From: an uncultured Acidobacteriia bacterium
GTDB lineage: Bacteria > Acidobacteriota > Terriglobia > Bryobacterales > Bryobacteraceae
Direction of reading: 5' to 3'
NCBI GenBank assembly: GCA_903851195.1
Contig: CAINNJ010000008.1
Location: forward strand, 1 to 64,000
DNA length: 64,000 bases
Both the position numbers and the translations under genes were made by a program. The notes below the pieces were generated by a model that had not been told where the DNA came from, made no database searches, and saw nothing but the letters and a program-made list of their open reading frames with translations. Positions within the stretch are counted from its first letter, which is position 1, and each line of letters opens with the position of its first letter. Positions 1 to 64,000 of the stretch are shown piece by piece.

Positions 1-2
1 AC

Positions 3-116
3 CTGATGGCACGAAATCAGGAGCCACGACGATACGTTTGGAAAGCCAAAGGCGAAGAAATCCTCGCGAAAATCCAGCGTGCCCGCGAAGCGCTCTCCTC
101 GGCACACGTTAAATGA
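3..116 (+). CDS. C-terminal end of an IS630-like transposase (cut by window start)
   Basis: An open frame runs from the window edge to a TGA at 114-116 and encodes about 37 residues. The segment RRYVWKAKGEEILAKIQRAR followed by a short basic tail resembles the last helix of IS630/DDE_3 transposases, where a P-F-x-W-x-K-T-A-E-x-I-L pattern is usual. The catalytic DDE core would lie before the window, so it cannot be told whether the element is intact. No terminal inverted repeat could be identified after the stop. The call rests on a short similarity from memory and is therefore modest. Confidence 0.45.
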   Translation: MMARNQEPRRYVWKAKGEEILAKIQRAREALSSAHVK

Positions 117-187
117 AGCTATTTGTCGGACATGACACTAGAGGCGCCGACATCGCCCGCCTGGCCGCACGGTTTACGATAAGCCTG

Positions 188-760
188 ATGACGCCACAGT
201 CCGCTCCGATCACCCGGCCCAGCCTCGCCGCGCTCGCCGCCGTTTTCGGACGTTACGGCAATCTCACGTTCGGAGGCGGCGGCGCTACGGTCGGCGTGCT
301 GCAGCAGGAACTGCAACAACGCCGCAACTGGATCACCCGCGAGCAGTTCCACCTCTGCTTCGGCCTCTCCCGCCTCACGCCCGGCACCAATATGCTCGCG
401 TTCTGCACCGGGATCGGCTGGATGACCCGGGGCTGGCGCGGCGCCGCGGTCGCCCTCCTCTCCGCCTCGCTGCCCGCTACGGTCATCGCGATCGCCGCCA
501 CCGCTCTGTTCGATCTCCGGAGCCAGGCGCCGCTGATGAAAGCCGCGTTCCACGGCGCGCTGGCGGCGGCCATCGGGATTATTTTTAACACCTGCTGGCA
601 GTTCACCGAATCCGTCCTGACGCGCGCCAACCGGGTCCGCATCGTTGTCATTCTGCTGGCCTCCGTCGCGATGCAAACGTTCTTTCCCTTGTCGCCCGCC
701 CGTATTCTGCTCCTCGCCGCGCTCGCGGGCGCTTTCTGGCCGGATGAGGGGACAAAGTGA
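188..760 (+). CDS. Chromate transporter, N-terminal-type half (CHR family)
   Basis: This 190-residue membrane protein matches one half of the CHR chromate/anion transporter fold (PF02417): an N-terminal F-x-x-x-G-x-x-T-F-G-G-G segment, a R-x-x-W-I-T-x-E-x-F segment and the T-P-G-T-N region, followed by hydrophobic helices. In bacteria with short-chain CHR proteins two such halves are encoded side by side and are thought to work together. The next gene is the second half and begins inside this stop codon (GTGA overlap), so the two are translationally coupled. I prefer the ATG at 188 because the residues encoded from an earlier ATG at 113 overlap the transposase end and look unlike the family. 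Substrate (chromate or another anion) is inferred from family only. Confidence 0.82.
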   Translation: MTPQSAPITRPSLAALAAVFGRYGNLTFGGGGATVGVLQQELQQRRNWITREQFHLCFGLSRLTPGTNMLAFCTGIGWMTRGWRGAAVALLSASLPATVIAIAATALFDLRSQAPLMKAAFHGALAAAIGIIFNTCWQFTESVLTRANRVRIVVILLASVAMQTFFPLSPARILLLAALAGAFWPDEGTK

Positions 761-1275
761 ACGTCTTCACGCTCTACCTGATCCTGCTGAAAGCCACCAT
801 CACCACGTTCAGCGGCCTGGCCTCGCTGCCCCTGGTGCGCGACGAACTGGTGCTGCACCGCCACGTGCTCACGGACGAACAACTGAACACGGCGGTGGTG
901 GTCTCCCGAACGACGCCCGGTCCGGTCGGCCTGTATATCGTGAGCGTCGGCTACTACGCGGCCGGTGTTCCCGGCGCGGCGGCGGGGTGGTTCGCCATGA
1001 CCACTCCGGCCCTTGCCATACTCCTCCTGCTGCGCTTCATCGGCCCGCGGCGGGAGCACCCGCGCGTCCGCCGCGTGCTGGAATCCATCGTCGCCGCGAG
1101 TGCCGGCATGCTGTTCGCCGCGTCCATTCCGCTTGCCCGGGAATCTCTGAATGACAGCATTACTGTCGTCATCGCGGTAATCACCGCAACGCTGCTGATC
1201 ACGAAGAAGGCGGATTCCGTGGTCCTGATCGGCGGGGCCGCCCTGGTGACCCTCGTGGCTGCCCGCCTGGCCTGA
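757..1275 (+). CDS. Chromate transporter, C-terminal-type half (CHR family)
   Basis: This 172-residue protein is the second half of the split CHR transporter. It has the family pattern near its start (T-T-F-S-G-L-A-S-L-P) and the T-P-G-P-V-G motif after a V-V-V-S-R segment, then three or four hydrophobic stretches. It starts with GTG at 757, overlapping the stop of the first half by four bases, so equal expression of the two halves is likely. CHR proteins move chromate out of the cell, or sulfate-like anions, using ion gradients; the exact substrate is not visible. The following histidine kinase begins some 160 bases later at the preferred start. Confidence 0.83.
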   Translation: MNVFTLYLILLKATITTFSGLASLPLVRDELVLHRHVLTDEQLNTAVVVSRTTPGPVGLYIVSVGYYAAGVPGAAAGWFAMTTPALAILLLLRFIGPRREHPRVRRVLESIVAASAGMLFAASIPLARESLNDSITVVIAVITATLLITKKADSVVLIGGAALVTLVAARLA

Positions 1276-1434
1276 CACGGCGCTTTCCGCAGCTCCGCCC
1301 GATTCCGAACAGTGACGTCCCGCATCCGCACAGCACCACCCCGCCCCGGTGCGCCGAAACGTCACCAATCAGACCCGCTGCCGGGCAAACACGGAACGAA
1401 CCGCTTCTTGCCGCGTATCTATTTCACGGCCGGT

Positions 1435-2589
1435 ATGCGGCGTTTTACAACGAGAGTTCAATTCGTGGAGTTCGGCCTGCTCTTCGGCGCATGGACGGCT
1501 TACGGCCTGCTGTGCACATGGCAGGCCCACTATTGGTACGCCTTCACGAAAACGCCCATGTCCTGGGCCGACGCGCTGCGTTTTGAGCTTACCTACGCCT
1601 GGCTCTGGGGCGCGTTTTCGCCGCTGATTCTCTGGTGCGCCCGGCGCTTCCGCCTGGAGCGAAACCAGTGGCCACGCAATCTGGCGATTCATTTCGTTTC
1701 TATGCTCGCGCTGGTGCCGGTGATCAAGATCGCCTTCGATCTGATTACCTCGCCACCTACCTCGCCCTTTCTGGCCTTCACCTGGGAAAATTTGCTCCAT
1801 TCCGTGCAGTCCACCTACGATACGGGCATTCTGCTCTATGCCGTAGTGATTCTGGTGGAACACGCCAGCATCTATTACCAGCGCTATCAGACCGGGCTCG
1901 TGAAGGCCTCCCAATTGCAAACGCAGTTGATTCAGGCGCAGTTACAGGCTCTGAAAATGCAGCTGCATCCGCATTTCCTGTTCAACACGCTCCATACCAT
2001 TACGGCACTCGTGCATGAAGATCCGGACATGGCGGAGCAGACGATTACGCGCCTCGGAGAACTGCTGCGTTTGTTTCTGGCGAACAGCTCGATTCACGAA
2101 GTGCCGCTACGTGAGGAACTCCGCATTCTCGAACTCTACCTGGATATCGAGCGGGCGCGTTTTGAAGACCGGCTGCGGGTCATCTACGATGTACCCGCCG
2201 CGGTTCGGGAGGCGACGGTGCCCAACCTGGTGCTGCAGCCTCTGGTGGAAAACGCCATCCGGCATGGCGTCGGGAAACGCGCCGGCCCTGGCTGGATAGC
2301 CGTCTCGGCGGAACGCAGCGGAGACATGCTCGTCCTGAGCGTCACGGACAATGGCACGGGATTGCAGCAGAATCCGGTGCAGGCTCTTCACCCGGGAATG
2401 GGCCTCGGAATTACACGCGGGCGGCTCGAATCGCTTTACGGGCCGCAACAATCGCTGGTCTTACGGAATCTCCCCGCCGGGGGAGTCGAGGCGCGCATCA
2501 CGCTGCCGTTCCGTGTCCGGCAGCCGGCAATCAATCCGAATCGGAGTGGGGACCATGTCGAACTTCAAAGTGCTGATCGTGGACGATGA
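1435..2589 (+). CDS. LytS/YehU-type membrane sensor histidine kinase
   Basis: The protein has about four transmembrane segments in its first 160 residues and then a HisKA_7TM-like kinase of the His_kinase (PF06580) class: the phospho-acceptor region reads Q-L-H-P-H-F-L-F-N-T-L-H, followed by an N-box L-V-E-N-A-I-R-H-G and a G-box V-T-D-N-G-T-G-L. Such kinases phosphorylate LytTR response regulators, and exactly such a regulator overlaps the 3' end by 35 bases. I prefer the ATG at 1435; an upstream GTG at 1312 would add 41 residues rich in Arg and Pro that do not look like protein. No extracellular sensor domain is visible, so the signal is probably read within the membrane helices. Confidence 0.88.
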   Translation: MRRFTTRVQFVEFGLLFGAWTAYGLLCTWQAHYWYAFTKTPMSWADALRFELTYAWLWGAFSPLILWCARRFRLERNQWPRNLAIHFVSMLALVPVIKIAFDLITSPPTSPFLAFTWENLLHSVQSTYDTGILLYAVVILVEHASIYYQRYQTGLVKASQLQTQLIQAQLQALKMQLHPHFLFNTLHTITALVHEDPDMAEQTITRLGELLRLFLANSSIHEVPLREELRILELYLDIERARFEDRLRVIYDVPAAVREATVPNLVLQPLVENAIRHGVGKRAGPGWIAVSAERSGDMLVLSVTDNGTGLQQNPVQALHPGMGLGITRGRLESLYGPQQSLVLRNLPAGGVEARITLPFRVRQPAINPNRSGDHVELQSADRGR

Positions 2590-3328
2590 GCGGCTGTCGC
2601 GGAGACGCATCCGCAGGCTGCTCACGCTGGAGCAGGAATGTGAAGTCATCGGTGAATGCGCCAACGGCGCGGAGGCGGTCGCCGTGCTGGCGGAGACACG
2701 CCCGGATATCCTGTTCCTCGACGTCCAGATGCCGGAACTCGATGGCTTTGAAGTCATTGAGGCGCTGACGCAACTGCGCCCGCTGATCATCTTCACCTCC
2801 GCTTATGAAGATTACGCGGTCCGCGCCTTCGAAGTGCACGCGTTCGATTATCTGCTGAAACCTTTCGACGGGCGCCGCTTCCTCGACTCGCTGCAGCGCG
2901 CCAAAGTGCGCCTGCGCCAGGAGCGGGCGGGGAGCGCCGATTCGCGACTCTTCGAATTGATGGAGAGCCTCTCGAAGAATCAGCGCTCCCCCGACCGCAT
3001 CGCCGTGCGCAACAACGGCCGCGTCGTCTTCGTCAAGCTTGAAGAGATCGACTGGATCGAGGCCTCCGATAACTACGTCTGCCTGCACTGCGGCCGCGAA
3101 ACCCACGTCCTGCGCGAGACCATGAGCGAACTGGAGTCCCGCCTCAACCCGGCGCACTTCCTGCGAGTGCATCGTTCCGCCATTGTAAATCTGGACCGAA
3201 TTAAGGAGCTGCAGCCGTGGTTCCGGGGCGATTACCGGGTGATTCTGCGCGACGGCACGGAACTGACGCTCACGCGCAACCACCGGGAGAAACTCGAATC
3301 CCGCCTGCTGCTCGGCGCGGCGCGCTGA
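2555..3328 (+). CDS. LytTR-family response regulator
   Basis: This is a 257-residue two-domain regulator. Residues 1-120 form a receiver domain with the acidic pair D10-D11, phospho-acceptor D56 (L-F-L-D-V-Q-M-P) and the conserved Lys in L-L-K-P-F. The C-terminal 100 residues form a LytTR DNA-binding domain (E-I-D-W-I-E-A-S-D-N-Y at its start, F-L-R-V-H-R-S-A-I-V-N in the middle). The ATG at 2555 lies inside the kinase gene, giving a 35-base overlap and tight coupling. LytTR regulators often control surface or secreted proteins; the large secreted Ig-like protein immediately downstream is a possible target, but that is inference from position only. Confidence 0.93.
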   Translation: MSNFKVLIVDDERLSRRRIRRLLTLEQECEVIGECANGAEAVAVLAETRPDILFLDVQMPELDGFEVIEALTQLRPLIIFTSAYEDYAVRAFEVHAFDYLLKPFDGRRFLDSLQRAKVRLRQERAGSADSRLFELMESLSKNQRSPDRIAVRNNGRVVFVKLEEIDWIEASDNYVCLHCGRETHVLRETMSELESRLNPAHFLRVHRSAIVNLDRIKELQPWFRGDYRVILRDGTELTLTRNHREKLESRLLLGAAR

Positions 3329-3534
3329 GGCGTCCGCGCCGTCGATCCGGCGAGTGATACCGGAACGGTACATTACCGCGGTTTAAAACGCCTTTTTGAC
3401 CGGTCCGGCCGGGAATCACCCTGGCGCGCTAAAGCAAGTCCCCTGTTCCGCCGATATGAATTACAGCGACCAGACTATCGGCCGCCTCGCGGCATGGATG
3501 TCGCTGAGAATCCCTTAGGAACAGGACGGTCCCT

Positions 3535-6500
3535 ATGGACTGCAAGCTGGACACAAGCAAGCTCAATCTCCTCAAAATCTTTGCCGCACTTCTCACGTTC
3601 ATGGTCAGTGCGGGCAGCCTCCAGGCCACAAACCTGATTACGACCACCGCAGCCACCGTGACCTGCAGCACGGTGACGGGTCCGGGAACGGCCGGAGTGA
3701 TCACCGTAAAGCCCTCCCCCGTTCTTACCCTGACTCATACGATCGTCGTTACGTTTGCAGCGCCGACCAATGGCCTGGTCGTCACGCCGGCCTCCATTAC
3801 GCTGGATAAGAATACCCCGGCAAACGGCGTGAACTTCAGCGTCAACGTAGCCGCCGGGTGCAACGGAGCCTCCACCGGAAACACGACGATACAGTTCAAA
3901 ACGAACCCCGATGGCGGCGGCGCGGCCAACGATGCCACGGCCGTGGTGACGGACACAGTGACAGCGACTGCCTCGGGCCTGGTCGCCGCGCCTGTGACGA
4001 TTACCTGTACGTACACGTCGGGCAACGGCGGCGCCTGGTCCCCCGGCCTCGCTCAGACCGTTTCGGTCTCTTCCACCGCGACGGGTGGCACGCCCTTCAC
4101 GGTGGACACGGTTAACAATCCTCCTGCTTCATGGCTTGTGCTCAATCCCGCCAATCCCGGCGGCGCCGCCGGGTCGCCCCCCGCCACTTTCACCGTGGCA
4201 GCCGCGCCCACCGCGGGACAGGTCAACGGTTGTGGCGGTTACACGACCGGCACCCACACGACCACGCTTCACCTGGTCAGCACGGGCACTTCGGCGCCGG
4301 ACAAACTGCTTGTGATCTCGCTCCAGATCGTTCCCCCGTCACCCCTGACCGCGGCGCCCCTCCTGTCTCCGCTTTCCCCCGTCTCGCTGTCCTACGTCAA
4401 GGGTTCGGGCACCGCGGGGTACATCGATGTGCGCGTCACCGGCACGGGCAACCCCGCGCCGTTCTTCGCCGTGAGCACGGCCAGTCTGCCCATCTGGCTG
4501 ACCGTGGATTCCACCACCGGGACCGTGCCGAAAAACATACGGTTCAGCACGACGACGGTTTGCGATTCGCTCGCCCCCGGCATTTATACCGCCACCGTTT
4601 ATCTGAGGGTGTCGGGCTTCGCCGACTACCCCGTTCCCGTAAGCCTGCAGGTCACCAACAAGGCGCCGAAGCTTTCCGTTGCCGAAGGCCCCACGCGCAA
4701 CATCAACTGGACCATCGGCACTCCCATCCCGACCGCGTTCGTAACGGCCGTTTCCACCGATTCCCCCATCCCTTATACAGTCACAACGGGTGGCACCCTG
4801 GCGCCGGTCGTCGCCTCTGCGCAATTATCCGGCCTCGCCTATAGTTTCGGCACGCCGATCGGTGTGAGCTTCAACCCGCTGATCTTCGCCGCCGCCACGC
4901 CGGGCAGCGTTCTGACTGGCACCGTTACCCTGACGTGGGGAAGTCCGGCGTCCACGATTGTGGTCACCTTTAACGTCAGCGTGATTTCTCCCGGCGCGAC
5001 GCTCACCTCCATGAGCCCGGCGAGCCTTCCGACAGCGGCGAGCGGTACGTTTACCGTCTCTCTGGTGGGCACCGGTTTTATTCCCAGCACCGATCCGCTG
5101 CAAAAAACCAAGGTGGGTATTCTGGTCAACAACGCGGGTAATATTCTCACGGACACCAACATTTCCGCCAACGTGATTAACGCGTCGAATATGATTCTGA
5201 CCATCACGGTTTCCGGCTCCGATCCATACATTCCCTGGTCGCCGTCCGGCGCGGGCGGGACCGTCTATATCGGCATCTGCAACCCCGTCGGCGGTACCTG
5301 CAGCGCGCCGACGGCGTCTCTGCCTCTGACCATCGGGGCCGGGCCGATCGTGCAGGCCGCGACCAGCGCCTCTACCTTCATTCAGGCCGCGACCCCGACC
5401 GTCGCTCCCTATGACATGATCAGCCTCTTCGGAGCCAACTTCTGCACCTCGGGCGGCACCGGATGCGCCAGCAACGCCGTTCTGTCGGGAGTGATCGATC
5501 CGGTGACGCTCCGTTACGGCACGACCGTCACACCCGATCCCGCCGTCTGCCCGCAAAACGTGACGGCGAACTGCGGCGCCAACCAGCGTCAGTTCTCGGT
5601 CTCATTCTGGTCGAGCGACGGCAACACCCTGCTGGGTAACGCGCCGCTGCTTTTCGCCACCAACGGTCAGGCCAACCTGATGGTTCCCGCCGCCGTGTCC
5701 GGCGCGGCCAGTGTCCTCCTTGTAGCCAACTTCGGCTATGGCACGGCCGCAACGACGGCCACCACGGCGAACACGGCCACCCTGCTGCACAGCGCGCCCT
5801 TCACGATGAACATCGCGCCGGTCAACCCCGGCATCTTTACCGTGGGCGCGGACGGGCAGGGTCCCGGCGCCATTCTCGACTCCAACTACAACGTGATCTC
5901 GGCCGCGAACCCGGCCGGCATGCATGCTACGGCCGCCAATTCCGATACGGTGCAGCTCTACGTCACGGGCCTGGGCCTTCCCACCAGCACCGGCGACGGC
6001 ACCGCGACCGGCACATTCTCCGCTCCCTCGGATTGCGTCGCGGCGGTCTCCGGTACGGGAAACTACATGGGACTGCTGAACACCGCAACGGGTGTTTCTC
6101 CCTCCCTGACGAATATCGACGGCACGATCATTCAGAGTTCCCTGTACGGCTCGCAGGAATTCCCTCCCTGTCTGGTGACCAATCCCGTCGTGACGTTCGG
6201 CGGCGTTCCCGGCGCGACTCCGGGGACGATCGTCGGCGGCCAGCAGGGCACCGTGTCCTATGCGGGTTTTGTTGCCAATGCGGTCGCCGGACTGTATCAG
6301 ATCAACGTGAAGCTTCCGCGTACCGGCACGTCTTACACCTCCGCCACCGGAAGTACTATTTCTTCGATTACCCAACCCGTCCAGATCCCCGTCCTGGTCT
6401 CTCTGGGAAATGGTCCGACTCTGAGTCAGGCCGGTGTTACCCTCTGGGTCGCACCCCGGCTCACTATGGCCAGCACCGTGCCGAACACACTGCTCGCCGG

Positions 6501-7299
6501 GAGCACCGACAGCGCCACGGTCGGCGTCGCCTACACCCGAACCATTGCGTGCAGCGATACCACCAACACACCCTGCACCTTCGCCCTGACTACCGGCCTG
6601 CTGCCAGCCGGCATCACGCTGAACACAGCCACCGGCGTCATCTCCGGTACGCCTCTCGCCAACACGGCGGGCTCGTATCTGGTCACGGTTACCGCCACGG
6701 ACTCAGCTAACGTTCCGGTCACCGGCACGTATACCTACACTATCGTCGTTGCCGGCGGCCTCTACCTCACCAACACCGTGCCGACCGCGGGTACCTTCGG
6801 AACCCTGCATAACACCGCTACCGTAACGGCCACAGGCGGCGTGTATCCCTATACCTACGCGATCACTTCCGCAGCCGTCGCGGGGCTGACCGTCAACGCG
6901 TCCACCGGAGTTGTCACCACCTCCGCCACCGTGCCCGGCGGCAGCTACCCGGTCACCGTTACCGCAACCGATGCCAACGGCGTCACGGGCACAGCGAACT
7001 TCACCGTCGTAGTGAATCTGCTTGTCGGCCACGGCGCGCTCTCGCAAGGCGACCACACGACGACGGCTACCATCGGAACCATGACGGTCTCCGGCCAGTC
7101 GGGCACCATCGTCTGGTCGTTGGTTTCGCCTCCCACCGGAGTGTCGATTAACCCCGGCACCGGCGTCATCTCCAACGACAACACCGCGTCCGCGTCCACC
7201 CCGACCGTCACGGTGGTGGCTACCGACACGGTCTCCAAAGCGAGCGGTTCGTCCACTTTCGCCACGGGCACGACTTCCTTCCAGATCACCATCAACTAA
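3535..7299 (+). CDS. Giant secreted Ig-like repeat protein with Solibacter-type C-terminal domain (TIGR03437-like)
   Basis: This 1254-residue protein starts with a signal peptide (about residues 1-31, ending S-L-Q-A). It continues with several BACON/Ig-like modules (about 35-480, with W-L-V-L-N-P and W-L-T-V-D motifs), an IPT/TIG-like segment (about 485-600), a long segment about 605-930 resembling TIGR03437 (A-P-Y-D-M-I-S-L-F-G, F-A-T-N-G-Q-A-N, A-G-L-Y-Q-I-N-V), and three putative-Ig (He_PIG) repeats from about 980 to the end, the first with T-A-T-G-V-I-S-G-T-P. It is Thr-, Ala- and Gly-rich with few charged residues, as expected for an extracellular adhesin or matrix protein. In Solibacter proteins the TIGR03437-like domain is usually C-terminal, whereas here Ig repeats follow it. 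No anchor or PEP-CTERM motif is visible. An AGGA lies upstream of the ATG. Confidence 0.88.
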   Translation: MDCKLDTSKLNLLKIFAALLTFMVSAGSLQATNLITTTAATVTCSTVTGPGTAGVITVKPSPVLTLTHTIVVTFAAPTNGLVVTPASITLDKNTPANGVNFSVNVAAGCNGASTGNTTIQFKTNPDGGGAANDATAVVTDTVTATASGLVAAPVTITCTYTSGNGGAWSPGLAQTVSVSSTATGGTPFTVDTVNNPPASWLVLNPANPGGAAGSPPATFTVAAAPTAGQVNGCGGYTTGTHTTTLHLVSTGTSAPDKLLVISLQIVPPSPLTAAPLLSPLSPVSLSYVKGSGTAGYIDVRVTGTGNPAPFFAVSTASLPIWLTVDSTTGTVPKNIRFSTTTVCDSLAPGIYTATVYLRVSGFADYPVPVSLQVTNKAPKLSVAEGPTRNINWTIGTPIPTAFVTAVSTDSPIPYTVTTGGTLAPVVASAQLSGLAYSFGTPIGVSFNPLIFAAATPGSVLTGTVTLTWGSPASTIVVTFNVSVISPGATLTSMSPASLPTAASGTFTVSLVGTGFIPSTDPLQKTKVGILVNNAGNILTDTNISANVINASNMILTITVSGSDPYIPWSPSGAGGTVYIGICNPVGGTCSAPTASLPLTIGAGPIVQAATSASTFIQAATPTVAPYDMISLFGANFCTSGGTGCASNAVLSGVIDPVTLRYGTTVTPDPAVCPQNVTANCGANQRQFSVSFWSSDGNTLLGNAPLLFATNGQANLMVPAAVSGAASVLLVANFGYGTAATTATTANTATLLHSAPFTMNIAPVNPGIFTVGADGQGPGAILDSNYNVISAANPAGMHATAANSDTVQLYVTGLGLPTSTGDGTATGTFSAPSDCVAAVSGTGNYMGLLNTATGVSPSLTNIDGTIIQSSLYGSQEFPPCLVTNPVVTFGGVPGATPGTIVGGQQGTVSYAGFVANAVAGLYQINVKLPRTGTSYTSATGSTISSITQPVQIPVLVSLGNGPTLSQAGVTLWVAPRLTMASTVPNTLLAGSTDSATVGVAYTRTIACSDTTNTPCTFALTTGLLPAGITLNTATGVISGTPLANTAGSYLVTVTATDSANVPVTGTYTYTIVVAGGLYLTNTVPTAGTFGTLHNTATVTATGGVYPYTYAITSAAVAGLTVNASTGVVTTSATVPGGSYPVTVTATDANGVTGTANFTVVVNLLVGHGALSQGDHTTTATIGTMTVSGQSGTIVWSLVSPPTGVSINPGTGVISNDNTASASTPTVTVVATDTVSKASGSSTFATGTTSFQITIN

Positions 7300-7328
7300 G
7301 GAAAGTCTTACGGACTGAGCACCAAAGA

Positions 7329-7370
7329 GAACGGCGGCCGGAGTCACCACTCCCGCCGCCGTTCTTTATT
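7329..7370. terminator. Strong bidirectional rho-independent terminator
   Basis: GAACGGCGGC (7329-7338) pairs with its exact complement ending at 7364, one mismatch follows, then GGAGT pairs with ACTCC around a CACC loop. This gives about 15 base pairs. The right side is followed by TTTATT and the left side by an A-containing stretch, so the hairpin can end transcripts from both directions. It sits exactly between the convergent stops at 7299 and 7389. Confidence 0.88.
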
Positions 7371-7388
7371 CCGCTTCGGATTTTCCGT

Positions 7389-8756
7389 CTACACGCTCTT
7401 CCGGTCCGGATGCACCCAGGGTTTCCGGTACGCCCGCGTCAGCAACCGGTTCGCCTCCGCATCGCCCACCACTTCCTGCTTCCCCGCGTCCCAGGTAAAC
7501 TTCCGTCCCGTCTTCATCGCCAGATTCGCCAGAATGCAGGATGCGGTCGAGATGTATCCCTGCTCGATATCCGCCACGGGATTGCTTCGCTTATCGATGG
7601 CCGCCAGCAGATCCATCATGTGATGCCGCACCGCCGGCGCGACATGCGTCTCCAGATCCTTCTCGGTCTTGTCTTCCGGGTACTGCTCGAACTCGTACGT
7701 CACGTCTTTATGAATCGTCTTCTCGCCCTTCCCGCTCGGGATGAAATCATAGGCGTAAACGCCCGCCTTCAGCGTTCCCTTTTCCCCATAAAACGTCGCG
7801 CCCCAGTTGTACTTATCGTCCGCCTCGCCGGAAGCGCCCCAGGTCCGGTGATTCCAGACAATATTCAGCTCCGGATACTCCCACGTGCAAACCTGCGTAT
7901 CGCTGATATTCGCCTTACTCGCCTTATCCATGTAGATGCCGCCATCCGACGAAATCCGCGACGGCCAGCCCAGTCCCAGCATCCATCGGGTCATGTCGAA
8001 CATGTGGATCGCCATATCCCCGACAATCCCGTTACCGTACTCGTTGAATGCACGCCAACTCCTCGGATGCGTCAGCGAACAGAACGGCCGCATGGGCGCC
8101 GGACCCGTCCACATCTCATAATCCAGGTTCGCGGGCGGGGCCGAATCGGGCGGATTCGCGGTCGCGCGCATGTGGTAGTAGCAGTGAATGTCCACGGACG
8201 AGATCTTCCCCAGCTTCCCGGAATCGAGAAACCGCTCCTTCGCCTCGACCAGGTGCGGCGTGCTCCGCCGCTGCGTTCCCACCTGCACCACGCGTTTGTA
8301 CTTGCGCGCGGCCGCGAGCATCGCCTGCCCTTCCGTCACATCCACGCTGATCGGCTTCTGCACGTAAATATCGGCGCCCGCCTTCGCTGCCTCGATCATC
8401 GCCAGCGCATGCCAGTGGTCGGGCGTCGCGATCAGGCAGATATCCAGCCCGCTCTGCTTCAGCATGTCCCGGTAATCGTGGAACAACTGGGGCGTCTTCC
8501 CCGATTTCTGCCGCGACGCCACCAGATCTCCGGCCGCGCTCAGCATCTTCGAATCCACGTCGCAGAGCGACACGACCTCCACGGGCTCCACCTGAATCAG
8601 GCGCAGCAGATCGATTTTCCCGTACCATCCGGTTCCGATCAACCCCACGCGCCGCGGCTTCCGGCCTTGTTGCATCGCCGCGGCGCCCGCCGCCGAAAAC
8701 GCCGCCGCGCCCGTCGTCCGCAGAAAGGCACGCCTGTCCAGTTCAGATCGCATCAT
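7389..8756 (-). CDS. Tat-exported Gfo/Idh/MocA-family oxidoreductase
   Basis: A 455-residue NAD(P)-dependent dehydrogenase of the Gfo/Idh/MocA family. The N-terminus carries a twin-arginine signal (D-R-R-A-F-L-R-T-T-G) and the Rossmann motif V-G-L-I-G-T-G-W-Y-G follows at about residue 37. The catalytic E-K-P motif appears as Y-V-Q-K-P, with Gln in place of Glu. Such proteins oxidise or reduce sugars, inositols or pseudosugars; Tat export of a cofactor-loaded enzyme is common in Acidobacteria and Planctomycetes. The upstream gene on the same strand, 30 bases away, is a sugar isomerase/epimerase, a usual partner in sugar conversion. Substrate unknown. Confidence 0.9.
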   Translation of the reverse strand: MMRSELDRRAFLRTTGAAAFSAAGAAAMQQGRKPRRVGLIGTGWYGKIDLLRLIQVEPVEVVSLCDVDSKMLSAAGDLVASRQKSGKTPQLFHDYRDMLKQSGLDICLIATPDHWHALAMIEAAKAGADIYVQKPISVDVTEGQAMLAAARKYKRVVQVGTQRRSTPHLVEAKERFLDSGKLGKISSVDIHCYYHMRATANPPDSAPPANLDYEMWTGPAPMRPFCSLTHPRSWRAFNEYGNGIVGDMAIHMFDMTRWMLGLGWPSRISSDGGIYMDKASKANISDTQVCTWEYPELNIVWNHRTWGASGEADDKYNWGATFYGEKGTLKAGVYAYDFIPSGKGEKTIHKDVTYEFEQYPEDKTEKDLETHVAPAVRHHMMDLLAAIDKRSNPVADIEQGYISTASCILANLAMKTGRKFTWDAGKQEVVGDAEANRLLTRAYRKPWVHPDRKSV

Positions 8757-8786
8757 GCAGAAAGTATATTCCCGAAAGCACTCCGC

Positions 8787-9824
8787 TCAAAGGCCCAGCA
8801 CACCCTTCACGTGCGCCAGACTTGCCTCCAGGTCGTCCCGCTCCCGCTGCGCCGCCTGCGCCCGGTCCACTCGCGGGATCTCGAACGGCTTCCCTTTCTC
8901 CGCAATTTCCGCGAACCGCTCGAAGTTCCACGCCGGCACATCGCGATACGCCTCCCAGAACTTCGGATCCCGGTAAGTGAACATCCGCGGCCCCATCACG
9001 ATGCACTCCATCGACAGCGCGCGCCCCGGGCACAACTCCGCGTATTTCCGGCAATACGAATCGATATCCACGTTCCCGTCGCCCATCCGCACCCACGACA
9101 CCGCCGCGCCCTGCGGCGTCCGCCACACCGCGCTGTCCCGCACATGGCTCGTCAGCACGTAAGGATGCAGCGCCTCCAGCGTCGCGTGCGGATCTTCCAG
9201 CGTCCAGCAAGGATTTCCCGAATCGAGACACGCCCCCACGAAATCCTTCCCCGCCGCCTCGATGAGATTCCGCAGTTCCCAGCCCTGCATATCGCCCGCG
9301 TGATTCTCGATCGCAATCCGCACCCCCGCGTCCATCGCCCGCGACCGCATATTCCGCAGCACCTTTACCATGCTTTCGATATGCCTGTCGATCGGCCCGG
9401 GCCGCCGGTCCTCCGCGCTTCCCAGCACGCACCGCACAATCTTGGAGCCCACCAGTTGCGCCGACGCGATCATCCGGGTCAACTGCTCCTCCGCCGTGCC
9501 TTCCTTCGCCTCGAACATCTTCGAAGTGGGACAAACCGACTTCATCCCGATCTCCACCTCGATGCCCTTCTGCTCGGCGTACGCCCGCACTTTCGCCAGA
9601 TTGTCCGGCTGCAGATTTCCGATGAAACGGATCTCGGAGAAATGCACCACCCTGGCCTTCTGGGCGGCGCAATAGTCCAGATACTGAAACGGCGTCCAGC
9701 CCGAAGACCGGATACTGAACAGATCGATTCCCAGTTTCACCGGCGCACTCGCTGTCTGTGCGGCCACCGTTTGTGCCGCTAAAGGAGCAGCCCCGGCCAG
9801 AGCCATCGCTTTTCGTCGTGTCAT
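8787..9824 (-). CDS. Exported sugar phosphate isomerase/epimerase (AP_endonuc_2 TIM barrel)
   Basis: This 345-residue protein has an N-terminal T-R-R-K-A-M-A-L-A-G sequence that looks like a short Tat or Sec signal, then a xylose-isomerase-like TIM barrel with the family pattern of metal-binding acidic and His residues (I-A-I-E-N-H-A-G-D, C-L-D-S-G-N, S-H-V-R-D). Enzymes of this family isomerise or epimerise sugars or dehydrate inosose. I place the start at the ATG at 9824 because a GGAG sits six bases upstream and the signal peptide begins there; an in-frame upstream ATG would add 13 unrelated residues and overlap the divergent gene. It is probably co-transcribed with the Gfo/Idh oxidoreductase that follows it. 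Confidence 0.87.
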   Translation of the reverse strand: MTRRKAMALAGAAPLAAQTVAAQTASAPVKLGIDLFSIRSSGWTPFQYLDYCAAQKARVVHFSEIRFIGNLQPDNLAKVRAYAEQKGIEVEIGMKSVCPTSKMFEAKEGTAEEQLTRMIASAQLVGSKIVRCVLGSAEDRRPGPIDRHIESMVKVLRNMRSRAMDAGVRIAIENHAGDMQGWELRNLIEAAGKDFVGACLDSGNPCWTLEDPHATLEALHPYVLTSHVRDSAVWRTPQGAAVSWVRMGDGNVDIDSYCRKYAELCPGRALSMECIVMGPRMFTYRDPKFWEAYRDVPAWNFERFAEIAEKGKPFEIPRVDRAQAAQRERDDLEASLAHVKGVLGL

Positions 9825-9856
9825 CGCTCCGAATTCTACCCTAAACTGGATACGAC

Positions 9857-10405
9857 ATGACACTGCTTCGGCTTCTTTCCGCGCTCCCCTTCTGCGTCGC
9901 CGGCCTCACCGCCGCCGACTCCCCCTCCGCCGCGAAGATCTTCGACGCACGCATCGGCGAAATGGAAAAGGAATTCATCCCGCTCGTCGAAGCGATGCCC
10001 GCGGAAAAATTCAACTTCGCCCCCAGGGACGGCGCGTTCAAAGGCGTCCGCACGTTCGGATCGGAAGCGAAGCACGCCGCCTTCGTGCTCTACGAAATTT
10101 CCTCCGCCCTGCTCGGCGAAAAGAATCCCTCCGCCACCGGACCCAACGAAAACGGCCCGGAATCCCTCGAAAATAAAGCCGAAATCGTCAAATACGTGAA
10201 AGAAGCCTTCGCTTACACCCACAAGGCCGTCGCGACGCTGACGGCGGAAAACCTCATGCAGGAAACCACCGACCCCTTCAACCCGAAAGGCAAACGGACC
10301 CGCGTCGATTCCGCCAGTATCCTCCTCTGGCACACCTACGATCACTATGGCCAGATGGTCGAATACCTCCGCATGAACAACCTCGTCCCGCCCGCCAGCC
10401 GCTGA
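9857..10405 (+). CDS. Secreted DinB-like four-helix protein
   Basis: The 182-residue product has a signal peptide (about residues 1-20, ending L-T-A-A) and then a DinB/YfiT-like helical bundle: an early E-K-E-F-I-P-L-V-E-A-M-P segment with F-N-F-A-P, a His in the second helix (K-H-A-A-F-V) and the C-terminal H-T-Y-D-H-Y-G-Q-M-V-E-Y-L-R. The three His positions typical of the metal site appear to be present. DinB-fold enzymes include metal-dependent thiol transferases, but exported members have no assigned reaction. Its start lies only 32 bases from that of the divergent isomerase gene, so the promoters must overlap or share an operator. Confidence 0.85.
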   Translation: MTLLRLLSALPFCVAGLTAADSPSAAKIFDARIGEMEKEFIPLVEAMPAEKFNFAPRDGAFKGVRTFGSEAKHAAFVLYEISSALLGEKNPSATGPNENGPESLENKAEIVKYVKEAFAYTHKAVATLTAENLMQETTDPFNPKGKRTRVDSASILLWHTYDHYGQMVEYLRMNNLVPPASR

Positions 10406-10420
10406 TCTCAGGCCCAAGGG

Positions 10421-12832
10421 CTAAGTCAAAGTCAAAGGATCCACGTCGATCACCAGAGCCGTAGCCCCCCACTTCTCTTTCCGGGCAAACTCCTGCGCCC
10501 GCCTCAGCAGCGCATTCAAAGCCTTCCGGCTGCCCGACTTAATCAGCAGCTGATACCGGAATTCCGCCTTCAGCCGCGCCACCGGAGCCTCCGCCGGGCC
10601 CATAATCTTCATATTCTCCGGCGCGGGCGTCAGGAAATTCCCCAGTTCCGCCGACATCCGCAGCGCGTCTTCCTGCTTCGCCGCCCGCACCAGCACGTTC
10701 GCCATGGCGCTGAACGGCGGATATTTCATAAACCGCCGGAACTGCAGTTCTTTCTCGAAAAACGCCGCGTAATCCTGCTGCCCCGCCAGCCGCACCGCAT
10801 AATGATCCGGATTGATCGTCTGCATGTAAACCACGCCCGGCAACTGCCCGCGCCCCGCCCGCCCCGCCACCTGCGTCAGCAACTGGAACGTGCGCTCCGC
10901 CGCCCGGAAATCCGGCATTCCCAGCCCAACGTCGGCCGACACCACGCCCACCAGCGTCACGTTCGGAATATCGTGCCCCTTCGCGATCATCTGCGTGCCC
11001 ACCAGGATGTCGAAAGAGCGCTCGCGGAAACTGTGCAGTATATCCTCGAACTGGCGCTTCCCGGTCACGGTGTCCCGGTCCAGCCGGGCAATCCGCGCCG
11101 CCGGGAACTCCGCATGCAGCTCGTCCTCCACCCGTTCGGACCCCGTGCCCAGAAAATGAATGTGTTCGCTCTGGCATTTCGGACAAATACCAGGCACTTT
11201 CTCCGCATACCCGCAGTAATGGCACAGCAGCCGCCGGTCCCGCTTATGCCAGGTCAGAGTCAGCGCGCAGTTCACGCACTCGATCCGGAATCCGCAGCTC
11301 CGGCACGCCACGAAACTCGAAAAGCCCCGCCGGTTCAGAAGCACCATGGCCTGCTCGTTATTCGCCAGCCGCTCCCGGATCGCTTCCAGCAAAACCCGCG
11401 AAAACGTCGCCTGTTTCCGCGTCTCCAGAAACTCCTCGCGCATGTCCACCAGGTGAACGACCGGCATGGGCCGCTCCGCCACGCGGTCCGGCAGTTCCAG
11501 CAGCGTATATTTCCCCGAACTCGCGTTGAACCGGCTCTCCAGACTCGGGGTCGCCGACCCCAGCACCACGCACGCATTCGAAGTCTGCCCGCGCACAATC
11601 GCCACGTCACGCCCGTTGTACCGCGGATTTTCCTCCTGCTTATAACTCGCGTCGTGCTCCTCGTCGACCACGATGAGCCCTAAATTCCGCACCGGCGCGA
11701 ACACTCCCGAGCGCGTCCCCACCACCACGCTCGCCCCGCCCGCCCGAATGCGCCGCCACTGATCCGCCCGTTCGGAATCGCTGAACGCGCTGTGCAGAAT
11801 CGCCACACGGTCCCCGAACCGCGCATAAAACTGCCCGGCCACCGCCGGTGTCAGCGCAATCTCCGGCACCATCAGAATTGCGCTCCGGCCACACGCCAGC
11901 GTGGCGTCGATGGCATTCAGATACACCTCGGTCTTGCCCGACCCCGTCACGCCATGCAGCAGGAACGTGCAGAACTTCGCCGACTGAATCCCGGCCTGAA
12001 TCAGTTCGAACGCATTTCTCTGCGAGGCATTCAGATCGTGCGGCGCCCGAATCGGCGCGCTCCGGATGAACAGCGGCTCCGGAATCAGCGTGACCAGTTG
12101 CTTGCGCGCCAGCGAGCGCGCCGCCGTGCTCGCGTTCTTCACCATCTCTTCGAGTTCGCCCAGGTTATGCGAGCCCGGGTGCAGCGCCAGATACGCCATC
12201 AGTTCCCGCTCCGGCTTCGGCATCTTGCCCCGCGGCTCGGTGCCCACCAGCGCGATCCGGAGCTTCGCCGCCGGCGCGCGCAGCGGATCCCGGTCTTCAT
12301 TGACCTGTTCCACCGCCACCCAGCCCTTCCGCTCCAGCGACTTCAGAATCTTATCCGCCAGCGGAATCTTCCGCTTCAGATGCGCCGCCGACAGAGACCG
12401 CGCCGCCAGCATCTGCATCACTTCATTCAGCGTGTCCCCTTCCGAGACGGAAATCGAAAGCTGTTTCGACGCATCCCGCCCCGCGTCCGTCAGCGAATAA
12501 ATTTTGCCCGACCGGATGTCGTTCGCCAGCGGCAGCATGGACCGCAGCACCTCGCCCAGCGCCGTGCGGTAATAACCGGAAATCCAGCGCCCCAGCGCCA
12601 GCAGATCGTCGCTCAGCACCGGCTCGTTGTCGATCAGCCGGAAGGCGTCCTTCACCGCGATCCCCGGCTCTTCGTCATGCACCCGCAGCGCCACGCCCGT
12701 CATCTTCCGGACTCCGAACGGCACCACCACCCGAGCCCCCGGCTTCACGCGATGCTGCAGCGTCAGCGGCAACGAATACGTGAAAAGCTGTTCCAGCGGG
12801 ACCGGCAGACTGACGTCACAAAAGCGAGGCAA
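10421..12832 (-). CDS. priA: Primosomal replication protein N' (PriA helicase)
   Basis: This 803-residue protein is PriA, the helicase that reloads the replisome at stalled forks. The N-terminal DNA-binding domain starts M-P-R-F-C-D-V-S-L-P-V-P. A Walker A motif G-V-T-G-S-G-K-T is near residue 295, the DEEH box (V-V-D-E-E-H-D) near 393, and a zinc-binding block of eight cysteines (CRSC...CVNC...CHYC...CPKC) at about 512-550. A helicase C domain with G-T-Q-M-I-A-K-G-H-D and Q-V-A-G-R-A-G-R-G follows. Length is somewhat above the 730 residues of enteric PriA. It is convergent with the DinB-like gene, with about 15 bases between stops. Confidence 0.96.
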   Translation of the reverse strand: MPRFCDVSLPVPLEQLFTYSLPLTLQHRVKPGARVVVPFGVRKMTGVALRVHDEEPGIAVKDAFRLIDNEPVLSDDLLALGRWISGYYRTALGEVLRSMLPLANDIRSGKIYSLTDAGRDASKQLSISVSEGDTLNEVMQMLAARSLSAAHLKRKIPLADKILKSLERKGWVAVEQVNEDRDPLRAPAAKLRIALVGTEPRGKMPKPERELMAYLALHPGSHNLGELEEMVKNASTAARSLARKQLVTLIPEPLFIRSAPIRAPHDLNASQRNAFELIQAGIQSAKFCTFLLHGVTGSGKTEVYLNAIDATLACGRSAILMVPEIALTPAVAGQFYARFGDRVAILHSAFSDSERADQWRRIRAGGASVVVGTRSGVFAPVRNLGLIVVDEEHDASYKQEENPRYNGRDVAIVRGQTSNACVVLGSATPSLESRFNASSGKYTLLELPDRVAERPMPVVHLVDMREEFLETRKQATFSRVLLEAIRERLANNEQAMVLLNRRGFSSFVACRSCGFRIECVNCALTLTWHKRDRRLLCHYCGYAEKVPGICPKCQSEHIHFLGTGSERVEDELHAEFPAARIARLDRDTVTGKRQFEDILHSFRERSFDILVGTQMIAKGHDIPNVTLVGVVSADVGLGMPDFRAAERTFQLLTQVAGRAGRGQLPGVVYMQTINPDHYAVRLAGQQDYAAFFEKELQFRRFMKYPPFSAMANVLVRAAKQEDALRMSAELGNFLTPAPENMKIMGPAEAPVARLKAEFRYQLLIKSGSRKALNALLRRAQEFARKEKWGATALVIDVDPLTLT

Positions 12833-12865
12833 CTCTCAGTGTAACGGCGCGGTACGATCTTGCTT

Positions 12866-13879
12866 ATGGCCAGTTCCCCTTCTCCGGCGCCCACGCCGGC
12901 CGCCATTTTCGACACCATGCGCGCGTTCGAGAAGAGCGCCGCGCTGAATGCCGCCATCGACCTCGGCATCTTCACCGCCATCGCCGAGGGCGCCAACACG
13001 GCCCCTGCGATCTCCGAAAAGTGCGAAGCCTCCGAACGCGGAACCCGCATTCTCTGTGATTCCCTGGTCACCGACGGACATCTCACGAAAGCCGAAGGCC
13101 TCTACAACAACACGCCCGCCGCGGCGCTGTTTCTGAATCGCCATTCCCCCGCCTACATGGGCGGCATCAAGCAGTTTCTCTGCACGCCCGAAATGATGAT
13201 TCACACGATGACGACGCTGACCGACGCCGTTCGCAAAGGCGGCACCATGCTGCCCGGCGAAGGTTCGGTCAGCCCGGAGAACCCCGTCTGGGTCACCTTC
13301 GCGCGCACCATGGCGCCGATGATGATGCCCTCCGCGCACGCCATCGCCAGCCACGTGCCCGCCACCGGGCCACTGAAAGTTCTCGACATCGCGGCCAGCC
13401 ACGGTCTCTTCGGCATCACCATCGCGCAGCGCAATCCGGAAGCCGTCATCGTTCAGCAGGACTGGGCTTCCGTCCTCGAAGTAGCCACGGAAAACGCAGT
13501 GAAAGCCGGCGTGGCCGCGCGATGCTCGTCCCTGCCCGGCAGCGCTTTCGACGTCTACTTCGGCACGGATTACGACATCGTTCTGATCACAAATTTCCTG
13601 CACCACTTCAACGCCGCCACTAACGAAGCGTTCCTTCGCAAAGTGCATGCCGCCCTCAAACCCGGCGGCCGCGCCATCACCCTCGAATTCGTGCCTGACG
13701 AAGACCGCGTCACCCCCGCCACGCCCGCCCGCTTCGCGCTTACGATGCTCTCCAGCACCGCTGAGGGCGATGCCTTCACCTTCCGCGAACTCGACTCCAT
13801 GCTCCGCAACGCGGGCTTCACCGACAACGTCCGCCACCTGCTCGAAACGCAGCAGTCCATCCTTATTTCAACGAAATGA
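12866..13879 (+). CDS. SAM-dependent O-methyltransferase (acetylserotonin OMT-like)
   Basis: A 337-residue class I methyltransferase of the plant-OMT-like family: an N-terminal winged-helix dimerisation region (about 15-95) precedes a Rossmann domain with the SAM motif V-L-D-I-A-A-S-H-G at about 172 and the later D-I-V-L-I-T-N-F-L-H-H-F, L-K-P-G-G-R segments. These enzymes methylate hydroxyl groups of small aromatic or polyketide-like molecules. I use the ATG at 12866; a TTG two codons earlier is possible. The stop overlaps the start of the VOC gene (ATGA), so the two are coupled and may modify the same small molecule. Confidence 0.88.
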   Translation: MASSPSPAPTPAAIFDTMRAFEKSAALNAAIDLGIFTAIAEGANTAPAISEKCEASERGTRILCDSLVTDGHLTKAEGLYNNTPAAALFLNRHSPAYMGGIKQFLCTPEMMIHTMTTLTDAVRKGGTMLPGEGSVSPENPVWVTFARTMAPMMMPSAHAIASHVPATGPLKVLDIAASHGLFGITIAQRNPEAVIVQQDWASVLEVATENAVKAGVAARCSSLPGSAFDVYFGTDYDIVLITNFLHHFNAATNEAFLRKVHAALKPGGRAITLEFVPDEDRVTPATPARFALTMLSSTAEGDAFTFRELDSMLRNAGFTDNVRHLLETQQSILISTK

Positions 13880-14265
13880 ACCTCGCACCCGCCAAACTCC
13901 ACCACGTCTCGCGCCAGACCGCGAAGCTCGAAGAGACGCGCAAATTCTACGCCGACGTGCTCGGCTTCCGGGAACTCTCGCGCCCGCCCTTCAACTTCCG
14001 CGGCGCCTGGCTGTACGGAGCCGGCATCCAGATCCATCTCATCGAAGAACCTTTCGACGCGCCGCCCGCAGCCATCAACACCCGCGAAAACCACATCGCC
14101 TTCGCCGTGGACGACATGAGCGCGGCGGAGGAAGCGCTCAAGCTCCACGGCGTGCCGTACCGCCACAACGTCGTGCCGGAACGCGGAACGAATCAGATCT
14201 TTTTCCGCGACCCCGACGGCTGGCTGATCGAGATCGGCCTCTACCCAGCCGTGATGGACAAGTAA
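13876..14265 (+). CDS. VOC-family (glyoxalase/bleomycin-resistance fold) protein
   Basis: This 129-residue protein has one complete vicinal-oxygen-chelate unit: L-H-H-V-S at the start gives the first metal-ligand His, H-I-A-F-A-V marks the second module and the C-terminal F-F-R-D-P-D-G-W-L-I-E-I carries the conserved Glu. VOC proteins act as lyases, dioxygenases or binding proteins for small molecules; no substrate is visible. The ATG overlaps the upstream methyltransferase stop by four bases. The stop lies four bases from that of the convergent ExbD-like gene. Confidence 0.87.
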   Translation: MNLAPAKLHHVSRQTAKLEETRKFYADVLGFRELSRPPFNFRGAWLYGAGIQIHLIEEPFDAPPAAINTRENHIAFAVDDMSAAEEALKLHGVPYRHNVVPERGTNQIFFRDPDGWLIEIGLYPAVMDK

Positions 14266-14268
14266 GAG

Positions 14269-14670
14269 CTACCGGGGCATCAGCCCCACGCGCGACACGC
14301 TCGCTCCGTGTGCCGCGTCGATGGCCACTGCGACCACGCCGAACTCCAGTTCCGGCGCTGCTTTCAGAAACAACACCCGATCTCCGCGCCGGGAAAAAAT
14401 CCCGATCAGCTTATCGGCCAGTTGCGCCGCCGTCACCAACTCGGTATTCACCCGGTAAGCCCCGTCCCGCCCGATCTCCAGCACCACCGGATTCTCCGGC
14501 TCCCGCACCGCTTCTCCAGCCGGAGTCTGCGGCACCAAGGCATCCTGTCCCACCGATTTCACCGGCGCAATCGACAGAAAAATAATCAGCAAAACCAGCA
14601 ACACATCGATCATCGGCGTCATGTTGATCTGCGCCTGAACTTCGCTTCTCGTGCCTGTGTTCATTGCCAT
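14269..14670 (-). CDS. ExbD/TolR-family biopolymer transport protein, orphan
   Basis: The 133-residue product has a single N-terminal membrane helix preceded by I-N-M-T-P-M-I-D-V-L-L-V-L-L, the ExbD/TolR signature with the proton-pathway Asp, and a periplasmic domain ending with the V-A-I-D-A-A-H-G-A-S-V-S-R-V-G motif. ExbD works with ExbB in a proton-driven motor coupled to TonB or Tol. No ExbB, TonB or TolB gene lies nearby, so the partners must be elsewhere. Start chosen at the ATG at 14670 because a GGAG is about 11 bases upstream; the ATG at 14664 is equally possible. Longer in-frame starts would run into the divergent hydrolase gene. Confidence 0.88.
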   Translation of the reverse strand: MAMNTGTRSEVQAQINMTPMIDVLLVLLIIFLSIAPVKSVGQDALVPQTPAGEAVREPENPVVLEIGRDGAYRVNTELVTAAQLADKLIGIFSRRGDRVLFLKAAPELEFGVVAVAIDAAHGASVSRVGLMPR

Positions 14671-14725
14671 GCACAAATGGACTCCGTTTTGAGAGACAAT
14701 GTTCCTGACCTGACTGGAGGTCCCC

Positions 14726-15703
14726 ATGAGTCTGACCAAATTACGGATGTCCCTCGCCTCAGTTTTCGGAGCCCTGCTGCTCACCGCTTTCTTTGTCACC
14801 GACGGCGGCGCGCAGGCCAATTCCGTCAAAAAAATCGCCGATGGCGTCTGGTTCCGCGAAGGCGATATTAAGAATGAGGGACACTGCAACAACACGATCA
14901 TTGAGATGAAGGATTATTTGATCGTCGTGGATGCCAACTTCCCCAGTGGCGCGCGCCTCGTCATGGCGGACGCGAAGAAACTCTCCCCCAAGCCGGTCAA
15001 ATACGTTTTCATCACGCACCACCACGGCGACCACGACTACGGCTCATCCGTCTGGACCAGCGCGGGCGCCACCACCTTCGCCTACAAAGCCGTTGCCGAA
15101 GAAATGAAACGCTATGAACCGAAGCGCTGGCAGGATACCGCGAAAACCCGCAAAGACGTCGCCGAACTCAAGCTGGATGCACCCGAACCGCCGAAACAGA
15201 CCTTCGACAAATCGCCCTATGTTTTGAAGGATTCCACCCGCGAAGTTCAGTTCCACTTCTTCGGCTGGGCCCACACCCGCGGCGACGGTTTCGCCTGGCT
15301 TCCCAAAGAGCGCGTCCTCGCCACCGGCGATGCCTCCACCAACGGCGCTTACAACAACACGGCGGACGCCAATATCGGCAACTGGCCCAAAGTGATGGCA
15401 GCCGCTCTGAAGATGAATCCACAGTTCGTTCTGCCCGGCCATGGCCCGTCCGGCGGTTCCGAAATTCTCACCGGCCAGGCGGCGTTTATGACGGAACTCC
15501 ACAAAGCGGTCTCACAGGCCATCGCGGAAAAAAAGACGCTCGCCGACCTTGTGACCATGAGAGGCGAGAAGCCCGTCGCGACTTCCATCAAACTTCCCGA
15601 CGGCGTGAAGAACTGGGTCGGCGACTCCCTGCCTTTGCAGGTCACCCACGCGTACAACGAAATCACCAGCAAGAAGCCCGTCGGCGAGTTGCCGCACAGC
15701 TGA
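14726..15703 (+). CDS. Secreted metallo-beta-lactamase-fold hydrolase
   Basis: A 325-residue protein with a Sec signal peptide (about 1-31) and an MBL-fold domain. The dinuclear metal motif H-H-H-G-D-H-D-Y lies at about residues 96-104, G-W-A-H-T-R-G-D provides the next His, A-T-G-D-A the bridging Asp region, and L-P-G-H-G-P the last His. Such secreted MBL hydrolases include class B3-like enzymes, lactonases and others; I cannot fix the substrate. An AGGAGG-like stretch is close upstream of the ATG (GGAGGTCCCC at 14716-14725). The ExbD gene diverges from the same 55-base gap. Confidence 0.9.
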   Translation: MSLTKLRMSLASVFGALLLTAFFVTDGGAQANSVKKIADGVWFREGDIKNEGHCNNTIIEMKDYLIVVDANFPSGARLVMADAKKLSPKPVKYVFITHHHGDHDYGSSVWTSAGATTFAYKAVAEEMKRYEPKRWQDTAKTRKDVAELKLDAPEPPKQTFDKSPYVLKDSTREVQFHFFGWAHTRGDGFAWLPKERVLATGDASTNGAYNNTADANIGNWPKVMAAALKMNPQFVLPGHGPSGGSEILTGQAAFMTELHKAVSQAIAEKKTLADLVTMRGEKPVATSIKLPDGVKNWVGDSLPLQVTHAYNEITSKKPVGELPHS

Positions 15704-15724
15704 GCCGCCTGTATTCTGAGGGGG

Positions 15725-16114
15725 ATGCCGGAACGGAAGAAGCCCATCCCCTATGAATTCGTGCTGGAAGCGCTGTTCCCGCTTTCTCCCGTCACGCGCC
15801 CCATGTTCGGATGCCTCGCGGTCTACGTCGGCGAAAAAATCGTGTTCGCGCTGCGCGACAAGCCTGGCAGCCCGGCGGATAACGGCGTCTGGCTCGCCAC
15901 CTCCGAAGGGCATCACGAAAGCCTGCGGCGGGACTTCCCGCATCTGCGAACGATTCAGATCTTCGGCAAACCCGTCAGCGCGTGGCAGATGCTTCCCGCC
16001 GACGCGCCCGATTTCGAGGAATCCGCCCTGCGCGCCTGCGAACTCATCGCCGCCCGCGATCCCCGAATTGGCAAAATCCCCGGCCGCAAGCGCAAACCCG
16101 CCAGGAATCTCTGA
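15725..16114 (+). CDS. TfoX N-terminal-domain-like protein
   Basis: This 129-residue basic protein shows the pattern of the TfoX_N fold (T-R-P-M-F-G-C-L-A-V-Y-V-G-E-K-I-V-F-A followed by L-R-D-K and a helix-strand segment), and lacks a TfoX C-terminal helix-hairpin-helix domain. The C-terminus is Arg/Lys-rich (G-R-K-R-K-P-A-R). TfoX governs competence in some Proteobacteria, but short TfoX_N-only proteins are widespread with no known role. A GAGGGGG stretch sits directly before the ATG. It follows the hydrolase gene by 21 bases and may be co-transcribed. Confidence 0.68.
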   Translation: MPERKKPIPYEFVLEALFPLSPVTRPMFGCLAVYVGEKIVFALRDKPGSPADNGVWLATSEGHHESLRRDFPHLRTIQIFGKPVSAWQMLPADAPDFEESALRACELIAARDPRIGKIPGRKRKPARNL

Positions 16115-16195
16115 TCGGATTTGTGTATCTTATCTTCCATAACATTAGTTCCCTGTATCTTGTAATTCGCTCCTGTTTCCGTCATGCTTCCAACC

Positions 16196-16732
16196 ATGCG
16201 AAAACTCCGGGCTCTCTGCGCCCCTGCCCTTGCTCTCTGCCTTGTCAACTGCAGTGACACGCCGCCCCCGGTCAGCAAACCGGCCATCGAAAAGAGCGTC
16301 CGCGACGTGGAAGCCAACATGGTCAAAACCTTCGCTGCCAAAGACGCCGCAGCCTTCGCCGCCAACTACACGTCCGACGCCGTCATGATGACCCCGGGCC
16401 AGCCCCCCATGAAGGGCGCCGCGGCGATTCGCGCCGGCATCGGAGCCATGCTGGCCGACCCCGCTCTGAAACTCGACTTCTCCTCCGACCGCGTGGAAGT
16501 TGCCGACTCCGGCGAACTGGCCGCCACCCGCGGCAACTACTCCTTGACGTTAACCAATCCGGCGACGAAGAAGGTCGTCACCGACAAGGGCTCCTATGTC
16601 ACCGTCTTCCGCCGTCAGCCCGATTCCACCTGGAAAGCCGTGCTCGATATCAACACCAGCGAAGCCCCGCCGCCCGCGCCGGCAGCCCCCGCGGCCAAAA
16701 CCACGAAAAAGAAAAAGGGCAAGCGGCGTTAA
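16196..16732 (+). CDS. SnoaL-like/DUF4440 lipoprotein
   Basis: The protein begins with a lipoprotein signal peptide whose lipobox is L-V-N-C, so it is predicted to be lipid-anchored after Cys. Residues about 30-155 match the SnoaL/DUF4440 cone fold (F-A-A-K-D-A-A-A-F-A-A-N-Y-T-S-D-A-V-M-M, then R-G-N-Y-S-L-T-L and S-Y-V-T-V-F-R-R-Q-P-D). The tail is Ala/Pro-rich and ends in K-K-K-K-G-K-R-R. Such proteins are ligand-binding or uncharacterised enzymes. I choose the ATG at 16196 because the signal peptide starts cleanly there; the ATG at 16184 adds four residues. Confidence 0.82.
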   Translation: MRKLRALCAPALALCLVNCSDTPPPVSKPAIEKSVRDVEANMVKTFAAKDAAAFAANYTSDAVMMTPGQPPMKGAAAIRAGIGAMLADPALKLDFSSDRVEVADSGELAATRGNYSLTLTNPATKKVVTDKGSYVTVFRRQPDSTWKAVLDINTSEAPPPAPAAPAAKTTKKKKGKRR

Positions 16733-16765
16733 ATCCGCGCCGCGCAAAATTGCTACACTCACGCA

Positions 16766-17524
16766 ATGGCCGATTCCGTCTGGACACCCGCGGCCGGCAC
16801 ACTCACACCGGCCGCAACGGCAAGCCCGCCGCGTCACGCCTTCCTCGTCCGCGTTACGCACTGGATCACCGTGCTCTGCTTTCTTGCCCTGCTCCTCAGC
16901 GGCATAGAAATCCTGATCTCGCACCCGCGCTTCTATTGGGGTGAAGCCGGCAACGTCCTCTCGCCGCCGCTTTTCAAAATCCCGATCCCCGCTTCCCGCT
17001 CCGCCGTGCCGACCGGCTACAATTTCGTGCTTCCCGACCAGAACGGCTGGAGCCGCTCTCTCCACTTCCAGTCCGCGTGGCTGGCGGTGCTCACCGGACT
17101 TCTCTACTTCGCCGGGGGAACGCTTCAGGGGCATTTCCGCCGCAACCTGATCCCTCGCGGTGCGGACCTCTCCTGGGGCGCCATCTCCGCCGTTGTCGCC
17201 AGCCATCTGAGCTTCCGTTCCACCGGCGAAACCGGCGCCTACAACGTCCTGCAGCGACTTACCTACCTGACGGTCGTTTTCGTTCTCTTTCCTTTCGTCA
17301 TCTGGACCGGCCTTGCCGTGTCCCCCGGCATAGCCGCCGCTTTCCCGCCGGCCGTTACGCTCCTTGGCGGCCAGCAATCCGCGCGCACGCTGCACTTCTT
17401 CACCACCATTGCCCTCGTGCTGTTCTTCGGCATTCACGTCGCCATGGTGGCTCTTACCGGCTTCCGGAAACGAATGGCCGCGATGACCACAGGAGGTCAC
17501 AGTGAATCCAATCCCCCGGCGTAA
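16766..17524 (+). CDS. Cytochrome b (b561-type) membrane subunit
   Basis: A 252-residue integral membrane protein with four main hydrophobic helices. Candidate heme-ligand histidines are in R-V-T-H-W-I-T (H32), S-L-H-F-Q-S-A-W, and the pair H-F-F-T-T and F-G-I-H-V-A-M-V near the end, matching cytochrome b561 / thiosulfate-reductase cytochrome b subunits. It should pass electrons between the quinone pool and the periplasmic molybdoenzyme encoded by the next gene, whose start lies inside this gene (23-base overlap). This gene pair resembles the MsrP/MsrQ or SorA-type layout, although the membrane subunit here is b561-like and not clearly MsrQ. Confidence 0.87.
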   Translation: MADSVWTPAAGTLTPAATASPPRHAFLVRVTHWITVLCFLALLLSGIEILISHPRFYWGEAGNVLSPPLFKIPIPASRSAVPTGYNFVLPDQNGWSRSLHFQSAWLAVLTGLLYFAGGTLQGHFRRNLIPRGADLSWGAISAVVASHLSFRSTGETGAYNVLQRLTYLTVVFVLFPFVIWTGLAVSPGIAAAFPPAVTLLGGQQSARTLHFFTTIALVLFFGIHVAMVALTGFRKRMAAMTTGGHSESNPPA

Positions 17525-18260
17525 ACTGATCACCACCGGACTTACCCTGGCCGCGGGCGCTTCCGGCCTGGCCGCGGCCGCCACCCTCGCCCGCCGCTAT
17601 GGACTCGTCCCGCCCGATGGCTCCGGTCTCTACGGCCCCGGCGAAACCCTCACCTACGCCGCCCAGCGGTTGCTGACCCGCCACGCCCTCGCCCGCGAGT
17701 TCTCCCCCGCCCAAATCTCGAAACCACCCTTCGCCAATCCTGTAAGGCCCCTGGGCGATACCTTCCAGCGGCTGCAGCAGGCCGGCTTCACGGACTGGCG
17801 TCTGCAAGTCGGCGGCATGGTCGCCCACCCGGGATCCTTCTCGCTCGCCGAGATCAAATCTTTCCCCCTCAGCCGCCAGGTCACGCACCTCGCCTGCGAA
17901 GAGGGTTGGTCGTACATCGCGGAATGGACTGGTGTCCGCCTGTCGCACATCCTCCACCTCTCCGGCGCGCTGCCACAAGCCCGCTACGTCGTCTACCGCT
18001 CCATCCAGTCCGACTGGTGGGAAAGCCTCGACATGGAGGACGCGCTGCATCCCCAGACTCTCGTCGCTCACGGCATGAACGGCGCCGACATGCCGGTACC
18101 CTTCGGCGGCCCTCTCCGCCTCCGCGTCCCCCGCCAACTCGGCTATAAGAGCGTCAAATACATCACCAGCCTGCTCGTGACTGACAGCCTGAAGGGCTTC
18201 GGCAAGGGTCTCGGTTCAGCCTCGCCCGAAGACGGCTACGCCTGGTACGCTGGCATTTGA
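17502..18260 (+). CDS. Tat-exported molybdopterin-dependent oxidoreductase (sulfite-oxidase/MsrP fold)
   Basis: The 252-residue protein has a twin-arginine signal (P-R-R-K-L-I-T-T-G) and a sulfite-oxidase-type molybdopterin fold. C132 in H-L-A-C-E-E-G-W-S is the likely molybdenum ligand, and the C-terminal P-F-G-G-P-L-R-L-R-V-P and L-G-Y-K-S-V-K-Y-I match cofactor-binding parts of the family. In MsrP this fold reduces methionine sulfoxide in periplasmic proteins; other members oxidise sulfite or have unknown substrates. The upstream cytochrome b overlaps it by 23 bases and the SDR downstream by four, so all three are one transcription and translation unit. A GGAGG is six bases before the ATG. 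Confidence 0.9.
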   Translation: MNPIPRRKLITTGLTLAAGASGLAAAATLARRYGLVPPDGSGLYGPGETLTYAAQRLLTRHALAREFSPAQISKPPFANPVRPLGDTFQRLQQAGFTDWRLQVGGMVAHPGSFSLAEIKSFPLSRQVTHLACEEGWSYIAEWTGVRLSHILHLSGALPQARYVVYRSIQSDWWESLDMEDALHPQTLVAHGMNGADMPVPFGGPLRLRVPRQLGYKSVKYITSLLVTDSLKGFGKGLGSASPEDGYAWYAGI

Positions 18261-18946
18261 CCACGAAAACCGTTCTGATCACCGGGGCCGGACGAGGCAT
18301 TGGTCTGGCTACGGCAAAAGCCTTCGAAACCGCCGGATGGAGCGTCATTTCTCTCGACAAAGAATTCGCGGGCGAAGTCGTCGGCCGGCGGGTCGATTTC
18401 GACCTTCGACGCAGTGGGGACATCCCCGCTCTCATCGCTTCCCTGGGCGATCTGGACGCCCTGGTCAACAATGCGGCCGTTCTTTACTGCGATCCCGTCG
18501 AGGCCATCCCGGAAGATCACCGCGCCGAGATCCTGACCGTGAACCTCGAAGCCCCCTCCGCCCTGATCGCCGCCGCCGCGCCCGGTATGAAAGCGCGCCG
18601 CTCCGGCCGCATCGTGAACGTCAGTTCCGTTTCCGCCTTCACGGGCCATCCCGACCTCTGGTACGGCGTCACCAAAGCCGGAATCCTGAATCTCACCAAG
18701 TCGTGGGCGCGCGCCCTCGGCCCGCACGGCATTCTCGTCAACGCCGTCGCCCCCGGACCGACCCAGACGCGCATGTACGACCAACTGCCCCAATCGCGCC
18801 GCGACGACGTGATGCGCGCCGTCTACTCCGGCCGCGTCTGCCGCCCCGATGAAGTCGCCGCCGCCATCCTCTGGCTCGGCAGTTCCTGCCCGGAATATGT
18901 CAATGGCACCACGCTCGACGTGAATAACGGCAGTTATCCTCGATGA
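18257..18946 (+). CDS. Short-chain dehydrogenase/reductase (TTG start)
   Basis: This 229-residue NAD(P)-binding SDR has T-G-A-G-R-G-I-G at the N-terminus, N-N-A-A-V as the cofactor-stabilising motif, a Ser in V-S-S-V-S and the catalytic Y-G-V-T-K. A-P-G-P-T-Q-T and a C-terminal G-T-T-L-D-V-N-N-G complete the classical SDR set. There is no ATG or GTG at the right place; the reading frame begins at TTG 18257, which overlaps the molybdoenzyme TGA (TTGA). This suggests expression by translational coupling. The protein is cytoplasmic while its operon partners are exported, so the link is not obvious. Confidence 0.92.
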   Translation: MTTKTVLITGAGRGIGLATAKAFETAGWSVISLDKEFAGEVVGRRVDFDLRRSGDIPALIASLGDLDALVNNAAVLYCDPVEAIPEDHRAEILTVNLEAPSALIAAAAPGMKARRSGRIVNVSSVSAFTGHPDLWYGVTKAGILNLTKSWARALGPHGILVNAVAPGPTQTRMYDQLPQSRRDDVMRAVYSGRVCRPDEVAAAILWLGSSCPEYVNGTTLDVNNGSYPR

Positions 18947-18961
18947 AATGAATCGCGTCCG

Positions 18962-19891
18962 CTACTGCGGCGTAAGAAGCAGCGTTGTGTCGCGGTCTCC
19001 ACGAAACGCTTCCACCAGAATCTGACCGCGGTTATTGATCGCGATCGCGCTTTCCAGGGTCCAGCCCGAATCGGGCGGGATCAGGTCCCGTAACAGCGCT
19101 CCGCCGAAAGTCGTCGAAGCGTAGAAGGGAGTCTGAATCTGGTTGGGCGGATCAGCCACGCCGATATACTCCCCGTTATCATTGATTCTTCTGATTTCGA
19201 ACGGCACGGAAATCGCGGGCGCGATCGGCGTCACAGCTCCGCTGCTGGTGTTATAAATCGAATACTGACCCGAGCCGTTCTGCAGCAGCAACTGATTTGA
19301 GTTATTCAGATCGATGGCCATGCCGGGAAGGTGGATCAGTCCGCGCGCCGGCGTGTATAAGAGCCCCCCCGCGTAAAAGTCACCGCTCGCAGCGTTCGCC
19401 ATCATCTCCCCGGCGTTGTTAATTTTCACCGGGAAACTGTAGCGCAGCGTAATGCCTCCGAACTGCGGCGGACCGGATCCCCCGGCCTGGTAGTTATTCG
19501 GGTCGAACCCGTAACCCAGAATCTGCCGGCGGTCGTTAATGGAACCGGCGACGCCGGCCAGGGTCCCGAGCACGGGAAGAAGATCGTAAATCAATCCCGT
19601 TTCGGAAACGTAGAGAAAGGCGCCGCGGTCGATCGTGCCGCGAAAAATCATTCCCACAACATCGCCGTCGCTGTTGATGGAAGTGGGAAAGGAAGCGGGA
19701 TCCAGCGAGACAAACGTCTTCGCCGCCGGGTTGTAGACAAAGCCCGTCCCGGCAATCAAACCCGCATCGTTCATCGCTGTCGCGCGGCACGAAGCAGGCG
19801 CGCAGAGATCCGTAATGGAGTACCGCGGGGCGGCGCTGCAAACAGACGTAAGCAGAAAGACAACTGGAAGAAGAAGAAGATCGCGTCTCAT
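18962..19891 (-). CDS. Secreted HAF-repeat-like protein
   Basis: The product (309 residues from the chosen start) has a signal peptide (M-R-R-D-L-L-L-L-P-V-V-F-L-L-T) and a chain of repeats with I-N-D/I-N-N plus G-x-I/V-x-G motifs (A-M-N-D-A-G-L-I-A-G, S-I-N-D-R-R-Q-I-L-G-Y, K-I-N-N-A-G-E-M, A-I-N-N-R-G-Q-I-L-V), as in HAF-repeat (TIGR02913-type) extracellular proteins. These are predicted beta-propellers of unknown role. I choose the ATG at 19891 because the signal peptide starts there; an in-frame ATG at 19981 would add 30 basic residues. The gene converges on the SDR with 15 bases between stops. Confidence 0.8.
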   Translation of the reverse strand: MRRDLLLLPVVFLLTSVCSAAPRYSITDLCAPASCRATAMNDAGLIAGTGFVYNPAAKTFVSLDPASFPTSINSDGDVVGMIFRGTIDRGAFLYVSETGLIYDLLPVLGTLAGVAGSINDRRQILGYGFDPNNYQAGGSGPPQFGGITLRYSFPVKINNAGEMMANAASGDFYAGGLLYTPARGLIHLPGMAIDLNNSNQLLLQNGSGQYSIYNTSSGAVTPIAPAISVPFEIRRINDNGEYIGVADPPNQIQTPFYASTTFGGALLRDLIPPDSGWTLESAIAINNRGQILVEAFRGDRDTTLLLTPQ

Positions 19892-20054
19892 TATCCGTAC
19901 GGGCCTCGCACCTTCCCGCTTCACGAACTTACCACCGGATCCGGTCTTAGCTCGCGATATTTTTTTGGCCTCCGTAATCAAACTGACGCCCGGTGCGTGC
20001 GTGCTACTTTCCTTCCTGGAATACTAACTCAAAGGAAGCGTTCACTTATCCTCT

Positions 20055-20747
20055 ATGCGAATCTTTGAACCCGTCAAACCTTTGAGAAATGTACTCACTG
20101 TTTCCGCGGCGGTTCTCCTGCTGGCTTTACGCTCCGGGCAGGCGAGCGCCGCAACCATCAACTTCACCTTCACGGGCCCCGGAGTCAGTGGAGCGGTTGC
20201 GCTGGCTTACGGCGCGGCGGCGGACTCCAAATACCCCCAGGCCCTTGAAGTCACCGGCATCAGCGGCTTCTTCTCGGATTCCAACAACGGCCTCAACATT
20301 GTCAATGCTACGATTACTTCGCTCGAAGCCATCCGGCGCGATCCGCCGGAAACAACCAACTTACTCGCTCCCCGTGACTTCAGCAGGTTCGCGGTAACCG
20401 CCGGCCTGCCCGACGAGGACAACGGAAGCCTGAGTTTCGACAATCTCTTCTATCCGAATGGCTCACCGCAGACCGCCTCCGATTACCCGGTGCACGGCGG
20501 CTTCCTCGATATCTACGGCCTGCTGTTCGACATCGGGGGCGGCAGGGTGGTCAACGTCTGGAGCAACGGCGATTTCGGGACGGGCGCCATCGATTACGGC
20601 GTCGCCGTCGCGACCCCCGCAAAGTCTCTGGACTATGTTGGCGGCGGTGTGGCCGCATCGCCCGAACCCGGCGCTTTCGTCCTTCTCGCGGGCGGATTGG
20701 GCGGACTGGTAACCTGGCGGCGGGCGCGGAAATCGCGACTCGTGTAA
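20055..20747 (+). CDS. PEP-CTERM-sorted secreted protein
   Basis: The 230-residue protein has an N-terminal signal peptide (cleavage near S-A-A-T-I) and a classical PEP-CTERM tail: S-P-E-P-G-A, a hydrophobic stretch F-V-L-L-A-G-G-L-G-G-L-V and the basic end W-R-R-A-R-K-S-R. Such tails are recognised by exosortase, linked to exopolysaccharide-producing Gram-negative bacteria. The middle part is a beta-rich domain without recognised family. No exosortase gene is in this window. The sulfatase follows after 14 bases, so they may share a transcript. Confidence 0.88.
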   Translation: MRIFEPVKPLRNVLTVSAAVLLLALRSGQASAATINFTFTGPGVSGAVALAYGAAADSKYPQALEVTGISGFFSDSNNGLNIVNATITSLEAIRRDPPETTNLLAPRDFSRFAVTAGLPDEDNGSLSFDNLFYPNGSPQTASDYPVHGGFLDIYGLLFDIGGGRVVNVWSNGDFGTGAIDYGVAVATPAKSLDYVGGGVAASPEPGAFVLLAGGLGGLVTWRRARKSRLV

Positions 20748-20761
20748 TATTTTGAGGAGTC

Positions 20762-22348
20762 GTGATCTCCTCTTCCCGCCGTACCTTCCTGACCCACGCC
20801 ACCGGCCTTGCAGCGGCACCCCTTCTGGCGCCCTGGGCCCGGGCCCAATCGGCCCGGGGCGCCGCCGCCCGGCCCAACATTCTGTTCATCATGACGGACG
20901 ATCACTCCGCTCAGGCGATCAGTTGTTACGGCAGCAAAATCAATCAGACCCCGTATCTGGACCGCCTCGCCGCGCAGGGCATGCGCATGGACCGCGTCTT
21001 CGTCACCAACTCGATCTGCACCCCCAGCCGCGCTGCCATCCTCACCGGAAAGTACAGCCACCTGAACGGAGTGCCGGTCTTCAACCGTTTCGATGGCTCG
21101 CAACCCCACGTCGCGAAGATGCTGCAGCAAGCCGGCTACTACACCGCCATGGTGGGCAAATGGCACCTCGGCAGCGATCCCACCGGCTTCGACTACTGGA
21201 ACATCCTGCCCGGCCAGGGAGTTTACGAAAACCCGACCCTCTACGACAAGGACGGCTCCACGGTCTACCAGGGCTACGCTACCGACATCATCGCCGACCT
21301 CACTCTCGATGTGCTGAAGAACCGACCCGCGGACAAGCCGTTCTTCATCATGTCCCACCACAAGGCCCCGCACCGCGAATGGACTCCGGACGAGAAGCAC
21401 CGCAAACAGTTCGAGGGCAAACACATTCCGGAACCGCAGACGCTGCGTGACGATTACGCCGGCCGCACCGACGCTCTCCACGAACAGCAGCAGTCCGTCT
21501 TCCGCGATATGACCCGGCGCGATCTCAAAATCCCGCCGCCGCCCGGCCTCTCCGGTCCGCCGTTGCAGCAATGGATGGCCGTGAAGCCAACCGAAGTCGA
21601 AACCGTGGTGGATGGCGTCCGCAAGACCCTCACCGGCAAAGAACTGGAAGACTGGAAATACCAGCGCTACATGCAGGACTACCTCGCCTGCGTCCAGAGC
21701 GTCGACGATAACGTCGGCCGCGTGATGGACTGGCTGGATGACAACGGTCTCAAGGACAACACCGTTGTCATTTACACCAGCGACCAGGGTTTCTTCCTCG
21801 GCGAACACGGCCTGTTCGACAAGCGCTTCATGTACGAAGAGTCGCTGCGCATGCCCTTCCTTGTGCGCTGGCCCGCCGGAATCAAACCGGGCAGCACTTC
21901 GAAGGCGATCGGCATTAACTGCGACTTCGCGCCCACCTTCCTCGATCTGGCCGGCCAACCCACGCCGGGGGACATGCAGGGCCGCAGTTTCCTGCCGGTC
22001 TGGAAGGGCAAGACGCCGAAAGACTGGCGCCATGCCATGTATTACCGTTACTATCACGATCCCGGCGATCACAACACCCGCGCGCATTACGGAGTCCGCA
22101 CCGACGCGCACAAGCTGATTTATTTCTGGAAGAAGGATCAGTGGGAGTGTTATGACCTCACGGCCGACCCCCTCGAACTCCACAACATTTACCAGGACCC
22201 GAAGGCGCAAAAAACGGTAGCGCTGCTGAAGCGCGAACTCTATCGGCTGAAGAAAGAACTGAAAGACGACGACCAGTTCGCCGATAAACAGCCCGAAGAA
22301 TCTTCGTACGTGCCGGCGCCTCCCAAAAAGAAGCCTCTCATTCGCTGA
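20762..22348 (+). CDS. Tat-exported type I sulfatase
   Basis: A 528-residue alkaline-phosphatase-superfamily sulfatase. The N-terminus has a Tat-like signal (S-S-R-R-T-F-L-T-H-A-T). D46-D47 in M-T-D-D-H begin the metal site, and C86 in S-I-C-T-P-S-R is the Cys converted to formylglycine (CxPxR motif). Y-T-S-D-Q-G-F-F-L-G-E-H-G gives further metal ligands and a C-terminal DUF4976-like region follows. It would remove sulfate from polysaccharides or other sulfate esters outside the cytoplasm. The start is GTG with GAGGAG four bases upstream. Its C-terminus is Lys/Pro-rich. Confidence 0.95.
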   Translation: MISSSRRTFLTHATGLAAAPLLAPWARAQSARGAAARPNILFIMTDDHSAQAISCYGSKINQTPYLDRLAAQGMRMDRVFVTNSICTPSRAAILTGKYSHLNGVPVFNRFDGSQPHVAKMLQQAGYYTAMVGKWHLGSDPTGFDYWNILPGQGVYENPTLYDKDGSTVYQGYATDIIADLTLDVLKNRPADKPFFIMSHHKAPHREWTPDEKHRKQFEGKHIPEPQTLRDDYAGRTDALHEQQQSVFRDMTRRDLKIPPPPGLSGPPLQQWMAVKPTEVETVVDGVRKTLTGKELEDWKYQRYMQDYLACVQSVDDNVGRVMDWLDDNGLKDNTVVIYTSDQGFFLGEHGLFDKRFMYEESLRMPFLVRWPAGIKPGSTSKAIGINCDFAPTFLDLAGQPTPGDMQGRSFLPVWKGKTPKDWRHAMYYRYYHDPGDHNTRAHYGVRTDAHKLIYFWKKDQWECYDLTADPLELHNIYQDPKAQKTVALLKRELYRLKKELKDDDQFADKQPEESSYVPAPPKKKPLIR

Positions 22349-22658
22349 AAACGAAGAACCGCCCGCCAGCTCCGGCGACTCCGCGCTCCACACCCGGAGC
22401 GAAATGAGCGATCAGGCTGTCGATTCACGCCGGAAAATCCCGCGCCTCCGGGAACGCCATGCGCCGCCCCCGGAGCACCCTCCTCGAAACCAAACCGGGC
22501 GCCTGCCGCCGGGCGCCAAAAACCGCGGCTGATCCGCGAAATTTTGCGTCGCATCGGAAGCGCCTCCCAAAGTTCCCGGTTCCGCCCTTCTCCCGGCCGA
22601 ATTCGCCGAAAACACAACCCCTTACGCAACAAAAGGTACACTATATTTCACCCGGTCC
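22349..22658. other. Intergenic region without a supportable gene
   Basis: No open frame here has convincing protein character. The region holds a GC-rich palindromic stretch at about 22498-22518 (GGCGCC repeated around CCGCCG) that lacks a following T-run, and an AT-rich segment near 22625-22650 (GGTACACTATATTT) that could be a promoter for the lipoprotein gene. Both are weak suggestions. Confidence 0.4.
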
Positions 22659-23213
22659 ATGCGAATTTTTCTGATAGCGGCGTTGTTTTTCACTGCCGCG
22701 GGCTGCCGCGAGGTCAGTTTTCCGGTGCCGCAGCAGCGGTCGATGCCCGAATTCCGGCTCCGGCAGATTCTGGAAATTCGCCCGGAATCCGACGGCTTCG
22801 CCGCCACGGCGCAGAATTCGTCCATAATCGGGGGCGTTCTGCCCGTCGCGCCCGGCCTCGACTGGTCCTGGACCACCGCGCATCCCGCGTTTCGCTTCAA
22901 ACTCGACCAGCCCTCGGGCTGGGACCTCGATATCAAACTCACCACGGCCGATGTCGTTTTCGACAAAATCGGCCCCCAGCAGCTCACTGTCTTGGTCAAC
23001 GGCACCAAGACCGGGTCCGCGACGCTGGATCAGTGCCGCACCTGGCTCCTCCGCTTCCCCGTTGCGCCCGCGCTGCTCCCGGATCCGGCCGAGACCCGCG
23101 TGACCCTCGCCATCGCTCCCTGCCTCCCCCAGCCCGAAGGACCGCCGCTCTGCATCCTTCTGCATAACGTCGGCTTCACCCGGCCCCTCACCGCGCAGGA
23201 CCCCGGCCGATGA
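22659..23213 (+). CDS. Lipoprotein of unknown function
   Basis: This 184-residue product begins with a short signal peptide and lipobox (F-T-A-A-G-C), so it should be lipidated at about residue 16. The rest looks beta-rich (W-D-L-D-I-K-L-T-T-A-D-V-V-F and L-T-V-L-V-N-G-T) and resembles carbohydrate-binding or jelly-roll-type domains only in a general way; I do not recognise a family. The stop overlaps the ATG of the membrane glycosyltransferase by four bases (ATGA). The coupling suggests that the two proteins are made in equal amounts and act together at the envelope. Confidence 0.8.
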   Translation: MRIFLIAALFFTAAGCREVSFPVPQQRSMPEFRLRQILEIRPESDGFAATAQNSSIIGGVLPVAPGLDWSWTTAHPAFRFKLDQPSGWDLDIKLTTADVVFDKIGPQQLTVLVNGTKTGSATLDQCRTWLLRFPVAPALLPDPAETRVTLAIAPCLPQPEGPPLCILLHNVGFTRPLTAQDPGR

Positions 23214-25417
23214 CCGCTCTGCGCATCCTCTTCGCCGCTCTCTTCGTCTACGCCGCCTGCCGCGCCTGCGGACAACTGCTTTTCAGTGCCCTCGGCCTCT
23301 CTTTCCGCCGCGGCGAGCTCGCCTTCCTCGAATTCCTTACGGGCGCCGCGCTCTTCAGCACCCTGGTTTTCTGCCTCGCCGCCACCCATCTGGTCTATAC
23401 CTCCGTGCTGGTGACCGCAGGCGCCCTCCCGATCCTGGCCGCGTACCGCTTCCGGCGGACACAACCAGCCCCGCCCTCCGATGCACCGCTGACCCTCGCC
23501 TGGAAACTCCTCTTCGGGATCCCGTATCTGGTCTTCGGCCTTCTCTACCTGATCATCGCCATGGCCCCGGAAACCAGCCCCGACGGCGCCGGCTATCACC
23601 TCGGCCTCATCAGCCGTTATTACGACCACCGCGGCTTCTACCACATCTCCACGAACATGTACGCCGGACTGGCCGAAGGCATCGAGATGCTCTTCCTCGT
23701 CGCTTTCGCTCTCGGCCGCCACTCCGCCGCCGCCCTGGTCCACCTTCTTTTTCTGCTCACGCTTCCTTTCGGCATGAGGGCCTGGGCCGAACGGAATGCC
23801 GCGCCCCGCGCCGGAATCCTCGGCGCGCTTCTCTTCTTCCTGGCGCCCCTCGCCGGAAAAGACGGCACCATCGCGTACATCGACGTCGCGACCGCGGCGG
23901 TCGTCTTCGGCGCTTTCAGCCTGCTCGAAATCTGGCGCACCGAGCGCGCCGATTCCGTCCTGCTCCCGGCGGGACTCCTCGCCGGCTTCGCCCTGGCCTG
24001 CAAGATCACGGCTGGCCCTGTCCCGGTCGCCGCCGTCCTCTACGTGTTGGTCGTGTCCCGGTCTGTCCGCCTCGCCGGCCGCACCGCCTTCTTCGCCTTC
24101 CTTGCGGCCGCGCCCTGGCTCATCAAAGACGCCATCCAGTTCCAAAATCCTTTTTTCCCCCTCTTCAACCACTGGTTCCCGAATCCGTACCAATACCCCA
24201 TGGTCGAAAGCGAACTGCGCCGGCTCATGCAGCATGTCAGCGACGTGCCCGGGTGGCAAATTCCCTGGCAGGCCGTTGTTGGCGGAAAACTGTTCGGCGT
24301 TCTCGGGCCGGTGTTTCTGCTCGCGCCCCTCGCGCTTCTCGCCCTGCGCACCGCGCCGGGCCGTATGCTGCTGCTCGCCTTTTTTGTGGCGGTTCTGCCG
24401 TTCGCGACGAACACCAACGCGCGTTTCCTGCTCCCCGCGCTTCCCTTTCTCGCCCTCGCTTTGGCCTTCGGAATCGTCGGGATCCCCCGCGTTGGCCCCG
24501 CCCTTGGCGGCGCGGTGTTGCTGCTGCACGCTGGTCTGTCCTGGCCCGATTTCATCGATCGCTGGTCGCCCGGTTACCAGTGGCGTATCGACCGGCCGCC
24601 CGTTGCCACCGCCCTCCGCGTGGCCTTCCGCGTGGTTCCCGAGAAAACCTTTCTGAACGACCAGTGGCGCGAATACGCTCCCGGGCTCCTGCTCGACCGC
24701 TTCGTGCCCCCCGGCGAGAAAGTCTTCTCACCCGACATGGGCCAGATGGCCTACCAGCACCGCGATCTCCTCGGCACCTTCGATTCCGCGCTGGGCCGAC
24801 GGGCTTTTCTCCTGTTCATCATGGGCCAGGCCAAAGAACTGGCCGGCACCTGGCATCGTGAAATCCACTTCCCCCCTGTCACCGCCTCCAGGCTTCGCGT
24901 CGCCACCCGCAACGCCGTCGATAATGATCTGCGCATCAGTGAGATGCGCTTTGCCCTGGGCCAGACCGAGGTCGTCCGGGAACCTTCGTGGCGCCTCTCC
25001 GCCTCGGCCAACCCGTGGGAAGTGCCCTACGCCTTCGACAACAACCCCGTCTCCTGGTGGACCTCCGGCCAGACCGTATCGCCCGGGCTCTTCCTTCAGG
25101 TCGACTTCGGCCACCCCGTCACGCTCGATCGTGTCCTCCTCTCGCAAAGCGTGGACCAGCGCTGGACGTCGCTGCGCCCCGTCGCGCTGCTGAACGGCGT
25201 CTGGACGCCCCTCCGCTCGCGCGAAAACGACTACGAAGAACCGCCGCGACCTTCCATCCGGATGGAAGTCGCCGACGAATTCAAGCACCTGGGCATCCGC
25301 TGGATCCTCATACCCGACGGCTCTTACGGAGCGAACGATCTGCTCGAAAAAGCTCCGTACTGGGGTATTACGCGGATCGCCGAAGCCAATGGCTACCGGC
25401 TCTGGAGGATTAACTGA
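23210..25417 (+). CDS. Polytopic membrane glycosyltransferase (GT-C/PMT-like) with discoidin-like C-terminal domain
   Basis: A 735-residue protein with roughly ten membrane helices in its first 470 residues. The first large loop contains P-E-T-S-P-D-G-A-G-Y-H, the Asp-containing loop typical of GT-C enzymes such as the PMT/ArnT and GT83 groups that use lipid-linked sugars. A segment about 560-680 (N-D-L-R-I-S-E-M-R-F, W-W-T-S-G-Q, L-F-L-Q-V-D-F-G-H-P-V-T-L-D-R-V) looks like an F5/8-type (discoidin) sugar-binding fold, presumably outside the cytoplasmic membrane. The gene overlaps the upstream lipoprotein (ATGA) and its TGA shares a base with an ATG of the sensor gene. Donor and acceptor are unknown. 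Confidence 0.83.
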   Translation: MTALRILFAALFVYAACRACGQLLFSALGLSFRRGELAFLEFLTGAALFSTLVFCLAATHLVYTSVLVTAGALPILAAYRFRRTQPAPPSDAPLTLAWKLLFGIPYLVFGLLYLIIAMAPETSPDGAGYHLGLISRYYDHRGFYHISTNMYAGLAEGIEMLFLVAFALGRHSAAALVHLLFLLTLPFGMRAWAERNAAPRAGILGALLFFLAPLAGKDGTIAYIDVATAAVVFGAFSLLEIWRTERADSVLLPAGLLAGFALACKITAGPVPVAAVLYVLVVSRSVRLAGRTAFFAFLAAAPWLIKDAIQFQNPFFPLFNHWFPNPYQYPMVESELRRLMQHVSDVPGWQIPWQAVVGGKLFGVLGPVFLLAPLALLALRTAPGRMLLLAFFVAVLPFATNTNARFLLPALPFLALALAFGIVGIPRVGPALGGAVLLLHAGLSWPDFIDRWSPGYQWRIDRPPVATALRVAFRVVPEKTFLNDQWREYAPGLLLDRFVPPGEKVFSPDMGQMAYQHRDLLGTFDSALGRRAFLLFIMGQAKELAGTWHREIHFPPVTASRLRVATRNAVDNDLRISEMRFALGQTEVVREPSWRLSASANPWEVPYAFDNNPVSWWTSGQTVSPGLFLQVDFGHPVTLDRVLLSQSVDQRWTSLRPVALLNGVWTPLRSRENDYEEPPRPSIRMEVADEFKHLGIRWILIPDGSYGANDLLEKAPYWGITRIAEANGYRLWRIN

Positions 25418-28400
25418 TGTTCCGGCATCGGTTACTATTGTTAGTTAACTTTTGTTTCCAACATGCAAACCTGGCGCGTAAGCGTTTCTGGTCCGGGTCG
25501 TCCAGCGGCCCGGCACTTTCGCCGATGACTTTCCGCCCTTCCCTGCGCCTGGCGCCTGTCCTCTTTACGCTCCTTCTCGCCGCCCTTCCGGCGGGCGCCC
25601 AGCAGTACGCGTTCGAATATTTCGGCATCGAACAGGGGCTTACCAATCTCTCGGTGAAGTCCATTTACCAGGATCACGCCGGCTTTATCTGGGTAGCCAC
25701 CGAAAACGGCCTGTTCCGCTACGAAGGCGTGCGATTCCGGCAGTTCACGCCCAGCCAGGGCCTTCCGTCCAGCGTCACCGCTTCCCTCGGCGAAAGCGCG
25801 GATGGCACCGTGCTTGTCGGCAACCAGTCGGGCCTGTTCCGGCTGCGGGGAGAGCAGTTTGAGAAGATCGCCCTGCCCGCCGGCAAGAAGGTGAACGGCT
25901 ATAACAGCATCGTCATGGACGGCGCCCGCACCTGGATTGGCACGGACGAAGGCCTGTTCATGATGTCCCCGCGGCCGGAAGGGGCTTTCGTCCTGCAGCC
26001 GGGACCCGCGCCGCCGCCTGGCATCAAACCGGACGTCCAGAGCATCTACACGCAGGACCACAAAATCTGGTGGGGCTGCGGAAATTCGCTTTGCCTGTCG
26101 GAGAACGGCAAGGTGGAATCCTATGGAGAGTCCGCCGGCCTCTCCGGCGCCCGCGTTCAGGCCATCGTGAGCGACCACGAGGGGAATGTCTGGGTCTCTT
26201 ACAACCGGCGCCTTCTGATTCTGCGCCCCGGCGCGTCCGTATTTGAGGATGCCGATCCCTCGCTGCCCTCGCTCGGCCCCGGCAGCAGCCCCCGCGTCGA
26301 TTCCGATGGCCGCCTGCTCGTCCCCACGACCGGCGGACTCGCCATCCGGGACGGCGGCCGCTTCCGACTCGAAGGCCGGTCCGCCGGTCTTCTTCCCCCC
26401 GTTTACTCGGTTCTGCAGGATCGCGAAGGTTCGGTCTGGATCGGTCTGGCCGGCCGGGGTCTCGCCAAGTGGCTTGGGTACAGCGAATGGGAAAGTTTCA
26501 CGGCCCAAAGCGGTCTCACGGGGGAAACCGTCTATGAAATCCTCCCGGTCGGCCCCGACACTCTCTGGGTCGGCACCGAAGCCGGCTTCTTCCGCGGAAA
26601 ACGCGGTGAATTCGCCTGGGACTGGCAACAGCAGCGCGCCTTCGGGCAACTTCCCGTCCATGCGGTCCAGTTGGCCGCCGACGGCGCTCTCTGGCTCGGC
26701 ACGGATGGCAAAGGCGTCGCGCGCTTCGACACCAAATCCGGCAGCGTCCGCTGGTTCAGCCGCGACGCGGGACTCACCGCCAACTCTTCCAATACCGTCC
26801 TGATCGACCGCGCGCAAAACGTCTGGGCCGGCACGGAGAACGGTGTCTTCATGAGCCCGGCCGGCTCCGGCCGGTTTCACCGCATCGAGATTGACGCCGA
26901 GCGCTGCTGGGCCCTGCTCGAAACGCCCAACGGAGATATCTGGGCGGGCGCCAAAACCGGTCTCTGGCAATTCTCCGGCGGCAACTGGCGTCAATACAAG
27001 AAACAGGACGGACTGGTGAGTGAGGCCGTGGTCTCGCTCGCGTCCGACGCAGCCGGGGTGGTCTGGCTCGGTTACCGGCTGGCCGGAACCATCACGAGAC
27101 TGCGCTTCGACCCGGCCTGCAAGGCGCTCTTCGATCACTTCAACCCCCATTCGGGCCGCGCCACCGACATCACTTATTTTCTGGGCTTCGACGTCAGAAA
27201 CCGCCTCTGGGCCGGCACGAACCTCGGCGTCCTTGTGCTCGACCAGATCACCGGACGGTGGGACCGCTTCGACCACCACGACGGACTCATCTGGGACGAT
27301 TGCGACCTGCATGCCTTTGCCTCTGAAGCCGACGGCCACGTTCTGATCGGCACTGCCGGGGGCCTGTCGCGCTTCCTGCCGCGTGCCCATCCCGTGCAGC
27401 CCGGGCCGCCCCAGACCGTCTTTACCAGCGTCTTCAACGGCAGGTCCGAAATGGATCTCTCCCACCCGCTCGACATCAGGTACTCTTCCGAAGCGCTCAT
27501 CGCCCGGTTCACCGCTCTTCGGTTTGGCCGCGATCGCGATCTGATGTTCCGCTATCGCCTGACCCCGGTTGTCTCATCGTGGAAGGAAACGCCCGACCGC
27601 GAACTGCAGTTTCCGGCTTTACCGCCCGGCTCCTACCGGCTTGAAGTCGAGGCCCGCGACTCGCGAACCGGCTGGACGGAAACGCCCGCCGTGCTCAACT
27701 TCCGCGTGCTCGCTCCGTGGTGGCGAACCGGGTGGTTCACCCTGAGCTGCATCGTGTTCGGAGTCATCCTTGCCGGCTACCTGCTCCGCCGCAGAAACCA
27801 GCAGGAAGTAGCGGTCCGCCATGCCCTCGAAAACGCCGTGGCCGAACGCACCCGTGAACTCTCTCATCAGTACCGGCACGACGTCTTAACCGGGCTCCCC
27901 AACCGCCTCCTCTTTGGCGAGCGGCTCAGCCGGGAGATCCTCGACAGCGACCGTTCCGGCGCCCGCGTGGCCGTGCTCTTCATCGACCTCGATCGCTTCA
28001 AGCGCATCAACGACACCTGGGGCCACCAGACCGGCGATCTCTTCCTGAAACAGATCTCCGAGAGGCTCCGCGGCGGCCTGCGCGACAACGAAACCATCGC
28101 CCGCATCGGCGGGGATGAGTTCATCGTCCTGATCCCGGGACTCTCCGATAAGCGCGAGGCCGAGATCCGCGGATGGGATCTGTTGCGCACTCTCGAATCC
28201 CCTGTTCGGATCGAAGGCAAGAATGTGTTCGCCACCATGAGCGTCGGTATCGCCGTCTTCCCCGACGACGCCCGCGAACCCGGCGCCCTCATGGCGGCCG
28301 CGGACGCCGCCATGTACCGCGCCAAGGGCTCCGGCAAGAACCAGATCCAGTTGTTCGAGGCCGGTATGACGGAAGCCGCTTCCCGTCCTCAGAACATCGA

Positions 28401-29160
28401 AGACCGGCTCCGGGAAGCGCTCAAGAACACCGGTTTCCGGCTTCGCTACCAGCCCCAATACACGCTCGACGGAAAACTGGAGGCTTTCGAGGCGCTGCTC
28501 CGTATCGAGGGCTTCGAAAAGGAGTTGCCGCCGGGTGAGTTTATTCCGATCGCGGAAGAGAGCGGCCTCATTGTCGAGATCGGCGCGTGGGTCCTGCGGG
28601 AAGCCTGCCGCCAGATGAAGGAATGGCACGACGATGGCTACCCCGATATCCGGATCGCCGTCAACGTCTCCGTCATGCAGCTGGCGCACCCCGGCTTCGA
28701 GGATTACGTTATGGAGGTGATCCGCGAGACCGGCATCGATCCCGGACGCCTCGAACTCGAACTTACCGAAACCGCTCTGGTCAAAGATACGGGCGACCCA
28801 GCCGGCCTGCTCAACCGGATCCGCGCCCGCGGCATCCATGTGGCGCTCGACGACTTCGGCACCGGCTATTCACCCATGCAGTATCTTCACCAGTTGCCCG
28901 TGGACGTGGTCAAGATCGATCAGGTCTTCGTGCGCGACCTCGACGCCCGGCCCAGCAGTCTGCCGCTGGTGGTCGGGATGGTCAACCTCGCGAGAACGCT
29001 CTCGCTGCGCGTCGTCGCGGAAGGCGTTGAAACTGAAGCGCAGTTCGCCATCGTGCGACGGGTGGGCTTCAATACCGTTCAGGGCAACCTGTTTTCGTTG
29101 CCCGTCCCCCCCGGCGAAGCCCGCGAACTGCTTCGGCGCGGGTCGTTCGTCAATGCCTGA
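25417..29160 (+). CDS. Reg_prop beta-propeller / Y_Y_Y sensor with GGDEF and EAL output domains
   Basis: This 1247-residue protein has a signal peptide, a periplasmic beta-propeller of Reg_prop repeats (about 75-640; repeated G-x-I/V-W-x-G-T/A-x-x-G-L), a Y_Y_Y domain (about 690-765), one membrane helix (about 773-795), a GGDEF domain with intact G-G-D-E-F near residue 898, and an EAL domain with E-A-L-L-R near 1025, D-D-F-G-T-G-Y-S and A-E-G-V-E-T. Both c-di-GMP synthesis and hydrolysis motifs are complete; the inhibitory-site position reads R-D-N-E in place of R-x-x-D. Two starts are possible: ATG 25417, with GGAGG eight bases upstream, or ATG 25525, where the signal peptide begins. The 36 codons between them are AT-richer and may instead be a leader. 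Confidence 0.92.
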   Translation: MFRHRLLLLVNFCFQHANLARKRFWSGSSSGPALSPMTFRPSLRLAPVLFTLLLAALPAGAQQYAFEYFGIEQGLTNLSVKSIYQDHAGFIWVATENGLFRYEGVRFRQFTPSQGLPSSVTASLGESADGTVLVGNQSGLFRLRGEQFEKIALPAGKKVNGYNSIVMDGARTWIGTDEGLFMMSPRPEGAFVLQPGPAPPPGIKPDVQSIYTQDHKIWWGCGNSLCLSENGKVESYGESAGLSGARVQAIVSDHEGNVWVSYNRRLLILRPGASVFEDADPSLPSLGPGSSPRVDSDGRLLVPTTGGLAIRDGGRFRLEGRSAGLLPPVYSVLQDREGSVWIGLAGRGLAKWLGYSEWESFTAQSGLTGETVYEILPVGPDTLWVGTEAGFFRGKRGEFAWDWQQQRAFGQLPVHAVQLAADGALWLGTDGKGVARFDTKSGSVRWFSRDAGLTANSSNTVLIDRAQNVWAGTENGVFMSPAGSGRFHRIEIDAERCWALLETPNGDIWAGAKTGLWQFSGGNWRQYKKQDGLVSEAVVSLASDAAGVVWLGYRLAGTITRLRFDPACKALFDHFNPHSGRATDITYFLGFDVRNRLWAGTNLGVLVLDQITGRWDRFDHHDGLIWDDCDLHAFASEADGHVLIGTAGGLSRFLPRAHPVQPGPPQTVFTSVFNGRSEMDLSHPLDIRYSSEALIARFTALRFGRDRDLMFRYRLTPVVSSWKETPDRELQFPALPPGSYRLEVEARDSRTGWTETPAVLNFRVLAPWWRTGWFTLSCIVFGVILAGYLLRRRNQQEVAVRHALENAVAERTRELSHQYRHDVLTGLPNRLLFGERLSREILDSDRSGARVAVLFIDLDRFKRINDTWGHQTGDLFLKQISERLRGGLRDNETIARIGGDEFIVLIPGLSDKREAEIRGWDLLRTLESPVRIEGKNVFATMSVGIAVFPDDAREPGALMAAADAAMYRAKGSGKNQIQLFEAGMTEAASRPQNIEDRLREALKNTGFRLRYQPQYTLDGKLEAFEALLRIEGFEKELPPGEFIPIAEESGLIVEIGAWVLREACRQMKEWHDDGYPDIRIAVNVSVMQLAHPGFEDYVMEVIRETGIDPGRLELELTETALVKDTGDPAGLLNRIRARGIHVALDDFGTGYSPMQYLHQLPVDVVKIDQVFVRDLDARPSSLPLVVGMVNLARTLSLRVVAEGVETEAQFAIVRRVGFNTVQGNLFSLPVPPGEARELLRRGSFVNA

Positions 29161-29279
29161 GCGCCGGCGTCGCGGATTTTACAACTGTTTTACAGATCGC
29201 CAACCACCCTGCACGCTCCCCGGCTGCACAATGAGACTTCGAGGGTGCCTCAGGGGTCTGCAGTGCGCACTCGAAAGAA

Positions 29280-29305
29280 GCCAGGCCGTACAGGGGCGGC
29301 CTGGC
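29280..29305. terminator. Perfect 8-bp hairpin between convergent genes
   Basis: GCCAGGCC (29280-29287) and GGCCTGGC (29298-29305) form a perfect stem with a ten-base loop, in the gap between the sensor gene stop (29160) and the convergent alr stop (29336). No T-run follows on the plus strand, so it is only a possible terminator. Just right of it, TTAGTCCGTA and TCAGTCCGTA form a near-exact direct repeat, the second copy lying in the last codons of alr. Confidence 0.4.
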
Positions 29306-29335
29306 CCACTATCTTCCTTAGTCCGTACAAATTCC

Positions 29336-30457
29336 TCAGTCCGTATAAAAACGCTTCACCCGCGCGCTGATACCGCACAGCACGTTGTAAGAGATGGTTC
29401 CGGCCGTCTTCGCGATCTGCTGCGCGTCCAGCGAGACTTCGCCTTCGCGCCCCAGGAGAGTCACTTCATCGCCTGGCCGCAGAAAGGGCGATGAAGTAAT
29501 GTCGATGGTGGTCAGATCCATGGAGACGGTTCCGACAATGGGCGCGAATTTTCCGCCGGCAATCACTTTGCCTTTGTTCGACAGGCGGTGCGGCACGCCA
29601 TCCGCGTAGCCCGCCGCGAGCACCGCGAGGCGCATCGGAGCGGGCGCGGTAAACGATCCGCCGTAGCCGACTTTGGCTCCTTCCGGCACATCTTTCACGG
29701 TGACGATCCGGGTCTTCCATGTGAGTGCCGGTTTCACCGTGAACACGGCCGCGGGAGCCGGTCCGCGCGCGGGCGAAACGTACCCGTAAATCGCATGTCC
29801 GGGCCGCACCAGGGACAACCAGGCTTTTCTTCGCGGATAAGCGATCGCGTTGGTGCTCGAGAAGTGCATCAGCGGCGGATGGATGCCCCGCACCGCCAGT
29901 TCCGCGGCCATCTTCCGGAACGCCGCGATCTGTTCCTCGGTCTGGGACGAGACGAAATCCGTCGCGGACGCGAAATGCGACATCAGGCCTTCCACGCGGA
30001 CCAGCGGGGCGGCTGCCAGAGCCGCCGCGATCTCCGCTGCCGAAGCGCGCGTTCCCAGCCGGTCCATGCCCGTGTCGATCTTCAGGTGGACGTCGAGCGG
30101 CCCTTCCTGCTGCAAAAACGGAAGTTCGTCGAGCGAGTGCACCACGGGCGTGAGACGGAACTCGCGGAGCGCCTGCCGCTCCCAGCCCATCACGCCGGCC
30201 ATCACGAGGATGCGGCCGGGAATGCCCGCGGTCCGCAGCGTGACGCCCTCTTCCACGGAACTGACCGCCAGCCATTCGGCGCCCTCGCCCACCAGCACAC
30301 GCGCCACCTCCACCGCGCCATGGCGGTACGCGTCCGCTTTCACGACGCCGATGATACCGGCCGACGCGCCGATGGCATGGCGGACCGCGCGGTAATTCGC
30401 CGCAATCCGGGATCGGGAGATTTCCACGTAACAACGAGCTGGAATGGACTCTCGCAC
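29336..30457 (-). CDS. alr: Alanine racemase
   Basis: A 373-residue PLP-dependent racemase that makes D-alanine for peptidoglycan. K40 in G-V-V-K-A-D-A-Y is the PLP lysine, and the second catalytic Tyr lies in K-V-G-Y-G-G-S-F in the C-terminal beta domain. V-D-L-T-T-I-D-I and G-D-E-V-T-L-L-G are also family motifs. The usual A-Y-G-H-G sequence after the lysine reads A-Y-R-H-G, with R45 in place of glycine. The start lies six bases from the upstream glycosyltransferase stop, so alr is the last gene of the glycan-cluster transcript. Confidence 0.95.
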   Translation of the reverse strand: MRESIPARCYVEISRSRIAANYRAVRHAIGASAGIIGVVKADAYRHGAVEVARVLVGEGAEWLAVSSVEEGVTLRTAGIPGRILVMAGVMGWERQALREFRLTPVVHSLDELPFLQQEGPLDVHLKIDTGMDRLGTRASAAEIAAALAAAPLVRVEGLMSHFASATDFVSSQTEEQIAAFRKMAAELAVRGIHPPLMHFSSTNAIAYPRRKAWLSLVRPGHAIYGYVSPARGPAPAAVFTVKPALTWKTRIVTVKDVPEGAKVGYGGSFTAPAPMRLAVLAAGYADGVPHRLSNKGKVIAGGKFAPIVGTVSMDLTTIDITSSPFLRPGDEVTLLGREGEVSLDAQQIAKTAGTISYNVLCGISARVKRFYTD

Positions 30458-30463
30458 GAACCG

Positions 30464-31546
30464 TTATTGTCGCAGGGCCGAGAGCAGGTTGACATACTCC
30501 GTTGTGACGACATCCCAGTCGTACCGCTCGCGCACGCGCTGTACGGCGCGTGCGCGGAAGGCTTCGCGCTCGGCTTCCGTCATCGCGAGCACCTGGCGCA
30601 GGCGCTCGGTGAGCCCCGCCTGATCGTCATAGGCCAGCCCGGCGTCGCCGCAGACCTCGCGGTTCTCGTCGGTATCCAGATAGATCACCAGACAGCCACG
30701 CCCCATGGCCTCGATCAGCGCCGGATGCGTCCCGCCCACCTCCGTCGCGTGGATATAGGCGAAACACCACGACCCGAGTTCTTTGTAGCCAAGGCCGTAG
30801 ATCGCCCCTGGCAGGACGACACGTGGATCGACCGTATCCCGAACCTTCCGGATGTACTCGTGCGCATACGGCGCATCACCGACCAGAGCGAGCTTCAGGT
30901 CCGTCACCACCTGCTCGAAGGCGAGCCGCACTTCGAGGCCGCGGTTCTCCGGTTCCATCCGGCTGACGTAGAGGAAGAAGCGCAGGGGCTGCAGCCCGAG
31001 TTCGTCCAGAACGCCCATGCTGGGCACCCGGCGCGGATCGGCGCCATAGGCGATAAAGCGCGACTCCTTGCCGTACTCATCCCGATAGTACCGGCGGATC
31101 GCCTCGGCGTCGGTCACGAACGCCGTCGGGAAGATGGTCGACAGAACTTCGGAACAGCGATACCACGCTTTCGCCAGCGCGTTCCACTTCTTCCGCTTCC
31201 GCTCGATGCCGTCGACATTCAGCAGCACCGGCACGCCGCTCAGGCGCGGCAGGATCGTGAACACCGCGTTGGCTGCATTGCAGTAGAGCGCGACGTCGGT
31301 CCGGTGAAAGAACAGGTGGAGAGTCGAGAGGAACGTGTGGGCCAGCGTGTCGAGGTATTTGTGGCGAATGGTCGGCAGATAGACGAGTTCGACGCCCTGG
31401 TAGGTGGCCGAGGAATGCTTCGCCCGGCAATAGACGCGGACGCGGTGACCTCGGGACGCGAGCCGCGTGGACAGTTCTTCGGCAAAGGTTTCGAAACCGC
31501 CGTAATTCGCAGGAATTCCCCGTGTGCCGAGGATCGCAATAAACAC
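30464..31546 (-). CDS. Family 4-like glycosyltransferase with DUF1972 N-terminus
   Basis: A 360-residue GT-B enzyme. The N-terminus I-L-G-T-R-G-I-P-A-N-Y-G-G-F-E-T-F-A-E matches the DUF1972 N-terminal domain of rhamnosyl- and other surface-sugar transferases (Cps2T-like). The C-terminal half has L-F-L/F-L-Y-V-S-R-M-E-P-E-N and T-H-P-A-L-I-E-A-M-G-R-G, the donor-binding E-x7-E-like region. It would add a sugar to a lipid-linked saccharide at the inner membrane. It is preceded by three GT2 genes on the same strand with short gaps (15 bases to the nearest). Confidence 0.91.
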   Translation of the reverse strand: MFIAILGTRGIPANYGGFETFAEELSTRLASRGHRVRVYCRAKHSSATYQGVELVYLPTIRHKYLDTLAHTFLSTLHLFFHRTDVALYCNAANAVFTILPRLSGVPVLLNVDGIERKRKKWNALAKAWYRCSEVLSTIFPTAFVTDAEAIRRYYRDEYGKESRFIAYGADPRRVPSMGVLDELGLQPLRFFLYVSRMEPENRGLEVRLAFEQVVTDLKLALVGDAPYAHEYIRKVRDTVDPRVVLPGAIYGLGYKELGSWCFAYIHATEVGGTHPALIEAMGRGCLVIYLDTDENREVCGDAGLAYDDQAGLTERLRQVLAMTEAEREAFRARAVQRVRERYDWDVVTTEYVNLLSALRQ

Positions 31547-31561
31547 CGACTGTCTGACGCC

Positions 31562-32611
31562 CTAACGCCGAGTCGGCTTGGGAGGAGTCAGCGCAGCGGC
31601 GAATTTCTTCGGAGCGGGTTTACTGACCGGCTCGAAATTAAACCAACTGGCAATGTACGCGTCATCCACGCGCTGGCGGCTCATGATTTCACGCCGCTTG
31701 GCCCAGATATTTCGCCAGTTCCGGAACAGGAACGGGAACGCGCGCAGGGACGTGTGCTCCCACAGCAGGCAGCACGAGACGACAACGATATCGCGAACGG
31801 TGATGGAGAAGAAGTTCCGCCGGTAGAGATCCGGCGTCATGTTTTTGATCCGCAGCAGGAACCGGTTCTTCACCGAGTGCATGTTGATCTCGGCGGGCAA
31901 CGCGCGCCGATTGCCTGGCAGCGCTTTCCGAACGTGATAGCCCTTGGCGTACGGCGCATAGAGGCATCGCCAGCCCATGAGCTGCGAGCGCCAGGCGACA
32001 TCGGCGTCTTCGCGATAAACAAAGAAATCTTCGTCGAAGAACTCGCCGCCGATCGCGATATCTTCGATCATTTCCCGGCGGTACAAGGCCGCCGCGGCCG
32101 TGGCTCCGAAGACGTATTCGTAGTTGCGGAAGTGCCCGTTATCCACCTGCAGGCTGCCGCGGTCGAGGTGGCGGAGATTGGGGGTGAAGTAGATGCCGGT
32201 GGAATCGACCAGAGGCTCTTCGGGAAAGTCGAAGCCCGCCGTCATGGTCAGCAGTTTCCCGCAGACGGTGCCGACCTTCGGATCGAGGTTGCCCGCGTTG
32301 ACCAGAGCTTCGAGAAAACCCTGCAACAGCAGGACGTCCGGATTGAGCGTCAGCACCCACTCGGAACTGGAAAGTCCGATCGCCTGATTCTGAGCAGCGG
32401 CGAAACCGATGTTTTCTTCGTTGTAGACGATTCTGCAGCGATCCTCGAAGGGCTCGAGAATATCGATGGTGCCATCGCTGGAGTTGTTATCAATGACGAT
32501 GATTTCCCTGAGCGGATAGTTCTGATCAAGGACCGATTCAAGGCAACGCTTAATAAAGCGGCCACTGTTGTATGTGACGATCGTTACCGAAACGAAGTCG
32601 CTACGGGACAT
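31562..32611 (-). CDS. Family 2 glycosyltransferase
   Basis: This 349-residue protein has a GT-A fold of family GT2: V-S-V-T-I-V-T-Y-N-S-G at the start, the nucleotide-binding V-I-D-N-N-S-S-D-G-T, L-N-P-D-V in place of DxD, and F-F-V-Y-R-E-D-A-D-V-A-W-R-S as the catalytic E-D-x-D region. The pattern is that of rhamnosyltransferase-like enzymes. The ATG at 32611 is preferred since the fold begins six residues later; a GTG at 32632 is possible. The gap to the preceding GT2 gene holds two copies of AGCAAGATCA-like sequence. Confidence 0.91.
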   Translation of the reverse strand: MSRSDFVSVTIVTYNSGRFIKRCLESVLDQNYPLREIIVIDNNSSDGTIDILEPFEDRCRIVYNEENIGFAAAQNQAIGLSSSEWVLTLNPDVLLLQGFLEALVNAGNLDPKVGTVCGKLLTMTAGFDFPEEPLVDSTGIYFTPNLRHLDRGSLQVDNGHFRNYEYVFGATAAAALYRREMIEDIAIGGEFFDEDFFVYREDADVAWRSQLMGWRCLYAPYAKGYHVRKALPGNRRALPAEINMHSVKNRFLLRIKNMTPDLYRRNFFSITVRDIVVVSCCLLWEHTSLRAFPFLFRNWRNIWAKRREIMSRQRVDDAYIASWFNFEPVSKPAPKKFAAALTPPKPTRR

Positions 32612-32679
32612 GTACGCGCGGGCCTGCTCCACTCATGAATTTTCACGCAAGATCATTTCAAGCAAGATCAATTGTCACG

Positions 32680-33627
32680 TCAGAACACAGTAGAACATTC
32701 GCCAGGCACCGGCCGAAAAATCCAGCCAATAGCAAGACGGACAACGGCACCATGGACAGCAACCGCTTTCAAAACGCCGCGCGCGCTTCCAGCCCTCAGC
32801 ATTGCAGGAACCGCGCGAGCCACTGCTCCGGAGACAACAGCGAAACACAAAACCCGGAATATCAACGGGCGATAGTGTTTCGCTCCATACTCAAGAAGAC
32901 TACCATACCAATATAGTTGCCGAATCTCCAGCGGGAGAGTACTAACAGAGTGACCTCCCGTATGTTTTGCGACTGCTTCCGGATTAAAGAACACCCGGTA
33001 ACCGCCGCGCTTCAGCCTGGCACAGAAATCCACATCCTCGAACCACACAGGCCGGAACCGCTCATCGAAACCACCCACTTTTCCGAAGGCTTCCCGCGAG
33101 AACATGAGGAAAGCTCCGGCCGGTTGTTCCACCGGACACCGGTTGTTTGCATCTACTCCTAAGCACCGGTAATGCCAATTGACAGGGTTGGCCGGCCAGA
33201 GGCGATTGATGCCGAGAACTTCCAGAAGCAGGGCAGCGGGAGTGGGCAGATTCCGGGCCATGAAACCGCTCTGGGGCTTGCCGTCGGAGCCGGTGAGCAG
33301 ACCTCCCGCCGCGCCCGTCCGAGGGTCTGAGAACTCGGATTCCAGAGCGCTTAATCCACACTCCAGATGCGCATCAGGATTCAATAAAAGCACGAATGGC
33401 GCGGAGGTGGCGTGTACTCCCTGGTTCACCGCTCCGGCGAAGCCGCGGTTGTCGGCGTTGGCGAGCAGGCGAACGCCGCGGCGCTTCACCTCATCGCGGG
33501 TCGGGTCCGAAGAGGCGTTGTCGACAACCAGGATCTCGACGTCGGAGAGCGGGGCGAGCGCATCGAGGCAGCCGCCGATTTCCGATGCCGAGTTGTAGGT
33601 GACGATAACGATTGCGACACGGGCCAT
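32680..33627 (-). CDS. Family 2 glycosyltransferase
   Basis: A 315-residue GT2 enzyme with V-A-I-V-I-V-T-Y-N-S-A, V-V-D-N-A-S-S-D, L-L-N-P-D-A and W-F-E-D-V-D-F-C-A-R-L motifs, like rhamnosyltransferases of O-antigen clusters. A hydrophobic segment near the C-terminus (L-C-F-A-V-V-S-G-A-V) may hold it at the membrane. It begins three bases after the preceding GT2 gene stop, so the two are co-translated. The 3' end is AT-richer than its neighbours. Confidence 0.92.
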   Translation of the reverse strand: MARVAIVIVTYNSASEIGGCLDALAPLSDVEILVVDNASSDPTRDEVKRRGVRLLANADNRGFAGAVNQGVHATSAPFVLLLNPDAHLECGLSALESEFSDPRTGAAGGLLTGSDGKPQSGFMARNLPTPAALLLEVLGINRLWPANPVNWHYRCLGVDANNRCPVEQPAGAFLMFSREAFGKVGGFDERFRPVWFEDVDFCARLKRGGYRVFFNPEAVAKHTGGHSVSTLPLEIRQLYWYGSLLEYGAKHYRPLIFRVLCFAVVSGAVARAVPAMLRAGSARGVLKAVAVHGAVVRLAIGWIFRPVPGECSTVF

Positions 33628-33630
33628 GTG

Positions 33631-34620
33631 TCAATTCGCCGCAGTCCGGGAGGCACTTCGGGAGGCGCTTTGCGAGGACAGAAGAAAATACCAGCGCCAG
33701 TAAGAGCCGGTGGCGCGGGCCTCGATCTCCCTTTCGGAGGCGGTGAGGAATTCCCGGACCCGGGCGTTCGGACGGCCAGCCAGCCGGAAGCCCCGGAGTC
33801 CGTCCCGCTTACCGGCCAGCCAGGCAAGGGCGGCGCCGTGACGCCACGCGACCAGGCCCCAGAGCAACTGTCCCGATAGTATGGCTCGCAGACACGAACG
33901 GAACAGAGGCCGGTCGTAGTGCCGCGAGACGAGCAACAACTGATTCCTCGAGATGAGGCGGACGACGGCCGGGTTCCAGCGTCCGAGTGTCGCGCTGCCG
34001 TGGTGCCAGGCGATGGCATCGGGCACATAAACACCGGTGAGTCCTTCGCGGAGACAGCGGAGGCCGAGATCGACGTCTTCGAGGTAAGATCCGAACGTTT
34101 CGTCGAAGCCGCCCATTCTTTGCAGAATCTCGCGACGGAAGAGGCAGGCCGTGCCCGGTGCGATAGCAATGGGTGAGGCCAGGCCGGGCGAGGCGGCGCG
34201 AGGCTCGCCATGGCCCGCGCGCCACGCGCAACCGGCGCGCGTTACCAGATCGTAGGTGCCGTCGACCACGGTATGGTCCGAGGCGCGGAGGATCAGTCCG
34301 GTGGCAAAGGCAGCGCCTTCGTCGTGAGCGAGAAGACGCTCGAGCCAGCAGGTGTCCAGTTCCACGTCGCTGTTGAGGATGGCGACCCACTCCGTTGTGG
34401 CGTCACGCCAGCCGATGTTCACGGCCCGGGCGAAGCCGAGGTTCTCGCCGGCGCGGATGACACGGCAGCCGTGGCGCCGGGCCACTTCGACAGCGTCGTC
34501 GGTCGAAGCGTTATCGACCACAATCATCTCGGCGAACGGCGCCGACTGGGCGTGCAGGGTCCGCAGCAGACGGTCGAGCAGGTCGGCGCGGTTATGGACG
34601 GGAATGACAGCGGTTATCAC
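33631..34620 (-). CDS. Family 2 glycosyltransferase
   Basis: A 329-residue GT2 enzyme: I-T-A-V-I-P-V-H-N-R-A at the N-terminus, V-V-D-N-A-S-T-D, I-L-N-S-D-V for the metal/nucleotide site, and Y-L-E-D-V-D-L-G-L-R-C-L for the catalytic region. It is the first gene of the downstream half of the glycan cluster. Its start is 19 bases from that of an opposite-strand gene (34640), so this short gap must hold both ribosome binding sites and promoters, or the GT gene is driven by read-through from the cluster upstream. Confidence 0.92.
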   Translation of the reverse strand: MITAVIPVHNRADLLDRLLRTLHAQSAPFAEMIVVDNASTDDAVEVARRHGCRVIRAGENLGFARAVNIGWRDATTEWVAILNSDVELDTCWLERLLAHDEGAAFATGLILRASDHTVVDGTYDLVTRAGCAWRAGHGEPRAASPGLASPIAIAPGTACLFRREILQRMGGFDETFGSYLEDVDLGLRCLREGLTGVYVPDAIAWHHGSATLGRWNPAVVRLISRNQLLLVSRHYDRPLFRSCLRAILSGQLLWGLVAWRHGAALAWLAGKRDGLRGFRLAGRPNARVREFLTASEREIEARATGSYWRWYFLLSSQSASRSASRTAAN

Positions 34621-34639
34621 CTGTACACTTGTGATTGTA

Positions 34640-35077
34640 ATGAAATGGTTTCCCGTTCTGTTCGTTTTGAGTAGCGTAGCCCTCGGGCAGCGTCCCGTGA
34701 GCCGTTCCGTCTATGTGTTTCCGATGGCGGCCGGGCTGGACCAGTACCTGGCGTCGCAGATCACGCAGGACCACGTGATGCAGGTGGTGGCGGATCCGAA
34801 GCTGGCCGATACGGTTCTGACGGACCGGCTGGGAGAGGCGTTCGAGCAGTCGCTGGCGAAGCTCCATCCCCGGGACGAAGATCCGGACGATTCGGAAGCC
34901 CCGCACCACTCCTTCCGGTCGAGCGGAACCAAAGGCACGGTGTTTCTGGTGGATGCCAAATCGCGCGAAGTGATCTGGTCGGATTACGAGAAGCCGGCGC
35001 GCACGGTTTCCGGCAAGAGCCTCAATCGCCGCGCCGAACGGCTGGCGAAGAAACTGCAGGCGATGGCCGGTAAGTAG
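34640..35077 (+). CDS. Small secreted protein of unknown function
   Basis: The 145-residue product has a signal peptide (M-K-W-F-P-V-L-F-V-L-S-S-V-A-L-G) and then a soluble domain with D-H-V-M-Q-V-V-A-D-P-K-L-A-D-T-V-L-T-D and V-F-L-V-D-A-K-S-R-E-V-I-W-S-D. The latter pattern (a stored value compared with a D-A-K/T-x-x-x-V-V-W segment) recurs in Acidobacterial secreted proteins, but I do not know its role. It lies on the plus strand inside a minus-strand glycan cluster and its 3' end overlaps the 3' end of the large glycosyltransferase by 56 bases. The ATG at 34640 is chosen by the signal peptide. Confidence 0.78.
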   Translation: MKWFPVLFVLSSVALGQRPVSRSVYVFPMAAGLDQYLASQITQDHVMQVVADPKLADTVLTDRLGEAFEQSLAKLHPRDEDPDDSEAPHHSFRSSGTKGTVFLVDAKSREVIWSDYEKPARTVSGKSLNRRAERLAKKLQAMAGK

Positions 35078-37421
35078 AGTCGGCCGGAACGCCGGATTTT
35101 CGCAGCAGCAACTCCTGATATTTGTCAACGAGGCGGCGGGTGATCACCGGCATGTCCCAGTTGGTTTCCACCTCGACGCGGGCGCGGTGCGCCATTCGCG
35201 AGGCCAGTTCCCGATCTTCGAGCAGTTGAACGACTTTCGCGGCAAAAGAAGGCGCATCGTCGGCCAGCGCGCAGAAGTCGCCGTCCTCGCGCGCCAGGCC
35301 CTCGGCGCCCAGCGTGGTGGAAACCACCGGAATGCCGCTCGCGAAGGCTTCCAGCAGCTTCACGCGGACTCCGGAACCGCTGCGGATCGGGCATACGAAG
35401 AGCGCGCAGGAAGAGAACAGCGGCTGGATATCCTCCACGAAGCCGAGCAGTTCGATGGCGTTCATGGGATCCGGGAAGGCGTGTGGCGGGGGCGGATCAG
35501 AGCCGGCGACCAGGAGTTTCGCGCGCGGCAGTTTTTCCACGATCAGGGGCAGCACGTAGCGGGTGAACCACTCCATCGCGATCTGGTTCGGGACGTGCCG
35601 AAAGCTGCCGAGGAACAGCATGGTGTGGGGCTGCCTGGGTCCGCCAGGATACGGGTACCCCTCGACCCTGATGCCGGCTCTCATGCCGGCATCGATGCGA
35701 GGAGCGAGCCTGGGCAGAAAGCTTTCGAGGTAGCGTTTGTTCTCGATGGTGCAGACCTGCACGTGGTCGCAATGGGGCAGCAGGTTGAGTTCGAAGCGGA
35801 TGGCGCGCAGGTACTCGAAGCGGGCTTTGATGCGGTCGAGCGGGCTGTGGATGAAGGGGAGCGCCCGGCCGATCGACTGGAAGTAGACATCATGCTCGAA
35901 GAGCGCGCAGACCAGCCTCCGGAACGGGCGGGCGTACTGGCCGAGCGAAGTGTATTCGAGCTGAATCACATCGATGGCGTGGCGCAGGGTTTCCCGCTGA
36001 ATGAGCCACTCGAACTCGGGCTTGAAAAATTCGTGGACGGCATGCGGCGTGATGGAGGCGAGATGCGGGTCTTTGTCGTTGGTGCGCACGACCGTTTCGA
36101 CGGTCTTGCAGAAGCGGCGCAGTTCCTTGTTGCCTTCGCGCTCCGACGCGTAATCGAGCATGACCACGGCGTGAACATCGCACCAGCGGGCCAGTTCGCG
36201 CAGCGTGTTGTACATGAAGACGCCGCCGCCGTGGGTGGGCGGAGCGATCGAGTAGGGCGAGACGAAAAGGACACGGGGGCGATCGTGATGCGGCATGACG
36301 GCCGGGAAGCGATCGTGAAAGTAAGCGGGCTGGGGGCGGCGGAAGGCTTCGGCGTCATCGATGGCCGCTAAAGACCGGGCCTGCCAGCGCGAGCGCAGCG
36401 CCGCCGGAAGCTGGAGGAAGGCGCGCAGGACGCCCGGAGCGGAGGCACGGCCGGGAACGATGCCCGACCAGCCGGAAACCACGGAGCCGGCGAAGGTGAA
36501 GAAAAAGTGGTCCGCGAGAAAGCGCCAGCCGTGGATGTTCTTCCAGGTGAAGAGCACGAAGTTCTTCTGCAGGACGGACTGGATGTAATCCGCGGTGAAC
36601 TTTTTGCCGATAGTGCCGCGGTGTTCGTGGAAGACCACGCTGGCCGGCTGGTAGAGCACCTTCCAGCCGCGCTTCCAGGCCATGTAGCCCACGTCGGTGT
36701 CTTCGAGATAAAAGGGCGCCAGAAGTTCGTCGAAGCCGCCGAGCGAGAGAAACTTCGCGCGGTCGAAGGCACAGCTGCCGCCGCCGCCGTAGAAGCAGGG
36801 AAAGAGCTGGTCGACGGCGGCATCTTCGCGGTGGGTGACGCGAAGGCCGCCATCCTGCCACCAGCCTCCGGTAAGGCCGGTTTCCTCGCGGCGTTTGGCG
36901 GGGTCGCCGAGGAAGATCTGGCAGGAGACCGCGAACACCGCCGGGTCGGTGAAGCCGTCGAGCAGGGGCTGGAGGAAATCGGGCTCGACGCGCATGTCGC
37001 TGTTGAGCAGAACGACGATTTCGTTTTTGGCGGCGCGGAAGCCCGCGTTGGAGCCTCCGCCGAAGCCGAGATTTGTTTCGAGCGCGAGGAGTCTGACCTG
37101 CGGGTAGTTGGCGCGAAGCCAGGCCGCGCTGCCGTCGGTGGAACCGTTGTCGACCACGACGACCTCGCTGCCGGGGTGAGCGGCGATGGCAGCGAGCCAG
37201 GAGGGAAGAAAGCGTTCGAGTAAGTCTTTGCCGTTCCAGTTGGGGATGACGAGCGATGCCGCGCGGGTGTCGGGGCGGCTATCGCGGGGCGGGCGGCGGC
37301 GGCCGGCAAACAGCCAGAACAGATCGGTGGCGGCCAGTGCCAGCGACGCGGCGAGCAGCAGAAAGGGCGTCAGCAGCAGCAACGGCAGAGCGCGGAGGAA
37401 ACGAAGAAAAGCCGCTTTCAT
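35022..37421 (-). CDS. Bifunctional glycosyltransferase: GT2 domain fused to GT4 domain
   Basis: A 799-residue protein with an N-terminal membrane helix (about 7-32), a GT2 domain (about 50-300: V-I-P-N-W-N-G-K-D-L-L, V-V-D-N-G-S-T-D-G-S, L-L-N-S-D-M-R-V, Y-L-E-D-T-D-V-G-Y), a hydrophobic linker near 310-340, and a GT4-type GT-B domain (about 385-775: L-F-V-S-P-Y-S, L-F-L-G-S-F-R-H-V-P-N, G-S-G-V-R-V-K-L-L-E-A-F-A-S-G-I-P-V-V). Two enzymes in one chain suggest that it adds two successive sugars. The ATG at 37421 overlaps the upstream methyltransferase stop (ATGA); an upstream in-frame ATG lies inside that gene and is unlikely. Confidence 0.92.
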   Translation of the reverse strand: MKAAFLRFLRALPLLLLTPFLLLAASLALAATDLFWLFAGRRRPPRDSRPDTRAASLVIPNWNGKDLLERFLPSWLAAIAAHPGSEVVVVDNGSTDGSAAWLRANYPQVRLLALETNLGFGGGSNAGFRAAKNEIVVLLNSDMRVEPDFLQPLLDGFTDPAVFAVSCQIFLGDPAKRREETGLTGGWWQDGGLRVTHREDAAVDQLFPCFYGGGGSCAFDRAKFLSLGGFDELLAPFYLEDTDVGYMAWKRGWKVLYQPASVVFHEHRGTIGKKFTADYIQSVLQKNFVLFTWKNIHGWRFLADHFFFTFAGSVVSGWSGIVPGRASAPGVLRAFLQLPAALRSRWQARSLAAIDDAEAFRRPQPAYFHDRFPAVMPHHDRPRVLFVSPYSIAPPTHGGGVFMYNTLRELARWCDVHAVVMLDYASEREGNKELRRFCKTVETVVRTNDKDPHLASITPHAVHEFFKPEFEWLIQRETLRHAIDVIQLEYTSLGQYARPFRRLVCALFEHDVYFQSIGRALPFIHSPLDRIKARFEYLRAIRFELNLLPHCDHVQVCTIENKRYLESFLPRLAPRIDAGMRAGIRVEGYPYPGGPRQPHTMLFLGSFRHVPNQIAMEWFTRYVLPLIVEKLPRAKLLVAGSDPPPPHAFPDPMNAIELLGFVEDIQPLFSSCALFVCPIRSGSGVRVKLLEAFASGIPVVSTTLGAEGLAREDGDFCALADDAPSFAAKVVQLLEDRELASRMAHRARVEVETNWDMPVITRRLVDKYQELLLRKSGVPADSTYRPSPAVSSPAVRRGD

Positions 37422-38686
37422 TGACCGGGCTCCACGTTGAGTACAGGCCCGAGATGAAGGCGGCGGCCCAGACGGAGCCATTTCGAGTTCGCGACCTGCA
37501 GCCGCTCGGCCTGCAGGTGTTCGATGCGGCGCCAGTGCTGGTCGAGGAGTTGGGACTGGCGATTCAGGTGCTCCTGGTGCTCGCCGATTTCCGCGGCCTG
37601 TAACTGCACGTGGCGGGTCTTAATGTCCAGCTGCTCTTCGAGGGACATGGCCCAGGCAGTGCGCGAGGCGACCTCGGTCCGGAGCCGGGCAATTTCGGCG
37701 GTTCCCTGCGCGATAGCAGTCTCCAGATCGTGAATCCAGCCAAGCCGGATTTCGGCCTCGCCCTGCAGTTCCGCGATGGCGAGACGGCCTTTCATAATTT
37801 CGTCGTTGAGGCGGGCAGCCCAGTCATTGCGCTGCCGCAGTTCCACGAGAGTTTCCTCATGCGTGAGTTGCAGGCGGGAATGGTCGGCAGTCAGTTGCCG
37901 CAGCCACGCGTCTTTTTTGGCGAGTTCGCCTTCAAGTTTGGCGATGTGGTGTTCGCGCTCGCGGAGCAGGTTGGCGGTGGAAGGCAGCCAGGCGTGCACA
38001 TCGTTGGCGGCGAGGGACGAGTGACTGCAGGCGGCGAGGAAGAAGTGGGCCGTCTCCGGAGCGGCGTTGCCCGGGGCATCAAGTGTGCCGCCGGAGGGAT
38101 GCGCGGGAGCGAAGACAATCGCCTCCGCGTGGTTCTGCGTCCAGAGGCGCACGTGGGGGAAGACGGCATAAAGCGCTGCTTCGAATTCCGCGTATTCGAA
38201 TTCGTGGCAGTGGAAGGGATTGGGTCCGGCGGCGGCGCGGGATTCGGCGTAGTAAGACTGATTGGGCGTGGAAACCAGCAGTACGCCGGAGGGCCGGAGG
38301 ACGCGGGCCGCTTCGGTGAGCAGTTGCGGCCAGCGTTCCAGATGCTCAATCACTTCGAAGGCGGTGAGGAGGTCGAAGGAAGCGTCGGCAAAGGGCAGCG
38401 AGTCGCAGGAGGCCTGCAGGAAGCGCACGCCGGGGCGGGAAAAGTTTTCGCGGGCGTGGGACACGGCTTCGGCGGCGACGTCGAAGGCGGTAACGGAAGC
38501 AGCCTGGCTAAACTCGGCGATGCCGTAGCCGGAGCCGCAACCCGCGTCGAGCACGTGGGCGCCTTCGCTGAAACGCGCCGCAAAGCGATAACGGGCCAAA
38601 TGTTCGTTGAACAGGTTGTCATCCACCAGACCCGGAATGACGCGCTCCCCCGTGAACTCAGACAAGCCGAGGCTCCGGAGACTCAT
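37418..38686 (-). CDS. SAM-dependent methyltransferase with long C-terminal coiled coil
   Basis: The 422-residue protein has a class I methyltransferase domain (V-L-D-A-G-C-G-S-G-Y-G at about 45-55, A-F-E-V-I-E-H-L, L-R-P-S-G-V-L-L-V-S-T-P-N) and, from about residue 240 onward, a heptad-rich Glu/Gln/Arg/Leu coiled coil. This resembles WbdD-type proteins, where a methyltransferase linked to a coiled coil caps the O-antigen chain and measures its length before export by a Wzm/Wzt transporter with a carbohydrate-binding Wzt tail. The adjacent Wzt-like ATPase fits that model. No kinase domain is seen, unlike in E. coli WbdD. It overlaps its two neighbours by 4 and 29 bases. Confidence 0.88.
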   Translation of the reverse strand: MSLRSLGLSEFTGERVIPGLVDDNLFNEHLARYRFAARFSEGAHVLDAGCGSGYGIAEFSQAASVTAFDVAAEAVSHARENFSRPGVRFLQASCDSLPFADASFDLLTAFEVIEHLERWPQLLTEAARVLRPSGVLLVSTPNQSYYAESRAAAGPNPFHCHEFEYAEFEAALYAVFPHVRLWTQNHAEAIVFAPAHPSGGTLDAPGNAAPETAHFFLAACSHSSLAANDVHAWLPSTANLLREREHHIAKLEGELAKKDAWLRQLTADHSRLQLTHEETLVELRQRNDWAARLNDEIMKGRLAIAELQGEAEIRLGWIHDLETAIAQGTAEIARLRTEVASRTAWAMSLEEQLDIKTRHVQLQAAEIGEHQEHLNRQSQLLDQHWRRIEHLQAERLQVANSKWLRLGRRLHLGPVLNVEPGQ

Positions 38687-39956
38687 TCACTGCGTTCATT
38701 TCGACGCGGACGGGCCACTGCACATAGCCATAGACGTAGCCTTCGCCTTTTCCCATCTGCACCGTGACGGCATTATCGATCCAGTCGCATACCGAGCCTT
38801 CGGAGATGATCCACGGCGTGAATGAAAAAGAGCCGGGATAGAGTTCGGGGATCTCGACGAGGAAGTCCACGGTGACGATCTCGCCGGGCCGCAGGCGGGG
38901 GAGCGGACGGCCCTCTCCGGCGGCGCAGACTTCGGCGAAATCGAGGCCCAGATGATTGCGAAGGACGAAGCCGACATCGGGCCGGGCGAGAGGTTTGCTG
39001 GCCTGCAGGCTGAGGCGGACCAGGATCTTCGAATCGGGCATCATCAGATGAAGCGGCTCTTCGTATTCGTTCAGGACGGCGACGCCCAGGAATTCCGCGC
39101 GTCCGTCGCCGTGACGCTGGTCGACGTTCGGTATGGAGCGGATCAGACGGTTCGCCGATGCGCCTTGCGGTGGCTGGGGTGAGGAAGGCTCCGCGGAAGG
39201 CGCGGTCATGGCGGCGAGGTACCGATCGAGCACGTCGTCGATATCGCCCAGCGCGACGGCCTGGCCGTGGCGCAGCCAGAGAGCGCGCTCGCCGATGGCT
39301 TTGACGTCGGCACTCGAATGCGAGACGAAGACGATGGTCACGCCGCGGGCCCGCAGTTCGTGCACTTTGCGCATGCAGCGGTGGCGGAAGTACGTGTCGC
39401 CCACAGCAAGAGCTTCGTCCACGAGGAGGATTTCGGGTTCTGCGTGGATGGCTACAGCGAAGGCGAGACGGACGACCATACCGCTGGAGTAGGTGCGCAC
39501 CGGCCGGTCGATGAAGTCACCGATTTCGGCAAAGGCTTCGATGTCGCGATAACGGGCTTCGATCTCGCGCTTCGAGAGTCCGAGGATGGCGCCGTTCAGG
39601 AAGACGTTTTCGCGACCGGTGAACTCAGGGTTGAAGCCCGCGCCCAGTTCGAGAAGAGCGGACACGCGGCCGTTCACGCGCACCTCTCCGGAAGTAGGCT
39701 GGAGGATGCCCGCGATGAGTTGCAGGGCGGTGCTTTTGCCCGATCCGTTCTCTCCGACAATGCAGAACACTTCGCCGCGCCGTATGGAAAAGCTCAGATC
39801 GTTTAAGGCCCGGAAGTCGCGGTGAAAGGAACGGCTGCCGAAGACGGCGAGTTCCTTCAGGCGGTCGCCCGGAGCCTCGTAGATGGAGTAGCTTTTCGAG
39901 ACGCGGTCGAACTCGACGGCGTTCACGTAAGATCCCAGTTTATCGTGTGCGGACAT
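38658..39956 (-). CDS. Wzt-like polysaccharide ABC exporter ATPase
   Basis: This 432-residue ATPase carries Walker A (G-E-N-G-S-G-K-S-T, about 68-76), the signature Y-S-S-G-M-V-V-R-L, Walker B L-L-V-D-E-A-L-A-V-G-D and the switch His in V-F-V-S-H-S-S-A. The last 150 residues or so form a beta-rich Wzt C-terminal domain that in O-antigen exporters binds the modified chain end. It would power export of a finished, capped polysaccharide. The permease Wzm is not found next to it or elsewhere in the window. The triple hairpin 39967-40024 lies just upstream of its start codon. Confidence 0.92.
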   Translation of the reverse strand: MSAHDKLGSYVNAVEFDRVSKSYSIYEAPGDRLKELAVFGSRSFHRDFRALNDLSFSIRRGEVFCIVGENGSGKSTALQLIAGILQPTSGEVRVNGRVSALLELGAGFNPEFTGRENVFLNGAILGLSKREIEARYRDIEAFAEIGDFIDRPVRTYSSGMVVRLAFAVAIHAEPEILLVDEALAVGDTYFRHRCMRKVHELRARGVTIVFVSHSSADVKAIGERALWLRHGQAVALGDIDDVLDRYLAAMTAPSAEPSSPQPPQGASANRLIRSIPNVDQRHGDGRAEFLGVAVLNEYEEPLHLMMPDSKILVRLSLQASKPLARPDVGFVLRNHLGLDFAEVCAAGEGRPLPRLRPGEIVTVDFLVEIPELYPGSFSFTPWIISEGSVCDWIDNAVTVQMGKGEGYVYGYVQWPVRVEMNAVNESPEPRLV

Positions 39957-39966
39957 GCCGGGGCTG

Positions 39967-40024
39967 CGGGGTTGGAAACCCCGACAGCGCCGGTTGGCAA
40001 CCGGCGCGCAAATTTACAATTTGC
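39967..40024. repeat. Three consecutive perfect hairpins with 3-base loops
   Basis: Three stem-loops follow each other almost without spacing. CGGGGTT/AACCCCG with loop GGA is at 39967-39983; GCGCCGGTT/AACCGGCGC with loop GGC at 39987-40007; GCAAATT/AATTTGC with loop TAC at 40008-40024. The first two share the core GGTTGG(A/C)AACC. They occupy most of the gap between ddl and the Wzt-like gene, so they would be in the mRNA leader of the latter. They may be a REP-like intergenic repeat, a transcript-stabilising structure or an attenuator; the last possibility is weakened by the absence of a T-run. Confidence 0.75.
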
Positions 40025-40040
40025 CCCACATTCGCACCCG

Positions 40041-41018
40041 CTACCTTGTAAAGCGAGTTACGGTCTTTTGGGCGTGACGTTCCAGGGCTAACTCAATCAG
40101 GCGATCGATCAACTGCGAATAAGGGATTCCCGTGTACTCCCACATCTTAGGAAACATACTAATGGAGGTAAAGCCGGGAATCGTATTGATCTCATTGATA
40201 TAGAACTTACCGGTCGATGTTTCGCGCAGGAAGTCCACACGGCCCATACCTTCGCAACCTACCGCTAAGTAACAGGCCACCGCGAGGCGCCGCATTTCGG
40301 CGGTTTCTTCGGGAGTGAGATTTGCCGGTAAGTCGATGCGCGCCTGATTCAGAAGATATTTGTCTTCGTAATCGTAGAATTCGCGGGAAGGAAGGATCTC
40401 GCAGGGCACGGAGGCGGCGGGATCTTCGTTGCCCAGAACGGCGCATTCGAATTCCCTGCCCTCAATGCCTCGCTCGACGATGACTTTGCGGTCGAACTCG
40501 GCGGCTGTTTTGAGGGCGGCGGTGAGTTCGGACATGTCATGCGCCTTCGAAATGCCGACGGATGAGCCGAGATTCGCGGGCTTCACGAACAGGGGGAAGG
40601 GCAACTGACGGGCGACGGCTTCGGCGTCCATCTCCTCGCGGTTGAGAACCAGGCATTCGACGACCGGAAGGCCTGCATCGCGACAGATGCGCTTCATGAC
40701 GTCTTTATCCATGGATACGGCGGAAGCGAGGACGTTCGCGCCTACGTAGGGGAGATCGGCCAGTTCGAAGAGACCCTGCATGGTGCCGTCTTCGCCGAAG
40801 GTGCCGTGGAGCACGGGAAAGACGACATCGATTTCCGGGTGAGCGCCGGGCTCGGGGAGGATGGGGCCGGGGTTCCAGCGGCCGTCTTTGCCGATGAGGT
40901 AACGCTTCACTTCATAGCGGTCCTTATCGAGCGCGGCGATGACGGATTCGGCGGAGCGGAGCGAGATTTCGTGCTCGCCGCTGCGGCCTCCGTAGACAAC
41001 TGCGACGCGGGTTTTCAT
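40041..41018 (-). CDS. ddl: D-alanine--D-alanine ligase
   Basis: A 325-residue ATP-grasp ligase that joins two D-alanines for peptidoglycan. The N-terminus has V-V-Y-G-G-R-S-G-E-H-E-I-S-L, then H-G-T-F-G-E-D-G-T-M-Q-G, Y-V-G-A-N-V-L-A-S-A-V-S-M-D-K, K-P-A-N-L-G-S-S-V-G-I and the C-terminal E-I-N-T-I-P-G-F-T metal-binding motif. Length is typical. The start is only one base after the arginase stop on the same strand, so it continues the transcript from asnS and arginase into the glycan cluster. Confidence 0.96.
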   Translation of the reverse strand: MKTRVAVVYGGRSGEHEISLRSAESVIAALDKDRYEVKRYLIGKDGRWNPGPILPEPGAHPEIDVVFPVLHGTFGEDGTMQGLFELADLPYVGANVLASAVSMDKDVMKRICRDAGLPVVECLVLNREEMDAEAVARQLPFPLFVKPANLGSSVGISKAHDMSELTAALKTAAEFDRKVIVERGIEGREFECAVLGNEDPAASVPCEILPSREFYDYEDKYLLNQARIDLPANLTPEETAEMRRLAVACYLAVGCEGMGRVDFLRETSTGKFYINEINTIPGFTSISMFPKMWEYTGIPYSQLIDRLIELALERHAQKTVTRFTR

Positions 41019-41019
41019 A

Positions 41020-41937
41020 TCAGAGTATCTTCTTTCCGAGCGCGGAGAGGATGAGTTCGACCGCGAGTTCGGCGGTGCGGTTCAGGTGATCGAGCACGGG
41101 GTTGACTTCGACGGTTTCCATGGAGAGCATACGGCCGGAATCGCAGATGAGTTCCATGGCGAGGTGGGCCTCGCGGTAGGTCGCGCCACCGCGCACGGGG
41201 GTGCCGACGCCGGGCGCGTGCTCGGGATCGACAAAGTCCATGTCGAGGGAAAGGTGAAAGCCTGCGGTGCCATCGGAAGCGATGGCCATGGCTTCATCCA
41301 TGACGCTGCGCATGCCGCGTTCGTCGAGATCGCGCATGGTGAAGGCGCGGACGCCGATGCCGCGGACGTGGTCGCGTTCGAGCTGATCGACATCGCGGAT
41401 GCCGACAAGGACGATGTTGCGGGGGTCCACTTTCGGCGCGTAACCGAAGAGGTTGACCAGGGCCTCGGGACCGACTCCGGCGCAGCAGGCGAGAGGCATG
41501 CCGTGAACGTTGCCGCTGGGCGAGGTGCCGGGGGTGTTCATGTCGGCGTGGGCGTCAATCCAGAGAAGGCCGATTTTTTTGTTTTGCCGGCGGTAGAAAT
41601 TCGAGACGCCGGAGACGGTGCCGGCGGCGATGGAGTGATCGCCGCCGAGCACGACCGGGAGTTCGCGATGAGCGAGGGATTCGTCAACCAGGTTCGCGAG
41701 ATCGAGGCAGGCCTTGGCGATTTCATTCAGGAAGCGGGCTTCACTCGGGCCGGGGTTAGCCAGAGCTTCGGCCTGGGCGACCGGAATGTTGCCGCGATCG
41801 TGAACGCGGTAGCCGAGGGATCTGAGGCGGTCGCCCAGGCCGGCGACGCGGACGGCCGAAGGGCCCATGTCCACGCCGCGACGGCCCTGGCCGAGGTCGA
41901 GCGGGGCTCCGACTATAGCGATCCGTTCGTGTTTCAT
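41020..41937 (-). CDS. rocF: Arginase
   Basis: A 305-residue arginase/ureohydrolase that splits arginine to ornithine and urea. The manganese ligands are in G-G-D-H-S-I-A-A-G, W-I-D-A-H-A-D-M-N and S-L-D-M-D-F-V-D-P; P-G-V-G-T-P-V-R-G-G and the late M-E-T-V-E-V-N-P also match arginases more closely than agmatinases. I place the start at ATG 41937; the upstream open frame lies inside asnS. It begins ten bases after the asnS stop and is probably co-transcribed with it. Confidence 0.94.
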   Translation of the reverse strand: MKHERIAIVGAPLDLGQGRRGVDMGPSAVRVAGLGDRLRSLGYRVHDRGNIPVAQAEALANPGPSEARFLNEIAKACLDLANLVDESLAHRELPVVLGGDHSIAAGTVSGVSNFYRRQNKKIGLLWIDAHADMNTPGTSPSGNVHGMPLACCAGVGPEALVNLFGYAPKVDPRNIVLVGIRDVDQLERDHVRGIGVRAFTMRDLDERGMRSVMDEAMAIASDGTAGFHLSLDMDFVDPEHAPGVGTPVRGGATYREAHLAMELICDSGRMLSMETVEVNPVLDHLNRTAELAVELILSALGKKIL

Positions 41938-41947
41938 GCTTCCGGCT

Positions 41948-43255
41948 TTAGGGGCGGAGGCGGTAGAGCATGCGCGGGAAGGCGATGGTTTCGCGGATGT
42001 GCTCCAGACCGCAGATCCAGGCGACCGCGCGTTCGATGCCCATGCCGAAGCCGCCGTGCGGGACGGTGCCGTATTTGCGGAGATCGATATACCAGTCAAA
42101 GGCTTCTTTGGGGAGCTTGTGCTCTTCGATCCGGCGGAGCAGCAGTTCGGGATCGTGAATGCGCTGGCCTCCTCCGATGATTTCGCCGTAGCCTTCGGGC
42201 GCGAGGACATCGACGCCGAGAGCGACTTCGGGGCGGTCGGGATCGGGGGCCATGTAGAACGCTTTGATCTCGGAGGGGAAACGATCGACCAGCATGGGCC
42301 GGTCGAACTGCTGGGTCAGGATGGTTTCGTCCCCGCCGCCGAAGTCGCCGCCCCACTGGATTTCGGAGCCTCGTTCCTGCAGGTTTTTGACGGCGTCGTC
42401 ATAACTCATGCGGACGAAGGGGGACTGCACGAGTTCGAGTTTGGAGGTGTCGCGTTCGAGTACTTTGAGTTCTTCGCGGCGTTTGTCGAGGACGCGGCCG
42501 ACGACATAGACGACGAACTCTTCGGCGACGCGCTTGATCTCTTCGAGATCGGCGAAAGCCATTTCGGGCTCGACCATCCAGAACTCGGTGAGATGGCGGC
42601 GGGTTTTGGATTTTTCGGCGCGGAAGGTGGGGCCGAAACAGTAGACCTTGCCGAAGGCCATGGCGTTGGCCTCGTTGTAAAGCTGGCCCGACTGGGTCAG
42701 GTAGGCTTTTTCGTCGTCGAAATAATTGACTTCAAAAAGCGTGGTGGTGCCTTCGCAGGCGGCGGGGGTGAAGATGGGCGTGTCGACGAGAGTGAAGCCG
42801 TGGTTGTCGAAATAATCGCGGACCGCTTTGATGATTTCGTGGCGCACGCGGATGATGGCGTGCTGGCGCTGGGAGCGCAGCCAGAGGTGGCGATGATCCA
42901 TCAGGAACTCGACGCCGTGATCTTTCGGGGTGATCGGGTAGGGATCGGCTTCGGAGACCTTCTGCAGGATCTCGACGCTTTCGACATCCATCTCATAGCC
43001 GCCCGGGGCGCGGCTTTCGGCGCGCAGTTTGCCGCGCACGATGAGCGAAGACTCCTGGGTGAGGTGCTTCAGGGCTTCGAAGACCTCCTCGGGGAGATTG
43101 TTCTTCATGGCGACGCACTGCATCAGGCCGGTGCCGTCGCGGAGGATGGGGAACACGATTTTCCCGGATTTTCGAAGATTGTAGAGCCAGCCGGGGATCT
43201 CGACAGTCTGGTCAACGTGCCGAGCGGCTTCGGCGATAGTGATTCGGTTGTTCAT
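41948..43255 (-). CDS. asnS: Asparaginyl-tRNA synthetase
   Basis: This 435-residue class IIb synthetase has an N-terminal OB-fold anticodon domain ([14 protein letters not shown]) and a catalytic core with [21 protein letters not shown] (motif 2) and G-F-G-M-G-I-E-R (motif 3). [10 protein letters not shown] is characteristic of AsnS compared with AspS. Length is slightly below the E. coli enzyme. It starts six bases after the upstream sugar-isomerase stop. Confidence 0.95.
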
Positions 43256-43261
43256 GGCGGT

Positions 43262-44095
43262 TTATTTCAGTGCCTCGAGGGTATCGAAGACACGGGTTAC
43301 TTCGGTAAGCGGGTGCTGCATATCGGCGACCTCGCGGAGTTCGAGAAGCAGGGGGTACTGAGCGGAACGGGCACGCAGCAGTTGCATGGTCTTGGTCCAG
43401 TCGATGGTGCCGGCTTCCGCGATGGTGGGGAAAAGGTGCGAATCGGCCTTGCCGTCGTTGTCGTGGACGTGGAGCGAACGGATGCGGTTCTGCATGATTT
43501 CGAACTCGTGTTCGATGCCGGCGCCCAGGTGGGCGTGTCCGGTATCGAAAACGTAGTTGAGATTGAGATGCGTGAGGCGGTTGAAGAGTTCAAGGCGTTC
43601 GGCGGAAGAGAGACCGTTCGGCGTGTTTTCCAGCAGGATTTCGACGCCCATCCCGCGAGCGAAGACGCTCAGTTCCTCAAGGGACCGAAAACCGGCTTCG
43701 ACGGCGAATTCCGAGTACTCCTGTTCGCCGACACCGAGGTGTTGAATGAGGTAGCGGAACGGGATGACCTCGGCGAGTTCGATGGCGCGTTTGATCTCGT
43801 CGACCCACTGGATGCGGAGGGCCTTGGATTGTTCGGTGATGTTGATGTGGGTGTGCGGTCCGGTACGGCCCCAGATGTCGTCGGTGTACATCGGGGCGTG
43901 CAGGGAGTGAAGTTTAAGCTGCGAATCGCGGAAAAAGTGGCCAAGTTCGGCGACCTGGGACTTGTTCCGGTAATCCAGATGCTGGGGAGCGCAGAAAATT
44001 TCGACGGCCGAAAGGCCCGCCTGTTCTGCTTTCGCGAGCCACGCGACGGTCAGCCGATGGTTGACGATCAGGTGGGTCGAGATCATTCTTTGCAT
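43262..44095 (-). CDS. Sugar phosphate isomerase/epimerase-like TIM-barrel protein
   Basis: A 277-residue AP_endonuc_2-type TIM barrel without a signal peptide. Metal-binding candidates are in I-L-L-E-N-T-P-N, Y-V-F-D-T-G-H-A-H, L-H-V-H-D-N-D-G and L-L-E-L-R-E-V. Unlike the exported homologue at 8787-9824 this one is cytoplasmic. Its reaction cannot be told; the family includes epimerases, isomerases and inosose dehydratases. It sits between ggt and asnS on the same strand with gaps of six bases each, so all belong to one transcript. Confidence 0.88.
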   Translation of the reverse strand: MQRMISTHLIVNHRLTVAWLAKAEQAGLSAVEIFCAPQHLDYRNKSQVAELGHFFRDSQLKLHSLHAPMYTDDIWGRTGPHTHINITEQSKALRIQWVDEIKRAIELAEVIPFRYLIQHLGVGEQEYSEFAVEAGFRSLEELSVFARGMGVEILLENTPNGLSSAERLELFNRLTHLNLNYVFDTGHAHLGAGIEHEFEIMQNRIRSLHVHDNDGKADSHLFPTIAEAGTIDWTKTMQLLRARSAQYPLLLELREVADMQHPLTEVTRVFDTLEALK

Positions 44096-44101
44096 GTTCG
44101 G

Positions 44102-45784
44102 TTAGTACCCCTTCGCGTTGCCTTCGACACGGCCGTCGGAAGCGCCCTCGATCCATTGTCCGTCAAGGCGTATGGCGGCAACCTCGCCCATGGCATTGGT
44201 AAGGCGGATGGTGTGGCCGCGCTGTTTCAGTAACTCAATGGTATCGGGCGAGACGGTGTTTTCGACGGAGAGGCTGTCGGGCATCCACTGGTGGTGGATG
44301 CGGGACTGATCGACGGCCTGCTGCATGTTCATGTGGAAGTCGAGGACGTTCAGGATGACCTGCATGACGGCGGTGATGATGGTGGGTCCGCCGGGCGAGC
44401 CGACGACCATGTAGAGTTTGCCGTCCTTCGTGACGATGGTCGGGGTCATGGCGGAGAGCGGCGTTTTGTGAGGGGCGATGGCGTCCGCTTCGCCCTGCAG
44501 GAGGCCGAAAAGGTTGGGGTGGCCGGGGGCGGAGGAGAAATCGTCCATTTCATTGTTGAGAAGGAAGCCAAGGCCGGTGGCGGTGACGCCGGAGCCGAAG
44601 CCGCCGTTGAGGGTGTAGGTGACGGAGACGGCGTTTCCCGCGGCGTCCACGATGGAAAAGTGGGTGGTTTCGGTGCTTTCGTAGGCGGTGAGCGCGCCGG
44701 CGCGGATCTGACTGCTGGGGGTGGCTTTGGCGGGGTCGATGGTGGCGCGGCGGGAGGCGATGTACTGGGGGTTCAGGAGGCCAGAGACGGGGACTTTGAC
44801 GAAATCGGGATCGCCCAAGTATTCGGCGCGATCGGCGAAGTAGCGGCGCATGGCTTCGGCCTCGTAGTGGAGCGAGAGGGCGGACCCGGCGCCGGATTTT
44901 TCATAGCCGGTGGATTCGAGCATGCCGAACATCTGCAGCAGGCCAACGCCGCCGGAACTGGGCGGAGGCGCGGTGACGATGCCGTAGCCCTTATAGGAAC
45001 CTTCGATAGTCTTGCGTTCGATGGCTTTGTAGGCGCGAAGATCTTCCAGGGTGATTTCGCCGTGGTGGGCGGCCATGTCGGCGGCGAGCAGGTGGGCGAT
45101 GCGGCCCTCATAGAAGTCTTTGGCGCCGTAGTCGCGGATGCGCTTCAGGGTGCGGGCGAGGTCGGGCTGTTTAAAGGTTTCGTTGAAATCGTAAAAGGCG
45201 CCGTTTTTCAGGAAAATGCGTTTGGTTTCGGGAAAGCGGGCGAGGCGGGCGCTGGTGTTGGCGCTGCGAAGGTTTTGGGAGAGCCCGTAAGAGAGCGGGA
45301 AGCCGTCCGCGGCGAGTTTGATGGCGGGATTGAGCAGGGATTTCCACGGCTTTTTGCCGTATTTGGCGTGGGCGTATTCCATGCCGCGGACCGTGCCGGG
45401 AACGCCGGAGGCGCGGTAGCCGACGAGGGAGTCCTGGGTGGGCTTGCCGGTGGCGGGATCGAGGTACATGTCGCGGGAGGCGGAACCGGGGGCGCGTTCT
45501 CGGAAGTCGATGAAGGTGGAGGCTCCGGAGGCGAGGCGGATGAGCATGAAGCCGCCGCCGCCGAGGTTGCCGGCGGAAGGGTGGGTGACGGCGAGCGCGA
45601 AGGCGACGGCGACGGCGGCGTCGATGGCGTTGCCGCCGGACTGGAGAGTGGCGAGACCCGCGTCCGTAGCATGGGGTTCGCGGGTGACCACCATGGCGTG
45701 GCGGGCGTGGACGGGTTGCCGGCCGGGCAGCGTTTGGGGGAGGAGGACGGTGAGGAGGAGGAATCCGGGGATGAAGCGGGGCAT
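44102..45784 (-). CDS. ggt: Gamma-glutamyltransferase (glutathione hydrolase)
   Basis: The 560-residue product has a signal peptide (P-R-F-I-P-G-F-L-L-L-T-V-L-L) and a complete Ntn-hydrolase GGT. S-G-G-N-A-I-D-A-A-V-A is near the N-terminus, and the autoprocessing site is T-T-H-F-S-I-V-D, where the second Thr becomes the new N-terminus and nucleophile. M-S-P-T/M-T-P-T-I-V and G-S-P-G-G-P-T-I-I match the oxyanion and substrate regions. It would cleave glutathione and gamma-glutamyl compounds in the periplasm. The ATG at 45784 begins the signal peptide. A decayed copy of its 5' end lies at 46519-46612. Confidence 0.95.
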   Translation of the reverse strand: MPRFIPGFLLLTVLLPQTLPGRQPVHARHAMVVTREPHATDAGLATLQSGGNAIDAAVAVAFALAVTHPSAGNLGGGGFMLIRLASGASTFIDFRERAPGSASRDMYLDPATGKPTQDSLVGYRASGVPGTVRGMEYAHAKYGKKPWKSLLNPAIKLAADGFPLSYGLSQNLRSANTSARLARFPETKRIFLKNGAFYDFNETFKQPDLARTLKRIRDYGAKDFYEGRIAHLLAADMAAHHGEITLEDLRAYKAIERKTIEGSYKGYGIVTAPPPSSGGVGLLQMFGMLESTGYEKSGAGSALSLHYEAEAMRRYFADRAEYLGDPDFVKVPVSGLLNPQYIASRRATIDPAKATPSSQIRAGALTAYESTETTHFSIVDAAGNAVSVTYTLNGGFGSGVTATGLGFLLNNEMDDFSSAPGHPNLFGLLQGEADAIAPHKTPLSAMTPTIVTKDGKLYMVVGSPGGPTIITAVMQVILNVLDFHMNMQQAVDQSRIHHQWMPDSLSVENTVSPDTIELLKQRGHTIRLTNAMGEVAAIRLDGQWIEGASDGRVEGNAKGY

Positions 45785-45857
45785 GGTTTTGATTGTAGAT
45801 GGGGAGGATGGCGATTCGATTCCTCTCGTTTTGTTACGCTGAGACAGCGAGCAGGCG

Positions 45858-46175
45858 ATGACGACCGAAGCGACTTCAATGATCCGGAATGCGCTTGGTG
45901 CGGAGCAATTGGCCGGGTTCTGCGAGCGGAACGGGATTCGGAAACTTTCGCTTTTCGGATCGATATTGACCACGCGATTTCGGCCGGAGAGCGATGTGGA
46001 TATCCTTGTGGAATTTGATCCGGCTCGTATTCCCACGCTTTTCGATATAGCGGGAATGGAGTTGGAACTGTCCGAGATGCTTGGTCGCAAGGTGGACCTG
46101 CGAACGGCGGGGGATTTAAGCCGGTATTTCCGGGATCAGGTGGTGGCCTCCGCGGCCGTTCAGTATGAGCGTTGA
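45858..46175 (+). CDS. mntA: MntA-like nucleotidyltransferase antitoxin (MNT)
   Basis: This 105-residue minimal nucleotidyltransferase has the G-S-(x10)-D-x-D pattern (G34-S35, D46, D48 within S-D-V-D-I-L-V-E-F). In characterised MntA/HepT systems the MNT protein inactivates the HEPN toxin by attaching AMP units to a tyrosine. The HEPN gene starts 11 bases before this stop, the usual overlapping order. The gene diverges from ggt with a 73-base gap and its codon use is less GC-biased than that of nearby housekeeping genes, in line with horizontal transfer. Confidence 0.92.
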
Positions 46176-46506
46176 GGATCAGATCCGGCTGCGGCACATG
46201 CTGGATGCCGCAAGGGAAGCGATGAGTTTTCTTACCGGCCGCACGGCCAACGATCTCCGAACGAACCGCATGTTCCTGCTGGCGGTGGTGAAAGAGATCG
46301 AGATTATCGGTGAGGCCGCGAGCCGGGTTTCTGAAGAAACCAAAAAGACACTGCCCAATATATCGTGGCCAAAAATCGTTGCGATGCGGAACCGATTGAT
46401 ACACGCGTACGCGGATGTCGATCTCAGCGTTCTCTGGCTTACGCTGACGGTGGCACTGCCGGAATTGATCAGGGAACTTGAGCCGGCTATACCTCTCGAT
46501 AAATGA
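46165..46506 (+). CDS. hepT: HepT-like HEPN ribonuclease toxin
   Basis: This 113-residue all-helical HEPN (DUF86) protein carries the complete R-x4-H-x-Y motif (R75-N-R-L-I-H80-A-Y82). R and H form the RNase centre of HEPN toxins and the Tyr is the residue known to be adenylylated by the MNT partner in studied systems. [10 protein letters not shown] earlier is another family feature. All catalytic residues are intact, so this toxin could be active. It overlaps its antitoxin gene by 11 bases. Confidence 0.93.
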
Positions 46507-46518
46507 CATCGACGCCGT

Positions 46519-46612
46519 TTGCGTGGGGCTCGCGGGTGACAACCGGGGCGTGGACGGGCTGTCGGGCGAGGATGGTCTTGGGCAGGAGAGCGGTGAGCGC
46601 CACGATCAATGT
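46519..46612 (-). pseudogene. Decayed remnant of the 5' end of a second ggt gene
   Basis: On the minus strand this stretch can be read as L-T-A-L-L-P-K-T-I-L-A-R-Q-P-V-H-A, then V-V-T-R-E-P-H-A. The intact ggt has L-T-V-L-L-P-Q-T-L-P-G-R-Q-P-V-H-A and, after three extra residues, V-V-T-R-E-P-H-A. The nucleotide sequences align likewise (for example CTCGCGGGTGAC versus TTCGCGGGTGAC) with a nine-base deletion. No start codon is present and the similarity ends after about 30 codons. It is in the same orientation as the intact ggt about 0.8 kb away and separates the two toxin-antitoxin units. Confidence 0.82.
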
Positions 46613-46678
46613 TGGCCGGATGGGGAGCTATGCGGAGATCGCGAACTGGTGGGATACTGTCGGGTAGCAGAGGATCGT

Positions 46679-46903
46679 ATGCAGGTGACAGACGCTGGCA
46701 GGATCGCGATCGAGACGGGAAAGCGCGGCGGCAATCCGTGCGTGCGGGGCCTTCGAATCACGGTTTGGGACGTTCTCGGATGGCTGGGCTGCGGCATGAC
46801 CGAGGACCAGATTCTGGATGAACACCCGGATCTGGAGCGGGCTGATTTCCCGGCTGTTTACCGATTTGCTGCGGATGCGGGACGGCGGACTAATCCGGTT
46901 TGA
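46679..46903 (+). CDS. DUF433 antitoxin-like protein
   Basis: A 74-residue protein with the full DUF433 pattern: K-R-G-G-N-P-C-V-R-G-L-R-I-T-V-W-D-V-L, then G-M-T-E-D-Q-I-L-D-E-H-P-D-L. It is a winged-helix-like domain that acts as the antitoxin of VapC-like or DUF5615 nucleases. The ATG at 46679 has AGAGGA five bases upstream. The stop overlaps a TTG that starts the toxin frame (TTGA), so toxin synthesis depends on translation of the antitoxin. The protein looks intact although its toxin partner is broken. Confidence 0.9.
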   Translation: MQVTDAGRIAIETGKRGGNPCVRGLRITVWDVLGWLGCGMTEDQILDEHPDLERADFPAVYRFAADAGRRTNPV

Positions 46904-47254
46904 GCCTGTTGCTCGACGAGAACCTGTCATCGCGATTGACGGCTCGACTCGGGACGTTGTTTCCTGGAATCATTCACGTACGGGATGTCGGTCTGAGCCA
47001 GGCGCCCGATCAGCAGATTTGGGAATGCGCGAGAAAACGGCTGCACGTTGGTCAGCGCGGACGCGGACTTCGTCCATCTGGCCGAGCGAAAGGGTCCAAA
47101 GCCGAAACTCATTCATCTGGAGCGTTGTGATTTCCCGTTCCGAGTGGTGGAGGAGATGCTTCGCAGGAATGCAATCCGTATCTCGGAGTTCGAGCGGGCG
47201 CCAGCGGATTATTTACTGATTATCCGCTGCTCATCAATCCAGGGCTTTCGCTGA
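46900..47254 (+). pseudogene. Frameshifted DUF5615 (PIN-like) toxin
   Basis: Frame 1 from TTG 46900 encodes L-L-L-D-E-N-L-S, H-V-R-D-V-G-L and Q-Q-I-W-E-C-A-R, the first half of a DUF5615 PIN-like nuclease; then it runs into unrelated sequence ending at 47130. The second half (L-V-S-A-D-A-D-F-V-H-L, L-I-H-L-E) continues in the +2 frame up to TGA 47252-47254. Taking one A out of the AAAA run at 47034-47037 joins both halves in one frame of about 117 residues with A-R-N-G-C-T-L-V-S-A-D at the join. So either a one-base insertion inactivated the toxin, the run slips during expression, or it is a sequencing error. Confidence 0.85.
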
Positions 47255-47287
47255 TCGTTGCCGTCGCGGCATAGAATGAGGGGGATT

Positions 47288-48877
47288 ATGGTCCTCATTC
47301 TTCTGCTTGCGGTTGCGGTGTCGGCGATGGCGCAGTCGCCTCGCACGGTTCAGGACGGCGTTTATACCGCCTCGCAGGCGGAGCGCGGGAAATCCGTTTA
47401 TGCGGCGCAGTGCGCGAACTGTCACGGCGCAACGTTGACGGGAGGGCATGAGACGCCGGCTCTGACGGGAGAGACCTTCCTCGCTCACTGGCGCGCCAAG
47501 CCGGTTGACGCGCTGCTGGAGAATGTCCGTGTCACGATGCCGGCGGATAGGCCCGGGAGTCTGAGCCGGGAAAAGAATGCCGAAGTCGTGGCTTATGTTC
47601 TGTCGGTGAACAGGCTGCCGGCGGGGGCGAGAGAACTCGGCGGGCCGGCGCCAAATCCGTCGGACGCGGGGCCGGAGCCGGCGCGGGAGGAAGGGCGGCC
47701 GATCGAGCGGCGTCCTGCCGAGAAGGCCGACAACCAGGCCGCGTTCCCGGAGCAGACGCGCGCGCCTTATCACGGGACCGCACCTTACAAGGTAACCACG
47801 CTGATCGACGGTCTGCCCGCGCCGTGGAGCGTGGCGTTTCTGCCGGGCGGGAAACTACTGGTGACGGAGCGGCTGCCGGGGAGTATCCGGATTCTGGACA
47901 GTAACGGTGCGCTGTCGAAAGGTGTGACAGGCACCGAGGGGCTGGCGCTGCCGGGGGCGAAGGGGATCGGGATGCTGGATGTGGCGCCGGATCCGCATTT
48001 TGCGGCGAACCGGCGGATCTTCTTCACGTTCTTTGAGTATCGCGACGGGACGGACAGCAATACCTGTGTCGCACGGGCGGTGCTGGATGTCGACAAAGCC
48101 GCGCTGAGCCAGGTGAAAGTGCTGTTCCGCGCGCAGCCTGCAATGCCTTCGAAACGGCTGGGGGCGAAGACGGGAGGGCGGATTGCCATCGCTCCGGACG
48201 GGACGCTGTTTGTGTCGACGGGGGACCGTTCGGATTCTCCGCCCTGGGATGTCGCCCAGAAACTGGACAATCATCTGGGTAAGATCCTGCACATTACGGC
48301 GGAGGGCGCGCCCGCGCCGAATAATCCGTTCCTGGGGAAACCCGGCGTGCTGCCGGAGATCTGGGCTTATGGGGTGCGAAATCCGGAAGGGCTGGCGTTC
48401 GATCCGGCGACGGGGCGGTTGTGGGAGAACGAGCACGGGCCGCGGGGCGGCGATGAACTGAACATCATTGAGCGCGGCAGGAACTACGGGTGGCCGGTGA
48501 TTGTGCATGGCATCGACTACCCGGGCACGGCCATCGGAGCGGGCATTACGCATCAGGAGGGGATGGAGGAACCGGTATATTACTGGGATCCGGTGATTGC
48601 GCCGTCGGGGCTGGCGTTCTATACGGGGAACCTGTTTCCGGAGTGGAAGGGCAGCGCGTTCGTGGGCGGGCTGCGCGCGCGGATGCTGGTGCGGCTGCGG
48701 ATTTCGAAAGATAAGGTGGTGGCGGAAGAGCCTCTGCTGACGGAGTTGGGAGCGCGGATCCGGGAAGTCCGTATGGGTCCGGACGGCGCGGTTTATGTGC
48801 TGACGGACAGCGGCACGGCGTCGATGTCGCCCAACACGCCGCTCACAAGCAAATTATTGAAACTGACGCCGCGATAG
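47288..48877 (+). CDS. PQQ-dependent sugar dehydrogenase with N-terminal cytochrome c domain
   Basis: A 529-residue exported protein: a signal peptide (about 1-15), a class I cytochrome c domain with heme site C42-A-N-C-H46 (about 25-125), a Pro/Glu-rich linker, and a six-bladed GSDH (soluble glucose / aldose-sugar dehydrogenase) propeller with W-S-V-A-F-L-P-G-G, G-L-A-L-P-G and P-E-G-L-A-F-D-P-A-T-G. The catalytic His is expected in the first propeller blades. Sugar oxidation electrons could pass internally from PQQ to heme. I choose ATG 47288 because GGGGG lies four bases upstream and the signal peptide begins here; ATGs at 47258 and 47276 are alternatives. It overlaps the convergent MFS gene by 24 bases. 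Confidence 0.9.
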   Translation: MVLILLLAVAVSAMAQSPRTVQDGVYTASQAERGKSVYAAQCANCHGATLTGGHETPALTGETFLAHWRAKPVDALLENVRVTMPADRPGSLSREKNAEVVAYVLSVNRLPAGARELGGPAPNPSDAGPEPAREEGRPIERRPAEKADNQAAFPEQTRAPYHGTAPYKVTTLIDGLPAPWSVAFLPGGKLLVTERLPGSIRILDSNGALSKGVTGTEGLALPGAKGIGMLDVAPDPHFAANRRIFFTFFEYRDGTDSNTCVARAVLDVDKAALSQVKVLFRAQPAMPSKRLGAKTGGRIAIAPDGTLFVSTGDRSDSPPWDVAQKLDNHLGKILHITAEGAPAPNNPFLGKPGVLPEIWAYGVRNPEGLAFDPATGRLWENEHGPRGGDELNIIERGRNYGWPVIVHGIDYPGTAIGAGITHQEGMEEPVYYWDPVIAPSGLAFYTGNLFPEWKGSAFVGGLRARMLVRLRISKDKVVAEEPLLTELGARIREVRMGPDGAVYVLTDSGTASMSPNTPLTSKLLKLTPR

Positions 48878-49999
48878 GGGGCGGTGGACAGCCAGAGCGG
48901 CGGCGGAGAGGCAGAGTCCGGCGATACAGACGCCCGTCCAGCGGGCGGCGGACCAGCCCCAGGCGCCCAGAGCCGAGCCGAGTGCGCCGCCGGCGAAGTA
49001 CGTGACCATATAGACCGTGTTCAGGCGTCCTCGCGCTTCGGGGATCAGGCCGTAGATGCGCGTCTGGTTGGCGACGTGGCCAGCCTGGACGCCCGCGTCG
49101 AGAAGGACGACGCCGGCAATCAGTCCGGCGAACGAGTTTCCGAAGAGCCAGAAACAGAGGTACGAGAGGATCGTCACGCAGATGGCGATGCCGATGGTGT
49201 AACGCGGGGATTTGCGGTCCGTGATGCGGCCGGCGGCCGGAGCGACAAGGGCTCCGGCGGCTCCGATGAGGCCGAAGAGTCCGGCCGTGCGCGCGCCGTA
49301 GTGGAACGGGGGCGCAGCGAGCCGGAAGATCAGGGTGGCCCAGAAGACGCTGAAGGAGCCGAAGAGCAGACCGCCGATGAGGGCGGCTTCCCGCAGCAGG
49401 GGTTGCTGGCGGATGAGAGCGAGGATGGAACGCAGCAGGTCGGGGTAGCGGAGGGCGATGGTGGGCGCGCTGCGCGGGAGTTGGCGGGAGAGCACGGCGC
49501 CGAGGGAGGCCATCAGTGCGGCGGCCATCCAGTACACGGCGCGCCAGCCGAAGGCGGCTCCGATCAGACCGCTGGCGGTGCGGGCGAGCAGGATGCCGAT
49601 GAGCAGGCCGCCAAGGATGGTGCCGACAACGCGGCCGCGGATTTCGGGGGCGGAGATCTGGGCGGCGAAGGGAAGGACGAGGTGCGGGACAACCGAGGTG
49701 ATTCCGATGAGCGCGCTGGCCAGGGCGAGAAGGGGAAGGCTGGGCGCGAGGGCGATCAGGGTTGCGGTGGCGGCGGTGGCCAGGCAGGCGGTGACAATGA
49801 GGCGGCGGCGTTCGAGGATGTCGCCCAGAGGGACGAAGAGGAACATCCCGATAGCGACGCCCAACTGCGTGTACATGGGCAGGTAAGCGGCGTCGCGCGC
49901 GAAGGTGACGCCGATCTGAGCGAGCAGCGGCTGGTTGTAGTAGATATTGGCGACGCTGACTCCGCAGGCGACGGCCATGATCCAGACGAGGCGGGTCAT
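48854..49999 (-). CDS. MFS transporter (drug/sugar efflux type)
   Basis: A 381-residue protein with twelve predicted helices. The first loop has Y-N-Q-P-L-L-A-Q-I-G, the inter-helix 2-3 loop G-D-I-L-E-R-R-R-L-I, and helix 5 reads R-G-R-V-V-G-T-I-L-G-G-L-L-I-G-I-L-L-A-R. This is the pattern of the DHA-type exporters with A-R-T/A-x-S-G motif C. Substrate unknown. Its 3' end overlaps the 3' end of the sugar dehydrogenase by 24 bases. Confidence 0.9.
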   Translation of the reverse strand: MTRLVWIMAVACGVSVANIYYNQPLLAQIGVTFARDAAYLPMYTQLGVAIGMFLFVPLGDILERRRLIVTACLATAATATLIALAPSLPLLALASALIGITSVVPHLVLPFAAQISAPEIRGRVVGTILGGLLIGILLARTASGLIGAAFGWRAVYWMAAALMASLGAVLSRQLPRSAPTIALRYPDLLRSILALIRQQPLLREAALIGGLLFGSFSVFWATLIFRLAAPPFHYGARTAGLFGLIGAAGALVAPAAGRITDRKSPRYTIGIAICVTILSYLCFWLFGNSFAGLIAGVVLLDAGVQAGHVANQTRIYGLIPEARGRLNTVYMVTYFAGGALGSALGAWGWSAARWTGVCIAGLCLSAAALAVHRPLSRRQFQ

Positions 50000-50363
50000 G
50001 CTGCTTCCAGCTTACGGGGCGGGAGAGCGCGGGACAGGTAATGCGGACGCGAAACCGTCACGTGGGGAACTGCTGCGTTGAGACCGCCGGGCTGCCATTC
50101 AGACGATTTCGCGTCTCCGTTAGGCTCACAAACAGGGGAGACGACAAAAACCCTGCTCCGCTCCTGCGACCAGCTTCGCGTCCGTTTATTCGTCATCCCC
50201 GGCCTGCCGTCGTCCGTCTTCGGCCCGGGATTCACGAATGCGACAACTCATTCGTTTGACAGTTGTGGGGCAGCACGCATGCGGCCATTCCCCAGGCACG
50301 GAGCCCTCCCTTGCCAGCGGTATTTGCGTGTTTTAGAACAGGCCGGAGAGGACAGAGCGATGC
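50000..50363. other. Intergenic region without a supportable gene
   Basis: This stretch lies upstream of the MFS gene and downstream of the small membrane protein gene, both on the minus strand. Open frames here show neither ribosome binding sites nor recognisable protein patterns. No strong hairpin with T-run and no repeat was found. It may hold the MFS promoter. Confidence 0.4.
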
Positions 50364-50588
50364 CTACCGGACTCCGGCTTTCCTGTTTGGGATATTTTGG
50401 AAGGGATTCGGCTGCACCCGTTTTCGTCGAAGCAGCCGGCTGTCGTCGCCGGGCAAAGGATGCCTCGGCGTCGGCGGGCCGCCCCGGAAATTGCCGATGG
50501 CTTCGACCAGGGCATCGAGGAGCCAGCGCTGGAAAAAGAGAGTTCCCAGGAATCCGGCAAAGATCAGGAGAAAGGCAATCTGGTTCAC
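50364..50588 (-). CDS. Small single-span membrane protein, unrecognised family
   Basis: A 74-residue product begins at GTG 50588 with a textbook ribosome binding site (GGAGGA, complement of 50596-50601) seven bases upstream. Residues 3-20 are a hydrophobic helix (I-A-F-L-L-I-F-A-G-F-L-G), followed by R-W-L-L-D-A-L-V-E-A-I and a striking motif N-F-R-G-G-P-P-T-P-R-H-P-L-P-G-D-D-S, then basic L-L-R-R-K-R. The motif looks conserved and similar short proteins may exist in related Acidobacteria, but I cannot name a family. It is divergent from the coupled gene pair at 50644-51875. Confidence 0.75.
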   Translation of the reverse strand: MNQIAFLLIFAGFLGTLFFQRWLLDALVEAIGNFRGGPPTPRHPLPGDDSRLLRRKRVQPNPFQNIPNRKAGVR

Positions 50589-50643
50589 GGCTTTTTCCTC
50601 CGGGTGATGGACCGAAGGTAGCATGTTGGTCGGGAGGTGAGTT

Positions 50644-51252
50644 GTGGAGAGAACGAACGGCGCGGTATACCAGTTCCGGGTTACGCTGCGCGACGTGATG
50701 CCGCCTGTGTGGCGGCGAATCCAGATCGGGGAAAACGTCACGCTGGAAGAGTTGCATCGGGTATTGCAGATCGCCCTGGGGTGGCAGGATTGTCATCTGC
50801 ACGAGTTCACCATCGGGAAACGGGCTTATGGTGTGCCGGACCTGGACGACCCCATGAGCGGTCACACCGTGGTCGACGAGCGTCGCACCAGGCTTTCCGA
50901 GGTGGGTTTGCGAGTGGGCGAATCGTTCCGCTACCTCTACGATTTCGGGGACGGGTGGGAGCATGATGTGCTGCTGGAGGCGATCGTGATGCCCGAGCCG
51001 GAGGGGAAGTATCCGGTCTGTCTGGCCGGTGAGCGGGCGGCGCCGCCGGAGGATGTCGGCGGGGTTCCCGGCTATGAGAATTATCGGGAGGCTCTTCGCG
51101 ATCCGGCGCATGAAGAGCACGAGGATTTGCTCGCCTGGCGCGGGCCATTCGATCCGGAAGCCTTTTCGGCGGAGCAGGTGAACCGGATCCTTTGGAGGAA
51201 GACCGGCGCGAAGAAAAGTGCCGTTCGAAAGTCGGCCCGGGGCGCGCGATGA
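50644..51252 (+). CDS. Plasmid pRiA4b ORF-3-like protein (PF07929)
   Basis: This 202-residue protein shows the family pattern Y-Q-F-R-V-T-L-R-D-V-M-P-P-V-W-R-R-I near the start, L-H-R-V-L-Q-I-A-L-G-W-Q-D-C-H-L-H-E-F, then Y-D-F-G-D-G-W-E-H-D and the C-terminal P-E-D-V-G-G-V-P-G-Y-E-N-Y. The family is widespread on chromosomes, plasmids and in defence or mobile-element contexts, but its biochemical role is unknown. The start is GTG with GGGAGGT seven bases upstream. Its TGA overlaps the ATG of the next gene (ATGA). Confidence 0.9.
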   Translation: MERTNGAVYQFRVTLRDVMPPVWRRIQIGENVTLEELHRVLQIALGWQDCHLHEFTIGKRAYGVPDLDDPMSGHTVVDERRTRLSEVGLRVGESFRYLYDFGDGWEHDVLLEAIVMPEPEGKYPVCLAGERAAPPEDVGGVPGYENYREALRDPAHEEHEDLLAWRGPFDPEAFSAEQVNRILWRKTGAKKSAVRKSARGAR

Positions 51253-51875
51253 GGAAAACCTACCGGGTGGAACTGACGGTTGAGGCCGATGAGGAACTGG
51301 GCGAAGAGGCTCTGATCGATCTGCTGCATGAGAATCCGGCTTTTGGCGATGGCAGCGTGGAACTGGTGGAGATGGCCTGCTGGCAGGAAGACCGGCCGGA
51401 CGAACTGGAGTCGGAGTTCTATGTGTGCCGGTGGCCAAACGGCGATTTTTCTGTGGTGACGGCGCCCACCCGAAAGGCGGCGATCATAGCCTTGGACGAG
51501 TGGGCCGGGGCGCACGTGAGTCAGTTGTCTCCGATGGAGTTTTTCATGGCCGATTTCCGGCTGACGGACGAGGGTGAGATCGAGCTCAACGAGTTCAGCG
51601 AGGCGACGCGCGAGGCGATTCTGGATGTCTGCTATCCCGAACTGCGCGATGTGCTGGCGGAAGATGGTTTGACGGCGGAGCGGGTGGCTGCGGCAGTGGC
51701 GCGGGAGCGGACGCGGCTTTGGCACGATCAGCCGGAGGATGAGCCGACGACGGAACTGGGGAAGCGGATCGCGCTCGAAATGGGAACCAGCGCGGTTGTG
51801 GCGGACCACTACGCGGAGGAGATTGTGAGCCGCATTCTGGAGTCCGACGCCGGCGAGAACGGGAAACCGAATTAA
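51249..51875 (+). CDS. Acidic protein of unknown function, coupled to pRiA4b ORF-3-like protein
   Basis: The 208-residue product is strongly acidic (many Glu and Asp, few Lys) and has no signal peptide or membrane helix. Visible features are an N-terminal beta strand segment T-Y-R-V-E-L-T-V-E-A-D, a strand F-S-V-V-T-A-P-T-R-K-A-A-I-I-A-L-D-E-W and a helical C-terminus. I do not recognise a family. The ATG at 51249 overlaps the upstream stop by four bases, so both proteins are probably made together and may form a complex. An in-frame upstream ATG at 51192 would lie inside the first gene. Confidence 0.85.
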   Translation: MRKTYRVELTVEADEELGEEALIDLLHENPAFGDGSVELVEMACWQEDRPDELESEFYVCRWPNGDFSVVTAPTRKAAIIALDEWAGAHVSQLSPMEFFMADFRLTDEGEIELNEFSEATREAILDVCYPELRDVLAEDGLTAERVAAAVARERTRLWHDQPEDEPTTELGKRIALEMGTSAVVADHYAEEIVSRILESDAGENGKPN

Positions 51876-51885
51876 GTCCGGCCGG

Positions 51886-52485
51886 TCAGGCTGCTGAACG
51901 GACGGATCGCGGCGCGAGCAACCAGAGCAGCGAGGCGAGGGCCAGGCCGGCTGCGAGCCCGGCGCCGGTCAGCAGAGACGGCGTCATGCCGATCAGGTCG
52001 GTGCGCGGCGTCTTTACGATCAGCAGAACATCGGACGCTTTTTTTGCGCCGGCGACGGCGGCAGCGTTGTCGCCCATCTGACTGACCACTTCGCGGACCA
52101 GGTCGAGCGCGGTGTCGGAATCGTCGTCATCGAACTCGATTTTCGCGCCGCTCAGTCCGCCGGAGACGGAGATGGTGCTGACGGAGAGGTTTTTGCGAAC
52201 GTCTTCGAGGACTTCAGAGAAAGACTGGATGTAGAGACGCTCTTTGAACGCCGGGCTGCGGCGGATCATCAGTTCGAGGGACTGGGGAAGCAGGGTGACT
52301 TCGAGCGAGCTTTCGTAGAGTTTGCGCGCGTCCGCGGCATAGGATTCATGGGTGACGCCGGGAGCGCTGAGAAAGGCGATTTCCGCGGTGGCGGCGTAAC
52401 GGTGGGGGACGAAGAGCGATACGGTGAAACCGATGAGCGCGCCGCTGAGGATCAGCATGACGGCCAGGGGGCCGAGCGATCTCAC
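51886..52485 (-). CDS. Wzz-like chain-length or envelope protein
   Basis: A 199-residue protein with two membrane helices, one near the N-terminus (L-A-V-M-L-I-L-S-G-A-L-I-G-F) and one near the C-terminus (G-L-A-A-G-L-A-L-A-S-L-L-W-L-L), separated by a periplasmic domain with helices. This topology and the Y-A-A-T-A-E-I motif after helix 1 match the polysaccharide co-polymerase (Wzz/GumC) class, but the protein is short and lacks a kinase domain. It is the last gene of the lysS-lolC/E-nth run and overlaps nth by four bases (ATGA). Confidence 0.7.
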   Translation of the reverse strand: MRSLGPLAVMLILSGALIGFTVSLFVPHRYAATAEIAFLSAPGVTHESYAADARKLYESSLEVTLLPQSLELMIRRSPAFKERLYIQSFSEVLEDVRKNLSVSTISVSGGLSGAKIEFDDDDSDTALDLVREVVSQMGDNAAAVAGAKKASDVLLIVKTPRTDLIGMTPSLLTGAGLAAGLALASLLWLLAPRSVRSAA

Positions 52486-53177
52486 GCGGTCTTGTCCGGC
52501 GCGTAGTTTTTATCCGGTGCGTAGCAGAGCGGATTCAGTTTGCATTCCGCGCATTTGGGTTTCCGGGCGACGCAGAGCGAGCGGCCGTGGTGGATCAGCT
52601 GGTGCGAGAAGAGGATCCAGCGATCCTGCGGGATGATCTTCATCAGATCCTGTTCGATGTGAACGGGATCGGTGTTTTGGGTGAGATCGAGGCGCCCGGC
52701 GATGCGCAGAACATGGGTGTCGACGACGACTCCCGAAGCGATGCCGAACGAGGTGCCGAGGACGACATTGGCGGTCTTGCGGGCCGCGCCGGGCACCGTG
52801 GTCAGTTCTTCGATGGTGCGGGGGATTTCGCCGCCGAACTCATGCAGAATCTTGTTGGCGGCGCCGACCACGGACTTCGCCTTGTTGTTGAAGAAACCGG
52901 TGGAGCGGATGTCTTCGGCCAGGGCTTCCGGACGGACGGCGGCGAAATCCTGAATGGTGGGGTACTTGGCGAAGAGGCCGGGTGTGACTTCGTTGACGCG
53001 CTTGTCGGTGCACTGGGCGGAGAGGATGGTGGCGACGAGCAGTTCCCAGGGGCTGTTGTGGTGCAGCGCGCAGGTGACGCCGGGGTACATTTCGTCCAGC
53101 AGTTTCAGGATGGCGTCGACGCGCGCCTGACGGGCGGCTTTGGTTTTCGGCCGGGGTACTTTCGTGGCGGGGGGCAT
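52482..53177 (-). CDS. nth: Endonuclease III (DNA glycosylase/AP lyase)
   Basis: A 231-residue base-excision repair enzyme that removes oxidised pyrimidines. S-A-Q-C-T-D is the early motif, the helix-hairpin-helix reads V-P-G-A-A-R-K-T-A-N (catalytic K134), D153 in V-V-V-D-T-H-V is the second catalytic residue, and the Fe-S cluster site C202-x6-C209-x2-C212-x5-C218 is intact. The hairpin has Ala-Ala where the common form is Val-Gly. The last residues Y-A-P-D-K-N-Y-A-P-D-K-T-A contain a small duplication of Y-A-P-D-K. Confidence 0.95.
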   Translation of the reverse strand: MPPATKVPRPKTKAARQARVDAILKLLDEMYPGVTCALHHNSPWELLVATILSAQCTDKRVNEVTPGLFAKYPTIQDFAAVRPEALAEDIRSTGFFNNKAKSVVGAANKILHEFGGEIPRTIEELTTVPGAARKTANVVLGTSFGIASGVVVDTHVLRIAGRLDLTQNTDPVHIEQDLMKIIPQDRWILFSHQLIHHGRSLCVARKPKCAECKLNPLCYAPDKNYAPDKTA

Positions 53178-53184
53178 GGAGGGC

Positions 53185-54420
53185 TTATTCGTATCGTAGA
53201 ACTTCGACCGGCGTGATCCGGGTAGCGTTGCGCGCGGGGTAGAGGGTGGCGAGCAGGCTGACCGTCATGGCGGCGAGAGCGATCCACACGCCATCGATGG
53301 GCCTCGGTTCGAACGGGACGAAACTGAGAGCGTAGACGGCCTCATCCAGAGGGACCAGCCGGTACGTATCCGCGAAGTAGCAGATCAGATAGCCAAAGGT
53401 GAGGCCAATGGCGGTGCCGACCGCGCCGATGAGAGCGCCCTGCACGACAAAGATCCGGCGGATCTGGCCGCGGCGGGCGCCCATGGACATGAGCACCGCG
53501 ATGTCTTTGTATTTCGTCAGCACGATCATGGTGAGCGTGATGAGGATGTTGAGGGCGCCGACGAGTTCAATCAGTCCGATGGTGATAAAGGTGACGACTC
53601 GCTCCATCTTGAGAGCGTGCAGGAGTTCTTTGTTCTGCTCCTGCCAGTTGGTGGAGGTGTAGCGGTTGCCGGCGAGGCGGACGGCTTCGGCGCCGATTTC
53701 GGGCGCGAGGTTGAGGTCGTCAAGCCGGATCTCAATGGAGTTGACCACGTCGCCGAGGCTGAGAAGTTTCTGCACGGAATGCACGGGGGCGTAGGCCCAG
53801 GCCTGGTCGATTTCGCCGAAGCCGGATTCAAAGATGCCGACGACGCGGAAGCGCTGCGATTTGGGCTCGGGGCCGAAGGGGGTAAGCGTGCCCTCGGGGC
53901 TGATGAGGGTGGCAACGCGGTTGACGGCGAGGCCGGAATCCTCTGCAAGTTTGGCGCCGAGGATGATGCCGGGAAGGCCGCCGTCATCGTCGGTGAGACG
54001 GTCGAGAGAACCGGCTTTGAGGTGCTTCAGCATGTCGCTGGTGGAAATCTCGCTGCGCACGTCGATGCCTTTCAGGACGACGCCCTTGTAGCCCTGTGCG
54101 CCTTTCATGATCACAGGGTCGTAAAGCACCGGGGCGACGGCGAGAACGTGCGGGATGCGTTTGAAGCGGGTGGTGAGATCGCGCCAGTCCGCGATGCCCT
54201 GCCCCGGGTCGAGCCGGAGCACGTTGACATGCGCGGTGGCGCCCAGCAGATTGCGCTGCAGGGTGTCGCGAAAGCCATTGTTCACGGCGAGAGAAATGAT
54301 GAGAGCCATGACGCCCGCGGCGACTCCGGCGACGGAGATCACGGTGATGACGGAGATCACTTTCTCCTTGCGGCGGGCGCGGAGGTAGCGGCCGGCGACG
54401 AAGAGTTCAAAGCGGGTCAT
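53185..54420 (-). CDS. LolC/LolE-type ABC transporter permease
   Basis: This 411-residue protein starts F-E-L-F-V-A-G-R-Y-L-R-A-R-R-K-E-K-V-I and has one N-terminal and three C-terminal membrane helices flanking a MacB_PCD-like periplasmic domain, the layout of LolC/LolE lipoprotein-release subunits. V-L-T-K-Y-K-D-I-A-V-L-M-S-M-G-A marks the FtsX-like coupling region. It would extract outer-membrane lipoproteins from the inner membrane together with the ATPase LolD, which is not found adjacent. It begins 19 bases after lysS, a pairing often seen in bacteria. ATG 54420 is chosen; the upstream frame lies in the gap and lysS. Confidence 0.9.
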   Translation of the reverse strand: MTRFELFVAGRYLRARRKEKVISVITVISVAGVAAGVMALIISLAVNNGFRDTLQRNLLGATAHVNVLRLDPGQGIADWRDLTTRFKRIPHVLAVAPVLYDPVIMKGAQGYKGVVLKGIDVRSEISTSDMLKHLKAGSLDRLTDDDGGLPGIILGAKLAEDSGLAVNRVATLISPEGTLTPFGPEPKSQRFRVVGIFESGFGEIDQAWAYAPVHSVQKLLSLGDVVNSIEIRLDDLNLAPEIGAEAVRLAGNRYTSTNWQEQNKELLHALKMERVVTFITIGLIELVGALNILITLTMIVLTKYKDIAVLMSMGARRGQIRRIFVVQGALIGAVGTAIGLTFGYLICYFADTYRLVPLDEAVYALSFVPFEPRPIDGVWIALAAMTVSLLATLYPARNATRITPVEVLRYE

Positions 54421-54439
54421 CAGAGTGGACCGGACATAT

Positions 54440-55957
<1,518 letters not shown>

Positions 55958-55993
55958 TCGCGGATCTCCTTGAGGGGTAATTGGTTATTATAA

Positions 55994-56746
55994 GTGTTCA
56001 CCCCAAAAATCAGCCTCTTGAACCGCTCTCTCTCCATTATTGTGCCCGCCTACAACGAAGAGGCCAGGCTGCCGGAAACCCTGCGGCGGATTGAAAATTA
56101 CCTGTCGGCGACCGACTGGGATTTCCATGAAATCCTGATTGTGGACGATGGTTCGCGCGACGGAACGTTCGAGACGGCGAGCGCGATTGCGCGCCAGAAT
56201 CCGAACGTCCGGGTCCTGCGGAATCCGGGCAACAAGGGGAAGGGCTACTCGGTGCGGCACGGGATGCTGCAGGCGGAAGGGGAGTGGTGTCTGTTTACGG
56301 ACGCGGATCTTTCGGCGCCCATCGAGGAACTGGAGACGCTCTGGCTGGCGGCGGGACGGGAGCGGGCGCCGGTGGCGATCGGGTCGCGCGCGCTCGACCG
56401 GACGCTGATCGGCGTGCACCAGCCGGGATTCCGGGAGACGGCGGGGAAGGTGTTTAACGCGATCATGCGAGTCTCGACCGGAATGCCAATTGCCGATACG
56501 CAGTGCGGGTTCAAGCTGTTCCGGCAGGACGTGGCCCGGCAGGTTTTCTCGCGGCAGTTGCTGGAGAGGTTCGGCTTCGACGTGGAAGTGCTGTTTATCG
56601 CGAAGAAGCTGGGGTACCGGATCTCCGAAGTGCCCGTTCGATGGAACCACGCGGAAGGCAGTAAGGTGGGCATGTTCACCGGTTTGCACGCGTTCGCGGA
56701 ACTGGCGCAGGTGCGGATCAACGACTGGCGCGGCCGGTATTCGTAA
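55994..56746 (+). CDS. Dolichyl-phosphate-glucose-synthase-like GT2 glycosyltransferase
   Basis: A 250-residue GT2 enzyme: S-I-I-V-P-A-Y-N-E-E-A-R-L, V-D-D-G-S-R-D-G-T, T-D-A-D-L-S-A-P and D-T-Q-C-G-F-K-L-F, which together match enzymes moving a hexose from a nucleotide sugar to a polyprenyl phosphate (ALG5/DPM-like group). No membrane helices are visible. The product could supply lipid-linked sugar donors to GT-C enzymes such as that at 23210-25417, but no genetic link is shown. The start is GTG 55994. Confidence 0.9.
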   Translation: MFTPKISLLNRSLSIIVPAYNEEARLPETLRRIENYLSATDWDFHEILIVDDGSRDGTFETASAIARQNPNVRVLRNPGNKGKGYSVRHGMLQAEGEWCLFTDADLSAPIEELETLWLAAGRERAPVAIGSRALDRTLIGVHQPGFRETAGKVFNAIMRVSTGMPIADTQCGFKLFRQDVARQVFSRQLLERFGFDVEVLFIAKKLGYRISEVPVRWNHAEGSKVGMFTGLHAFAELAQVRINDWRGRYS

Positions 56747-56755
56747 AGATCCGCC

Positions 56756-59038
56756 CTAATATTTTTTGCGCTTTTTCGGCCGCGCTTTCGGTTCCACCAA
56801 TGAGAAGCGGAGTTTGCGCTCCAGGGGCTCGACGCTGTCAAGCAGCACGCGGACCGGATCGCCGATGGAGAATTCCCGGCGGGTGCGCTGGCCGATAATT
56901 TTGCGGACGTTCTCGTGGTAAGTGTAATGGTCGCCCGGCAGGGTTTCGATGGGCACCAGGCCTTCCACGAAGAGTTCAGCCAGTTCCACGAAAGCGCCGT
57001 AGCGGGCCGTGCTGATGATGAGGCCGTCGAACTCTTCGCCAACGCGGCTCTCCATGAACTTCGCCTTCTTCCACTCCATGAGTTCGCGCTCGGCATCGGC
57101 GGCGCGGCGCTCGGTGAGGGAGCAGTCGTCGGCGACGATTTTCAGCTCGGGCTCGGAAGAATAAGTGGCGTGGTCGAGCGAAGCGCCGAGCAACCGGTGG
57201 ATGACCAGGTCGGGATAACGGCGGATGGGAGACGTGAAGTGGGTGTAATGACTGGCCGCCAGCGCGAAGTGGCCGGTGTTCTTCTCGCTGTAACGCGCCT
57301 GTTTGAGGCTGCGTAGCATGAGATAGCTCAGGATGCGCTCTTCGGGCTTGCCTTCGATCTTCTCCACCAGGTGCTGGTACGATTTCGACGAAATCGGTGT
57401 GGCGCCGGGCAGCACGATGTCCTTGTAGACCACGCGACCTTCGGCCTTGCGCTCTTTGTAGCGGTGCTTTGAGACGGGGATAGCGCCGATGCCGAGCGAG
57501 TACCCGAACTGGGCGGCGACCTCTTCGAATTCCATGACTCGCTTGGGATCCGGCTGGTCGTGCGTGCGGTAGAGGGACGGCAGACAGGTGGCTTCGAGGT
57601 GAGCCGCGACCGCTTCGTTGGCGGTCAGCATGAATTCCTCGATGATGCGGTGGGCGATGTTGCGGGGGCTGCGGCGGATACCGGTCATCTCGCCGGACTG
57701 GTCGAATTCGATGAGGGCTTCGGGAAGATCGAAATCGATGGAGCCGCGTTTGTAGCGTTTGCGCGTCAGGATGTTAGCGAGATCGCGCATGGTTTCGAAC
57801 CGCTCCACGAGGGGCGCATAACGCTCGCGCATGCCGGGGTCGCCTTCGAGCAGCAGGTGAACGCTTGTGTAGGTCATGCGCTCCGCGCTGCGGATGACGC
57901 CGCGGCAGAACTCGAAGGAGACGGGCTCGCCCTGGCGATCCAGTTCGATGAGGGCGGACATGACCAGGCGATCGGCATGGGGCACCAACGAACAGATGTT
58001 GGTCGAGAGTTCGAAGGGCAGCATGGGCACGGCGCGGTCCGGGAAGTAGACGCTGGTGCCGCGCAAGCGGGCTTCCACGTCGATCGGGCTGCCGGGCTTG
58101 ACGTAGTGGCTGACATCGGCAATGTGGACCTGGAGGGCGAAGTGGCCGTTGGGGAGTTTGTCCACCAGCACGGCGTCGTCGAAATCGCGGGCGGTTTCGC
58201 CGTCGATGGTGACGATGGGCAGGTCGCGGAAGTCGCGGCGGTCTTTCATTTCCCAGGTCGCGATGATCTCGGGAACGGACTGCGCCTGTTCGAAGACTTC
58301 GGGCGGGAAGCGATTCGGAAGGTGGTGTTTGCGTATGACGATTTCGACATCGATACCGAAATCGCCGGGCGCGCCGAGAACTTCGATCACGCGTCCGACG
58401 GGGTGATTGTCGTCGTCACCGTAGTCGAGCAGTTCGGCGTTGACGATCATGCCGTCGAGGTCGCCGGGATCGGAAATTTCAATGGGCTTCGGGCCGATCC
58501 GGTCGGGATGTTCGACAGGGCCGGGGATGGCCAGATCCTGGGGGATTTCGATCCACTCCTGTAAGCGTTCGTCGTGGGGGACAACCCACATGCCGCGGCG
58601 GGTGATGCGGAACTCGCCGACGACGGAGGGGTGGGCGCGACGGAGGACTTTGCGGATTTCGCCTTCCATGCGGCCGGCGGGACCGGCGTGTGTAATCCGC
58701 ACCATGGCGCGGTCGCCGTTCATGACGCCGCGGATGGTTTCTTTGTTCAGGTAAACGTCGCCGCTGATGCCCGGGACCGGACGGTCCGGAATGAGAAAAC
58801 CGAAGCCGTCCCGATGGACGCTGACGCGGCCGGAGACGTATTCGCGGTTGCCCGCGGTGGCGACGTAGTGGCCTGCGTTGAGTTCGACGATCTCCCCTCG
58901 GGCGGCGAGGCGGTCCATGGCCGCGTCGAGGGTGTCGCGATCATCGCCACGCAGGCGGAAATCCTTATAGAGCTGTTTGAGGCTGGTGCGGCCCCGCGGC
59001 TGTTTCGAAATGTGGTCGAGCAGCGCGGCGTCCGTCAT
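56756..59038 (-). CDS. rnr: Ribonuclease R
   Basis: A 760-residue RNase II-family 3'-5' exoribonuclease. An N-terminal winged-helix region and cold-shock domains (S-V-H-R-D-G-F-G-F) precede the RNB catalytic domain with the metal-binding T-I-D-G-E-T-A-R-D-F-D-D-A-V, D-A-Y-F/V-S-H-Y-V-K-P-G and H-Y-T-H-F-T-S-P-I-R-R-Y-P-D segments. A C-terminal S1 domain (V-G-E-E-F-D-G-L-I) and a basic tail R-P-K-K-R-K-K-Y follow. It converges on the GT2 gene with a nine-base gap. Confidence 0.95.
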   Translation of the reverse strand: MTDAALLDHISKQPRGRTSLKQLYKDFRLRGDDRDTLDAAMDRLAARGEIVELNAGHYVATAGNREYVSGRVSVHRDGFGFLIPDRPVPGISGDVYLNKETIRGVMNGDRAMVRITHAGPAGRMEGEIRKVLRRAHPSVVGEFRITRRGMWVVPHDERLQEWIEIPQDLAIPGPVEHPDRIGPKPIEISDPGDLDGMIVNAELLDYGDDDNHPVGRVIEVLGAPGDFGIDVEIVIRKHHLPNRFPPEVFEQAQSVPEIIATWEMKDRRDFRDLPIVTIDGETARDFDDAVLVDKLPNGHFALQVHIADVSHYVKPGSPIDVEARLRGTSVYFPDRAVPMLPFELSTNICSLVPHADRLVMSALIELDRQGEPVSFEFCRGVIRSAERMTYTSVHLLLEGDPGMRERYAPLVERFETMRDLANILTRKRYKRGSIDFDLPEALIEFDQSGEMTGIRRSPRNIAHRIIEEFMLTANEAVAAHLEATCLPSLYRTHDQPDPKRVMEFEEVAAQFGYSLGIGAIPVSKHRYKERKAEGRVVYKDIVLPGATPISSKSYQHLVEKIEGKPEERILSYLMLRSLKQARYSEKNTGHFALAASHYTHFTSPIRRYPDLVIHRLLGASLDHATYSSEPELKIVADDCSLTERRAADAERELMEWKKAKFMESRVGEEFDGLIISTARYGAFVELAELFVEGLVPIETLPGDHYTYHENVRKIIGQRTRREFSIGDPVRVLLDSVEPLERKLRFSLVEPKARPKKRKKY

Positions 59039-59056
59039 TCCTTCATAATAGAAGCG

Positions 59057-59743
59057 ATGCGCTCACACCTGTTCACGATCCCCTCCCTGTTGCTCGCCGG
59101 CGCCGTCTTCGGTCAGAGCGCGCAGGCCCAGACGCCGCCGCCGGCCGCGTCCCACAAGAAGTCGACCCCGGAGCACAAAGCGGCTCCCATGACGATGCCG
59201 ATCCGGAATTTCAAGCTCTCCGGCTCACCCGCGGCGCCGTTGACCGTCGAACTGTTTACGGACTACGAGTGCCCGTCCTGCCGGAACTTCTACATGCAGG
59301 TGCTGCCGCAGCTGGAAAAGGAGTATGTGGCGACGGGCAAGATCCAGCTGATGCACCGGGATTACCGACTGCCGCAGCACCAGTTTTCGAAGCTGGCGAC
59401 GCGGTTCGCGAATGCGGCGGGGCAACTGGGTCCGGAGCAGTACAAGTTGGTGGCGGGGCAGTTGTTCGAGAAGCAGCAGGAGTGGTCGGCAAACGGGAAT
59501 GTCGATGCCGCGGTAGCGAAGGTTTTGTCGCCCTCCGACATGGCCAAAGTGCGGGAAATGGTGAAGAGCGATTCCCATCTGGAAGATTCCTCCACGGCGG
59601 ATGAGAAGATTGCGGCGGCGGACGGGTTGAATCAGACGCCCACGCTGGTGATTGTGAATAAGGGCAAGCGGACGAAGATCGACGGCTTTGTGCCGTTCAA
59701 CATTCTGAAGAGCTATCTGGATCAGATGCTGGCGAAAGGGTAA
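59057..59743 (+). CDS. DsbA-like exported thioredoxin-fold protein
   Basis: The 228-residue product has a signal peptide (about 1-25) and a DsbA/DSBA-like thioredoxin fold with active site C72-P-S-C75 and the cis-proline loop Q-T-P-T-L-V-I. It probably oxidises or shuffles protein thiols in the periplasm. Its stop shares one base with the ATG of the MauE-like gene (TAATG). I choose the ATG at 59057, where the signal peptide begins; it is divergent from rnr with 18 bases between starts. Confidence 0.92.
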   Translation: MRSHLFTIPSLLLAGAVFGQSAQAQTPPPAASHKKSTPEHKAAPMTMPIRNFKLSGSPAAPLTVELFTDYECPSCRNFYMQVLPQLEKEYVATGKIQLMHRDYRLPQHQFSKLATRFANAAGQLGPEQYKLVAGQLFEKQQEWSANGNVDAAVAKVLSPSDMAKVREMVKSDSHLEDSSTADEKIAAADGLNQTPTLVIVNKGKRTKIDGFVPFNILKSYLDQMLAKG

Positions 59744-60252
59744 TGACATTGTCGTCGAAAACGCGGGGCGGTCTGCTGCTCGCGGGCCGCATCCTGCTGG
59801 CCGGAATATTTATCGCGGCCGGCTATTTCAAACTGCGGGAGCCGTGGCTGCAGTTCGCGGTATCGCTGAACGGGTTCAGGATCCTGCCGGACGCGATGCT
59901 GGAACCGGTGGCGAAGACGTTGCCGTGGGTGGAACTGGCGCTGGGACTGGCGATTCTGTCGGGCGTTTGGCTGCGCTGGTTCGCGCTGCTGGCCACGCTG
60001 ATGCTGGGCACGTTCTTTTCCGTGCTGGTGCGTTCTTTCGCGATGGGGCTGCAGGTGGATTGCGGGTGTTTCGGGTCGGGCGAGGCGCTGGGGCCAAAGA
60101 CGCTGGTGCGGGACGGGGTGATGCTGGCGCTGGCGATTGCGGTTACGACCGGGGCGTTTTTGTCGCGAGCACGCAACGCGAGAGCGTTACGGGATGCGGC
60201 AGATGAGCCCGTTGCTGCTGCTTCAGACACTGAGCATTCTCGTCCTGCCTGA
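59743..60252 (+). CDS. MauE/DoxX-like membrane protein
   Basis: A 169-residue protein with four membrane helices (G-R-I-L-L-A-G-I-F-I-A-A-G-Y-F-K opens the first) and the characteristic C107-G-C109-F-G segment of the MauE/DoxX-like family. MauE proteins are thought to keep partner thioredoxin-like proteins in the right redox state for cytochrome or enzyme maturation. Direct coupling to a DsbA-like gene, and the TlpA-like gene 0.4 kb away, support a role in envelope thiol chemistry. Its 3' end overlaps an opposite-strand frame by 110 bases. Confidence 0.88.
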   Translation: MTLSSKTRGGLLLAGRILLAGIFIAAGYFKLREPWLQFAVSLNGFRILPDAMLEPVAKTLPWVELALGLAILSGVWLRWFALLATLMLGTFFSVLVRSFAMGLQVDCGCFGSGEALGPKTLVRDGVMLALAIAVTTGAFLSRARNARALRDAADEPVAAASDTEHSRPA

Positions 60253-60544
60253 GTTGTTCCGCGCGTAACGCATATTTCAGCCCGGCTTCGCGCGATTCCA
60301 GGCGCGCTGTATCGGCGTGGTCGGTTTCGAGAACTTTCATCAGATCGAGCTGGACGTCCGCCAGCTGCTCTTTCAGACAGAGAATCTGGCGGTCACCGGA
60401 GTTGAGCAGGGCGCCGGCACGGGTGTTCGCCTGCTTTTGCCGGGCGGCGTAGCGGGACGCGAGTTCGAGTCCCCGGCTGGCGAGCGGTTCGAGCTGCAAC
60501 GTGGCGAAACCCGAGACGAGGAAAATCAGGAACGGGATTTTCAT
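60143..60544 (-). CDS. Possible signal-peptide/coiled-coil protein, doubtful
   Basis: A minus-strand frame encodes 133 residues starting M-K-I-P-F-L-I-F-L-V-S-G-F-A, a signal peptide or membrane anchor, followed by a Glu/Leu/Ala/Arg-rich helical region (L-K-E-Q-L-A-D-V-Q-L-D-L-M-K and E-A-G-L-K-Y-A-L-R-A) typical of a coiled coil. Its final 36 codons overlap the 3' end of the MauE-like gene. There is no clear ribosome binding site. The signal peptide and coiled-coil pattern favour a real gene, the overlap and missing site argue against it. Confidence 0.5.
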   Translation of the reverse strand: MKIPFLIFLVSGFATLQLEPLASRGLELASRYAARQKQANTRAGALLNSGDRQILCLKEQLADVQLDLMKVLETDHADTARLESREAGLKYALRAEQLRQDENAQCLKQQQRAHLPHPVTLSRCVLATKTPRS

Positions 60545-60683
60545 GCCAGGAGAAATGGCATTTCGGAGGCCTTGCGAAAAACCACTTTTTTCAGGCATTT
60601 CGGCTCCGGGGTTCGCGCGAGAGTGTCCGTTTGCGGGACGGTGCTGTCCGGCCTGATGCAGTTCGCGTAGAATAGGCAGTGGA

Positions 60684-61256
60684 ATGCGCAAAGTACTCGT
60701 CCCTTTCCTCGCTGCCTGTCTGATTGCCGGCCTGACCGGCGTTGCCGCTTTCTCGGCGCCGGTGCCCCGCAAGGCTCCTGAATTCGTGATTCAGTCGCCC
60801 GAGGGGAAACAGCAACTGCTGAGCTCCTACAAAGGTAAGACTGTAGTGCTCGCGCTGATGTTCACGACGTGTCCGCATTGTCAGAAGACCGCCGGCATTC
60901 TCTCCGGCGTACAGAAGGAATACGAGAGCAAGGGCGTACAAGTTCTGGGCGCGACGTTCGATCAGGGCGCGGCTTTCCGGGTGGCGCAGTTCAACAAGAT
61001 GTTCGGGGTGACGTTTCCCTGCGGATTCTCGACGGAGGCGGCTGTCCGGAGCTTTGTCGGACTGACGAAGGACGAACCTTATTTCGTGCCGATTCTGATC
61101 TTCATCGATAAAACGGGCACGATCCGGTCGGAGTATATCGGCGACGAAAAGTTTCTGGGGAATCAGGAAGTGAACATCCGGGCGGAACTGGACAAGATGC
61201 TGAAGGGCTCGGCGTCCAGCGCGAAAACGACCGGGACGAGTTCGAAGAAATCGTAG
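60684..61256 (+). CDS. TlpA/AhpC-like exported thioredoxin
   Basis: A 190-residue protein with a signal peptide (about 1-25), a redoxin fold with active site C63-P-H-C66 (M-F-T-T-C-P-H-C) and the cis-proline region Y-F-V-P-I-L-I-F-I-D. The final 25 residues are Ser/Lys/Thr-rich. TlpA-like proteins reduce disulfides in the periplasm, for example during cytochrome c maturation. It follows the DsbA/MauE genes after a gap holding the doubtful opposite-strand gene. Confidence 0.92.
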   Translation: MRKVLVPFLAACLIAGLTGVAAFSAPVPRKAPEFVIQSPEGKQQLLSSYKGKTVVLALMFTTCPHCQKTAGILSGVQKEYESKGVQVLGATFDQGAAFRVAQFNKMFGVTFPCGFSTEAAVRSFVGLTKDEPYFVPILIFIDKTGTIRSEYIGDEKFLGNQEVNIRAELDKMLKGSASSAKTTGTSSKKS

Positions 61257-61276
61257 GCGGGCGGGTTCTGAAGAGT

Positions 61277-61585
61277 CTAGCTTTGCAGGACCGGGTGTTT
61301 GCGCGAGCGATCGGGCGATTTTTCCTGCGCACCGGCCGGGCGCGGAGCACCGGCGCGGCAGGACTCGTGATAGTGCGCGAGGAGCCGGGTTTCGTCGAAT
61401 TCAATGGCGCGCGCGTACTGACGGATGTAGTTCGTGTTATAAATTCCGCCGGGAAGTTCTCGAAATTCCCCGGTTTCGATGGCGCGGAGCTGGCGGACAC
61501 TCAATTTCGTGGCCGCGGCAATGGATTCGAGGCTAATTCCCCGGCTTTGCCGCCAGTCTTTTAGTTGCAGGTTTCCTGAATTCAT
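61277..61585 (-). CDS. RodZ-type helix-turn-helix protein (HTH_25), short
   Basis: The 102-residue product begins with an HTH_25 domain as in RodZ (W-R-Q-S-R-G-I-S-L-E-S-I-A-A-A-T-K, L-R-A-I-E-T-G-E-F-x-x-L-P-G-G, Y-I-R-Q-Y-A-R-A-I). In RodZ this domain binds MreB and is followed by a transmembrane helix and a periplasmic domain; both are missing here. It may be a cytoplasmic regulator or a reduced RodZ. It converges on the TlpA-like gene. Confidence 0.88.
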   Translation of the reverse strand: MNSGNLQLKDWRQSRGISLESIAAATKLSVRQLRAIETGEFRELPGGIYNTNYIRQYARAIEFDETRLLAHYHESCRAGAPRPAGAQEKSPDRSRKHPVLQS

Positions 61586-61659
61586 TTCATGTCACCTTAT
61601 ATAGCTCGCCGAATTTCAGAGTGTATCACCCCGACCGCGCTGCTAACCTTTTGCCGGGA

Positions 61660-62586
61660 ATGAGTTTCCATTCGTCCGTACTGCCCACCACTGTCTGCGG
61701 AATCAAGTTCCTGAACCCTGTCTTAACAGCCTCGGGAACGTTCGGGTACGGCATTGAATTTGACAAACTTTTGGATTTAAACGCACTGGGCGGGATCGTG
61801 GTGAAAGGTCTTTCGCGCGAACCGATCCGGGGAAATCCCGCGCCACGGCTCTGGGAAGCCCAGGCCGGAATGATGAATTCGGTAGGGCTGCAGAATGTCG
61901 GCGTGCGGGCATTCGTGGCGGAGAAACTGCCGAAGCTGAGAAGATTTTCGACGCCGGTAATCGCGAACGTTTTTGGCTATGCGGCCGAGGATTATCTGGA
62001 GGTGGTGCGGGTTCTGAACGACGCCGAGGGTCTGGCGGCCTACGAACTGAACGTGTCGTGTCCGAACACGAAACACGGCGGGCTGGCCTTCGGGGTGGAT
62101 GAGAGCGCGCTCGCGGACCTGGTAAGCCGCGTTCGGGCGGTGGCGAAACGGCCGGTCATCGTGAAACTTTCTCCGAACGTGGCGGCTATTGAACCTTTCG
62201 CGCGAGTGGCGGAACAAAATGGCGCGGACGCGATTTCGCTGGTCAATACCTTTGTGGCCCTGGCGCTGGATGTGCGGACGAGGAAGCCGCGAATCGGGGC
62301 GGGATACGGAGGCCTCTCCGGTCCGGCGATTAAACCGATTGCGCTGCGAATGGTGCAGCAGGCGGCGCGGGTGGTGAAAGTGCCGGTGATCGGGATTGGG
62401 GGGATCGCGAGCGGGGAAGATGCGGCGGAGTTTCTGATGGCGGGCGCGTCGCTGGTCGAAGTAGGAACCGCTACATTTTGGGACCCTGCGGCACCATTGA
62501 GAATCGCGCGGGAGCTCGGTAAACTCCTGTCCGAACTGGGAATAGGTCGCGCGTCGGCCATACGGGGTACGGCTGAAATGCCGTAA
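61660..62586 (+). CDS. pyrD: Dihydroorotate dehydrogenase, class 1B catalytic subunit
   Basis: A 308-residue FMN enzyme that oxidises dihydroorotate in pyrimidine synthesis. The catalytic base is Cys (C134 in N-V-S-C-P-N-T-K-H-G), the mark of class 1 enzymes; Q-N-V-G-V-R-A-F and the glycine-rich G-I-G-G-I-A-S-G-E-D FMN-phosphate motif are present. Class 1B enzymes need the PyrK Fe-S/FAD subunit, which is not seen next to it. ATG 61660 is preferred; GTG 61621 would add 13 residues. Confidence 0.95.
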   Translation: MSFHSSVLPTTVCGIKFLNPVLTASGTFGYGIEFDKLLDLNALGGIVVKGLSREPIRGNPAPRLWEAQAGMMNSVGLQNVGVRAFVAEKLPKLRRFSTPVIANVFGYAAEDYLEVVRVLNDAEGLAAYELNVSCPNTKHGGLAFGVDESALADLVSRVRAVAKRPVIVKLSPNVAAIEPFARVAEQNGADAISLVNTFVALALDVRTRKPRIGAGYGGLSGPAIKPIALRMVQQAARVVKVPVIGIGGIASGEDAAEFLMAGASLVEVGTATFWDPAAPLRIARELGKLLSELGIGRASAIRGTAEMP

Positions 62587-62595
62587 ACCCGCCGT

Positions 62596-62865
62596 TTACT
62601 GGATGAGCTGGACGCGTCCGTTATCGTTCGAAACCAGACCGTCGAAAATCGCGAGAACCTGTTTCCGATATTGATAAACGCGGTCCAGATCGGCGCGGAA
62701 CGCGCCCTGGAAGTCCTTCGCTCTCACCCATTTATCGATAATGGGGCGGGGGACGTCGATATCCTGCCGGAGCGCGTCGAGCGAGTGCCCGCGCAGGAAG
62801 AGTCCGTAGAAGAATGCCGCTTCGCGTTGCGGCGCTAAAGGATCTGAATCGTCTCTTGGTGTCAT
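62596..62865 (-). CDS. Conserved-looking small soluble protein, unknown
   Basis: The 89-residue product from ATG 62865 contains F-F-Y-G-L-F-L-R-G-H-S-L-D-A-L-R-Q-D-I-D-V-P, a Y-Q-Y-R-K-Q-V-L-A-I-F-D segment and N-D-N-G-R near the end. The first part could be a helix-turn-helix-like unit. I believe similar short proteins are found in other Acidobacteria but cannot give a function. An upstream in-frame ATG at 62886 would add seven residues. It converges on pyrD with nine bases between stops. Confidence 0.75.
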   Translation of the reverse strand: MTPRDDSDPLAPQREAAFFYGLFLRGHSLDALRQDIDVPRPIIDKWVRAKDFQGAFRADLDRVYQYRKQVLAIFDGLVSNDNGRVQLIQ

Positions 62866-62971
62866 AGCGCTGACGCCCTCAAGCAAAAGGCCATTTTAAG
62901 CATGGTTTGGGCAGGGGAGCAAGTGCAAAAGCAACAAGAGTTATGATGCCGGAGGAGCCTCTTTCGATACA

Positions 62972-63340
62972 ATGCCACCTGTTTTGATTTCAAACCCCAC
63001 GCGAATTCAGGCTGCGGGAACAAAGCCGAAGCTGATCGACGAGTATGTGGGACGCGTGAACTCGTCCACCGGCGGGGTGAGCGTGGCGCATATGCGGAGC
63101 CCCGGAGGCTGGATCGAGCCGGGGCAGACGCCGGATTTCGATGAATATACCGTGGTGCTGAAAGGGCTGTTGCGGGTGGAGCACGCGGAGGGAAGTGTCG
63201 ACGTGCGGGCGGGCCAGGCGGTGATCACTTATCGCGGCGACTGGGTCCGGTACAGCACGCCGGAGGACGAGGGTGCCGAGTATGTCGCGATCTGTCTGCC
63301 CGCGTTTTCGCTCGACGGCGCGCACCGGGACGCGGAATAG
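62972..63340 (+). CDS. Cupin-domain protein
   Basis: This 122-residue single-domain protein fits the cupin barrel: P-G-G-W-I-E-P-G-Q-T-P-D-F-D-E-Y-T-V-V-L-K-G as motif 1 and G-Q-A-V-I-T-Y-R-G-D-W-V as motif 2. The usual His-rich metal ligands of motif 1 are largely replaced by other residues, so metal-dependent catalysis is uncertain and a binding role is possible. It is a single gene with gaps on both sides. Confidence 0.87.
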   Translation: MPPVLISNPTRIQAAGTKPKLIDEYVGRVNSSTGGVSVAHMRSPGGWIEPGQTPDFDEYTVVLKGLLRVEHAEGSVDVRAGQAVITYRGDWVRYSTPEDEGAEYVAICLPAFSLDGAHRDAE

Positions 63341-63469
63341 AAGCATCTTTCCGCGGCCCCGCGGCATCAAACCGTTAGCTTCAGGGGCCGGTTACAAACT
63401 GTCACAATTCCGCCTTTGTAATCGGCCGAACTTCTTCCGGGATGTGTTTTAATAACTCTTGCGCCTTTT

Positions 63470-64000
63470 ATGCCGACACTCAAAACCAGCTTAAGGAGAA
63501 ATCTGGTTGCCGCGAATCGCCGCGTGCGCGAGTATCGCATGCTGGCGGACGGCATTCGCTCGACCGACCATCCCGTTCTCGCTCACATCATTCCGACCCG
63601 GCGCTGTAACCTTTCCTGCACCTACTGCAACGAATACGACGACTTTTCGAAGCCGGTCCCGACCGAAGAAATGCTTCGCCGGATCGATCATCTGGGCCGT
63701 TTGCGGACAAGCATCATCTCGTTCAGCGGCGGCGAACCGCTGCTGCATCCGGATCTCGACGATCTGATCCGCCGCATCCGGAGCCACGGGGCTCTGGCGG
63801 GCATGATCACCAACGGGTACCTGCTCAATGAAAAGCGCATCCAGCGGCTGAACGAGGCCGGTCTGGATCACATGCAGATTTCCATCGACAACGTGAAGCC
63901 GGACGACGTTTCGAAAAAAAGTCTGAAAACGCTGGATGTGCGGTTGCAGATGCTGGCGGAACACGCGGATTTCCACGTGAATATCAATTCCGTGGTGGGC
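63470..64000 (+). CDS. Radical SAM enzyme, 5' part (cut by window end)
   Basis: The frame from ATG 63470 stays open to the window end, giving 177 residues. C46-N-L-S-C50-T-Y-C53 is the CxxxCxxC site for the SAM-binding 4Fe-4S cluster; F-S-G-G-E-P-L-L-H-P-D is the methionine-binding G-G-E region, and M-I-T-N-G-Y and Q-I-S-I-D-N-V follow as in the TIM barrel. The C-terminal half, which would define the subgroup (for example a SPASM domain), is missing. Function cannot be assigned. Confidence 0.93.
   Translation, partial: MPTLKTSLRRNLVAANRRVREYRMLADGIRSTDHPVLAHIIPTRRCNLSCTYCNEYDDFSKPVPTEEMLRRIDHLGRLRTSIISFSGGEPLLHPDLDDLIRRIRSHGALAGMITNGYLLNEKRIQRLNEAGLDHMQISIDNVKPDDVSKKSLKTLDVRLQMLAEHADFHVNINSVVG

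Follow-up and report, generated by a model that had tools for sequence, protein, structure and literature searches.

A conserved lipoprotein and GT-C glycosyltransferase gene pair in Bryobacterales and its probable later neighbor, a propeller-GGDEF-EAL sensor gene

Three consecutive genes in a 64,000-nucleotide stretch of DNA (the window) from an uncultured Acidobacteriia bacterium of the Bryobacteraceae raise the question of whether a lipoprotein, a membrane glycosyltransferase, and a propeller sensor form one system, as proposed in an original prediction made from the sequence. The window open reading frame list placed the genes, all on the forward strand, at 22659-23213 (184 aa), 23210-25417 (735 aa), and 25417-29160 (1247 aa); all three were present and their predicted domains held. 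They are termed LIPO, GTC, and SENSOR below, and the features of the locus were as follows:

22659..23213, + strand: LIPO, a 184-aa lipoprotein with a carbohydrate-binding-module-type beta-sandwich, lipobox Cys16, and a subsequent PPxQR motif (open reading frame, alignment, model, and fold search)
23210..23213, + strand: ATGA, the 4-base overlap of the LIPO stop and the GTC start (sequence; identical in L066, L070, L071, and L073)
23210..25417, + strand: GTC, a predicted 735-aa GT-C glycosyltransferase with extra N-terminal helices (residues 1-80), a GT-C core (approximately 92-466), and a periplasmic soluble domain to residue 735 (model, VIA, conserved residues, and PMT_2)
24836..25207, + strand: CBM32/discoidin-like domain inside the GTC soluble domain, residues 543-666 (VIA, profile match, and Pfam in relatives)
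25411..25434, + strand: 10-bp hairpin with a 4-nt loop over the GTC stop codon, then a weak U-rich stretch (folding; weak evidence)
25525..29160, + strand: SENSOR, 1211 aa, with a signal peptide, Reg_prop repeats, Y_Y_Y, one transmembrane helix (736-754), GGDEF, and EAL (Pfam, homology, and motifs)

The genes had been described as overlapping by 4 and 1 bases, of which the former stood: the LIPO/GTC overlap was also present in the four nearest relatives with a LIPO gene. The 1-base overlap of GTC and SENSOR is doubted because homology and the signal peptide indicate a start at 25525. Residues 1-36 of the mechanical open reading frame were without counterpart in the orthologues, similarity began at approximately residue 40-50 with the orthologues' N-terminus being a signal peptide, and M37 (25525) opens a canonical signal peptide ending AGA-QQ. 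M37 is probably the best start and the 1-base overlap mechanical, giving a GTC-SENSOR gap of 107 nt, while a longer product starting at 25417 is possible because GGAGGA was located 7 nt before that ATG. The hairpin over the GTC stop codon might act as a partial terminator; it is not named as such because it was only slightly stronger than shuffled sequence (z -2.0; 7 of 200 shuffles folded equally well), and it was not obvious by eye in genome G009.

The association of LIPO with GTC was followed by scanning a GTC alignment against one genome per species (84,980 species), yielding 79 loci from relatives that were nearly all labelled Acidobacteriota and mostly Bryobacterales. With a LIPO profile iterated from six sequences, LIPO was identified immediately before GTC in 60 of these loci, the distance from its stop to the GTC match being -4 to 44 nt, and several of the loci without an upstream LIPO end at contig boundaries. 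The pairing reached another family of the order, where a LIPO gene lay 11 nt before a GTC gene (L180) whose product is 33% identical to the window GTC. The surrounding genes also recurred, with a BadF/BcrA-type kinase gene downstream of GTC in 46 loci (often with a 4-base overlap), a peptidase M20 gene and phosphoglycerate kinase after the kinase in many loci, and endonuclease III often upstream. At L124:7234-12148, a single LIPO gene was followed by a tandem pair of transferase genes.

LIPO is not always needed, as the GTC orthologues of G014, G017, and G018 occur without it and overlap an alkaline-phosphatase-type/TPR/sulfotransferase fusion gene by 4 bases (L051:8513-13851, L058:481-5576, and L053). 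The housekeeping GTC copies in the source genome and G009 also had no upstream LIPO, and the LIPO of G007 was shortened by an in-frame stop. The small gene that precedes the housekeeping GTC of the source genome was considered as a LIPO relative and rejected, its sequence looking NUDIX-type.

The LIPO profile matched three places in the source genome, namely the window and contigs C9 and C20. At C9:148817 (L158:6817-9261), a second LIPO gene and a different GT-C-like gene share a 4-base overlap, and the product of the latter resembles the LIPO domain at its C-terminus when compared by eye; at C20:41686 (L059:7681-9525), another GT-C-type membrane protein carries the LIPO beta-sandwich domain as a C-terminal fusion. 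Pfam searches of the C9 and C20 GT-C-like proteins gave zero matches, their GT-C type being read from sequence. Relatives held pairs similar to that on C9 (L176, overlap -4; L182, overlap -1) and, in many cases, long-frame matches similar to the C20 fusion. This recurrence of the pairing, both within the source genome and among relatives, constitutes the strongest evidence that LIPO and GTC may work together. The occurrence in 60 of 79 loci along with the second pair and the fusion strongly supports a two-gene unit kept across one order of soil bacteria; the lipoprotein/transferase link of the original prediction is thus strongly upheld and its three-gene system weakly so.

The history of SENSOR beside this pair was more restricted. 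A tree of 82 transferases placed the window GTC, with a support of 100, in a clade of eight, apart from the housekeeping-type copy of its own genome on contig C4 that adjoins a kinase gene, which makes the window copy a derived paralogue. The clade included the window, G009, G015, and G007, with an adjacent sensor; G016, with two genes (an outer-membrane barrel gene and one other) between GTC and the sensor; and G014, G017, and G018, with the sensor elsewhere than GTC. SENSOR was the intact immediate neighbor of GTC in the first four genomes only, where the trio was present in three unrelated flanking contexts and, because these contexts are unrelated, has survived rearrangement. SENSOR orthologues were identified in ten genomes and the sub-clades of their tree matched those of the GTC tree, which suggests that the ancestor of one sub-clade of one genus already had the trio. 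Among 19 congeneric genomes, nine contained both genes (including the decayed GTC of G011), one SENSOR only, none the GTC paralogue only, and nine neither (Fisher p ~1e-4, a value uncorrected for shared descent).

SENSOR has been kept at least twice where GTC was lost. In G003, it lies at the ftsY/ribD site that it also occupies in G015 and G007, but LIPO and GTC are missing, and in G011 (L037:3487-4852) an open SENSOR long frame lies beside a GTC paralogue that has accumulated many frameshifts and stops, some of which may be sequencing error in this fragmented assembly of 83% completeness. None of the fetched loci outside the sub-clade had SENSOR next to GTC. A locus of strain F-183 (L118:12220-15415) with LIPO, GTC, a kinase gene, and then a GGDEF-EAL gene was rejected as independent support, given that the input domain of the latter differs and that chance alone would put approximately three GGDEF genes into the 1.3 Mb of fetched loci because the genome, 7.7 Mb in size, has 20 GGDEF places.

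These data bear on two explanations for the position of SENSOR. The first is that SENSOR is functionally unconnected to the pair and lies beside it through a gene-order accident inherited in one sub-clade, a reading that falls somewhat short of even odds: the adjacency is confined to that sub-clade and has been repeatedly broken, and the abundance of GGDEF genes makes chance neighbors expected, but the trio outlasted replacement of its flanks on both sides and the GTC paralogue occurred in no genome without SENSOR. The second, as originally modeled, is that LIPO, GTC, and SENSOR are one regulated system in which SENSOR reads the GTC-made glycan and sets c-di-GMP for its use or export. This is unlikely, since the persistence of the trio across flanking contexts, the shared sub-clades of both trees, and the co-occurrence pattern that favor it are opposed by the retention of SENSOR at the G003 syntenic site and beside the frameshifted GTC of G011, by the separated or interrupted arrangements in four genomes of the clade, by the absence of the adjacency from the fetched loci outside the sub-clade, and by a 107-nt structured gap in place of an overlap. 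The original prediction had held that scattering of the genes in related genomes would count against a joint system, and such scattering was partly found because SENSOR is absent beside GTC in the fetched loci outside the sub-clade, lies apart from it in three genomes, and is intact without it in G003 and G011. The three-gene system as proposed is therefore over-read and the two-gene unit is the durable finding, while SENSOR is best read from the gene orders and trees as having joined the LIPO/GTC pair later and only in one sub-lineage. That SENSOR controls or senses the work of the pair is doubtful.

Structural comparison pointed to the probable activity of the pair. The GTC model, built on 56 relatives, had a mean pLDDT of 95.4 and a pTM of 0.94, and its membrane core and soluble domain compared by VIA with those of the GT-C enzymes Pmt4 and AglB (both Z 21) and ArnT (Z 20), with a multi-helix GT-C membrane core evident at Z 20-21 across 340-428 residues. 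The residues P120-E121, D125-G126, and Y129-H130 were invariant in 56 of 56 sequences, and E121 and D125 provide the acidic residues in the first periplasmic loop of the core, their equivalence to the ArnT aspartate being judged by alignment offset. The PMT_2/GT39 family (PF13231) scored below its cut-off for the window GTC (21.7 vs 26.1 bits) and was matched in 51 of 56 relatives at E <= 0.01. Similarity to the LIC_10190 family membrane protein (NF047510) was weak, covering residues 197-330 at 30.7 bits against a cut-off of 100, and GTC was not assigned to it.

Within the soluble domain, GTC residues 543-666 aligned with residues 642-778 of galactanase BT0290 (6eon; Z 11.2, rmsd 3.0, 119 aligned), indicating a discoidin fold, and the same region gave a profile E of 5e-5 to glucanase/chitosanase discoidin domains. 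F5_F8_type_C was below its gathering cut-off for the window protein (22.6 vs 28.2 bits) and matched in 41 of 56 relatives. The domain is nested and not a tail, because the last strands of the soluble domain come after it. GTC is accordingly predicted from the model to be a GT-C membrane enzyme with a nested CBM32-like domain; of the earlier description as a membrane glycosyltransferase with a sugar-binding tail, the model and relatives bore out the GT-C and discoidin parts and the nested position removed the tail.

The lipobox AAGC at LIPO residues 13-16 predicts lipidation, and Cys16 (54 of 55 relatives), P24 (54 of 55), and Q26 (52 of 55) were conserved, with the most conserved positions of the protein being W69, the family's R70, W71, G105-P106, and the PPxQR motif. 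The model, built on 55 relatives, was a beta-sandwich with a pLDDT of 90 for which the best Foldseek match was BcsB of cellulose synthase (E 6.5e-6). By VIA, it scored Z 11.5 with the CBM22 region of Xyn10B, approximately 11 with CBM35, and 11.4 with BcsB 5eiy_B residues 52-188 (125 aligned, rmsd 3.3), in agreement with a carbohydrate-binding-domain fold, while Eph and Reelin domains had Z near 10, almost as high as the carbohydrate-binding modules. A Pfam search of the window LIPO returned zero families above cut-off; AraC_binding_2, itself below cut-off, and BetaGal_ABD2 were weak matches inconsistent among members and were rejected, and comparison of the sequence with solved structures gave chance-level matches only.

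LIPO resembles the first carbohydrate-binding domain of BcsB, which is the periplasmic partner of a membrane glycosyltransferase, cellulose synthase; a like role is proposed for LIPO. It is not a full BcsB, which has approximately 650 residues, multiple domains, and the GT2 synthase BcsA as partner, whereas LIPO is one lipid-anchored domain of 184 aa with 16% sequence identity and a GT-C partner. Fold similarity is no proof of binding, and LIPO is thus a candidate sugar binder by fold likeness. That it is a membrane-anchored stabilizing or assembly subunit of GT-C enzymes with an incidental beta-sandwich is improbable: its conserved tryptophans, R70, G105-P106, and PPxQR may not line a carbohydrate cleft, many beta-sandwich domains bind proteins, and the Eph and Reelin scores are close, but its best fold matches are the sugar-binding domains of BcsB, CBM22, and CBM35 and its partner GTC itself has a CBM32-like domain.

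In the third gene, Reg_prop, Y_Y_Y, GGDEF, and EAL all exceeded their Pfam cut-offs and a single transmembrane segment followed the signal peptide. The complete diguanylate cyclase and phosphodiesterase motifs attributed to it were intact (RIGGDEF, EALLR, ELTE, DDFGTGYS, KID, AEGVE, and QGN), with the caveat that the position of the RxxD inhibitory site reads RDNE. The RxxD site is not required for activity. The architecture itself is not new, since Reg_prop/Y_Y_Y sensors are present in Xanthomonas GGDEF proteins (PMC6637768) and in Bacteroides hybrid two-component sensors, in which Y_Y_Y propellers bind oligosaccharides (PMC3243724). SENSOR shares the large periplasmic propeller and Y_Y_Y input with the Bacteroides HTCS and with Xanthomonas GdpX2/GdpX3, and a GGDEF output with the latter; it differs in combining GGDEF and EAL in one protein, these domains replacing the kinase, receiver, and AraC domains, so that it is not an HTCS member. 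Glycan sensing by SENSOR is plausible because the Bacteroides propellers bind oligosaccharides and the Xanthomonas ones occur with GGDEF, and on this analogy would be a reasonable function.

The best joint explanation, to which a probability of approximately 0.55 is given, is that LIPO and GTC form a periplasmic glycosylation unit with an acceptor-binding lipoprotein and that the propeller-GGDEF-EAL sensor was added later. On the periplasmic side, the inner-membrane GTC would transfer a sugar from a polyprenyl-phosphate carrier to a glycan or glycoprotein acceptor, while the nested CBM32-like domain and the lipid-anchored LIPO would bind either the acceptor or the product and bring it to GTC; we infer the donor, the acceptor binding, and a direct LIPO-GTC contact. 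In its sub-clade, the pair would have come to lie upstream of SENSOR, which probably senses a periplasmic glycan or the state of the envelope and changes c-di-GMP. The locus yielded no polyprenyl-phosphate-sugar synthase and no flippase. GT-C enzymes act outside the membrane, where they build and decorate glycans; in the cases known, the sugar-binding module is within the same polypeptide. If true, a separate conserved CBM-fold lipoprotein paired with GT-C enzymes would supply the acceptor in a new way, and the pairing gives an uncharacterized protein family a testable role.

The closest parallels for such a unit are enzymes carrying the module in cis. In GT136 ORF12 of Citrobacter youngae, a CBM within the GT-C enzyme binds the acceptor O-antigen backbone, and EmbC also has a CBM (PMC11127046). 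GTC is similar to GT136 ORF12, EmbA/B/C, and AftD (PMC11127046) in its GT-C fold, periplasmic side, attached CBM-type domain, and presumed lipid-linked donor, but it shares no sequence family with them, its CBM32-like domain is nested in the soluble domain, and an extra CBM-type lipoprotein is present in trans. With ArnT/PMT (GT83/GT39) and PglB-type enzymes it has in common the core fold (Z ~18-21) and the acidic residues in the first periplasmic loop of the core, and it differs by its extra N-terminal helices, nested CBM, and sub-threshold PMT_2. Open-licence papers on propeller and GGDEF proteins, LIC_10190, and GT-C enzymes with lipoproteins and CBMs contained no description of the LIPO/GTC pair.

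A bolder version is that the Bryobacterales CBM-type lipoproteins, which have no Pfam family, are dedicated in-trans acceptor-binding subunits of GT-C enzymes with a role like that of BcsB, and that in one lineage a duplicated pair became connected to a propeller-GGDEF-EAL receptor, which detects the product of the pair and sets c-di-GMP; taken as a whole, this would be quite a long shot. If SENSOR does answer to the product of the pair, glycan decoration would be tied directly to c-di-GMP.

Further genes of the window were recorded beside the trio. A sulfatase of the N-sulphoglucosamine sulphohydrolase type (20762-22348) lies 310 bp upstream of LIPO and was not found beside the trio of the relatives, and a protein encoded at 20055-20747, with no Pfam match, has by eye a PEP-CTERM-like C-terminal sorting signal (SPEPGAFVLLAGGLGGLVTWRRARKSR). 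On the minus strand, the region 30464-39956 encodes a GT4, several GT2, a GT2-GT1 fusion, a methyltransferase, and an ABC transporter ATPase with a Wzt C-terminal domain. This exopolysaccharide-type cluster was rejected as a partner of the trio, to which it is not adjacent in G009, G015, and G007 within contig reach. The cluster is flanked by alanine racemase (29336-30457) and D-Ala-D-Ala ligase (40041-41018).
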